From: Spirochaetales bacterium
Lineage (GTDB): Bacteria > Spirochaetota > Spirochaetia > Treponematales > UBA12059
Length of the DNA stretch: 42,529 bases
Assembly: GCA_016926955.1 (NCBI GenBank)
Contig: JAFGNN010000050.1
Span: 1-42,529, forward strand
Reading direction: 5' to 3'
This document shows positions 1 to 42,529 of the stretch, piece after piece. The translations under genes were made by a program, and so were the position numbers. The notes below the pieces were generated by a model, which was given only the letters and a program-made list of their open reading frames with translations, did no database searches and was not told the origin of the DNA. Each line of letters begins with the position of its first letter. Within the stretch, counting starts at the first letter, position 1.

Positions 1-1
1 A

Positions 2-3000
2 GGCCGGGCCCTGCTTTATGTCCTGAATTACGGCGTCGTACGCGAGGAAACCGGATTCCGCTTCGTCGACCCCGCCGTCCGGCTTCCCGAGGGGGACAGA
101 CCCGGTCGCCTCACCTTCTCCGGAGCCCCAATCTTCGGAGCCTTCCATGGAGGACCGCTCGAGTCGGTCGGTTTCGAACCCGCCACCGACCTGGTCTCCG
201 CCTCGTTCGACGGCAGCTCCCTGCGCCTCGATGCCCGGAAAGAAGGGGTGACGGTTCCCACGATGATAGTCGGACGGACCGTGAAGGGGCATGTGTTCAA
301 GGCCGGCCCCTTCATCTTCGCCACCGACGCGGAGCCCCCGCTCGTCTCGGTCGAAGCCCCCGCTTCCGCCTGGTTGTCGAAGCCGCCGGTCCTGAGGGGC
401 AGCGCGAAAGACGGCAACCGGGTCGCCGAGCTCACCTGGCGCATCCTGCCCTCCGGCGAGCCCGTACCGCTCGCGCTCAAGACGGACGGCTCCTTCGAAA
501 TCACCGTCCCGGCCGCCGCGCTGGCACCGGGCGCGGTCTCGATCCTGGTGGAGGCTGTCGACGCCGCCGGCAATCGCGGCCGCGCGGCCGCCTCCTTCGG
601 ATACGATCCAGACCTACCCGTCGTCCGCTTCCTCTCTCCGGGGCCGGGCGAGGAAGTTCACGGGGCCGAGTACCTTGCCGCTTCCGTGGATGACGCGTCA
701 GGGCTCGCCAAAGTGGAATTCGCACTCGACGGCGGAAGCTTCGTAGAGCTTCCTTTCACCGACCGCTTCTTCATTCACCGGGCAGACCTGGCCGCGAACG
801 CGAAGGCCGCCTTCCGGGTCACCGACCGCGCCGGCAACGTCGCGCTCGCGAGACCGGACCTTGTCGCGGTCCCGAAACCCCGCCCGACGCCCCTTGCCGA
901 CACCGTGTCGGTGGAGGGCGGCGGCGACCTGGGGCGCGTCGAGCTCGCCGGTTCGGCCGGCGGCCGGAAGCTGTCGTTCGCCGCGCCATTCTTCGCCGAG
1001 GCTGAATTCGCCTCGTTCGCCGCCGACGCCCTGCCTGCCGCGATCCCCGCGCGCCTCCTCCTGTCCGGCGCCACCTCGCTCAAGGGCCAGGTTGACGCAG
1101 GTGGGCTGGTGAAAGCGGTGTCGGTTTCCTACGACGGCGGAGCCACCTTCGTCCCGCTCGCTTCTTTCAAGGACGAGAAGTCCGCGAAGAATCCCATCCC
1201 GGTGTCGCTCGCTTTCGATTCCCTGAAGGCCGCGGACGGCGGGCTCCTCTGGATCGTCAAGATCGAGGATTTTTCCGGCCTCGCCGCCTTCGCACCGATG
1301 TACGTGCAGGTCGACAACACGCCGCCCGACCTGCGCCGGATTTTCCCCGAAGGCGAGCAGTGGGGCTCGGGAGGACCGTTCGCCGCGGTGTTCCGCGCCG
1401 AGGATGCCACCGGGCCGGTCTCGCTGGAATTCAAGGCCGGAGCCGCCGCGCCAGAGACCATCGAGGCGGACGGCGAGCGATGGTTCGCCCGAAGCGTCGA
1501 TCCCGCAGCCGAAAAAGGCGGCGCCAGCGTCGTCGTGGCGCGCGCCCGGGACCTTGCCGGCAACGAGACCGAAGTCGAATTCCGTGCCAACTACGACCCG
1601 GCGCTCGACGCGCCCTCCGTCGCCGCTGCCGTGCCCGACGGAATCCTCGAACCCGGCGCCACGCTGTCGCTCGTCGCGACGGACGACGACGCCCCGCCAT
1701 CGACCAGTTTCGCCCTCGACGGGCTCGCGCCCTTCGCGGAAGGAGGGGCCGCGCTCGCTGCCGCCCTGCCCGCCACGGGCGCCGGCAAGCACACCCTGGT
1801 GATGGCCGCCGTGGATCCCTCGGGCAAGCGAACCGAACTCCGCCGAGAAATCCTCGTCGGCGGGGCGGCGCCTGGCTTTGCCTCGCTTATGGCGGGCGAG
1901 GCGAAGGCGCCCGTTCCCGTCGTGCACGGCGCGACCCTGGTACTAGCATCCGCCATGGCCGTATCTGGCGCCGTGCTCGCGCCGAACGGACTGGCTACGG
2001 TTGAACTCTCCGTCGACGGCGGCGCGCCGCTCAAGGCGGGAGTCGGCAAGCCGGCCGCCCCCGGCGACCCGGTGCCCTTCACCGTGGCGCTTCCTTCGGG
2101 GCTGAAACCGCAGCGAATCCTCTTCGAGCTGCGCGCGGTCGACGCGGCCGGGCTCTCGGCGACAACCCGCTTCGAGCTCCACGGCGTCATCCCCCCCCTG
2201 GCGGGCGAGGACGACGCCGAGGGCATACGTTTCCACGAGTCCGCGTTTGAAAATGACGATGGAAGCCCGCGCGCCCGGCTCGCGGTCGGGGAGTCGGTGC
2301 TCGGGCGCTTCAAGGGAAGGCCCATAGCGTCGGTATCCATCGAGCCGCCCCGCGCGAACCTCTCCCCCGCCTTCGACGGCTTCAGCGTGAGCGTCTCCGC
2401 GGTGACGGAGGGGATCGGCGCGCCGGGCACGCTCAGGGTGAAAACGATAGACGGAGACGTCTTCGAATTCGGGCCCTTCGTCATCGACGTGGATGAGGCG
2501 CCCCCTGTCCTCGAGCTGGCCGGCCCCGCGCAGTTCGAGTGGACCAGGGATTCCTTCCGCCTTTCCGGCAGCGCCTCGGACCGCAACGGACTTTCCTCCT
2601 TGCGGGTCTCGATGGCAGGGGGCGAGACCGTCGAGCTCCTCGCCGCGCCGAGACCGGGCGAAGCGCCCTTCGAATTCGACCGCGAGATTCCCCTCTCGCC
2701 CCTCCCCGACGGCGCCGTGACGCTGCGCGTCGTCGCGACCGACCTGTCGGGCGCCCGGACGGTCGTCGAGCGTACCATCAACAAGGACACCCAGGCGCCC
2801 GCCCTCGTCCAGGTGCTGCCCGCCACCGGAACCCCGGTCAACGGAACCACCACCGTCGTCATGGAAGCGAGGGACGCGGGCCGGCTCGATGCCGCCACTT
2901 ACCGCGACGGGCCTTCCGCCGAGGCCGAAGCCCTCGAGGGCCCCTCCGCCTGGGCTCGCGGCTTCGACTTCTCGCGCCTGGCATTACCCTTGCCCGAGGG

Positions 3001-5185
3001 CGGCGGATTCGCCGTCGCGGACAGGGCGGGCAATGTCACGACCTTGGCCCCGGATCTCGCCGTCGACGCGGAGCGGGACAAGCCGGTCGCGGCCATCCAG
3101 ACACCGGTGGAGCTCGAGGTGCTTCGCGGCGACTTCTCCATAGCCGGCGTTGCCTACGACGACGACGGGCTGGCAGCCATCCACTACAGCGTCGATTCCG
3201 GCGATTGGGTGCGGCTTGCCATGGAGGGCGCGAGCTTCGCCCTCCGCGTGGCCCTGGCCGACACCACCGACAACGAGCATACGGTCGAGCTCAAGGCCGA
3301 AGACATCTACGGCATCCAGGGCGAGATCGTAAAGCGGACCTATCGCATCTCGAAGGAGGAGCCGGTCGCCGCCTTCGTCGAACCTTCAATAGAGAAACCG
3401 GCCCGCGGCGTGGTCCGGATATCCGGAACCGCGGCAGACGCGAACGGCATCGGCAGCATCGCCATCTCGGTGGACAACCGCGCCACCTACAACACGGCGC
3501 CCGGAGCGGAGGAGTGGTCCTACCTTCTCGACACTTCCCTGCTAGCTGACGGCCTCCACGCCGTCGCGGCGCGGCCCGTGGATGATTACGGAACGGAAGG
3601 CTTCCACGCGAGCATCCTCAACATCGACAACACGCCGCCGAGGGCACGGCTCGACCTTCCCGCCGACGGCGCCGAGATAGCGCGGAGCCTGCTGGCGAGC
3701 GGCCGAATCGGCGACAACATGGCCCTGGCCTCGGCGCGGATCGAGGTCAGTCCCTTGGGCGCCGCCTCGCCACCCGTCCTCGTGGTCGAAGTGCCGATCG
3801 AGCCGAGCGTCCGCCAGACCATAGACCTTTCCGCCCTCAAGCCCGGCCCGTACGCCGTGCGTCTCGTGTCGCGCGACCGCGCCGACAACGAGACGGTCGC
3901 CTCGCGCACCATCCAGCTCAGGGGAGGCGATCCGGCCGATACGGTCGAGATACTCTATCCGCTTCCGGGTTCGCGCGTATCCGGCCTGCTCGAGATCCAC
4001 GGCCGCGCCGTGGTGGAGGGCGGCGCCGGGACGGTGACGCTCTACGCGGGCGATGCGGAGATCGGCACCGTGGAACCGGACCCCCTCGGCTGGTTCACCT
4101 TGCGTCCCGATCCGGATGCCCTGGTCGAAGGCGACTTCGAGCTCAAGGCGAGCACCATGAGCTCGTCCGGAAAGACGCTGGCCTCGCGTCCGAGCGCGGT
4201 CAGCTGGACGCGCCTGGGTCCCTGGATCTCCATCGAGAGCCACCGGGCGGGCGATTGGCTCCCCTACCGGCCCTTCCTCGAAGGCAAGGCCGGATGGGCG
4301 GTCGACGCGCCGGACCCCGAGGACAAGGACGCCATGGCCGCGTTCAAGAAGGCAGCCAAGGGGCAGGCCCCGGTCCTGGTCGAGGCCAGCATCGACAACG
4401 GGCGCAACTGGATCAAGGCATCAGGAGCCGCTTCCTGGAAATTCCGCCTCGAGACGCAGGACTATCCGGAAGGCGAGGTGCGGCTCATAGTCCGCGCCAC
4501 CTTCGGCGACGGCTCTGTCTCGGTGACGAAGACCACGTTGCTGCTCGACAAGACGCCGCCCACTGTCGAGATCGAGAAGCCCATGGAGGACGGGCGCTAC
4601 AACGCGAGCCTCGCCCTGACCGGCAGCGCCGCCGACGCCAACGGCCTCAGCGAGGTGCGGATCGGGGTCCGGAAAGGCGACAAGTCGAGCTACGAGCTCC
4701 CCTCGTTCATCCAGGGGCTCTATGTCGACGCGCACGCGCTCGGAGGAACCCTCTGGGAGGCGGGGCTCGGGCTCACCTTCTTCGACGACAACGTCAAGCT
4801 CCAGGGCCTTTTCGGCCAGGCGCCCGAGACCGATGCCGCCGGCGTCGAGCAGAGCTTCTTCGGAACGGTCTACGGGGCCAAGCTGATCGCCAACATCGCC
4901 TACGTGCCCTTCGGTTCCTTCCTCGGTCCCGATTGGGACTGGCTCTCGCTCAACGCCGGCCTCGGCGCCAACTTCTCGTACTTTACCGAGACCCAGAACG
5001 AGGGAGGCTTGCTCGTGGCGGCCGTGTTCGGCCAGCTCGAGTTCCCCAAGGTCACCATCCGCGACGCGACGATGTTCGGTTCCTACGCCTTCTACACTGA
5101 GTTCCAGATCTGGGTGCTGTCGTCCGTCGTGTCCGGCGGCTTCATCCCGCGCCTCTCGTTCGGCCTCAGGGCCAACGTGTTCTGA
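2..5185 (+). CDS. Giant Ig-like repeat protein with C-terminal outer-membrane beta-barrel (5' partial)
   Basis: The frame is open to the first base of the window, so the N-terminus lies upstream; 1727 residues are visible. Most of it is a tandem array of roughly 90-110-residue Ig-like modules. Each begins with a linker such as DNTPP or DKTPP, continues with a G-S-A-x-D-xN-G-L core, and ends in a D-x-A-G-N turn. The last ~170 residues are different: alternating aromatic and small residues, many Gly/Tyr/Phe, and a terminal Phe, which is the pattern of an outer-membrane barrel of about eight strands. I infer a surface or periplasmic Ig stalk held in the outer membrane by its C-terminus. The modules resemble those of the giant protein at 10962, including a DKPV...DDDG module near 3080-3180. 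A terminator follows directly. The family name is unknown to me, and the barrel assignment is inference from composition. Confidence 0.85.
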   Translation, partial: GRALLYVLNYGVVREETGFRFVDPAVRLPEGDRPGRLTFSGAPIFGAFHGGPLESVGFEPATDLVSASFDGSSLRLDARKEGVTVPTMIVGRTVKGHVFKAGPFIFATDAEPPLVSVEAPASAWLSKPPVLRGSAKDGNRVAELTWRILPSGEPVPLALKTDGSFEITVPAAALAPGAVSILVEAVDAAGNRGRAAASFGYDPDLPVVRFLSPGPGEEVHGAEYLAASVDDASGLAKVEFALDGGSFVELPFTDRFFIHRADLAANAKAAFRVTDRAGNVALARPDLVAVPKPRPTPLADTVSVEGGGDLGRVELAGSAGGRKLSFAAPFFAEAEFASFAADALPAAIPARLLLSGATSLKGQVDAGGLVKAVSVSYDGGATFVPLASFKDEKSAKNPIPVSLAFDSLKAADGGLLWIVKIEDFSGLAAFAPMYVQVDNTPPDLRRIFPEGEQWGSGGPFAAVFRAEDATGPVSLEFKAGAAAPETIEADGERWFARSVDPAAEKGGASVVVARARDLAGNETEVEFRANYDPALDAPSVAAAVPDGILEPGATLSLVATDDDAPPSTSFALDGLAPFAEGGAALAAALPATGAGKHTLVMAAVDPSGKRTELRREILVGGAAPGFASLMAGEAKAPVPVVHGATLVLASAMAVSGAVLAPNGLATVELSVDGGAPLKAGVGKPAAPGDPVPFTVALPSGLKPQRILFELRAVDAAGLSATTRFELHGVIPPLAGEDDAEGIRFHESAFENDDGSPRARLAVGESVLGRFKGRPIASVSIEPPRANLSPAFDGFSVSVSAVTEGIGAPGTLRVKTIDGDVFEFGPFVIDVDEAPPVLELAGPAQFEWTRDSFRLSGSASDRNGLSSLRVSMAGGETVELLAAPRPGEAPFEFDREIPLSPLPDGAVTLRVVATDLSGARTVVERTINKDTQAPALVQVLPATGTPVNGTTTVVMEARDAGRLDAATYRDGPSAEAEALEGPSAWARGFDFSRLALPLPEGGGFAVADRAGNVTTLAPDLAVDAERDKPVAAIQTPVELEVLRGDFSIAGVAYDDDGLAAIHYSVDSGDWVRLAMEGASFALRVALADTTDNEHTVELKAEDIYGIQGEIVKRTYRISKEEPVAAFVEPSIEKPARGVVRISGTAADANGIGSIAISVDNRATYNTAPGAEEWSYLLDTSLLADGLHAVAARPVDDYGTEGFHASILNIDNTPPRARLDLPADGAEIARSLLASGRIGDNMALASARIEVSPLGAASPPVLVVEVPIEPSVRQTIDLSALKPGPYAVRLVSRDRADNETVASRTIQLRGGDPADTVEILYPLPGSRVSGLLEIHGRAVVEGGAGTVTLYAGDAEIGTVEPDPLGWFTLRPDPDALVEGDFELKASTMSSSGKTLASRPSAVSWTRLGPWISIESHRAGDWLPYRPFLEGKAGWAVDAPDPEDKDAMAAFKKAAKGQAPVLVEASIDNGRNWIKASGAASWKFRLETQDYPEGEVRLIVRATFGDGSVSVTKTTLLLDKTPPTVEIEKPMEDGRYNASLALTGSAADANGLSEVRIGVRKGDKSSYELPSFIQGLYVDAHALGGTLWEAGLGLTFFDDNVKLQGLFGQAPETDAAGVEQSFFGTVYGAKLIANIAYVPFGSFLGPDWDWLSLNAGLGANFSYFTETQNEGGLLVAAVFGQLEFPKVTIRDATMFGSYAFYTEFQIWVLSSVVSGGFIPRLSFGLRANVF

Positions 5186-5213
5186 ACGCCGTCCGTCGCC
5201 TGACGGAAGCGGG

Positions 5214-5244
5214 AGGGAGTCCGGAAGGGCTCCCTCTTTTTATT
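5214..5244 (+). terminator. Intrinsic terminator after the Ig/barrel gene
   Basis: A 9-pair stem (AGGGAGTCC with GGGCTCCCT, one G-T wobble) closes a GGAA tetraloop and runs into CTTTTTATT. It starts 28 bases after the stop codon and separates the Ig/barrel gene from the exporter operon. Confidence 0.85.
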
Positions 5245-5279
5245 AGGCGAGCCGCTCCAGGATCCGGGAGGGCCCGTCC

Positions 5280-5309
5280 TTGCCGAGCCTCGCCGAGCGG
5301 GAGTATCAT
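5280..5309 (+). promoter_or_regulatory. Sigma-70-type promoter of the exporter operon, probably leaderless
   Basis: TTGCCG at 5280-5285 and TATCAT at 5304-5309 are separated by 18 bases. Only six bases lie between the -10 box and the ATG at 5316, so transcription should begin at or next to the start codon. No well-spaced Shine-Dalgarno sequence is present; a GGGAG lies too far upstream. Confidence 0.5.
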
Positions 5310-5315
5310 CGGCCC

Positions 5316-7103
5316 ATGCTCAAGGAATACAGAACCCTTCTCCCCTACCTGAAGGAATACCGCTTGCGCTACGCGGCGGGGCTCGCCTTCCTGATCGCGG
5401 TCGACGCGGCGCAGCTCCTTGTCCCGCAGTTCATCCGCCAGGCTGTCGACCTCGTGTCCACGGGTAGCTTTTTGATTTCCGATATCGCGCGCATCGCGCT
5501 CAGCATCGTGCTGGTAGCGGTATTCATAGCCGGCGGCCGCTTCATGTGGCGGTATTTCATCCACGGCTCGTCGCGGCGCATCGAGGCGCGGCTCCGGGAC
5601 CGCCTCTTCGCGAAGCTCATGGAGCTCGGTCCCCGCTTCCATCAGGGGAACAAGATCGGCGACCTGATGGCGCGCGCCACCAACGACATGCAGTCCATCC
5701 GCATGGCGGCAGGCATGGGCTTCGTCACCCTGGTCGACGGTCTGTTCATGTCGAGCGCCGTGCTCGTCATCATGTTCGCGCGCAATCCCGAGGTGGCCGC
5801 CTGGACCATCATCCCGCTGCCGCCGGTCACGGCCTTGATAATCCTCTTCGGAACGCTCGTCGGGAAGCGCTTCAAGAAGGTGCAGGAGATCTACGCGAAG
5901 CTCTCCGAGCTCGCCCAGGAAACCCTGTCCGGCATCCGCGTGGTCAAGTCCTTCGTCAAGGAGGACGCATTCTCCGAGCGCTTCGCAGAGGCCAACGACC
6001 GCTACCGCAGGGTATCCATGTCGCTCGTGGCCCTGTTCGGCTTCTTCTTCCCCTTCATAGGCTTCCTCTCGGGGCTCTCCACGCTGGTGCTCGTGCTCGC
6101 CGGCGGCAACGCGGCGCTCGCGAACACGATGAGCCCCGGCGACATCGCCGCCATGCTCGTGTATCTGGAGATGCTGGTCTGGCCGCTCATGGGCGCGGGT
6201 TTCATGGTCAACATGCTGCAGCGCGGAGCGGCCAGCCTGAAGCGCGTCAACGAGGTCCTCGATACGGAGCCGGACATAGCGCCCGATCCGGGCGCGCTCG
6301 AGACGGTGCCCTCCGGCGGAATCGAATTCCGCTCGCTCAGCTTCTCCTATCCGGACGCTTCTTCCCCGGCGCTCGAGGACGTTACGCTGTCGCTGCCGCC
6401 CGGCAGCACGCTCGGCGTGCTCGGACGCATCGGGTCCGGGAAGAGCACCCTGCTGAAGCTCCTGCCCCGCCTCGTCGATCCGCCGCCCGGAACCCTGTTC
6501 GTCGGCGGGCGAGACGCGCGCGAGTACCATCCCGACTGGCTCCGGAAGGCTTTCGGCTTCGTGCCGCAGGATACCTTCCTTTTCTCCGATTCCATAAAGG
6601 CCAACGTGCTCTTCGGCGCGCCGGACCTCGACCCGGAACGCTTCGAGCGCGTCACTTCCGTGGCCGCGATCGACCGGGACGTGGAGCAGTTTCCCCTCGG
6701 CTGGGACACCGTGGTCGGAGAGAAGGGCCTGACCCTGTCCGGCGGCCAGAAGCAGCGCATCGCCATCGCGCGGGCGCTCGCGGTGGATCCGGAGATCCTC
6801 GTTTTCGACGACGCGCTGTCCGCGGTCGACACCGAGACCGAGGAGCGCATCCTGGCAGCCCTTCTCGAGGAACGGAAAGGCAGGACGAACGTGATCGTCT
6901 CGAACCGGGTTTCGACCCTGCGCCATGCCGATATGGTGGCGGTTCTCGACGGCGGCAAGCTCGCGGAGCTTGGCACGCACGAGGAGCTTCTGGAGCGTGA
7001 CGGCTTCTACGCCGAGATCGCCCGCCTCCAGGCCTTGTCGGCGGAGTCCGGCGAAGCGCGGACGGCCGACGCGGGCGCGAACGGAACGGGAGGGGCGGCA
7101 TGA
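5316..7103 (+). CDS. Heterodimeric ABC exporter, degenerate-site subunit
   Basis: A 595-residue half-transporter: six-helix ABC exporter membrane domain (about residues 10-300), then a nucleotide-binding domain. Walker A is GRIGSGKST near residue 370, and the signature LSGGQ near 474 is canonical. The residue after the Walker B Asp is Asp499 instead of the catalytic Glu, and the switch His is replaced by Asn530. This is the pattern of the non-catalytic partner in heterodimeric exporters such as TM287/288 or BmrCD. The partner is the next gene, which overlaps by 4 bases (ATGA). I chose the ATG at 5316 because homologues start with a short Lys/Tyr-rich lead and because the promoter fits it; an alternative TTG lies at 5280. 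The substrate (drug, lipid or peptide) cannot be read from the sequence. Confidence 0.93.
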   Translation: MLKEYRTLLPYLKEYRLRYAAGLAFLIAVDAAQLLVPQFIRQAVDLVSTGSFLISDIARIALSIVLVAVFIAGGRFMWRYFIHGSSRRIEARLRDRLFAKLMELGPRFHQGNKIGDLMARATNDMQSIRMAAGMGFVTLVDGLFMSSAVLVIMFARNPEVAAWTIIPLPPVTALIILFGTLVGKRFKKVQEIYAKLSELAQETLSGIRVVKSFVKEDAFSERFAEANDRYRRVSMSLVALFGFFFPFIGFLSGLSTLVLVLAGGNAALANTMSPGDIAAMLVYLEMLVWPLMGAGFMVNMLQRGAASLKRVNEVLDTEPDIAPDPGALETVPSGGIEFRSLSFSYPDASSPALEDVTLSLPPGSTLGVLGRIGSGKSTLLKLLPRLVDPPPGTLFVGGRDAREYHPDWLRKAFGFVPQDTFLFSDSIKANVLFGAPDLDPERFERVTSVAAIDRDVEQFPLGWDTVVGEKGLTLSGGQKQRIAIARALAVDPEILVFDDALSAVDTETEERILAALLEERKGRTNVIVSNRVSTLRHADMVAVLDGGKLAELGTHEELLERDGFYAEIARLQALSAESGEARTADAGANGTGGAA

Positions 7104-9243
7104 GCGATTTCTTCGAGAAGGACGAGGTCACCAAGGTCTACGATCCCGCCCTGGCCGCCCGCATGGTCCGCTACATGAAGCCGTATTTCGGCCTCGTGGC
7201 GGCCAGCCTCCTGGCGCTCGCCGTGTCCACCGGCACCGAGCTTCTCATGCCCGTGCTGGTACAGCGCACCGTGGACGAGGCCATAGTCGTATCGTACGTG
7301 CGGGCGGCCCGCGACATGGCCGCGTCGCCGGAACTCGCCGCGCTCGAGCTCACCGGCGAGGATCCAGCAATCGGCGAATGGATCTACCTCAGGGAGCGCC
7401 GGCTGTCGGGCCTCTCGCGGACGGAGCGGGACGCGCTCGTCGCCCGCGGCGTCCTCGATATCGAAAGCCGCTACCTCGTCAGCCTTGCCGGCCCGGACAC
7501 GGATCGCGCCCGCGTGCTGGCGGAGCGCGCGGAGCTCTTCGAAAGCGAGGGCGACCTCGCCGCCATAAAGCTGAGCGAACTCCGCGAACTGCCGCCCGCC
7601 GACGCCAGGGCCCTGCGCGCTAAGGACTCCTCGCGCATCAAGTCGAACATGTTCGTTTACCTCGCCTTGTTGGCCGCCTCGCTTGCCGCAACCTTCGCCC
7701 AGACTTTCGCCTCGAGCCTCGTGGGCCAGAAAGTCATGAAGGACCTTCGGATGGAGCTTTTCGGCAAGACCGCGCGGCAGTCGCTGGCCTTCCTGTCTAA
7801 GCATCCGGTGGGACGGCTCGTCACGCGGCTCACGAGCGACGTCGAGACCATCAACCAGTTCTTCACCGACGTGCTCGCGGCCTTCGCCAAGGACTTCTCG
7901 GTCATGGCCGGCGTGCTGGTCACGCTCGTGCTGCTCGACTGGAAACTCGGCCTCGTCACGGCCTTGACCCTGCCGCCCGTTGCGGTGGCCACTTCGATCT
8001 CGCGGCGCATGGCCCGCGACGCATTCCGAAAGCAGCGACAATGGCTCTCCAAGGTGAACGCCTACATCGCCGAACACCTCTCGGGCGTCGCGGTGGTCCG
8101 GCTCTTCGCCCGCGAGAAGGCTTCAGTCGCCGAATTCGAGAAACACGACCGCGAGCTGCTCAAGGCAAGCCTCGGCGAGATGTACGTTTTCGCCACCTTC
8201 CGGCCGCTGGTCGAATTCTTCGCCTCGACCTCGATCGCGGTCATCCTCTGGTACGGCTCCTCGCTCCACGCCTCGCACGCCATCAGCCTCGGCACGCTGA
8301 TCGCCTTCGTCAACCTGATCCGCATGTTCTACAACCCGGTCACCGACATTTCCGAGAAGTACACCCTGCTGCAGAGCGCCATGGCCGGCGGCGAGCGCGT
8401 GTTCGCCCTGCTCGACGCCGACGAGCGCATACCCGACGAAGGAACGCGCCATCTGCCCAGGCCTTTCCGGGGGCGCATAGAATTCGACCATGTCTGGTTC
8501 GCCTACAAGGAAGGGGAATGGGTCCTCAAGGACCTGTCGTTCACCGTGGAACCCGGCGAGATGGTCGCCATAGTAGGCTATACCGGCGCCGGCAAGACGA
8601 CCATCGCGATGCTCCTGTCGCGCATGTGGGATGTGCAGAAGGGCGAGATCCGCATAGACGGCGTGCCCATCCGCGATATTCCCCTCGACGAGCTCCGAAG
8701 GGCGGTGCAGCCGGTGGCCCAGGACGTTTTCCTGTTCTCGGGCAGCATCGCCGACAACATCCGGCTCCATGGAGAACTGGCCGCGGCCGAGGTGGAAAAG
8801 GCCGCGCGCGTCGTGCACGCAGCACCTTTCATCGGGAAGCTTCCGAAGGGCTACGATACCGACCTGTCCGAAGGCGCCACCAACATCTCGACAGGACAGC
8901 GCCAGCTCGTGTCCTTCGCGCGCGTCGTGGCCCACGACCCGTCGATAGTCGTGCTCGACGAGGCCACGAGTTCCGTGGACACCGAGACGGAGAAGCTGCT
9001 CCAGAAGGGACTTTCAGAGCTGCTCTCCGGCCGTACGAGCGTGGTGATCGCGCATCGGCTCTCGACCATACGGCACGCGCACCGTATCCTCGTGCTGGCC
9101 TCGGGGCGCCTTGTGGAGGAAGGCAGACACGACGCCCTCGTGGCGCGCGGGGGCGTCTACTACAACCTTTACCGCCTTCAGTACGGGCGCGAGATCGTGG
9201 ACGACAATGGCGGCCGGCCGGCCGGGGCGGAGGGGGCGAGCGC

Positions 9244-9247
<4 letters not shown>
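7100..9247 (+). CDS. Heterodimeric ABC exporter, catalytic subunit with large loop insertion
   Basis: A 715-residue half-transporter that complements the previous gene. Walker A is GYTGAGKTT (Lys499), Walker B ends in Asp620-Glu621 with the catalytic Glu present, and the switch His652 is present. The signature is ISTGQ near 596 instead of LSGGQ. The consensus ATP site would therefore combine this protein's Walker motifs with the partner's LSGGQ, and the other site would be degenerate. Between the first helix (about 27-55) and the second (about 175-200) is an extra ~115-residue charged, mostly helical segment, where relatives have a short external loop. That explains the length of 715 versus the usual 580-620. 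It overlaps the previous gene by ATGA and the next by GTGA, so the three are co-translated. Confidence 0.93.
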
Positions 9248-10692
<1,445 letters not shown>

Positions 10693-10743
10693 GAAAGAAA
10701 CATCCTACACATTTCGACAACTCCGGAATTCTATCTGCGCGGA

Positions 10744-10778
10744 TTGGAGTTTTTTCAACCCGGCACTATATTTGTATC
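10744..10778 (+). promoter_or_regulatory. Upstream promoter candidate for the giant lipoprotein (sigma-70 or weak sigma-54)
   Basis: TTGGAG at 10744-10749 and TATATT at 10767-10772 are exactly 17 bases apart, a fair sigma-70 promoter. The same bases also read as a weaker -24/-12 element: CGGCAC at 10761, then TTGTA at 10772, with GG-N10-GT instead of GC. This stretch is clearly more A+T-rich than its surroundings. Confidence 0.45.
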
Positions 10779-10832
10779 TACCGATAATTGAACGATTGAC
10801 ACAAGTCTCGATCCGGAAGGGAACTACGCCGC

Positions 10833-10846
10833 CGTCGAAAACGACG
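10833..10846 (+). promoter_or_regulatory. Dyad that could be an activator binding site
   Basis: CGTCG-AAAA-CGACG is a perfect 5-base inverted repeat, centred about 54 bases upstream of the -24 element of the sigma-54 promoter. A Fis-type helix-turn-helix dimer would bind such a dyad. The distance is short for an enhancer but workable. Binding by the 9244 product is inference. Confidence 0.3.
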
Positions 10847-10879
10847 TCGAACTCAGCGGCGCAGACCGATTCGGACCGG

Positions 10880-10922
10880 GATTGGTGTCGATTGGCATGA
10901 TTATTGCTTATTGATTGGCATG
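10880..10922 (+). repeat. GATTGG direct repeats in the giant-gene leader
   Basis: GATTGG occurs at 10880, 10890 and 10913. The last two extend to the identical decamer GATTGGCATG. The spacings are 10 and 23 bases, close to one and two helical turns. A fourth GATTGG at 10742 overlaps the upstream -35 box. The middle copy contains the -24 element of the sigma-54 promoter. Confidence 0.5.
10893..10908 (+). promoter_or_regulatory. Sigma-54 promoter of the giant lipoprotein gene
   Basis: TGGCATG, then four bases, then TTGCT matches the sigma-54 consensus TGGCACG-N4-TTGCW with one mismatch. The invariant GG (10894-10895) and GC (10906-10907) are exactly 10 bases apart. Transcription would begin near 10918, leaving a leader of about 43 bases before the ATG at 10962. 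A sigma-54 activator is encoded immediately upstream. Confidence 0.75.
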
Positions 10923-10961
10923 CATCGTTTTCCGAGCCGCCGTCCGTCCAGGGAGGATACC

Positions 10962-13900
10962 ATGGCCCACGCCACCACGAACCCCGTTTCCGACCGCTCG
11001 TCGCGCCGCGCTGCATGGCGCTTTGCCGCGCTCGCGCTCGTCGCGGTGTTCGCGCTCGGCACCTGCGACCTCTTTACCGTCGGCCTGGGAAGCAAGGTGG
11101 ACGTGACCGCGCCCGAGGTGAGGATCACGAGTCCGACCCAGGGCGCCTACCTGGGCGGCGCCGTCACATTCACCGGGTCCGTCGCCGATGACGTCGGCGT
11201 GTCTGGCGTGCGGTTGGTGGTTTCCGAACAGGCGACCGGGAACGTGATACGGACGGTGAACGCGTCCCTTTCGGAGGGCGGTTTCAGCGCCAGTATCGAT
11301 ACGGCCGATCTGGACGATACCCGTTTCCTTTTCACGGCGGTAGCCACCGACGCGCAGGGTCGTTCCTCCTCCTTCGACCTTGTGGCCGTGGTCGACAACC
11401 ACGCGCCGACAGTGCTCGTCAACTCGCCGACGACCTACGGCGCAGCAGGCAGTCCGAGGGTATCGAAGTACATCGACATCCGCGGCGAAGCCTACGACTC
11501 GGGAGCCCTGGCCTCGGTCGACGTCCTGCTCCTCGATTCGGGCGGAACGGTGCTCGCCGAGAAACGAGCGCTCAATCCCGCCTCGTGGAGCATCAGCTTC
11601 GATTTCGACGGCGCGGACGCGGACTTTCTCCCGAGCGGTGTGGAGGTTTTCTATTACGTGGCGGTCGCGAGGGACGCCGCAGGCAACGAGAGCCTGTACT
11701 ACTACCATCGAAACGACATATACGGATATCTGGACGACGTCACGCACTTCCCATCCGTTGCCGAGCTCGCGCGGATAAACGACGACGAGTCGGGAACCGT
11801 GAACGATCTCGATTTCAGCGAACTCTCGTCCGAGCGGCTCTATTCCGCAGGCACCCTCGCCGATTTTACCTACGACGACAGCGCGCGCCCGGAGGTCCGG
11901 TATACCAACCTCGACGTGAGCAAGGACGAAACGGGAAACGTGCTTTCCGTGTCCTCGCCGATCACGGGTCTGGTGACGCCTCCCCTCGGCATCGACATCG
12001 GCATCGATCCGGAAAGCCTGGAAGCGGAGTTCCGCGCGCTCTCGGATGATTCCCTCATCCTGGCCATCAATATAGCCCAGAACTGGGCGATGGCGGAAAT
12101 CGTGAATCTCGGGAACAGCATCAGCTTCAAGCTCGATCCGGTGCCCGCCCTGGAGTCTAGCGCCTACAAGATCGTGACCCGGGCGACGACCCTCGACTCG
12201 GTCTCGACCGGCGACGTCGTCGCGAGCTTCACCATCGATTCCGCCGCCCCGACCCTGGACGAGACGGAACTCGGTAACGTGGTGCTGTTCTCCAGCGGTG
12301 ACTTCGGTCTCGGCGGTTATGCCACTGCTTCCGCGGGGCTGGACCGCATCGAGGTGGATCTTGCCCCCGAAGGGACCCCGTTCGACGAGATACCCGAAAC
12401 GAGCATCGCCCTATCCGGAACCGAGTCGGCCTGGACCTGGAATTCCTCGGACGCGACGGGCTATCCCTTCGCGGACGGGTCGTGGCAGATACGGATCAAG
12501 GTTCTGACCATCACCGGCAAGGCCACGGAACTCTATCGCTCCGTAGTCATCGATACGACCGTGCCCGAGCTCGAGATCGTCTCCTTCGGTCCCCTCGTGG
12601 GCGGTACCTTCGCCAACGGCACGCTCGAATTCTCGGTGGCCGCCACGGACGCCAACGGGATCGGCGGCATCAAGTACTGGTTGCTTCCCTCGGGCTCGCC
12701 CGAACCCGCCTGGACCGATCCCGCGACCGGCACTTGGGTGTCGACGCCGTACGCCGGAGTGATCGACACCGGGCTCCTGGATGATCTCGACGCGTACAAG
12801 CTCTGGGTGAAAGCCCGCGACAAATCGCTCGACGACGGCGGTCTCCCCGTCAACGTCGCAGTCGCCTCGATCGCTTTTGTGGTCAAGCAGTCCTCGGATC
12901 TTCCTTCGCTCGCACTGACGCCGCCTCTCAAGGCGGACGTGGACACCGAGCCCGAGGTGAACTCGACAAACAACCTCTTCGGCGCGAATGCCCGTCTCTA
13001 CGGAACGCTCTCCGACGACGATTCGATCGACGCCTCGACGATCGCCATCAGCTTCGACACCACTGACGGTACGGATGGCACTTGGGATTCCGATCCGCTC
13101 CGGCTGAGCGTCGGCGCTGACGGCAAATCCGTGTCCTTCGATTACGACCTTTCCGGGCGACCCGAATCGGTCCAGTATTTCTGGGTGAAGGCTTGGGACC
13201 TCGCTTCGGAAAAATTGGGCGAAGCGGCCGTGGAAAGAGCCTTCGGACCGGTCTGGTTCGCCATCGACGCTGCGAACCCCGCGCTCGCCATCACCGCGCC
13301 CAATGCCACCGGCTCGGTCCACGGAGCCGATTTCCAGATCCAGGGCACCGCGTCCGACGCTAACGGACTACTCGGCGGATCCGTGACCATAAAGGACGCG
13401 ATGAATACCGCCGTGGCCAGCCCCGCGGTAGCCGCGGGCCTGTGGGACTGGACGATACCCGTAGGGACCGTGGGCGAGGGCGTCCACGACTGGACCGTCG
13501 TGGCCGTCGACCGCTTCGGCAAGACCAGCAGCGTCCCCTTCCGTTTCACCATCGACCTGTCGGATCCGGTCATTTCGATTTCCGCGCCTGTCGCGAGTGT
13601 CGACCTGAATCCTGCCACCTGGTCCTCGGGAACCGCCGTCACCGCTTCCGGATCCATCGACGAGTCGGTCGCTTCCATCGAATGGTCGACGGATGGCACC
13701 ACCTACACGCCGATGACGGTCTCGGACCCCTGGAGCGTCTCGCTCGCGATCGGGGCGCTGGGCGAAGGACCGGGCAAGACGCTCTACATCCGCGCCACAG
13801 ACCTGGCAGGAAACACCGGAACCGCCAGTCGGAGCTTCGGCATCGACCAGAGCGCGCCGTCCACGAGCGTGAGCGCGCCGGCGAGTGCGAGCGCCGCGTT

Positions 13901-16900
13901 CGCCATCACGGGCACGGCCACTGATACAAACGCCCTCGCCAACATCCGCGTCACGCAGATCATGGACGGCGACCCCGGCAGCGAGGTCGAGGCTTACGCT
14001 TCAGCCCTTTCGGGTACCGGCGCCGCGTGGACTACCGGCATCGTCCTGCCGATCGGCGGGGTCGCCTCCGGCACCTACGAATACACGATAACCATCACCG
14101 ATATCGCGGGCCGGACTTTCAGCGCCACGGAGACCGTGCTTATCGACCTTTCGGCTCCCGAAACCCTGACGGTAAGCGCGCCGTCGGCGGGCCGGACCGG
14201 AACCAACGCGGTGTCCGGATCGGCGCTGAGCGTCGGAGGCACCGCTCTCGATGCGGGGGTCGGCCTCGCGAAGCTCTGGTATCTTATCGACGGAAACGCG
14301 ACGGCACCTTCGGGCGTCGCAGGCTATACGGAACTCGCATGGACCGATTCCACCTGGACCTTCCAGGTGGACCTCGACATCGACGGAGCGGGCGCCGACC
14401 TGGGGCTCGCCGAAGGGAAGTGGTATCTCCACGTCAAGGCAGAGGACGCCGCCGGCAACCGCACCGCCGACGGCGACGCGGTCACGGTGGAATTCGACCA
14501 CGACCAGGCGAATCCCTCGCTCGCCGAATCGGCGATCGCTTCCACGGGCATCGTGAACCGCGCCGTCGGGTTCTCGCTCGGCGGTACCGCCGCCGACGGC
14601 TGGGGCATCGCCGCGGTATCGGTTACCCAGGACAGGGACGGCCTCGGCGCCGTGCCCGTGTCCGTGAACGGACCGAGCGGCACCACAACCTGGGCGCTCG
14701 CCGACCTGCCGCGCGATCCGCTCGACATCGGAACGCAACAGCCCCTCGACGGTTCCGGCGACGGCGTGTACACCTACGTCGTCACCGTGACGGACCTGGC
14801 GGGGAAGACCACCCAGCTCACCCGCATCGTGCGCTTCGACACGACCGGCCCGTCGCTGACGGTCACCACGCCGGCTGCGTCAGAATTCCTGGAAACCGCC
14901 ACCAAGACCTTCCAGGGCTCGGTAAATGACGGCGCCGGCTCCGGCGTCGCCTCGGTCGAGTATTCGATGGATTCGAGCGACGGCTCGGACGGCGCCTGGT
15001 TCGCCGCCAACGTTGCCGGAACGAACTGGAACGTGGCGGACGTCGCGCTGGGCGCGCAGGGCGCGAAATTCGCCTGGTTCCGCTCCACCGACGCGCTCGG
15101 CAACCGCACCCTCCTGCCGCGTGTCGACTTCTATTACGACTCCGCGCCTCCCGCCATCGATGAGACCGCGGTAGGTACCACCGACGAAGTGTTGACGAAT
15201 GCCGACGTGACCTTGTCGGGAAGCGCGAGCGACCTCAATGCGCTGACGAATGTCACCGTAAGCGCCACCAAGGGCGGCGTCGCGCAGGGCACCCTGCATA
15301 CGGACGCGGCCTCGCCCGATTCCTGGACGTATACGCACCCGGCCACCCTGGCCAACAACGGGCTTTGGGTATTCACCATCACCGCGACCGACGCCGCGGG
15401 CCGAAGCAGCTCGGTGCAGCGCACCGTCCGCATCGACACCATCGCGCCGGTTCCCTCGATAACGCTTCCCGGGGCGGGAGCCTTCGTCTCGGGGAGTTCC
15501 TACACGGCGAGCGGCGGCGCGAGCGACGCTAACATCGTCGCAGCCGTAGAATGGTCGATCGACGGCGCCACGTGGTATTCCGTCGGCTCGGGAACGACGA
15601 GCTGGTCGGCCAGCCTCGATCTCGCGACCATTGGCGAAGGATCCCGGACCCTCCAGGTCCGGGCAACAGACGAGGCGGGCAACCTGAGCGCGCCCGTATC
15701 CCGCCCCTTCGTTGTCGACCTCAATTCCCCCACGATCACCGAGACGTCCATCGGTTCGGGCGCCATCTACCGGAACGCGCAATTCGCACTGGGCGGCGAT
15801 CTTGCCGACAATGTGGATCTGGCGTCCATTTCGGTCACCCAGAACAAGAATTCCGGGGGCGCGGTCGCCGTCTACTCGGCGAGTTACGCGGGTGCCGTAG
15901 GCGGCACGCCGGAGACGGGTGCCTCCTGGAGCGTTCCCGCCCTGCCGTCCGGCTGGGTCGGCGACGCCACCGATTCGGGCGTCTACGAATTCATCATCAC
16001 AGTCACCGACGCCTCGGGAAAGACCTCGAGCCTCACGCGCACCGTGACGGTGGACAAGACCGATCCGGCGCTCGCGATCAACTCCGTCATCCCCATGCTG
16101 CCAGGCAACATCGTCAACGGGAAGGTGACGCTCAGCGCCAACGCCTCGGACGAGAACGGCCTCGACGGCGTGAAGTACTTCATCCGCGCTTCCGCGGCGA
16201 CGCCCGCCTATACGGACGTGGACGGGATCCTCGATGCCGCCGCGCCCTACGACACGGTCATCGACACGACCGCGCTCTCTGACGGTACCTACTACTTCCA
16301 CGTGCTGGCCCGCGACAAGGCGGGCAACGTCAGCGCCCTCGTGGCCACCGTGCTCGTCCAGCAGTCCTCCGACCTGCCCTCGGTCTCGGTCGACAGCCCC
16401 GCAGACGGCGACGCGATCGGCACCGACAAGAAGATACGCGGCACCTTCAGCGACGACGACGGCGTCGCCGCGAACTCGGCCCTCTTCTACTGGAAGAAGT
16501 CCACGGACGCATCGTTCTCCTCCAAGACCATCACGAACTCGAGCGCTGCGGGGCAGCTCGTCTCCTGGACGATCGACCTCACGACCGAACTCGGAGCATC
16601 GGGAGACGGCACTTACCAATACTACGTCCGCGTCACGGATGACGCCGACGCAAAGGCATTGCTTCCCGCCGTGTATACCGAGCTCGGTTCGGCCGCCGCG
16701 CCCAGGGTATTCACCTTCGACAACAGTCCGCCGACCGTTTCCGCGACGCTTTCCCTGAGTCCGATAAAGACGGCATACAGGCTCGATGACGTCGTCACCA
16801 TTTCCTGGACCGCGAGCGACGCTTCCGGCATCGCGAGCCAGGTTGTCGACGTAGACGGCTCGACGGCGGCCCTGAGCGCGCTCAGGAATCCTTCCGGATC

Positions 16901-19900
16901 CGATTTCGAAATCGATTACACCGTGCCCGCCACGACGAGCGGGAACAAGAGCTTTACGGTGGTGGTCACCGACGAGACCGGCCGCTCCACGACGCGGACC
17001 GCCACGATCCTCGTCGACACCGAGCTGCCCGAGGTCGAGGACGCCCTGAGCCTCGACCCGGCCTTTGTCGGCTCGACCCCCAACGGCGCCTTCACGCTCC
17101 GCGGCACCGCCTCCGACAACCGCGCCCTCGCGAATGTGCAGGTCAGCCTCTCCGGACCGAGCGGTTCGCTCGCCTGGACTGATGCCACCTTGGTCAACGG
17201 CAACTGGAGCTTCGCCATCGCCGACAGCGCCGTCTACGTCGCCGCGTCCGGTGATCTTTCCGTCGAAGTCCGCGCCTACGACCAGGCGGGCAACCTCGGC
17301 GACACCCGCACCTTCGTCCGCGCGGTCGACCAGGCCGCCGACAAGCCGGTCGTTAGCCTCCTCTCTCCGGTGGGCGGATCCTCGTACGGCACCACCGTAC
17401 AGATCTCCGGCACCGCGAGCGACGACGACAACCTGTACGACTTGAACGACGACGGCGTCGTGGACGCGTCCGCCGTCGAGGTCGACTATTGGGATACCGC
17501 GACCGCGACCCACACCATCGTGAATCCCGTGGTGTCGGGCTCGGGAAAGTCGGCCACCTTCAATCTGGCCCTGAACGGCCTCGCGGGAGGCGACTGGAAC
17601 GTCTCCATCCGTGCCCGCGACGACGCGGGAACCTGGTCGGACTGGTCGGCGACGACGACCTTCACCGTGAACTCGGGCGCTCCGAACCTGATCGTATCGA
17701 CCGCCGTGCCCGCCTACACCAACAACGCCTCGCTCGCCCTCTCGGGCACGGTCGAGGATTCCGACGGCGTGCGCTATGTGAAGGTGCGCGTCAACGGCGG
17801 CGCCTGGCAGCTCGCGGGCGGCGCGGGTCTTGTAGACACAAGCCCGGTGGACGGCGAGTGGGACACGCCGCCGACCGCGCAGGTCGCCTGGAGCATCACG
17901 CTCAACCTCGGCTCCGATGGCCTCAAGACCCTGGAATTCGAGGCGAGCGACGGCGGCTTCATCGCCACGCAGCAGAAGAGCACGACGCTCGACGACACGG
18001 CCCCGGACGGCGCCTTCGACGCACAGTTCCGCGACGACCCCACCGGCAGCCTCCTCAATACCAGCCTCCTCAACAAGCTCGTGCGCATTACCGGCACGGT
18101 GACGGAGCTCAACCTCGCCGACTCGAACCCGATCGAGATTTCCATCGACGGCGCGGCGTACGTGCCGGTCACGGGCACCTTCGTGTGGAGCCACGTCTGG
18201 GACACTACCTCGGTTCCCGACGATGACTACACGCTCGCGCTCCGCATCACCGACAAGGCGGGAAATGTCACTACCTCCATCTCGAAGGTGGTGACCACAA
18301 GCCAGGCGGCCGACGTGCCCGTCATCGCACAGGCGTTCAACGCGGCCCCCAGCTCGGGAGACGCGGGGCTCAACATCCTGGGAACGACCCTCAAGGTGTC
18401 CGGCACGCTCTCGGATGACGACGGCTTCGACACCGGGGCGGTGCTCATATCGCTCGACGGCGGCGCGTACTCGATCTCCGCCGTCAACACGGCCGGTACT
18501 GTCGGCACCTGGGAGTACACCTGGGCAAGCCTTGCGCAGAGCGAGCACTTCTACAGCGTGCGCGCCATCGACCGGAACGGCGCGAGCTTCACCATGGGTC
18601 CGACTTACTTCATAGTGGATACGGCGAATCCGACCCTGACCCTCGACGCGCCCCTGGCCGGCGCGAAAATCAAGGCGGGGACCCTGACCATCTCCGGCAC
18701 CGCCAGCGACTCGGGCGGGCTGGGAGCGTCCCCGCTTTCGATGACGCTCCGCCACTCGAACGCGGCCAGTCCGCTCCACAACGCCACTTACGCTCCCGCA
18801 GTGGCCGGCTCGGCTTGGAGCCAGCCCATCGCCATCGACGGCTCCACGCTCGACGGGACCCTCTACATCGATCTCGTGCTGACCGACCGGGCCGGCAAGC
18901 AGTCGAGCGTCACCCGCGCGCTTACCATCGACACCACCTCGCCTTCCCTGAACCTCAACTACCCGAGCGTCGATGCCTACATCAACGGCCTCATCAGCGT
19001 CACGGGCACCGCGGACGACCTGAGCGGCCTCGCGGACGTGACCCTGCAGGTGCTCGACCCTGCTTCCGGCCTGCCGGTGGCCAACGTCACGCGCTCGGGC
19101 ACGACCTTGGCCGCGTGGGAGTTCCCCTTCAACAGCTTCACCTACGCGAACGCCACCTACGGCGTCGACGTCAACGCCGACGGCAAGCTCTGGCGCGTCA
19201 GGTTCCGCCTCGCGGCGACCGACAATTCCGGCAACGTCGCCGAGCTCCTTGTCGACGACGAGGACGCGGACACCGACCTCGACGACTGGCCCAGCTTCTA
19301 CGTCGATACCGACGGGGACAAGCCTACCATCGCGGTCACCCAACCCAAGACCGGCGATACCATCGGCGGCTTCGTCAGCATGTTCGGCACGGCCACCGAC
19401 GACGACGGCCCGGTCATGCAGGTTGAGGTCCAGATCGACTTCAACGGCGACGGCGATTATCTGGACGCCCGCGACCTCGACAACGACGGCACCGTGCAGA
19501 CCGGAACCGATACTTCCATCTTCTCGAACACCGTGAAAATCGGCGACCCCGCGCACCCGTGGGAGGACGAGTCGGCCTGGTACGTCGTCAGCGTCACCAA
19601 CAACTCATGGACCCGGGAACTCAACTCCGACGGAGAACTCTATGCGGCGAACACGGGCAGCCTCACCGACGGCCTCGTCAACATCAGGGTGCGGAGCCGC
19701 GACCAGTTCGGCCTCGCGAGCGAGATCCTGACCCGGACCATCACCCTCGACCAGACCTTCCCGCGCATCGAGAACATCGCGCCGCTCGACCAGACCTACC
19801 AGAACGGAGTCTTCAACCTGACCGCGGAGTTCGGGGACAACGTCGACCTGGATCTCGGAAGCGTCAGCCAGGTCCGGATCAACATCAACAAGACGGGCTA

Positions 19901-22900
19901 CCAGACGCTGACCGTCGGCCCCTACGTCGCGGTCACGCATCCGTACTCCCTGGTCGCCGACCTGGCCGACCCGCAGAACGGCTACGACCTCGTCTACGAG
20001 ATCGACACCGAGGACTACTTCCCCGACAGCTCGGGCATCCTCTACGCCGATCTCTACGTCAAGGACGAGTCGGGTTACACCAACCAGCGTTCCTTCACCT
20101 ACTACGTCGACAACCAGGATCCGAGCTCGGCCTGGTCGGACAGCGTCACGCGTCCCGACGGCTCGAACCTCAGGAACGGCATGATCACGGTGAACGGCGT
20201 CGACAAGACCTACGTCGAAGGCAACTACGGCGACTCGGGCGCGGTCAGCGGCATCTCGCACATAGAGGTGTACGTGGTCAAGGACGGCGAGATCCGCAAC
20301 CTCAAGGCGGACGGCGTCTGGACCGGCGCCACGACGAGCGAGGATACGACCGTCGAGAACTACACCCTGGCGACCAACAGCTGGTCCGCGCCGGCGACGG
20401 AAGCGGAGCTGTTCGTCGCCCACGACGATCTCGGCGACGACTACGTCATCCGCGTCGACCGGCCAACCGAGATGAGCGACCTCGCGCTCGGCACCGACCT
20501 CGACGGCGACGGCTACCACGAGTTCCAGGGCATCTACGACGGAAAGGCCCGCTGGCGCGCGTACTTCGACAGCGCAGACATCCCCGACGGCCTCGCGGAC
20601 CTCCACTACGTGGTCTATGACCTCGCGGGCAACCGCGTGCACCGCATGCGCCAGGTCTTCTTCGCCAACAACGGGCCGCAGATCGACCGCATCGCCGTGG
20701 GTTCAGACCTTAACGGAAGCGGCACGGTAGCGAATGCGGACGGTCTCGAGGAGATCAAGGACTACTACAATCCTTCAACGTCGACCTTCCGGTCAGACTC
20801 GCAGAAGATCAAGAACCTCAGGCTGTACCTCGGCATCGAGGGCGGGGACCCGAACCCGCTCGCGAGCCCCGGACAGGTCAAGCAGATCTTCGTGGACGTT
20901 TACAACGCGGCAGGCACGACCTTGCTCGGCAACGCGTTCACGAGCACGCTCAACCCGGCCTCGGGCGACGCCTCGACCACGCTGGTACCGACCCCCGGCA
21001 CCGCGCCGTGGACCTCGGGCTATACGGACGGCATCGCCGCGTACACGCTCAAGATCACGGTGCGCGACTCCGACGACATCAACGTGTCGCAATACGTGAA
21101 GGTCAGCGTCATCGACCCGGTCGACGCCACGCCTCCCGTGGTGACCCTGAGCGCGCTCTCGGTAGACGACCAGGATCTCGACTTGGGCCACCTCGAGCTC
21201 CAGGGCGACAATACGCTGGACGTCTGGAACGCCATCAAGGCGGCCTACGGCGGCGACAACGACCCGAAGGTTTCCGGAGCCATCCGGATCAAGGGCGTCA
21301 TCACCGACGACAACCTGGTCTCGGGCATCCAGGCCACGAGCCAAAACAACCCGAACCCCGCGCTCGCCGCGTGGGTCGACGGGGCTCTCGTGCCCGACAC
21401 CGCTCGCTTCGTCATCGACTCGCAGACCTTGGGCGAAACCGGCCACACCGTGAACTTCACCTACACCTGGGAGAGCTCCGAGGTCACGGGCGTCGCGGGT
21501 CTCGACAAGACCCTGGCCATCAAAGCCTTCGACGGCGTGATCACGGGCGCAGGCACGCGGGCGGACACGACGACCATAGCCATTCCCTCGCTGGGCGGGA
21601 AGACCGTCGCCGTCGGCGCCCCCATCCGGGTGTTCGGCGGAGCGGTCCCCGCGACCACCACCGTCGCTGCGTTCCTCCCGCTCTCGGGTACCGTCACCCT
21701 CGCGGGCGCGGTCCCGACCGACAACACGAGCGCCTCGGTCTCGCTGGGCAATACCGACGAAGATGCGCTCCGTGTCGACGTCGTGCCGTACGTCATCTCG
21801 ATGGATAGGGACGCGACAAGCTACAATACTTACCGATCGCGGCTTGGCTACACCGTGCTGAGGCGTGGCGAGGCCGTCACCTTCACCGGATTCAACCTTT
21901 TCAACTCGACGTCTGACCTTGCGACCTTCGTCGGACAGGCGCCAACGCTGCCGGCGGGCTCCACGGCCACGAGCTTCACCCTGCCTGGTGCCTCGACTGC
22001 CTCCATCGCATCGGGGCCGGTGAGCGTCACCGTCTCGGGACAGATATCCATCAACAACCTGAACGACAACACGAAGGAGTGGAACAGCGAGGCGACGACC
22101 TCGGCCGCCCTCGACGGCTCGACGCTCTGGAACGACGACATCGCCGTCCACGTGTGGCAGTCAGACGACAACCAGACCGGCGGGAATCGCGGCTACTTCA
22201 CGGGTTCCGCAGATCCGGAGTACCCGGCGATGAGCATCGACGGAGCCGGCCTTCTGTACGGCAGCTGGAGCAATTACGCCAGTTCGAGCATCCTGTACGG
22301 CACGAACTCGGCCGGAGCGGCGACGGTGTTCACGGGTTACGACCCGTCCGAGCATACCGACATCCACTTCGGCTCGAGGGCGACCGTCGCGATCAACGCG
22401 AACCTGTACGGCAACGGAGCCTGGAACGTCACGGGTGCGGGCGGCTCGTACGTCTGGGACAACCAGGCGACCGACGACAACGATTACACCGGAACCCCGA
22501 TCATCGGCGTGTACAACGCGGAGGCGCTCTACCACGACCAGAAGCTCATGCAGTTCGTCAACCAGAGGGTCGTGACGAACGGTGACGACATCCACCTGAG
22601 CTACTACGACACGGATACCAAATCCTTGAAGTATTGGTATCACCAGAGCGGCGTCAACGAGCCGTACGCGCAAGCCTGGATCAACATCGATGGCGGCCTG
22701 GACGCCCACGACGGCGCTGCCACCAACGTCACCTATGGCACCGCGAGCGAGACGGATGTACAGACCCGTGCGCCGACGAACGGCGTCTCGGTCGCGAGCG
22801 TCGCGGTTTCCCTCGGCCAGAAGGTCGCGCAGGACGAGTTGCTGGCCACCCTGTCGAACGGAACGCAGATCACCGCGACGGCGAACGGCTACGTCTCCTA

Positions 22901-23858
22901 CATCATCACCGTCGGTTCCGCCGTCTCGCGATGGTTCGATACGACCATCGCGAGCCTGGCTTCGCACAGCGTCGTCGCCGTACTGGCCGACGCCGGTGAC
23001 ACCGTCGTGACCACGCCGACGCCCACCCCCATCCTGAGCATTTCAGATTATGCGGGCGCGACAACCGTGATTTCGGCCAATGCCGCCGGCTTCCTCGGCG
23101 ACCGGGCTGCCATAGGAACTCCGGTCACCAACGCGACGGTGCTCGCCAGCATCTTGACGACGACGACACGGATCGCTTCCGTCGGTCGCAGCTCCGCCGC
23201 CGGCGAGTACTCCGCCGTCGACGTCGTTCCGGGAACGGGCTTCCCGCTGATCGCCTACTACGACATCGCCAACCAGACGGTCAAGCTGGCGCGCGCGTCT
23301 GCCGTCAATCCGGCGGGGACGCAGTGGTACCTGCAGGCCGTGATGGACTCGGGAACGGATGCCAATTACCGATACTCCGGCAAGTACATCTCCATGAAGG
23401 TCGACGTGAACGGCTACGTCCACCTGGCCTTCTTCCGGAACTCGACGGGCGACCTCGTCTACATGCGCTCCACGAACACTTCCTACGACGTGGGTCCCTC
23501 GGTTCCCTACACGTTCGGCCCCTCGGTCGTCATCGACAGCATCGGCTCCGTGGGCACCTGGGCGGACCTGAGCCTGGACGGGACGAACCCCGTCATCTCG
23601 TACCTGGACTCCTCGCTCGTGAACACCTTCGACGGCATCAAGCTGGCGTACTACGACAGCGCGCTCGAGACGGAGACGGGGGACGCGGACGGCGTGCCCG
23701 ACTCGATCGACGGCTGGGAGACCATGAACGCTGCGCTGGGCTACGAGGTAGAGAGCGTGCGGACGAGCGTCGAGACCGACACCGGCGCCAACTTCTGGAA
23801 CCAGGCCATCGGCTACAGCTCGACGGACTACTATCGAATCGGGTATTACGTGAAATGA
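10962..23858 (+). CDS. Giant tandem Ig-like repeat lipoprotein (4298 aa) with propeller-like C-terminus
   Basis: I start at the ATG behind GGGAGG (10951), which gives a basic N-terminus, a hydrophobic stretch ending FALGTC and a possible spirochaetal lipobox with Cys as first mature residue; a TTG at 10911 is less likely. About 28-30 Ig-like modules follow (to about residue 3600), each opening with a linker such as IDTTAP or VDNHAP and holding a S-G-T-A-S-D core. Five modules carry a Q-[SA]-[SA]-D-x-P linker and a DDD core; four of them are 323, 324 and 335 residues apart, giving a three-domain super-repeat. Several loops look like calcium sites (for example DLNDDGVVD, DFNGDGDYLD, DLDGDG). 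After residue 3600 the sequence changes: blade-like repeats such as HLSYYD, LIAYYD, HLAFFR and VISYLD suggest a beta-propeller, interrupted by a lipoyl-like segment. It is probably an outer-surface adhesin or matrix protein; its ligand is unknown. Confidence 0.88.
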   Translation: MAHATTNPVSDRSSRRAAWRFAALALVAVFALGTCDLFTVGLGSKVDVTAPEVRITSPTQGAYLGGAVTFTGSVADDVGVSGVRLVVSEQATGNVIRTVNASLSEGGFSASIDTADLDDTRFLFTAVATDAQGRSSSFDLVAVVDNHAPTVLVNSPTTYGAAGSPRVSKYIDIRGEAYDSGALASVDVLLLDSGGTVLAEKRALNPASWSISFDFDGADADFLPSGVEVFYYVAVARDAAGNESLYYYHRNDIYGYLDDVTHFPSVAELARINDDESGTVNDLDFSELSSERLYSAGTLADFTYDDSARPEVRYTNLDVSKDETGNVLSVSSPITGLVTPPLGIDIGIDPESLEAEFRALSDDSLILAINIAQNWAMAEIVNLGNSISFKLDPVPALESSAYKIVTRATTLDSVSTGDVVASFTIDSAAPTLDETELGNVVLFSSGDFGLGGYATASAGLDRIEVDLAPEGTPFDEIPETSIALSGTESAWTWNSSDATGYPFADGSWQIRIKVLTITGKATELYRSVVIDTTVPELEIVSFGPLVGGTFANGTLEFSVAATDANGIGGIKYWLLPSGSPEPAWTDPATGTWVSTPYAGVIDTGLLDDLDAYKLWVKARDKSLDDGGLPVNVAVASIAFVVKQSSDLPSLALTPPLKADVDTEPEVNSTNNLFGANARLYGTLSDDDSIDASTIAISFDTTDGTDGTWDSDPLRLSVGADGKSVSFDYDLSGRPESVQYFWVKAWDLASEKLGEAAVERAFGPVWFAIDAANPALAITAPNATGSVHGADFQIQGTASDANGLLGGSVTIKDAMNTAVASPAVAAGLWDWTIPVGTVGEGVHDWTVVAVDRFGKTSSVPFRFTIDLSDPVISISAPVASVDLNPATWSSGTAVTASGSIDESVASIEWSTDGTTYTPMTVSDPWSVSLAIGALGEGPGKTLYIRATDLAGNTGTASRSFGIDQSAPSTSVSAPASASAAFAITGTATDTNALANIRVTQIMDGDPGSEVEAYASALSGTGAAWTTGIVLPIGGVASGTYEYTITITDIAGRTFSATETVLIDLSAPETLTVSAPSAGRTGTNAVSGSALSVGGTALDAGVGLAKLWYLIDGNATAPSGVAGYTELAWTDSTWTFQVDLDIDGAGADLGLAEGKWYLHVKAEDAAGNRTADGDAVTVEFDHDQANPSLAESAIASTGIVNRAVGFSLGGTAADGWGIAAVSVTQDRDGLGAVPVSVNGPSGTTTWALADLPRDPLDIGTQQPLDGSGDGVYTYVVTVTDLAGKTTQLTRIVRFDTTGPSLTVTTPAASEFLETATKTFQGSVNDGAGSGVASVEYSMDSSDGSDGAWFAANVAGTNWNVADVALGAQGAKFAWFRSTDALGNRTLLPRVDFYYDSAPPAIDETAVGTTDEVLTNADVTLSGSASDLNALTNVTVSATKGGVAQGTLHTDAASPDSWTYTHPATLANNGLWVFTITATDAAGRSSSVQRTVRIDTIAPVPSITLPGAGAFVSGSSYTASGGASDANIVAAVEWSIDGATWYSVGSGTTSWSASLDLATIGEGSRTLQVRATDEAGNLSAPVSRPFVVDLNSPTITETSIGSGAIYRNAQFALGGDLADNVDLASISVTQNKNSGGAVAVYSASYAGAVGGTPETGASWSVPALPSGWVGDATDSGVYEFIITVTDASGKTSSLTRTVTVDKTDPALAINSVIPMLPGNIVNGKVTLSANASDENGLDGVKYFIRASAATPAYTDVDGILDAAAPYDTVIDTTALSDGTYYFHVLARDKAGNVSALVATVLVQQSSDLPSVSVDSPADGDAIGTDKKIRGTFSDDDGVAANSALFYWKKSTDASFSSKTITNSSAAGQLVSWTIDLTTELGASGDGTYQYYVRVTDDADAKALLPAVYTELGSAAAPRVFTFDNSPPTVSATLSLSPIKTAYRLDDVVTISWTASDASGIASQVVDVDGSTAALSALRNPSGSDFEIDYTVPATTSGNKSFTVVVTDETGRSTTRTATILVDTELPEVEDALSLDPAFVGSTPNGAFTLRGTASDNRALANVQVSLSGPSGSLAWTDATLVNGNWSFAIADSAVYVAASGDLSVEVRAYDQAGNLGDTRTFVRAVDQAADKPVVSLLSPVGGSSYGTTVQISGTASDDDNLYDLNDDGVVDASAVEVDYWDTATATHTIVNPVVSGSGKSATFNLALNGLAGGDWNVSIRARDDAGTWSDWSATTTFTVNSGAPNLIVSTAVPAYTNNASLALSGTVEDSDGVRYVKVRVNGGAWQLAGGAGLVDTSPVDGEWDTPPTAQVAWSITLNLGSDGLKTLEFEASDGGFIATQQKSTTLDDTAPDGAFDAQFRDDPTGSLLNTSLLNKLVRITGTVTELNLADSNPIEISIDGAAYVPVTGTFVWSHVWDTTSVPDDDYTLALRITDKAGNVTTSISKVVTTSQAADVPVIAQAFNAAPSSGDAGLNILGTTLKVSGTLSDDDGFDTGAVLISLDGGAYSISAVNTAGTVGTWEYTWASLAQSEHFYSVRAIDRNGASFTMGPTYFIVDTANPTLTLDAPLAGAKIKAGTLTISGTASDSGGLGASPLSMTLRHSNAASPLHNATYAPAVAGSAWSQPIAIDGSTLDGTLYIDLVLTDRAGKQSSVTRALTIDTTSPSLNLNYPSVDAYINGLISVTGTADDLSGLADVTLQVLDPASGLPVANVTRSGTTLAAWEFPFNSFTYANATYGVDVNADGKLWRVRFRLAATDNSGNVAELLVDDEDADTDLDDWPSFYVDTDGDKPTIAVTQPKTGDTIGGFVSMFGTATDDDGPVMQVEVQIDFNGDGDYLDARDLDNDGTVQTGTDTSIFSNTVKIGDPAHPWEDESAWYVVSVTNNSWTRELNSDGELYAANTGSLTDGLVNIRVRSRDQFGLASEILTRTITLDQTFPRIENIAPLDQTYQNGVFNLTAEFGDNVDLDLGSVSQVRININKTGYQTLTVGPYVAVTHPYSLVADLADPQNGYDLVYEIDTEDYFPDSSGILYADLYVKDESGYTNQRSFTYYVDNQDPSSAWSDSVTRPDGSNLRNGMITVNGVDKTYVEGNYGDSGAVSGISHIEVYVVKDGEIRNLKADGVWTGATTSEDTTVENYTLATNSWSAPATEAELFVAHDDLGDDYVIRVDRPTEMSDLALGTDLDGDGYHEFQGIYDGKARWRAYFDSADIPDGLADLHYVVYDLAGNRVHRMRQVFFANNGPQIDRIAVGSDLNGSGTVANADGLEEIKDYYNPSTSTFRSDSQKIKNLRLYLGIEGGDPNPLASPGQVKQIFVDVYNAAGTTLLGNAFTSTLNPASGDASTTLVPTPGTAPWTSGYTDGIAAYTLKITVRDSDDINVSQYVKVSVIDPVDATPPVVTLSALSVDDQDLDLGHLELQGDNTLDVWNAIKAAYGGDNDPKVSGAIRIKGVITDDNLVSGIQATSQNNPNPALAAWVDGALVPDTARFVIDSQTLGETGHTVNFTYTWESSEVTGVAGLDKTLAIKAFDGVITGAGTRADTTTIAIPSLGGKTVAVGAPIRVFGGAVPATTTVAAFLPLSGTVTLAGAVPTDNTSASVSLGNTDEDALRVDVVPYVISMDRDATSYNTYRSRLGYTVLRRGEAVTFTGFNLFNSTSDLATFVGQAPTLPAGSTATSFTLPGASTASIASGPVSVTVSGQISINNLNDNTKEWNSEATTSAALDGSTLWNDDIAVHVWQSDDNQTGGNRGYFTGSADPEYPAMSIDGAGLLYGSWSNYASSSILYGTNSAGAATVFTGYDPSEHTDIHFGSRATVAINANLYGNGAWNVTGAGGSYVWDNQATDDNDYTGTPIIGVYNAEALYHDQKLMQFVNQRVVTNGDDIHLSYYDTDTKSLKYWYHQSGVNEPYAQAWINIDGGLDAHDGAATNVTYGTASETDVQTRAPTNGVSVASVAVSLGQKVAQDELLATLSNGTQITATANGYVSYIITVGSAVSRWFDTTIASLASHSVVAVLADAGDTVVTTPTPTPILSISDYAGATTVISANAAGFLGDRAAIGTPVTNATVLASILTTTTRIASVGRSSAAGEYSAVDVVPGTGFPLIAYYDIANQTVKLARASAVNPAGTQWYLQAVMDSGTDANYRYSGKYISMKVDVNGYVHLAFFRNSTGDLVYMRSTNTSYDVGPSVPYTFGPSVVIDSIGSVGTWADLSLDGTNPVISYLDSSLVNTFDGIKLAYYDSALETETGDADGVPDSIDGWETMNAALGYEVESVRTSVETDTGANFWNQAIGYSSTDYYRIGYYVK
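16362..19307 (+). repeat. Three-domain Ig super-repeat within the giant gene
   Basis: Linkers of the type Q-[SA]-[SA]-D-x-P or D-G-D-K-P start at 16362, 17331, 18303 and 19308. This defines three consecutive units of 969, 972 and 1005 bases. Each unit holds three Ig-like modules: first a DDD-core module, then two ordinary ones. An earlier copy of the linker lies at 12888, preceded by the same kind of module as the copy at 16362. Confidence 0.65.
22758..23180 (+). other. Lipoyl/biotinyl-type (barrel-sandwich hybrid) segment in the giant lipoprotein
   Basis: About residues 3933-4073 contain three successive stretches of roughly 30-40 residues with the same pattern, A-x-x-x-G-x-(6-8)-V/I-G-x-x-V-x(5)-L/I-A-S/T-L/I. 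They start near RAPTNGV, TATANGY and ISANAAG. This is the hydrophobic/glycine pattern of lipoyl-attachment and HlyD-type hybrid folds. The modified Lys in a D-K-M/A turn is not present, so the segment would be structural. It splits the propeller-like repeats in two. Confidence 0.45.
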
Positions 23859-23861
23859 AGG

Positions 23862-23894
23862 ACGGCTCCCCGCGCGCGGGGAGCCGTGTTTTTT
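23862..23894 (+). terminator. Intrinsic terminator after the giant lipoprotein gene
   Basis: A perfect 13-base inverted repeat (23862-23874 with 23875-23887, G+C-rich) is followed by G and six T residues at 23889-23894. It begins three bases after the stop codon. Confidence 0.92.
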
Positions 23895-23921
23895 CCATCC
23901 TTAGCCTGAGAGGGAACCGCG

Positions 23922-24881
23922 ATGCGACGCACGCCGATAAAAGTCAGGTACCTGGTCAGCATCATGTGCGCGGGCGCGGCGCTCGTCTCTTGCGCAGGGG
24001 GGCCCTACTCGGGGTCGGTTCCTCTCGAAAAGGCGCTCTCCGATGGATCTCTCGACGCGGATACGCTCGGATTCCTGGAAGCTGCTGCCTCGATAGCTGA
24101 TTTCCTGGCCGCTCGTTTCGGCCTGGAGAAGGGCGTCGAAGCGATCCGCTTCATCTCCCAACCGCGACAGGGCATGGCTTGGAGACTTGTCGCTGTGGAG
24201 GACGGCGTGCCCGCGAATGCCCGGACCACCTGGCACACGAGCCTCGCGGAAGCGGAATCCGCTGCGGCGAAGCTGGGCGAAAGGGCAACGTACATGATCG
24301 AAGAAGTCGCCCACATTTCCGGAACGGGGAGGGGACCGGGACCCCTCGTCAGCGCCCACATGAATCTGTCCAGGACAGCCCTTGTCGAGGAAGTGGTCTT
24401 CCGCGTGCTGTACGAGGCGCTCGACCGCAAGCGATCGGTGGAGGAGTCCGAACGGGAAGCGCTGGCGCTTTTCCTGGCTGAGAAGGCGACCCAGCTCTAT
24501 CTCGTCGAGAAGCTGTCACCCGCTTCCCCGGTGCTCGGCAATTACATCGCGCAAAAGCGGGACGAAAGGACCTTCCAGACCCTGCTCGGGGGATTGCGCG
24601 AGCGTTTCGCGAACGTGCTTTCGCAGGATCTTCCGGCCGCCGAGACGGAAAGGTCGCTGTCCTTCCAGACGGACGTTTGGCTCGAGGACTTCCGGTTCAA
24701 CTACAGCCGGCGTTTTCTCGGTGACGGATTCCAGGCTTTCGGATCGGACGGCGTGAGCGCCGCGCTGCTCGCGGCCAATGACGATCCGATACCGTCCTAC
24801 GCGGAATTGGAGGCGGAGTACAGGCGGCTGGGCGAAGATCCGGTGGCCTTTTTCGGAAGCCTGTCGAGCGGAGGGAACTAG
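23922..24881 (+). CDS. Predicted lipoprotein of unknown function
   Basis: A 319-residue protein. The N-terminus has basic residues, a hydrophobic stretch and a good lipobox (LVSC, Cys at about residue 24), so the mature protein should be membrane-anchored in the cell envelope. The remainder is soluble and largely alpha-helical with many charged residues, and no transmembrane segment follows. GAGAGG lies about seven bases before the ATG. The gene stands alone between a terminator and a convergent minus-strand gene. The middle part (about 145-235) is a run of amphipathic helices; I see no zinc-binding HExxH or other catalytic motif and do not recognise a family. Nothing in the sequence shows a function beyond the lipid anchor. 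Confidence 0.85.
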   Translation: MRRTPIKVRYLVSIMCAGAALVSCAGGPYSGSVPLEKALSDGSLDADTLGFLEAAASIADFLAARFGLEKGVEAIRFISQPRQGMAWRLVAVEDGVPANARTTWHTSLAEAESAAAKLGERATYMIEEVAHISGTGRGPGPLVSAHMNLSRTALVEEVVFRVLYEALDRKRSVEESEREALALFLAEKATQLYLVEKLSPASPVLGNYIAQKRDERTFQTLLGGLRERFANVLSQDLPAAETERSLSFQTDVWLEDFRFNYSRRFLGDGFQAFGSDGVSAALLAANDDPIPSYAELEAEYRRLGEDPVAFFGSLSSGGN

Positions 24882-24956
24882 CGGAAGAGCTGATTGCATG
24901 GGGGAATGTAGGAGCCTTGCGGTGGACTGCGGCCACTCAGGTCGCGGGCGTGGCGA

Positions 24957-25187
24957 TCAACGCCCGGGGAGGCGCAGAAGCGCGACCAGGGCGATGATGG
25001 CGAGCAGTACGACTCCGGCCACGATAGACGCGGCGAGCTTCCGGCGTCCGAGCGAAGCGGCTTTGGCCATGTCGTCCACCTTCTTCCTTCCCTTCCTGAG
25101 CGTTCCCCCGCCTTCCGGCGCGTAGCGTCCGCGCCGGGCCGCCAGGGCCGCGGCTTTTTTCCCCGATGACTTCTTCTTCATGGCCAT
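24957..25187 (-). CDS. Small tail-anchored membrane protein
   Basis: A 76-residue protein. The first ~50 residues are strongly basic and Ala/Gly-rich (MAMKKKSSGKK), followed by one hydrophobic helix (about residues 52-72: ASIVAGVVLLAIIALVALL) and a short polar end. This is the layout of a tail-anchored inner-membrane protein with the basic part in the cytoplasm. GAGAGGGG stands four bases before the first ATG, so I keep it over the second ATG two codons on. It follows the secreted-protein gene by about 100 bases on the same strand and may belong to the channel operon. No family is recognised. Confidence 0.7.
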   Translation of the reverse strand: MAMKKKSSGKKAAALAARRGRYAPEGGGTLRKGRKKVDDMAKAASLGRRKLAASIVAGVVLLAIIALVALLRLPGR

Positions 25188-25202
25188 GATTCCCCTCTCT
25201 GT

Positions 25203-25239
25203 GGCAGCGAAAGCGCGATATCGGGCATTTCGCGCTGCC
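25203..25239 (-). other. Imperfect hairpin before the tail-anchored mini-gene
   Basis: The arms GGCAGC-GAAA and TTTC-GCTGCC pair with a two-base bulge. The hairpin ends about 15 bases upstream of the ATG at 25187. There is no T-run behind it on either strand, so it is not a normal terminator. It could be a leader structure or a processing site. Confidence 0.35.
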
Positions 25240-25289
25240 TGGAGGAATCCTACACCGGCTTTGCCGTGCGCGACAGGTTTTTTGTTCGC

Positions 25290-25931
25290 TCAGAAGCTTC
25301 CGATGAAGTCGCCACGATCGAGCTCTTCCACCGAGAGCTCCACCGAGCTCGCGCCCTGCAGGACCGCGAAGACCGCGAGGTCGATGTACTTGACCGAGAG
25401 GGGGCGTTCGAGCGACATCCGCGTGGACCCGTCCTCCCAGACGCTCGCCTTTGGCGAGAGCTCGCCAGGTTTTCCGTATTTGGTAGAGAGCTGGGTGAAG
25501 ATCGAATAGTGGTCGACCCGGCCCTCGTCCATGACGAAGGTCATGGTCCAGAGCTTGCCTTCGTAGAACTGGAACCAGGCGCGTTCGAGGAAGCTGCGCG
25601 GCGCACCGGACACGTCCAGGAGCATTTCCGCGGGTCTCGGGAGGAGGCTAACGTCGGGTTCCCCGCGGTAGTAGAGCAGCGCTTCGCCGAGGAGCAGCTT
25701 CGTCACTTCCTCGAAGCCCATGCCGAGCTCGATGCCGCGGAAGCCCCGGGGGACTGGACTGGATGCGGCGGGCCCGGAGGACGGCGCGGGAGCGGCGTCG
25801 GCGGAAGCGGCGGCGCCAGCGGCAGCGCCGCCCGGTGCGGCCGGAGCAGGCGCCGCCTCCTGCGCGCCCGCGTACCAGACGAGCAGGGCCATGGCGAGCG
25901 TGAAGAGCACGGGGCGGAGCTTGGCGAGCAT
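25290..25931 (-). CDS. Secreted protein of unknown function
   Basis: A 213-residue protein with a classical signal peptide (MLAKLRPVLF..., cleavage probably after YAGA at about residue 23). A low-complexity Ala/Pro/Ser linker runs to about residue 60. A compact domain follows, beginning near GFRGIELGMGFEEVTKLL and containing YGKPGE and MTFVMDEG. The G-I-x-L-G-M-x-x-x-x-V start is typical of small periplasmic domains that measure or bind something, but I cannot name the family. AGGAG lies eight bases before the ATG. Its start is 12 bases after the stop of the cyclic-nucleotide-binding gene, so it is probably the third gene of the channel operon. A link to channel function is inference from position only. 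Confidence 0.82.
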   Translation of the reverse strand: MLAKLRPVLFTLAMALLVWYAGAQEAAPAPAAPGGAAAGAAASADAAPAPSSGPAASSPVPRGFRGIELGMGFEEVTKLLLGEALLYYRGEPDVSLLPRPAEMLLDVSGAPRSFLERAWFQFYEGKLWTMTFVMDEGRVDHYSIFTQLSTKYGKPGELSPKASVWEDGSTRMSLERPLSVKYIDLAVFAVLQGASSVELSVEELDRGDFIGSF

Positions 25932-25943
25932 GGGGCGGACTCC

Positions 25944-26453
25944 TTACCTGGCCAGCGCTATCGAGAGCGCGGTGGAAAGTTTCAAGACGTCGTCGTTGCC
26001 CTTGCGGACGCGGTCGGCGAGCACAGCTGCGATGCGGGACAGCACTTTTATCCCCGATTCCGGGCGCTCGCGGCACCAGGCCGCGAAGTCTTCGCGTTCG
26101 ACCTGGCGCACCGCGCAGTCGGTCCGGGCGACGACGGTGGCGCTCCTGGGATGGTCCGCGAACATGGACATCTCGCCGAAGACGGCGCCTCCGTCGGAAC
26201 GGAGCCGGTTCATGGACTTTTCCGCGGAGCCGAAGTCGTGGCGTCCGGTCTTGAGGGTCAGGCTCCGGGTGATCTCGACCTCGCCCTCGACGAGTATGCA
26301 CATGGAACTGGCGTTTTCGCCTTCGCGCATGATCACCTCGCCCGCGCGTAGCAGGCGCAGCTCACCCATGCGCTCGAGCTCCGCGAGCTCCGCGGCTTCG
26401 AGGTCGGAAAGGATTCCGAGAGCTTTGAGCGGGTACCGATTTGCGCGCTTCAT
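25944..26453 (-). CDS. Free-standing cyclic-nucleotide-binding domain protein
   Basis: A 169-residue protein consisting of one CRP-type cyclic-nucleotide-binding domain. It starts with the usual ILSDLEAAELAEL helix; the beta-roll contains REGENASSMCILVEGEVEI. The phosphate-binding cassette is FGEMSMF at 92-98 followed by HPRSATV, with Glu94 and Arg103 in the positions that contact the ribose and phosphate in cAMP receptors. About 15 residues are inserted between strands (about 66-85). There is no DNA-binding or kinase domain; the C-terminal ~45 residues are helices. The start codon overlaps the stop of the potassium-channel gene (ATGA), so the two are translationally coupled. It probably acts as a ligand-sensing partner for the channel. 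The longer frame extending to 26708 is a shadow of the channel gene. Confidence 0.88.
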   Translation of the reverse strand: MKRANRYPLKALGILSDLEAAELAELERMGELRLLRAGEVIMREGENASSMCILVEGEVEITRSLTLKTGRHDFGSAEKSMNRLRSDGGAVFGEMSMFADHPRSATVVARTDCAVRQVEREDFAAWCRERPESGIKVLSRIAAVLADRVRKGNDDVLKLSTALSIALAR

Positions 26454-27685
26454 GGAGTGCCGCCCCCCGAGCCGCCCACCAGGAACGCGAGGTCTCCGTC
26501 CGCGATCGCGTAGGCCGCCCCCGGATCGAGGCGGACCCGCTCCTCTCCCGAACCCTCCGCTTCCAGGTCGATGTCGGCTTCGCGGAACTTGCGCTTTATG
26601 AAGGCGTCGATGGCGCTCGAATCGTCGGAGAGGATGTCGTCGAAGGAGACGCGCTTTTCGCGCGAGAGGACGCCGACCAGGCAACCTTTCCCTTCCTTGA
26701 GGAACCACGCCGAGGCCTCCGCGTAGCTTCTGCCGCGCAGGGCGGCGGGGAAGGGCGCCTGCCGGATGCGGGGACCGCCCCAGGAGAGCAGCGAGCGGAC
26801 CGCGCGCGGAACGCCTAACTCCGAGGCTCCCGCCGCGAGCATGAAGCTCGAAAGCTCTCCCTCGAGGATAATCTCGTCGACGCGGGCTCGCCTGAGGTGC
26901 TGTTCGCTCTCAGGCCGCGCGACCTGGGCGCTCACGCGCAGGTCGGGGTTGATGGACTTCGCCGCGAGCGCGGCAAGGATGGCCCGTTCGTCCGCGTTGG
27001 CGAGCGTGGCGCCGCCGGATTCGTCCGGAAGGATGATGACGCTCGCTGCGCTCGCGAGCGCCGCCTTGCGGAGGGTCGCCTCTTGCGTGAAATCGCCGCG
27101 CACGAAGCGCAGCTCGAGGCCGGGAAACGAAGCGCGGAGCGCGTCGAAAGCCTCCGGTTCCATCATGTTGACGAGAACGACGGGCGCGCGGTCCTCCTGA
27201 GGGGCCGCGTCGAAGCCGGAGAGCAGACGGGAGCCGTCGCGGTTCCAGCCGAGGACGGCCCTGTGGCCGTCGAGATGGATGTCCCTCAATCCCTTGCCCT
27301 CCTTGATGCGCCTGTCCACGAAGATCGCCGCGATGGTGCCCGAGATCAGCGAAGAGAGCACCACGCCCGAGACGATCATGGCGATGCCCAAGGCCTTGCC
27401 GGCGTCGGTCTGCGGCGCCTTGTCCCCGTAACCGACGGTCGCGAAGGTGACCACGGCCCACCACAGCCCGTCGAAAGCCCTCCGGAACATGTCGCCGGAG
27501 CGTCTCTCGATGATCCAGACGGCAAGGCCGAAGGCGGCCACGAGACCCGCGGCGGCGAGCGCCAGGCGGGGCAGGTCGCCCCGCGGCAGGAGCCTGGAGA
27601 TGACATGACGAGGCTGCGCTCCACGGATACGGCCCCCGCGGCGGGAGCGACGGGGCTTCGGTACGTCGACAGGGCTCGGGCGCAT
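26450..27685 (-). CDS. Two-TM potassium channel with RCK-like cytoplasmic domains
   Basis: A 411-residue protein. After a basic N-terminus come helix 1 (about 39-59), a pore loop with the selectivity filter TVGYGD at 83-88, and helix 2 (about 98-123). A Rossmann-like RCK/TrkA-N domain begins at RAVLGWNRDG (about 142) and includes VILVNMM-like and VRGDFT strands. The C-terminal ~100 residues contain AYAIADGDLAFLVGG, typical of an RCK-C-type end. This is the plan of MthK-like and Kch-like channels. The ATG at 27685 is chosen because GGGGAGGTGA stands just upstream; the longer frame to 27874 has no support. It is first in a minus-strand group with the cyclic-nucleotide-binding protein. The divergent pseudouridine synthase gene starts 59 bases away. 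Confidence 0.92.
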   Translation of the reverse strand: MRPSPVDVPKPRRSRRGGRIRGAQPRHVISRLLPRGDLPRLALAAAGLVAAFGLAVWIIERRSGDMFRRAFDGLWWAVVTFATVGYGDKAPQTDAGKALGIAMIVSGVVLSSLISGTIAAIFVDRRIKEGKGLRDIHLDGHRAVLGWNRDGSRLLSGFDAAPQEDRAPVVLVNMMEPEAFDALRASFPGLELRFVRGDFTQEATLRKAALASAASVIILPDESGGATLANADERAILAALAAKSINPDLRVSAQVARPESEQHLRRARVDEIILEGELSSFMLAAGASELGVPRAVRSLLSWGGPRIRQAPFPAALRGRSYAEASAWFLKEGKGCLVGVLSREKRVSFDDILSDDSSAIDAFIKRKFREADIDLEAEGSGEERVRLDPGAAYAIADGDLAFLVGGSGGGTP

Positions 27686-27727
27686 TCGCTCACCTCCCCC
27701 TATCCAGTATCGGCGAAGCGCTTCCCT

Positions 27728-27736
27728 TGCTATACT
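27728..27736 (+). promoter_or_regulatory. Extended -10 promoter of the pseudouridine synthase gene
   Basis: TG-C-TATACT is an extended -10 element; no good -35 box is seen. Eight bases separate it from the ATG at 27745 and there is no Shine-Dalgarno sequence, which fits a leaderless or nearly leaderless message. Confidence 0.5.
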
Positions 27737-27744
27737 CCGCCCCG

Positions 27745-28584
27745 ATGATGGATCTCGAGCAATTTCCGGACGTTCCGGATCGGCCGGCGATAATCGCCGA
27801 AACCGGGCGCTGGCTGGTGGCCCGGAAACCCGCGTTCCTCCACACGGTCCGTTCCGGCGGGGGACGGGACCCAAACCCCTCGCTGGCCGAGTGGCTCGAA
27901 GGCGAACGGCCGGAGTGCGCCTCCGCAGGCAAGGTGGGAGAGGCGGGTTTGCTGCAGCGACTCGATTTCGACACTTCAGGTCTTGTGCTTGCGGCGAAGG
28001 ACAGGACCGCGTTCGAATGGCTGTGGGCAGCCTCGACGGAGGGCCGCTTCCTCAAGGCATACGCGTTGCGATGCGCGCCAGGGCTCGGCGGGCTCGAAGG
28101 CTCGCGGCCTGGCAGGGCTTTCCCGGGGTGTGTCGAGGAAGCCGCGTGGAACACGGCCCTCGAAGCGGGCGATGCCGAGGAGCTTGCCCGCCTCCTCGGA
28201 TCGAGCGGCGGCGCGTCCATCGTCTCGCGTTTCCGTCCCTACGGTCCCGGCGCCCGGCGCGTGGCCTGCCTCGCCCCCGGAGCGGAGCCCGGCCTGTCCC
28301 GCGCCTGGACCAGGGACGGGTACTCCACCGCGATCGAAGCGCTCCTCGCCCGCCCTGCCTCCTCGCTCCTCGGCGTCGCGAGCCTCCGCAGGGGTTTCCG
28401 TCACCAGATCCGGGCCCACTTCGCGTGGATGGGGCTGCCGCTCGACGGCGACGGCCTGTACGGAGGTCGCGACGACACGCGCCTCCGGCTGCACGCGGCG
28501 CTCCTCGAATTCCCCGACCCGGCGGACGGATCCGCGATACGCGTCGTCGATCCGGTCGTTGCCGCCCTGACTTCCATCGGTTAG
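27745..28584 (+). CDS. RluA-family RNA pseudouridine synthase
   Basis: A 279-residue protein. The catalytic motif reads LLQRLDFDTSGLVL near residue 78, with the Asp of R-L-D as nucleophile; the family form is H-R-L-D-x-x-T-S-G. Near the C-terminus, RRGFRHQIRAHFAWMG and GLYGG match the conserved RluA substrate-binding segment. No S4 domain precedes the catalytic domain. It should isomerise a uridine in rRNA or tRNA; the site cannot be predicted. Compared with typical members, the middle section (about 95-200) is longer and diverged. The ATG at 27745 is placed next to the extended -10; the upstream TTG at 27727 would overlap the promoter. It is divergent from the potassium-channel gene. Confidence 0.88.
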   Translation: MMDLEQFPDVPDRPAIIAETGRWLVARKPAFLHTVRSGGGRDPNPSLAEWLEGERPECASAGKVGEAGLLQRLDFDTSGLVLAAKDRTAFEWLWAASTEGRFLKAYALRCAPGLGGLEGSRPGRAFPGCVEEAAWNTALEAGDAEELARLLGSSGGASIVSRFRPYGPGARRVACLAPGAEPGLSRAWTRDGYSTAIEALLARPASSLLGVASLRRGFRHQIRAHFAWMGLPLDGDGLYGGRDDTRLRLHAALLEFPDPADGSAIRVVDPVVAALTSIG

Positions 28585-28587
28585 GAT
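28559..28587 (+). promoter_or_regulatory. Leaderless-type promoter before the 28594 gene
   Basis: TTGCCG at 28559-28564 and TAGGAT at 28582-28587 are 17 bases apart. Six bases separate the -10 from the ATG at 28594. The -35 hexamer is identical to that of the exporter operon. It lies in the end of the previous gene. Confidence 0.4.
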
Positions 28588-28593
28588 TGAAGG

Positions 28594-30300
28594 ATGCCTG
28601 AGCCTTCGGCCTTCGACGACCTCGTGAGGGAGCTCTCCCACGACGAGCGACGGGACCTCCTGCACCGCATTCGCGGTGCGGCCAAGGTTTCCGAGGAAGT
28701 CCTTTTCCGCGACGAAGAGGCGGGCCAGCCGGCCATCGATTATGCCGCCCGGTACCGCGAGCTCGGACTCATCGGCCGCATACTTGTCGCCCTCCGTTCC
28801 TTCTTCTCCGGCCTGCCGCGGGACGAGGTGCTGAAGGCCCGCATCCTCGAGGATGTCGCCCGTCGCGTGGAGCTGCGCTCGCCGGGCCTCGCGGACGCTC
28901 GGCGCGGGGTCCTGCTCGAGCGCTTCGCCGTGGAACTCGCCTCCCTCCGCGACGGCTCGCGCTGGTTCGTGGACTACCTGGACCGGGCCCTCGAGAAGGA
29001 CAAGGGCTCCTTCTACGCGTTCGTCGGCTCGGTGTTGCTCGAGGGCGTCCATCGCAAGCTTTGGGACGAGGCGGATCCCTTCGCCATAGCGAACAGGGAC
29101 TCCTCCCTCGACGAGGCGGCGGTCAAGGCGACGGTCTGGTCGATCTACGAGGACGCGGTCGCCTCCATCGGCGAATCGGATCGCCGCCAGGTCTACGCCG
29201 ACCTGCGGAGCCTTCTCTTCCTCCGTCGCCTCGCAACCTTCCTTTTCGATCGAGCGCTCGCCGCCTTCGAGACGGACGCGGCCGGCCGGCGCTCGGCGGT
29301 CTTCCCGGTATTGAAGGACCAGCTTGCCGAGCTCGCCTCGATCCTGGCGTCTATGGCCCAGCCCCCTTCCCTCAAGCTCATGGAGAGCCTTTTGGTCTTC
29401 GCCACCCGCGAAGGCTTGTCCCGCGGCGATTTCGACGTGGAGGGAGAGGTCGCCGGGTTGCTTGAAAAAGCCGACATGGCGCTGTCGCGCGTGCGCGCCT
29501 TCAACCAGCGGGTCCCTCTCGTGCTCCTGGTCCAGCTGGCTTCGGAAGATCCGAACTGGCGTCCGCGCGAGGCCCCCGGGGCCGAGGACTGGTTCGCGCT
29601 CTACCGCCAGTTCTGGCGCGAGCGCCTCGAGCGCCGGATGCTCATCTTCTCGAACCGGCGGAAGGCCGAGGCCCTGTTCCGCGAAGTCGAGCATTTCGCG
29701 GGCCAGGCTCCGGCCTTCGACCACATCAACGTGAAGGACACCGAGCACGCTCCGGGCATCCGCATTGCTCCCCTCATCGCCTTCCTCGCCGCGTTCTACC
29801 GCAACGTCTTCGTGCCCCTGCTGAACAAGCCGCTCCGCATCGTCCTTCTCGACGGCGAGTTCTACAAAAAGGACAACCGGGTCGAATACACCGAGGCCTA
29901 CAACGTCCTCCTCCGCATCGACGAGGTCGCGCGAACCCTGGACCGACGGCTTTCGCCAGGAGGGGAGCTCTCGGAATCCTGGATACAGGCCAGGACGGAC
30001 ATGGGGCATCCGGCGGTCAGGCACCGGCGCATCCAGGGCGCCGCCGCGCTGGCGGCCAAGGAGGCGGAGGATTTCGTCGACTCCGCGGTCTCGGCGTTGA
30101 GGTCGATGGCCGAGGTGCTGCGGGGCATAATGACAAACGAGGTCGGCGGCAAGTATGATTCGCTCGCCAATCTCCACTACCTCGAAGGACGGGCCAACAA
30201 GGAATTTCTCGAGTCGGTCGAGGGCGCGAGAAGCCGTATCGAGCGAGCGCTCTCCATCCTCGACGAGCTGTCGAACCTGGAACTCGGGGGCGGGGCGTGA
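28594..30300 (+). CDS. Large helical protein of unknown function (probable spirochaete-restricted family)
   Basis: A 568-residue protein that is soluble, mostly alpha-helical and rich in Arg, Glu and Ala. It has no signal peptide. One more hydrophobic stretch (about 387-405, LIAFLAAFYRNVFVPLL) could be a buried helix or weak membrane contact. It contains a conserved-looking patch, FDHINVKDTEHAPGIR, and the C-terminal part is heptad-like with coiled-coil potential. It resembles spirochaetal proteins of the DUF5312 type in length and style, but that is recollection, not a search. The next gene overlaps by GTGA, and that one overlaps the OmpA gene by ATGA, so the three form an operon and may work together at the cell envelope. 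No catalytic motif is visible. Confidence 0.82.
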   Translation: MPEPSAFDDLVRELSHDERRDLLHRIRGAAKVSEEVLFRDEEAGQPAIDYAARYRELGLIGRILVALRSFFSGLPRDEVLKARILEDVARRVELRSPGLADARRGVLLERFAVELASLRDGSRWFVDYLDRALEKDKGSFYAFVGSVLLEGVHRKLWDEADPFAIANRDSSLDEAAVKATVWSIYEDAVASIGESDRRQVYADLRSLLFLRRLATFLFDRALAAFETDAAGRRSAVFPVLKDQLAELASILASMAQPPSLKLMESLLVFATREGLSRGDFDVEGEVAGLLEKADMALSRVRAFNQRVPLVLLVQLASEDPNWRPREAPGAEDWFALYRQFWRERLERRMLIFSNRRKAEALFREVEHFAGQAPAFDHINVKDTEHAPGIRIAPLIAFLAAFYRNVFVPLLNKPLRIVLLDGEFYKKDNRVEYTEAYNVLLRIDEVARTLDRRLSPGGELSESWIQARTDMGHPAVRHRRIQGAAALAAKEAEDFVDSAVSALRSMAEVLRGIMTNEVGGKYDSLANLHYLEGRANKEFLESVEGARSRIERALSILDELSNLELGGGA

Positions 30301-31115
30301 GGCTCGAACGGCTTCCGCTCGACCTGGCGATCCGTTCCTCGTCCCATGCCGTCTTCGGCTTCCCCGCGGCGGACGGCGGAGACGGGGCGGCGGCTCCGCT
30401 GGCCGTGCTTTCGCTGAGGGAATCCGGATCGATGCTCTTCCGTCACGGGGCGGCCAACAAGGCCCGCGACGCGTTCTTCGCCTCGCTGGGCGTCGCGCGC
30501 GAACGCGTCGCCGCCCTCGAGCTCATCCATTCCAGGGACGTGCTATGGCCGGAGCGGATCTCAGAGCTGGACGGAAAGAGCGCCGACGGCATCGTCGTCC
30601 GGGACCGCTCGTTCGTTCCCTCGGTGACGGTGGCCGACTGCATGCCCATCTGGCTTTTCCACGGGAAGAGCGGCGCGTTCGGCGTCCTCCATTCCGGATG
30701 GAAGGGAACGGGCATCCTGGCGCGGGCGGTCGATGATTTCAGGACCCGCCTCGGCGCGGCGGCACGGGAGCTTTCCGTGATACTCGGTCCCGCGATCGGT
30801 CCGTGTTGCTACGCGGTGGACGAGGGCCGCGCGCGCTCCTTCGCGTCGGAATACGGAAGCGCCTCGGGTTACCGCGCGCAAGACGGGACCTGGCGGGTCG
30901 ACCTGGTCGAGGCCAACCTCGAGATCGCACGCCGGGAGGGCGTCGGGGCGCTGCTCGTGGTGGACGCCTGCACGTCCTGCGACAAGCGCCTGGGCTCGAA
31001 CCGGCGCGAAGGAGCACGCGGAACGAAGGACGCGAACGGCGCGACTGGCGGACCGCCGGCGTTCACCCGCATGCTCGCGTGCGCCGGATACTTTCCGGCA
31101 TTGGAAGCCTCATGA
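30297..31115 (+). CDS. PgeF/YfiH-family polyphenol oxidase (LACC1-like, purine nucleoside-acting)
   Basis: A 272-residue protein of the PgeF (YfiH/YlmD) family. The metal-site residues are all present: His78 in HSRDV, Cys115 in VADCMPIW and His132 in GVLHSGWKGT. LGPAIGPCCYAVDEG is the usual central motif, and CTSCD...SNRREG stands where most members have CT...FFSYRRDG. Known members are purine nucleoside phosphorylases/adenosine deaminases (LACC1, YlmD) or peptidoglycan-editing factors (PgeF); which activity applies here cannot be told. The replaced FFSY segment and the longer C-terminal loop deviate from the consensus. It starts with GTG overlapping the previous stop, and its stop overlaps the OmpA-family start. 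A role in peptidoglycan quality control would fit the OmpA neighbour, but that is inference. Confidence 0.88.
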   Translation: MRLERLPLDLAIRSSSHAVFGFPAADGGDGAAAPLAVLSLRESGSMLFRHGAANKARDAFFASLGVARERVAALELIHSRDVLWPERISELDGKSADGIVVRDRSFVPSVTVADCMPIWLFHGKSGAFGVLHSGWKGTGILARAVDDFRTRLGAAARELSVILGPAIGPCCYAVDEGRARSFASEYGSASGYRAQDGTWRVDLVEANLEIARREGVGALLVVDACTSCDKRLGSNRREGARGTKDANGATGGPPAFTRMLACAGYFPALEAS

Positions 31116-32464
31116 AGCGCTCGCGCGCGTTGTCATCGCTCGCCGCCTTGCTCGCGCTCCTCGGCGCGGGGAGCGTCGGGGCCCAGGTCGTGATCGCGGA
31201 CGCCGCGACATCGTATGGCCCCCTTCGCTACGCGGAACGCGGCGACTGGTCGCGCTACGACGACGGCCGCTACGTAGGGCTCACGCGCCGCGAGACGCGA
31301 GGCGTCCTCGTCGCCTCGCCCTTCGCGGGCGGGGTCGAATACCGTGGCGATTTCTACGTACTCGAAGAGACGAAGCGCGACGAATCCCTCTCCGCCCGCG
31401 CCGTCGACGAGGTGCTGGGCGCCGCGTGGCGCGTGGGCGGTGACGGCCGCTGGACGATGCTCGAGGATCCGGGATGGCCGTCCCTCCGCGGCGTGCCGGC
31501 CTTCCCCTCGGAACCCGTGCGGGTCGGGGACCGCTGGGTCGCGGAGGGAAGCCGCTCGGTCGATCCGCGCGGCGTGGGCAAGCCCACCCGCGTGCCCGTC
31601 CTCGTCCAGTACGAGTTCAAGGGCGAGCGCGAGTACCGTGGCGAACGCGTGCTCGTCGTAGCGGGCAAGTTCGCCACCCGGTACCGGAAAGGACAGGATC
31701 CGTCCGGCGACCGCGAGCTCGAGGGCGGGACGGGAACCCACGATTTCGAAGCCCTGGTCGACGCGGACTCGGGGCGCCTGCTCCTGCTACGCGACAGCTT
31801 CGACGATACCTGGACCTACGCCGGAAGGCGAACGGTACGGCAGAAGGGCTTCGTCCTGCTGTTCTACGAGGGCGCGACTCCGATCGACCGGGTCGCGCTG
31901 GCCGAGGATTTTTCGTCGGCGATCGGCGAAAGGCCGACGGGGGGCTTCCCGCCCGCACCTTCTCCGTCCACCCATGCGGGAGCGACCGGACCGGGAAGCG
32001 GATCGGCGCCGCCCGAGGCGGGATCCGGGCCCGAAGCGGCCGAAGCCGCCCGGAAGGCCGGGCTGCCCGGCCTGGCGGAATACCCGGAAGCCGGGCTGGA
32101 ACTGCGGGAAGTGGAACGCGGCATCGCGTTGACCATCAAGGACCTTCGCTTTATCGCCGATTCGGACGAGCTTCTGCCTTCGGAGAAGGCGCGGCTCGAC
32201 CTCGTCGCGGCGGCGCTCGCGACCGTGGAAGGACGCAGCTTCCTCGTCGAGGGGCACACCGCCTCCGTGGGAAGGCCCGCTGACGAGCTCGCGCTCTCGG
32301 AGCGCAGGGCGAAGCGCGTGGTGGACGAGCTCGTCGCGCGCGGACTCGAGGCGCGGCGCTTCATCTGGCGCGGACTCGGCTCCACGCGCCCGCTCGCGCC
32401 GAACGACACCGAAGGGGGGCGCGCCCTGAACCGGCGCGTCGAGATCACGATACTCCAGGACTGA
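31112..32464 (+). CDS. OmpA-family peptidoglycan-associated protein
   Basis: A 450-residue protein. A signal peptide (MKRSRALSSL..., cleavage near GSVGA-Q at about 25) leads to a periplasmic N-terminal domain of about 250 residues rich in beta strands. A Pro/Gly/Ala linker follows (about 275-315). The OmpA-C domain (about 335-450) has LVEGHTASVG, LSERRAKRVVDELVARGL and LNRRVEITI, which match the peptidoglycan-binding core including the conserved Arg. It should tether to peptidoglycan in the periplasm. The ATG overlaps the stop of the previous gene (ATGA); the longer upstream frame is a shadow. It ends its operon and converges with the NeuB-family gene. The GC-rich inverted repeat at about 32501-32518 has no T-run, so I do not call it a terminator. 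Confidence 0.9.
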   Translation: MKRSRALSSLAALLALLGAGSVGAQVVIADAATSYGPLRYAERGDWSRYDDGRYVGLTRRETRGVLVASPFAGGVEYRGDFYVLEETKRDESLSARAVDEVLGAAWRVGGDGRWTMLEDPGWPSLRGVPAFPSEPVRVGDRWVAEGSRSVDPRGVGKPTRVPVLVQYEFKGEREYRGERVLVVAGKFATRYRKGQDPSGDRELEGGTGTHDFEALVDADSGRLLLLRDSFDDTWTYAGRRTVRQKGFVLLFYEGATPIDRVALAEDFSSAIGERPTGGFPPAPSPSTHAGATGPGSGSAPPEAGSGPEAAEAARKAGLPGLAEYPEAGLELREVERGIALTIKDLRFIADSDELLPSEKARLDLVAAALATVEGRSFLVEGHTASVGRPADELALSERRAKRVVDELVARGLEARRFIWRGLGSTRPLAPNDTEGGRALNRRVEITILQD

Positions 32465-32517
32465 CAGCGCCCGCGCACCCCGCGAGACGGAACCGGACCG
32501 CGGCCGGCGCCGCGGGT

Positions 32518-33636
32518 TCAGGCAAGGGCGGGTCCGCCGAGATCGGCCCATTCGAGTCCTTCGCCGTCGGGAACCTCGCGGATCGCGACGCGACCGAGGA
32601 CAGCCGGCAGCAGGAAGGGGTCGAGTCCCGGCCGCAGCACCTTTTCCGTGCGGAGCACGGCCAGGTTGCCTTCGGTGAACGCTTCGCCCGCGCGGATGCG
32701 GCGCAGCGCGTGGATCGATCGCCTGGTGCGCTCGTAGTTGGCCCGCTCGCTCGGCGCGAGGCGCTTGCGGCCGTCGCCTATCGTGGCCGAGATCCGTTCC
32801 GCTCCGTAGCGCGCGGCCAGCTCGCGTTCCGTGGCCTCCGCTCCTTCCGCCGTGGCGATCCTGACGGTGCGCGCCATGTGCTCGAAATCCTCGGGCGGCA
32901 GCGCGATAGGGTCGTCGAGGCCGGGATCGCTCCGCGAAAGGCAGATATGTTTCTCGATGACGGCAGCGCCCCGCGCCGTGGCGAGCGCGGGTACGAGGAC
33001 CGGGTCCATGGAGTGGTCCGACACGCCGATCGGGACGCCCAGGAGGGCGGACAGCGGGGAGAGCAGGGCGAGGTTGTAGTCCTCGCACGGGGCCGGATAT
33101 GCGGTGACGCAGTGGAGCAGTGCGAGCGGGCAGCCATCGAGGACAGCCATGGCCCGTTCGAGGTCGCCGAGCGTGGTCACGCCTCCGGAGACGAGGGTAG
33201 GAAGGCCGTACGAGGCGAGTTCCGCGAGCAGGGGCGCGTGGTTGGATTCCGGGCTCGCCACCTTCATGGCCTGAACGCCGAGCCCGCGGAGCTCCCGCGC
33301 GCTCCGGAGGCCGAAAGGCGTGCAGAGGAACGCGAGTCCTGCCGCCTCCGCCGCCTCCTTGCAGACGCCGAGGAAATCCGGACCGGTCTCGAGGGCGCGG
33401 AAGCGCTCGTACAGGGGAATCCGGCCGCCGGGCAGGGGCACGTCGCCGGTCAGGGGGTGGATGATCTCGTCGGCGTAGACGTGCTGGAACTTCACGACGT
33501 CGGCCCCCGAGCGCGCCGCGGCCTCGATGAGGGCGCGGGCCTTTCCCGCGTCTCCGGCGTGGGAGGTACCGACCTCGGCGATGATGACGACGCGACCACT
33601 GCCGACGCCGGGGAAATCGAAAGCGGTTACAGCCAT
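32518..33636 (-). CDS. NeuB-family nonulosonic (sialic-type) acid synthase with SAF domain
   Basis: A 372-residue protein. The TIM-barrel part has IIAEVGTSHAGDAGKA near residue 18 (family form A-E-x-G-x-N-H-x-G), ADVVKFQ, IGVSDHSMDP and AAVIEKHICLSR, all landmarks of NeuB/PseI/LegI enzymes that condense phosphoenolpyruvate with a hexosamine. The C-terminal ~65 residues (RRSIHALRRIRAGEAF...) form the SAF/antifreeze-like lid. The Asn of the N-H motif is Ser here. The product could be neuraminic, pseudaminic or legionaminic acid; spirochaetes may use such sugars for flagellar or surface glycans. No cytidylyltransferase or epimerase is nearby. GAGGTGG precedes the chosen ATG. The longer frame to 34110 runs into the divergent gene and is not real. 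Confidence 0.9.
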   Translation of the reverse strand: MAVTAFDFPGVGSGRVVIIAEVGTSHAGDAGKARALIEAAARSGADVVKFQHVYADEIIHPLTGDVPLPGGRIPLYERFRALETGPDFLGVCKEAAEAAGLAFLCTPFGLRSARELRGLGVQAMKVASPESNHAPLLAELASYGLPTLVSGGVTTLGDLERAMAVLDGCPLALLHCVTAYPAPCEDYNLALLSPLSALLGVPIGVSDHSMDPVLVPALATARGAAVIEKHICLSRSDPGLDDPIALPPEDFEHMARTVRIATAEGAEATERELAARYGAERISATIGDGRKRLAPSERANYERTRRSIHALRRIRAGEAFTEGNLAVLRTEKVLRPGLDPFLLPAVLGRVAIREVPDGEGLEWADLGGPALA

Positions 33637-33684
33637 CTGCGCCACCTCGCGTTTTTCAGGGAGCGCTCGACAAGCGCCCCGGGC

Positions 33685-33690
33685 TATAAT
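33685..33690 (+). promoter_or_regulatory. -10 box of the zinc-ribbon mini-gene
   Basis: A consensus TATAAT, with no clear -35. Transcription would begin at about 33697, either next to a first ATG at 33700 (leaderless) or 30 bases before the better ATG at 33730. Confidence 0.55.
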
Positions 33691-33719
33691 AGAATACGCA
33701 TGTCCATAAGGAAACCCAA
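33691..33719 (-). promoter_or_regulatory. Promoter of the NeuB-family gene, abutting the opposite -10
   Basis: On the minus strand TTGGGT (33719-33714) and TATTCT (33696-33691) are 17 bases apart. The two divergent -10 boxes lie side by side in a 12-base A+T stretch, so the two promoters should exclude each other. The leader to the ATG at 33636 is about 48 bases. Confidence 0.5.
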
Positions 33720-33729
33720 GGAGTCCTTC

Positions 33730-33972
33730 ATGAAGCAGCTGTTTTGCGATGTCTGCCGACGCGAGGTGGCCGACCCGGTACCGGGCCGCTCGTTCTTCTT
33801 TCAGGCCCAGTACGACCTTTGCGAGGATTGCCGCGACGACCTCGAGAAGGCCATGAAGTATACTGTCCGCACCAAGAGGCCCTTCGACTCCGGATGGTAC
33901 GATTCCCTCGTCCTGGACACCATCAAGGCCGGAATCGCCCGAAAGAAGATCGAGGCCAAGGCGTCCCGCTAG
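33730..33972 (+). CDS. Small zinc-ribbon-like protein
   Basis: An 80-residue protein with two Cys pairs, C-D-V-C at about residues 6-9 and C-E-D-C at about 31-34, separated by about 20 residues, which suggests one structural zinc site. The remainder is basic with a helical C-terminus. AAGGAG stands six bases before the ATG at 33730, which I prefer over the ATG at 33700, ten codons earlier. No catalytic residues are visible; a nucleic-acid- or protein-binding accessory role is plausible but unproven. It is divergent from the NeuB-family gene and upstream of yebC, which has its own promoter. Confidence 0.8.
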   Translation: MKQLFCDVCRREVADPVPGRSFFFQAQYDLCEDCRDDLEKAMKYTVRTKRPFDSGWYDSLVLDTIKAGIARKKIEAKASR

Positions 33973-33984
33973 GCTTGCAGGCTC

Positions 33985-34012
33985 GTGCCCGGCGTCGCTT
34001 CGCGTCGGGCAC
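33985..34012 (+). terminator. Possible terminator hairpin after the zinc-ribbon gene
   Basis: GTGCCCG at 33985-33991 pairs with CGGGCAC at 34006-34012, and three more inner pairs can form. Only GTT follows instead of a T-run, so intrinsic termination is uncertain. Confidence 0.35.
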
Positions 34013-34090
34013 GTTCCGCGCCACCGATCCGGACTTGAGTCCTTCCGGATCGCTTCCGTCGGACGCGCCGTCGTGGCTTTTCCGTGTCCG

Positions 34091-34120
34091 TTGACACTTT
34101 TCGCGGGCACGTGCTAGGCT
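34091..34120 (+). promoter_or_regulatory. Promoter of yebC
   Basis: TTGACA (34091-34096), an 18-base spacer and TAGGCT (34115-34120). The leader to the ATG is about 120 bases, long enough for regulation, but I see no known riboswitch in it. Confidence 0.6.
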
Positions 34121-34247
34121 TCGCGGACGGGCCGTTCTCGGCCGCGTTCCCGCCCGCGTAGAACCCTCCAGACGGAATCGTACGGGTTGCGCCGAGCGGA
34201 GCTACCGTTCCAATCCGATCAATCCCGTCACGAGAGAAGGAGCTGCG

Positions 34248-34985
34248 ATGTCCGGCCACAGTAAATGGGCGACGATCAAGCACAAGAAAGGCGCTGCCGA
34301 CGCTAAGCGCGGCCAGATGTTCACCAAGCTGATCAAGGAAATTTCGATCGCCGCGCGTATGGGCGGCGGTGATCCCGATACGAACGCCCGCCTTCGAACC
34401 GCCATCCTCAAGGCCCGTTCTTCGAACATGCCCAAGGACAATATCGACCGTGCCATCAAGAAGGGCACGGGCGAACTCGGCGCCGCGGTCTATGAGGAGC
34501 TCGTCTACGAAGCCTACGCCCCCGGCGGGGTGGCTTTCCTCATCGAGGTCCTGACCGACAACAAGAACCGCGCCGCCGCGGAGGTCCGCAACCTGCTCAC
34601 GCGGGCGGGCGGTTCCCTCGCGACCTCGAACGCCGTGCTCCGCCTCTTCGACCGCAAGGGCGTCATCTCGCTCGACGGCGAGAAGTATGGCGAGGACGCT
34701 GTCATGGAGGTCGCCCTCGAGGCCGGCGCCGACGATATCCAGAACGAGGACGGTGAGCTCGTCGTCTACACCGCCCCCGACGCCTTCGAGGCCGTGCTCA
34801 ACGCCATTAACGCGAAGGGCATGGAGACCGACGGCGCGGAGGTGTCCATGGTTCCCGCGACCTGGGTCGATGTGGACAAGGATGCCGGCGGCAAGCTCCA
34901 GAAGCTCATCGACAAGCTCGAGGAGAATGACGACGTGCAGAACGTCTACCACAACGCCAATATCCCCGAGGACATCGACGAGTAA
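34248..34985 (+). CDS. yebC: YebC/PmpR-family protein (transcriptional regulator / translation factor)
   Basis: A 245-residue protein, full length for the family. The signature N-terminus MSGHSKWATIKHKKGAADAKRG, the FTKLIKEI segment and RSSNMPKDNIDRAIKKG, LTDNKNRAAAEVR and GGSLATSNAV segments are all present. Family members were first described as DNA-binding regulators (PmpR). More recently YebC-type proteins, like the mitochondrial TACO1, were linked to relief of ribosome stalling. It sits directly upstream of ruvC, its usual neighbour, in front of the ruv genes. GAGAAGGAG stands five bases before the ATG, and a good sigma-70 promoter lies 120 bases upstream. It ends in an acidic tail. Confidence 0.97.
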   Translation: MSGHSKWATIKHKKGAADAKRGQMFTKLIKEISIAARMGGGDPDTNARLRTAILKARSSNMPKDNIDRAIKKGTGELGAAVYEELVYEAYAPGGVAFLIEVLTDNKNRAAAEVRNLLTRAGGSLATSNAVLRLFDRKGVISLDGEKYGEDAVMEVALEAGADDIQNEDGELVVYTAPDAFEAVLNAINAKGMETDGAEVSMVPATWVDVDKDAGGKLQKLIDKLEENDDVQNVYHNANIPEDIDE

Positions 34986-35544
34986 GCCGGGGCCGGCACG
35001 CGCCGGCTCGCCCGCCATCGGAAAGGCCGGCGCCCCTCGGGGCCCGGCCTTTCGCGTTTTGGGCATCGACCCGGGGCTCGCCTCCGTAGGGTGGGGAGTG
35101 GTCGAGGGCGGCGCCCGCCTGCGCTGCGTCGCTTATGGACATATCGCCACCTCGCCGGATCTCGCCCTGGACCGCCGCCTCGCGGTCATCCGCGACGGCA
35201 TCGCCTCGGTGCTCGCGGAGTTCGAGCCGGAGGAGGGCGCCATGGAAGCCCTCTACTTTTCGAAAAACGTGACGAGCGGCCTGCTCGTGGCGGAGGCCAA
35301 GGGCGTGATACGGCTCGCCTGCGGCGACAGCGGACTCGCCCTGGTCGAGTACCGTCCCGACGAGCTCAAGAAGTCGCTCGTGGGATCGGCGCGCGCCGAC
35401 AAGGCGGACATGCAGAAGTTTGTGGCGCTGGTGCTCGGTCTGGCGGAAGTGCCCAAACCCGATCATGCGGCGGACGCCCTGGCAGCCGCCGTATGCCATT
35501 GCCACGCGCGGGCCGTTGATCCGCGTCTGCTCCGGCGTATATAA
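34927..35544 (+). CDS. ruvC: RuvC Holliday-junction resolvase (start uncertain)
   Basis: The conserved domain starts at FRVLGIDPGLASVGWG (35050 onward). Catalytic acids are present: Asp in GIDPG, Glu in MEALYFSKN, and the Asp pair in PDHAADALAAAVCH. The product cuts Holliday junctions with RuvAB. No ATG or GTG occurs in frame between the yebC stop (34985) and the domain. The only choices are the ATG at 34927 inside yebC (used here; 205 residues, adding about 41 residues before the domain), a TTG at 35059 that would remove the first strand, or a rare start such as the ATC at 35017. A terminator-like hairpin at 35022-35052 overlaps the N-terminal coding part. The end overlaps the ruvA promoter. 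Confidence 0.85.
   Translation: MTTCRTSTTTPISPRTSTSKPGPARAGSPAIGKAGAPRGPAFRVLGIDPGLASVGWGVVEGGARLRCVAYGHIATSPDLALDRRLAVIRDGIASVLAEFEPEEGAMEALYFSKNVTSGLLVAEAKGVIRLACGDSGLALVEYRPDELKKSLVGSARADKADMQKFVALVLGLAEVPKPDHAADALAAAVCHCHARAVDPRLLRRI
35022..35060 (+). terminator. Terminator-like hairpin between yebC and the ruvC domain
   Basis: AAAGGCCGG (35022-35030) pairs with CCGGCCTTT (35044-35052). Inside, GCCC pairs with GGGC around a CTCG loop with one bulged C. CGCG and four T residues follow. It lies 36 bases behind the yebC stop and overlaps codons just before the conserved GIDPG of RuvC. Confidence 0.6.
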
Positions 35545-35545
35545 T
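35516..35545 (+). promoter_or_regulatory. Leaderless-type promoter of ruvA-ruvB
   Basis: TTGATC (35516-35521), an 18-base spacer and a perfect TATAAT (35540-35545). Seven bases then lead to the ATG at 35553; there is no Shine-Dalgarno sequence. The promoter lies within the last codons of ruvC. Confidence 0.65.
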
Positions 35546-35552
35546 TCCCGCC

Positions 35553-36167
35553 ATGCTCAATTCCGTCTCCGGCGAGATAAGCGAGAAGCGCTTCGACATC
35601 CTGCGCGTCGACACGGGCGGCATAGAGTGGGAGTTCCTCGTGTGCGCACGTTCGATGGACGCCTTCGGCCGGGTCGGCGAGCGGACGCGCGTCTTCGCCT
35701 GGCTGCTGCACACCGAGAAGGACATGCGCCTGTTCGGCTTCCCGAACGAGGCGGAGCGCGCGGCCTTCCTCCAGTTGCTCAAGGTGGACGGCATCGGCCC
35801 CAAGGCCGCGCTCAAGATTCTGACCGGCATCCCGCACGCGGAGCTCGCCGCGGCGCTCGAAGCCGAGGACCTCGCGCGTCTCGAGCGCGTGCCCGGCCTC
35901 GGGCACAAGACCAGCCAGAAACTCGTGCTGGCCCTCAAGGGCAAGCTGGTGTCCGCCACGGACGGAGCGGCGGCGCCGAAGGCGCACGAGCACGGCGACA
36001 TCGTCAGGGCCCTTGTCGAGATGGGTTTCGAACGCAAGGCCGCGGCCGCGGCCGTCAAGGACGCCGCCGCCGAGCTCAAGGGGTCTTCCGCGGATTCAGG
36101 CGAACCGGTCGGGCAGGCCCTCGAGCAGGAGCTCTTCCGGCGCGCCCTCGTGGCCCTGAGCGCGTAG
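35553..36167 (+). CDS. ruvA: Holliday-junction DNA helicase RuvA
   Basis: A 204-residue protein, normal length. Domain I is an OB fold (MLNSVSGEISEK..., about 1-65). Domain II has two helix-hairpin-helix motifs, LLKVDGIGPKAALKIL and LERVPGLGHKTSQKLV. A flexible linker (about 133-147) leads to domain III (about 148-204), which contacts RuvB. A tetramer of RuvA holds the four-way junction and directs RuvB for branch migration. ruvB follows after 7 bases. The gene has its own promoter with almost no leader, so ruvAB can be expressed apart from yebC-ruvC. Confidence 0.97.
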   Translation: MLNSVSGEISEKRFDILRVDTGGIEWEFLVCARSMDAFGRVGERTRVFAWLLHTEKDMRLFGFPNEAERAAFLQLLKVDGIGPKAALKILTGIPHAELAAALEAEDLARLERVPGLGHKTSQKLVLALKGKLVSATDGAAAPKAHEHGDIVRALVEMGFERKAAAAAVKDAAAELKGSSADSGEPVGQALEQELFRRALVALSA

Positions 36168-36174
36168 GCCTGTC

Positions 36175-37212
36175 ATGGCGATGGACATCGATCGGGAGCG
36201 CGGCACGACCGATCCCGCATGGATACCCGGCGAAGACGCGGACGAACCCCGGCTCCGCCCCCAGCGGCTCCAGGAATTCCTCGGGCAGGAGCGCCTCAAG
36301 GAAAACCTCGCGGTGTTCGTGCGGGCGGCGCGGGAGCGTTCCGACGCGCTCGACCATGTCTTCCTCATGGGTCCCCCCGGCCTCGGGAAGACCACGCTCG
36401 CGGGCGTCATAGCGCACGAACTCGAGGTCGATTTCAAGGCGACGAGCGCGCCGGCCCTCGAAAAGCCCAAGGACCTCGCGGGCATCCTCTCCACCGTCAC
36501 CGAGCGCTCGGTGTTCTTCATCGACGAGATACACCGCCTCAAGCCCGCCATCGAGGAGATGCTCTACACCGCGATGGAGGACTTCGAGCTGGACTGGATC
36601 ATCGGCCAGGGTCCGAGCGCGCGAACCATACGCATTCCCGTTCCCCCATTTACGCTGATCGGGGCCACCACCAAGGCCGGCATGGTGTCGAGCCCGCTCT
36701 CGAGCCGTTTCGGCATCAACCTGCGCTTCGGCTTCTATGGACCGGAAGAGCTCGTCGAGATAGTCAGGCGGAGCGCGCGGATAATCGGAGCCGAGGTCGA
36801 GCCCGACGCGGCGGCCCGGCTCGCCTCTTCCGCGAGGGGAACGCCCCGTGTCGTCAACCGGCTGCTGCGCCGCATGCGCGACTACGCGCAGGTGCTCGGG
36901 GACGGCCGCGTCACGCTCGGCGTGGTGGAGGAAGGGCTGGAACGTCTCGAGGTGGACGCCTACGGGCTCGAGCGCCACGACCGCGACGTGCTGGCTGCAA
37001 TCATAGAGAAATATTCCGGCGGTCCGGTGGGCGCGGAAACCCTCGCGATCTCGGTGGGTGAATCGATCGAGACCCTGGAGGACTACGTCGAGCCCTACCT
37101 CATCCAGGCGGGCTTCCTGCAGCGCACGCCGCGGGGCAGAGTAGCGACCCGCTTGGCCTGGTCTCATCTCGGATTCAAGCCCCCCGAGCCGACGGCCGCG
37201 TTGCCGTTCTGA
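36175..37212 (+). CDS. ruvB: Holliday-junction branch-migration ATPase RuvB
   Basis: A 345-residue AAA+ ATPase, full length. It has RPQRLQEFLGQERLKENL, Walker A GPPGLGKTT, Walker B FFIDEIHRL, sensor 1 GATTKAG, and arginine finger in PLSSRFGI. The C-terminal winged helix (DRDVLAAIIEKYSGGPVG..., ending TPRGRVAT) contacts DNA. It forms the hexameric motor that pumps DNA through the RuvA tetramer. It is 7 bases behind ruvA. The ATG at 36175 is used; an in-frame ATG two codons on (36181) is possible. No strong Shine-Dalgarno sequence is seen, so coupling to ruvA translation is likely. Confidence 0.97.
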   Translation: MAMDIDRERGTTDPAWIPGEDADEPRLRPQRLQEFLGQERLKENLAVFVRAARERSDALDHVFLMGPPGLGKTTLAGVIAHELEVDFKATSAPALEKPKDLAGILSTVTERSVFFIDEIHRLKPAIEEMLYTAMEDFELDWIIGQGPSARTIRIPVPPFTLIGATTKAGMVSSPLSSRFGINLRFGFYGPEELVEIVRRSARIIGAEVEPDAAARLASSARGTPRVVNRLLRRMRDYAQVLGDGRVTLGVVEEGLERLEVDAYGLERHDRDVLAAIIEKYSGGPVGAETLAISVGESIETLEDYVEPYLIQAGFLQRTPRGRVATRLAWSHLGFKPPEPTAALPF

Positions 37213-37286
37213 GTCTGCCGCTCCGCGTCGGACGCGTGCGACTCGCCAAACATCACGGCGCTTTCCGGCGCCGTTCCGGAGTTCCC

Positions 37287-38303
37287 ATGAAAACCAGCGA
37301 CTTCGAGTTCGAGCTCCCCGACGAGCTGATCGCCCAGTACCCTTCGACCGAGCGCGGCGGCAGCCGCCTGCTGGTGCTCGAACGCCGGAGCGGCCGCTTG
37401 CTGCATTCGACGGTCTCGGAGTTGCCCTCCTTCCTGCCGGACGGCGCCCTGCTCGTCTTCAACGACTCAAAGGTGCGGAAAGCCCGCGTCTACGGCGAGA
37501 CCGAGGCTGGCGGCAAGGCCGAGTTCCTTCTCGTGCGCAAGCTGCCCGACGGGCTTTGGTCCTGCATGGCCGTGAAGGCCAGGAAGCGCGTTGCCGGTTC
37601 GAGCTACCGCTTTCCCGAAGGACGCGTCGGCACCGTGGTCCGCGAGGAAGGCGACCTGCGGGTCCTCTCCTTCGAACCGCCGCTCGACGAGGACTGGATC
37701 GAGCGGAACGGGCACATTCCCCTGCCGCCCTACGTGAAGCGCGAGGACGCGGCTTTCGACGCAGAGCGTTACCAGACCGTGCTGGCCTCGAATCCCGGTT
37801 CCGTAGCGGCCCCGACCGCGGGCCTCCACTTCACCGGCCCGCTGCTCGACTCGATACGGGCGAAGGGTTGCGTGATCGCGCGCGTGACCCTCCACGTGGG
37901 ACTCGGGACCTTCCTGCCCGTGCGCACCGAGGAGATCGAGGATCACCGCATGCACGAGGAGGAGTACACGGTGACGCCCGAGACGGCCGCCGCCTTCGCC
38001 CTCGCGCGCGCAGAAGGACGGCCCGTCGTAGCCGTGGGCACGACGAGCGTGCGGACCCTGGAAAGCGCCTGGGCGGACGGGGAACTGAGGACGGGCGACG
38101 GGTCCACGCGTATCTTCATTTATCCCGGATATCGGTTCAACGCGGTCGACAAGCTGTTCACCAACTTCCACACGCCGGGCTCGACCCTGCTCATGCTGGT
38201 CTCTGCCTTCGCGGGACGGGAACGCATCCTGGCGGCGTACGCCGAGGCGGTCCGCGAACGTTACCGGTTTTTCAGCTACGGCGACGCGATGCTGATCCTC
38301 TAG
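37287..38303 (+). CDS. queA: S-adenosylmethionine:tRNA ribosyltransferase-isomerase QueA
   Basis: A 338-residue protein, normal length. The N-terminus MKTSDFEFELPDELIAQYP, the LLVFNDSKVRKAR segment, IPLPPYVKR, SVAAPTAGLHFT, HVGLGTFLPVR and FHTPGSTLLMLVSAFAG are all QueA hallmarks. It transfers and rearranges the ribosyl part of S-adenosylmethionine onto preQ1 in tRNA to make epoxyqueuosine. CCGGAG lies six bases before the ATG at 37287; the longer frame from 37236 is not needed. It follows ruvB by 74 bases, a common arrangement, and converges with the next gene across only 25 bases. Confidence 0.97.
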   Translation: MKTSDFEFELPDELIAQYPSTERGGSRLLVLERRSGRLLHSTVSELPSFLPDGALLVFNDSKVRKARVYGETEAGGKAEFLLVRKLPDGLWSCMAVKARKRVAGSSYRFPEGRVGTVVREEGDLRVLSFEPPLDEDWIERNGHIPLPPYVKREDAAFDAERYQTVLASNPGSVAAPTAGLHFTGPLLDSIRAKGCVIARVTLHVGLGTFLPVRTEEIEDHRMHEEEYTVTPETAAAFALARAEGRPVVAVGTTSVRTLESAWADGELRTGDGSTRIFIYPGYRFNAVDKLFTNFHTPGSTLLMLVSAFAGRERILAAYAEAVRERYRFFSYGDAMLIL

Positions 38304-38328
38304 GAACGCAGGCTTCGCCCGATCCGGC

Positions 38329-39141
38329 TCAGCCCGGGGAATTCTGCTCCTGCCGGGCCGCCAACCGCGAGGTGAAGCGCCAATCGGCCAAAAGCTCGAC
38401 AAGCTCGGGCGCGAAGCGGGCGTCGACCCCGACCCTGCGCACGCCCGACGGAAGCCTGTCCACGCTCGCGACCCTACCCGCGACGGCAAACTGGTATTTC
38501 CTGAAGAAGAGCTTTACCTGAACCGCCGCCGCGACCTCGAGGTCAGGCGACTGCATCGGCAACAGGAAGTCGAGCCGGGCGCTCGAGAGCTGGAACAGGG
38601 CCGCCTTGAAGGGCTCGCCTCCCGAGGCGAGGGTAGCGTAGCTGTTGTAGCCCATTCCCTTCGCGGTCTCCGCGTTCATGGGAACCATAGGGGAACGGAA
38701 TTCTTCATATTCGGCCTTCAAGCGGTCGAGCAGGGCGAAATAGTCGAGGAAGGCTGCCGTGAGGTCGGGCGGGCAGGGCTTCCAGTCGAGCGCGACAAGG
38801 CCGACCTTGTCTCGGCCCTTCATGGGGCCGATGGAGCTCACGGTGCAGCGCGCGAAAATCTTGAGCGGCTTCTGGCTGTCCGCGGGCTGCATGGAGAGGG
38901 CGAGTCCCCCGAGCGAGCCTTTATAGCGCTGGAAGAAGGCAAGCTCGTCCCTCGAAAGGAAGCAGAGCAAGGCGGCTTGCTTGAGTCCGAAACGGAACGG
39001 CGCGCAGGCGAGGTTGTAGGTGTCGAGCCTGAGGACGGTCTGGGAAGGGTCGAGGCCGAGCTTGAGCGAGGCGAAGGGCCCCATCGCGATGAGCTCGTCC
39101 CCGTAGCGCTGGAGCGCGTTGCCTGCCTGCGTCTTCTGCAT
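38329..39141 (-). CDS. Conserved-looking protein of unknown function (possible PilZ-like fold)
   Basis: A 270-residue soluble protein with no signal peptide or membrane segment. Beta-rich parts at both ends (YNLACAPFRFGL..., VGLVALDW; VKLFFRKYQFAVAGRVASV) flank a helical middle (about 115-150). The strand pattern is reminiscent of tandem PilZ-type domains found in spirochaetal c-di-GMP proteins. The c-di-GMP contact motif R-x-x-x-R followed by D/N-x-S-x-x-G is not seen, so binding is doubtful. It starts 57 bases after the RsmI-like gene on the same strand and could be the last gene of the molybdenum hydroxylase operon. A Shine-Dalgarno sequence is weak (GGAG too far upstream), so the start is moderately certain. 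Confidence 0.72.
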   Translation of the reverse strand: MQKTQAGNALQRYGDELIAMGPFASLKLGLDPSQTVLRLDTYNLACAPFRFGLKQAALLCFLSRDELAFFQRYKGSLGGLALSMQPADSQKPLKIFARCTVSSIGPMKGRDKVGLVALDWKPCPPDLTAAFLDYFALLDRLKAEYEEFRSPMVPMNAETAKGMGYNSYATLASGGEPFKAALFQLSSARLDFLLPMQSPDLEVAAAVQVKLFFRKYQFAVAGRVASVDRLPSGVRRVGVDARFAPELVELLADWRFTSRLAARQEQNSPG

Positions 39142-39198
39142 ACGACAGTTTTCGCTCCGGACGGTCGCTCCGTCAAGGCGCGGACGGGTTGCGGCGGA

Positions 39199-39909
39199 TC
39201 AAGGGCCCGAGACGATGAAGACGGCCGGTTCCTTGCCTGGCTCGTCGTGGGCGGCGCGCCAGGCGGATACGGAGTCCGACCGCACGGTTTCGGCATCTCC
39301 CATAAGTGCGAAGGCGAGCGCCAGGCGCGTGTCGGGCTTGAGCAGTCGGATCGCGTCGGCGAGCAGGACCTTGTTGCGGTAGGGTGTCTCGATGAAGATC
39401 TGCGGGACGCCGCGCGAACGGGCCGCGCGCTCCACCTCCAGGAGGGCCTTCTCGCGGGCGGAACGCTCGGCCGGCAGGTAGCCGCGGAATTCGAAGCGTT
39501 GACCGTCGAAGCCCGAGGCCATCAGCGCCATGAGCAGGGCGGAGGGTCCCGGCCAGGGGACGACACGGACGCCCGAGCGGTGGGCGAAGGCGACCAGCCT
39601 GGAGCCCGGGTCCGCCACGCAGGGCAGGCCCGCCTCCGAGATGATGCCGCCGTCCGTGCCTTCCAGCAACGGATCGAGCAGGGAAGGAACGTCGATGTCC
39701 TTCGTGTGCTCGTCGAGCACGGCCATGCGCACCGAGTCGAGCGCCTCCCGATCCATGAAACGCGAAAGGAAGCGCCACGCGCTTTTTTCGTTCTCGACGA
39801 CGAAGTACCGCAGTTTCCGGGCGGTTTCGAGCAGGGCGGGCGCGAGGACGCGCTGGACCTCGCCGCCGATGGGCGTAGGAATCAGGTGGAGGGTGCCGCG
39901 CGCGCTCAA
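39199..39909 (-). CDS. RsmI-like SAM-dependent methyltransferase (tetrapyrrole-methylase fold)
   Basis: A 236-residue protein. It opens with GTLHLIPTPIGG, and the middle has GGIISEAGLPCVADPGSRLVAFAHRSGV followed by PWPGPSALLMALMASGF and FEFRGYLP. These correspond to the RsmI pattern I-S-D-A-G-x-P-x-I-S-D-P-G. RsmI methylates a ribose 2'-OH in 16S rRNA. At 236 residues it is shorter than typical RsmI (about 280) and lacks the C-terminal extension, so it may act on another substrate. The TTG start overlaps the stop of the FAD-subunit gene (TTGA), and GGGAG stands eight bases upstream. Being last in a molybdoenzyme operon is odd for an rRNA enzyme. Confidence 0.82.
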   Translation of the reverse strand: MSARGTLHLIPTPIGGEVQRVLAPALLETARKLRYFVVENEKSAWRFLSRFMDREALDSVRMAVLDEHTKDIDVPSLLDPLLEGTDGGIISEAGLPCVADPGSRLVAFAHRSGVRVVPWPGPSALLMALMASGFDGQRFEFRGYLPAERSAREKALLEVERAARSRGVPQIFIETPYRNKVLLADAIRLLKPDTRLALAFALMGDAETVRSDSVSAWRAAHDEPGKEPAVFIVSGP

Positions 39910-40751
39910 CGGGGGACTCCCGCGCGGAGCGCGTCGAAGGCCTCGTCGACCGCGGCCAGGAAGCGTTCGATCCATCGGCGCGGCACGAGGTTCTCCTCGA
40001 AGCGCGCGCGCCACGACTGTCGCGCGTTTTCTATTTCGCGAGCCTGGAGGGGCAGGCGCTTGCCGATGAGGGCGGACTCGGTATCCCGGTCCCGAAGAAA
40101 GAGCGGGCCGCCCATGGCGGCGCGGAATTCGTAAAGGGACCCCTTGGAGGCGCGGGCCAGACAGGCGAACACGCCGGAATCGGCATCGGGCCAGAGGGGG
40201 TAGCCGATCTTCCTCACGATGGAGAGATCCCAGGGGTCGAGCGGTACCCGGACGCGGATGAGTATCTCGCCCGGAGGAACGAGCGGCTTGCGGTCCTTGC
40301 CCGCGAGGCGCCCGACGGCCATCCAGCGCGAGCCGGATGGTCCCCGGAATTCGGCGAGCGCGTCGAGGCAGGCGAGGGCGGGAAAGGCGTCGCCGAAACG
40401 CTCGCGGCAGAGGATGTTCCCTCCCAGGGTCGCCAGGTTCCGCAAGGCTTCCGTGCCGATGCCGGCAGCGGACTCGGCGAGGGCTTCGGGAACCGCGCCT
40501 TCCCCGAGCGAGGACAATTGCGAGAGGACCACGGTGGCGCCGAGGTCGAGCGTACGATCCGATCGACCCACCGCGCGAAGTTCGGGAACCTTCTCGAGCG
40601 AAATTATGGTAGGCGGCAGCTCCGGACGCCTGCCGACTCGGAGCCTGAGGATTCCGGTGCCGCCGGCCCACAGGAGGGCGTCCGGGTGCTTCCGGATGAG
40701 GGACAGGGTTTCGATGAGGCTTGTCGGGGCGAATACTTCGCTAACGCGCAC
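39906..40751 (-). CDS. Molybdenum hydroxylase FAD-binding subunit (XdhB/CoxM-like)
   Basis: A 281-residue protein of the CO-dehydrogenase flavoprotein/xanthine dehydrogenase medium-subunit family. LLWAGGTGILRL (about 26-37) and LATLGGNILCRERFGD (about 106-121) are the FAD-binding motifs; the remaining domain ends with the CO_deh_flav_C-like part. It passes electrons from the iron-sulfur subunit to an acceptor via FAD. The GTG start overlaps the end of the 2Fe-2S gene by 11 bases, and its stop overlaps the methyltransferase start. Together with the two upstream genes it makes a complete three-subunit enzyme. Confidence 0.9.
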   Translation of the reverse strand: MRVSEVFAPTSLIETLSLIRKHPDALLWAGGTGILRLRVGRRPELPPTIISLEKVPELRAVGRSDRTLDLGATVVLSQLSSLGEGAVPEALAESAAGIGTEALRNLATLGGNILCRERFGDAFPALACLDALAEFRGPSGSRWMAVGRLAGKDRKPLVPPGEILIRVRVPLDPWDLSIVRKIGYPLWPDADSGVFACLARASKGSLYEFRAAMGGPLFLRDRDTESALIGKRLPLQAREIENARQSWRARFEENLVPRRWIERFLAAVDEAFDALRAGVPR

Positions 40752-41226
40752 GGTGCCAATTCCTCGCTGCCCGGATCTCGACTGCGGCGCGTACTCCCTG
40801 GACCAGGGCCGAAGGTTCGACGCATCTGCACTGGACGGTTTGCATGGCTTCGAGGATGCGCGCGTCGGTTGCGCCGGCCGCTTCCTCGAGCAGGAGCCCT
40901 GCTATGAGGATGCGTTGCGGCGTGCAGAACGCGCAGGTGGCCACCCCGGCTTTCTCGAAGCCCGCGGCCACGGCTTCGCCCTCTTCAGTCAGGGCATAGG
41001 CCTTGGGGCTGACGATCTCCGCGCCGCGCGCCCGGAACGCCGGAACCATGCAGGCGAGCACGAGCTTGCCGTCCATGAGCAGCAGGCATCGTCCGCAACG
41101 ACCCGCCCGGCAGTCAGATCCCACCGATGCCTTGGGAAATTCCGAAGCCAGCACGTCCGAAAGGCGATCGGTCGCCCGGACTCTGCACGAGACATCCGCC
41201 CCGTCGAGAATGAAATCTATTGTCAT
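40741..41226 (-). CDS. Molybdenum hydroxylase 2Fe-2S subunit (XdhC/CoxS-like)
   Basis: A 161-residue protein. The plant-type ferredoxin cluster is bound by C-R-A-G-R-C-G-R-C and a later Cys in VLACM. The second, all-helical domain binds the other cluster through C-A-F-C-T-P and Q-C-R-C. In the usual family form the last motif is L-C-R-C-T-G-Y; here it is Q-C-R-C-V-E-P. It carries electrons from the molybdopterin subunit to FAD. The ATG at 41226 overlaps the stop of the large-subunit gene (ATGA). The longer frame starting at 41331 lies inside the large-subunit gene and is rejected. Confidence 0.92.
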   Translation of the reverse strand: MTIDFILDGADVSCRVRATDRLSDVLASEFPKASVGSDCRAGRCGRCLLLMDGKLVLACMVPAFRARGAEIVSPKAYALTEEGEAVAAGFEKAGVATCAFCTPQRILIAGLLLEEAAGATDARILEAMQTVQCRCVEPSALVQGVRAAVEIRAARNWHRAR

Positions 41227-42529
41227 GTACCCCGAATCCTTTCGGCCACCCGCTCGCCCCTCACGGGAAGCTCGTCGACGGCCACACCGGACGCCAGCGC
41301 CACCGCGTTGGCGTAGGCCGGCGGAACGCAATCGAAAGGCAGCTCGCCGATTCCGCGGGCTTGCGTCCGTTTTCCTTCCCCGATGAATTCAATGCCGACA
41401 GGCGGGACGGCCGCGAGGGGCATGAGGCGGTACCCGGCGTAGGCCTCGACGCCGAGCCCGTCCGGAGACGGATCGAGCCGTTCCCACGCGCATTGCGAGA
41501 GCGCGAGCACCGCCGCGTTCTCGAGCGAGCGCCTGGCATGCCGTTCGTCGTGAAGGCGTCCCGGCGCGACCGCGATCCATATGCCCGTGGCGCGTGGCTC
41601 GAGGCTCCACGCGTCCAGCTCGACCTCCACCACGGCGCCGCCGAGCGCGGCACCTTCGAAGGCAGCGCCTTCGGCGCCTTCGTCGGTCCAGCTCACCGGG
41701 TTCGGAACCCGTGCAGTGCTGCGCGCGACGATGGGCAGGGGATCGCGAAAGCGGCGCCGCTTGATGGTCGCGCAGGCCCGCTCGATGAGCGAAGCCACGA
41801 CCGTGACGTTCCTGGAAAGCACCGAGGGCCCCGAATTCGGCGCGTCCTCAGTCGTGGGCGGTTCGAGCGTGACGTCGGCCGGATCGAGGGCCAGCATGCC
41901 CGCCGCGCTCTCCCGCCAGATTTTCTCGACCGAGGCGCTGCCGGGCACGGCGCTCGAACGGATTGAGAGCCTGAGTTCCTTGTCCAGCGCGACTTCGACC
42001 GAGTAGGAGTTGGGCACGGATCCCCCGACGAAGGCGCCCGACAGCTGTCTGGCGAAAGCGATGCCGATGCCGCGCCAGGGGCCTTCCGCTCCGTTCGAGC
42101 GGGAGGCCAGCGCGAAGCTCGCGCGCTTGCGGTCGTAATCGCTCATCCGGCGGAGGATCGCCGCCGTTTCCTCGAAGGGCCAGGCTTCGCCGAAGGGCGT
42201 TCCCGTCGGGGTCGCGGAACCCTTGCGCAGGCGGTTGCGCGACCGCCACTCGACCGGGTCGGCATTCGCGCCGGCGGAGGCAAGCTCCGCGATCCGTTCC
42301 ATGGCGAAATTCGACTGGGCGTCCCCGATGCCGGAGAGCGAACCGAGCGGGGGCGTGTCGGTGGCCACCGCGTAACCCTTGATCGAGACGTTGGGGCAGG
42401 CGTACACGCCCTGGGCGCCGAGGCAGGCCCGCGCGACCAGTTCCTCGGCGAGGGGGCCGTAAGCGCCCACGTTCACCGCCAGCGACACCTCGAGCGCGGA
42501 AAGGTTGGACTCTCCGTCGAGGGCGGCCC
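41223..42529 (-). CDS. Molybdenum hydroxylase large (molybdopterin) subunit, N-terminal part missing
   Basis: The frame is open to the window end; about 434 C-terminal residues are visible. It matches the molybdopterin-binding half of xanthine dehydrogenase/aldehyde oxidase proteins: NVGAYGPLAEEL, YACPNVSIKGYAVATDTPP, then FAMERIAELA. Near the C-terminus, ARGIGELPFDCVPPAYANAVALASG holds the Glu that is the catalytic base in this family (G-x-G-E). The motif that usually reads R-G-F-G-x-P-Q is S-G-I-G-D-A-Q here, so the substrate pocket may differ. The overall sequence is diverged, and the substrate (purine, aldehyde or other heterocycle) cannot be told. It is first of the three-subunit operon. 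Confidence 0.88.
   Translation of the reverse strand, partial: AALDGESNLSALEVSLAVNVGAYGPLAEELVARACLGAQGVYACPNVSIKGYAVATDTPPLGSLSGIGDAQSNFAMERIAELASAGANADPVEWRSRNRLRKGSATPTGTPFGEAWPFEETAAILRRMSDYDRKRASFALASRSNGAEGPWRGIGIAFARQLSGAFVGGSVPNSYSVEVALDKELRLSIRSSAVPGSASVEKIWRESAAGMLALDPADVTLEPPTTEDAPNSGPSVLSRNVTVVASLIERACATIKRRRFRDPLPIVARSTARVPNPVSWTDEGAEGAAFEGAALGGAVVEVELDAWSLEPRATGIWIAVAPGRLHDERHARRSLENAAVLALSQCAWERLDPSPDGLGVEAYAGYRLMPLAAVPPVGIEFIGEGKRTQARGIGELPFDCVPPAYANAVALASGVAVDELPVRGERVAERIRGT

Follow-up and report, generated by a model that had tools for sequence, protein, structure and literature searches.

The C-terminal propeller of a giant lipoprotein-like protein encoded in a Spirochaetota genome is very probably interrupted, in the loop joining two of its blades, by two tandem domains of the barrel-sandwich hybrid (BSH; biotinyl/lipoyl-type) class that do not function as carriers, as judged from sequence comparison. 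The lipoyl fold is familiar from metabolic carriers and efflux adaptors. Here, the predicted cell surface bears a fold of this class, at a loop that has gained and lost it or seen it multiply, and it may have an extracellular role unrelated to carriers or efflux.

The domains fall within positions 22758-23180 of the window (the whole stretch of DNA analysed, 42,529 nucleotides). The open reading frame that hosts them is listed with a TTG start, a little 3' of which in-frame ATG codons are found, and its N-terminus comprises a hydrophobic stretch with the sequence LALGTC, which suggests lipid anchoring and export. This is followed by numerous Ig-like repeats (Big_7/Big_13) and then by the propeller. 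The layout is given in the table.

Features of the giant open reading frame and its propeller insert (positions in the window)
Feature	Position	Strand	Basis and remarks
Giant surface lipoprotein-like ORF	10911..23858	+	4315 aa, TTG start
First propeller part, about 3 blades, terminating in WINIDGGLDAHDG	22056..22698	+	Homologue alignment and blade-like motifs; limits approximate
Entire insert, between anchors DAHDG and RSSAAGEYSAVD	22719..23186	+	Homologue comparison, missing in L003; limits approximate
First lipoyl-like (BSH) unit, made of half-motifs 1 and 2	22788..22964	+	PF00364 8e-05; unit profile 8e-20; left-out profile 1.4e-06
Second lipoyl-like (BSH) unit, made of the degenerate half-motif 3 and half-motif 4	22968..23162	+	Unit profile 4.1e-11; kept in L006
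Second propeller part, about 4 blades, BNR_4-like	23187..23855	+	Pfam BNR_4 in homologues; GH145-type propellers in PDB

A previous, sequence-only reading of this DNA had described three consecutive lipoyl-like half-motifs in this region, and all three are indeed present in frame (APTNGVSVASVAVSLGQKVAQDELLATL, ATANGYVSYIITVGSAVSRWFDTTIASL and ANAAGFLGDRAAIGTPVTNATVLASI). Across the 4315-residue protein a loose form of the half-motif occurs just three times, always within the insert, and none of 5000 composition-preserving shuffles contained three or more copies, showing that the repetition is not due to chance. The count of three was, however, one short, as a fourth, degenerate half-motif, VVAVLADAGDTVVTTPTPTPILSISDYAG, is located between the second and third (∼ 22968-23054). 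Four half-motifs make two complete tandem units rather than one and a half, and each unit displays the paired, pseudo-twofold half-motifs of the Biotin_lipoyl/BSH fold. BLAST returned no match between the two units and MAFFT misaligned them as a pair; they could be aligned only via their homologues.

When the insert was searched alone, the Pfam Biotin_lipoyl family (PF00364) was matched at 8e-05, with 22.8 bits against a curated cut-off of 22.1, the match starting slightly 5' of unit 1 at ∼ 22764; in the longer contexts of the whole tail or the whole ORF the score was 17.8 and 14.7 bits, below the cut-off. No HlyD family was matched above cut-off. In support of the earlier suggestion of a lipoyl-type fold, a BSH-group family was the best Pfam match in seven of nine homologous inserts scanned, namely Biotin_lipoyl in four (5.3e-05, 1.1e-04, 0.013 and 0.015) and Biotin_lipoyl_2 (1.6e-04), RnfC_N (3.7e-04) and NQRA_N (0.002) in the others; in the remaining two of the nine, L021 and L018, the best match lay outside the group or there was none.

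A profile was built from 14 units of ten proteins, which were cut by eye and, in the L020 row, had one internal loop taken out, which is a source of bias. Its strongest matches in the PDB were all lipoyl or biotinyl domains, with the lipoyl domains of PDH E2 at 1.4e-17, the biotin domains (BCCP) of pyruvate carboxylase at ∼ 3e-08, and AcrA and MacA weaker. The window's own units, both of which are included in the profile, scored 72.9 bits (unit 1) and 44.9 bits (unit 2). Across the window's own genome these two units came top and were followed, at far lower scores, by a 137-residue protein resembling a biotin carrier and by one other ORF. When profiles were instead built without a given clade, unit 1 of the window was still recovered at 1.4e-06 (Z = 100,000), the units of L006, L033, L009, L044 and L020 were recovered clearly, and those of L037/L038 and L039 weakly. 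The same left-out profiles missed unit 2 of the window and L021, and the L006 orthologue of unit 2 scored 0.061. Used as a single query against the PDB, the insert sequence gave no match. AlphaFold2 models from shallow alignments, of the tail with three sequences and of the insert alone, had mean pLDDT values of 33.1 and 30.6 and were unusable, so the fold assignment rests on the profiles.

The sequence on both sides of the insert is blade-like by its pattern of YYD repeats, in agreement with the sequence-only reading. Pfam cover of the propeller head is weak. BNR_4 is matched after the insert in six of ten homologues, weakly and below cut-off (best 4.5e-04), and scores 16.5 bits against a cut-off of 27.3 on the window protein itself, while the propeller matches GH145-type proteins in the PDB at 0.001. 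Proteins of the GH145 type are seven-bladed propellers (PMC8377490). On these weak but repeated profile similarities, the host propeller is related to the BNR_4/GH145 seven-bladed propellers, such as BT3686, BACINT_00347 and BACCELL_00856, but unlike them it terminates a giant Ig-repeat lipoprotein and may bear BSH inserts. In the low-confidence tail model, the sole moderately confident region (tail residues ∼ 437-570) was predicted to contain repeated four-strand groups after the insert.

That the insert lies between propeller blades is shown by homologues lacking it, such as L003, which is 63-74% identical around the site. Here, the flanking propeller sequence is intact and the two anchors are separated by 37 residues, as against 184 in the window. 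From the sequence we infer that it separates WINIDGG, the outer strand of one blade, from YSAVDV, which begins the following blade as its inner strand. Base composition along the insert showed no abrupt change at its limits. It could be argued that the stretch is instead an Ig domain or a set of divergent propeller blades in which lipoyl-like motifs have arisen by chance, given that the rest of the protein is Ig and propeller and that the AlphaFold2 models, with a mean pLDDT of ∼ 30 from shallow alignments, leave room for such folds. This is highly improbable, since the top Pfam and PDB profile matches are to lipoyl and biotinyl families and the insert-free homologue retains its flanking propeller.

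At the turn where a carrier domain has its modified lysine, unit 1 has SNGT and unit 2 has SDYAGATT. The lysine is absent from every aligned unit, those of the homologues included, which extends the earlier remark that no modified lysine was seen. The missing lysine, together with the suggested lipid anchoring and export, makes carrier or transfer chemistry very unlikely. Carrier domains are the best PDB profile matches, which might be taken to indicate functional lipoyl or biotin carriers; set against the lack of lysine at the turn of every unit and a predicted non-cytoplasmic location away from the ligases, the chance of this is close to nil. The units resemble the Biotin_lipoyl family in having two half-motifs each, in the spacing of G-x-x-V and A-x-x-x-G and in the significant profile match, but differ in lacking the modified lysine, in their tandem arrangement and in belonging to the loop of a surface propeller and not to a cytoplasmic enzyme. 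The lipoyl domains of the HlyD/AcrA/MacA adaptors and the BSH domains of RnfC/NqrA likewise have no modified lysine and are linked to the inserts by weak profile matches of the homologues. In contrast to the HlyD/AcrA-type adaptors, however, the units here have no helical hairpin, their halves being just a few residues apart, and the ORF has neither the adaptor β-barrel nor a transporter partner domain.

Homologues carry 0, 1, 2 or probably 3 units at exactly the same loop. There are two in L006, two clear ones and a probable third in each of L033 and L009, and a single one in L037, L038, L039, L044, L020 and L021. In the loci examined the BSH units are confined to this propeller loop. The propeller family was found in 98 of 393 sampled genomes of the phylum, and all the BSH inserts seen came from ten genomes, of four families, within the window's order; in the remaining families of the class and phylum, the members inspected, a subset of many matches, had no BSH inserts, and no relatives were found among viral contigs. 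One further match (L036 of genome G326, 7.9e-4) was taken as chance when the unit profile did not confirm it.

Propeller trees built with the insert left out need five or six changes of state, at least three of which are forced by well-supported branches, and the window and L003 are adjacent in the second tree (94/87). Either a single gain followed by losses or more than one gain would account for this, long branches limiting the resolution. With its number of units varying at one spot, the lipoyl-fold insert looks like an exchangeable surface module, whose variation might underlie some of the variety among the giant surface proteins of spirochaetes. Elsewhere in the family, the inserts that L026, L059 and L062 have in this loop or close to it are long, unrelated or unrecognised, and without a Pfam match, and the five inserts classed as non-BSH at or near the site, L018 included, gave no Pfam match at all. 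In genome G057 the propeller gene (L028 and other pieces) is broken by in-frame stops, which may reflect decay of the gene or a misassembly.

A working model is that the protein would be lipid-anchored at its N-terminus, with the Ig repeats forming a stalk and the propeller a ligand-binding head, probably for glycans. The two lysine-less tandem BSH domains, sitting in the loop that joins two blades, would then be a rigid, exchangeable module that alters either the binding of the head or the packing of neighbouring heads. We tentatively favour this non-carrier role for the BSH module, in decorating the ligand face or in assembly. Held with the same reserve is the broader proposal that lysine-less lipoyl-fold domains have been repeatedly recruited to a single interblade loop in spirochaetes, where 0 to 3 copies may tune binding.

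The lysine-less lipoyl domains of periplasmic adaptors serve in assembly, which they are thought to stabilise, or in contacts, and both hexamerisation and the stability of the complex have been tied to them (PMC4446572). This precedent, along with the tandem arrangement and varying number of the units, would fit a chief function in side-by-side self-association of the propeller heads, similar to the packing of lipoyl domains in adaptor rings, rather than in ligand recognition; close homologues manage without any units, and this alternative is considered unlikely. It is equally unlikely that the insert is simply an antigenically or ecologically variable loop in which any compact β module is tolerated and has no specific function. 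Recurrent gain and loss, and the presence in other homologues of inserts here or close by that are unrelated or unrecognised, are what such a loop would show, but the same fold class is found in the same loop across ten genomes and four families, and its core pattern is kept despite low identity. For the preferred role in binding or head packing, the window and L003 provide a natural pair with and without the lysine-less BSH domains. A literature search for BSH domains in connection with propellers, surface proteins or adhesins returned nothing relevant within its open-access scope, so an earlier description is possible.

Several neighbouring genes in the window were also annotated. A second Ig-repeat protein (2-5185, + strand; Big_7 and Big_13; at least 1727 aa) is truncated by the contig start, and nothing matching the propeller tail was found in it. 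The giant ORF is preceded by two successive genes for ABC exporter half-transporters (5280-9247, + strand; ABC_membrane and ABC_tran) and, immediately before it, by an ORF of the Sigma-54-dependent activator type (8041-10692, + strand; Sigma54_activat and HTH_8), the listed start of which overlaps the preceding transporter ORF in a different frame. A putative aminopeptidase (23922-24881, + strand; Pfam Aminopep) follows closely downstream. Further along are a DUF5312 protein (28594-30300, + strand; strong match, 3e-125) and a NeuB-type sialic-acid synthase with a SAF domain (32518-34110, - strand), which may be relevant to surface glycans.
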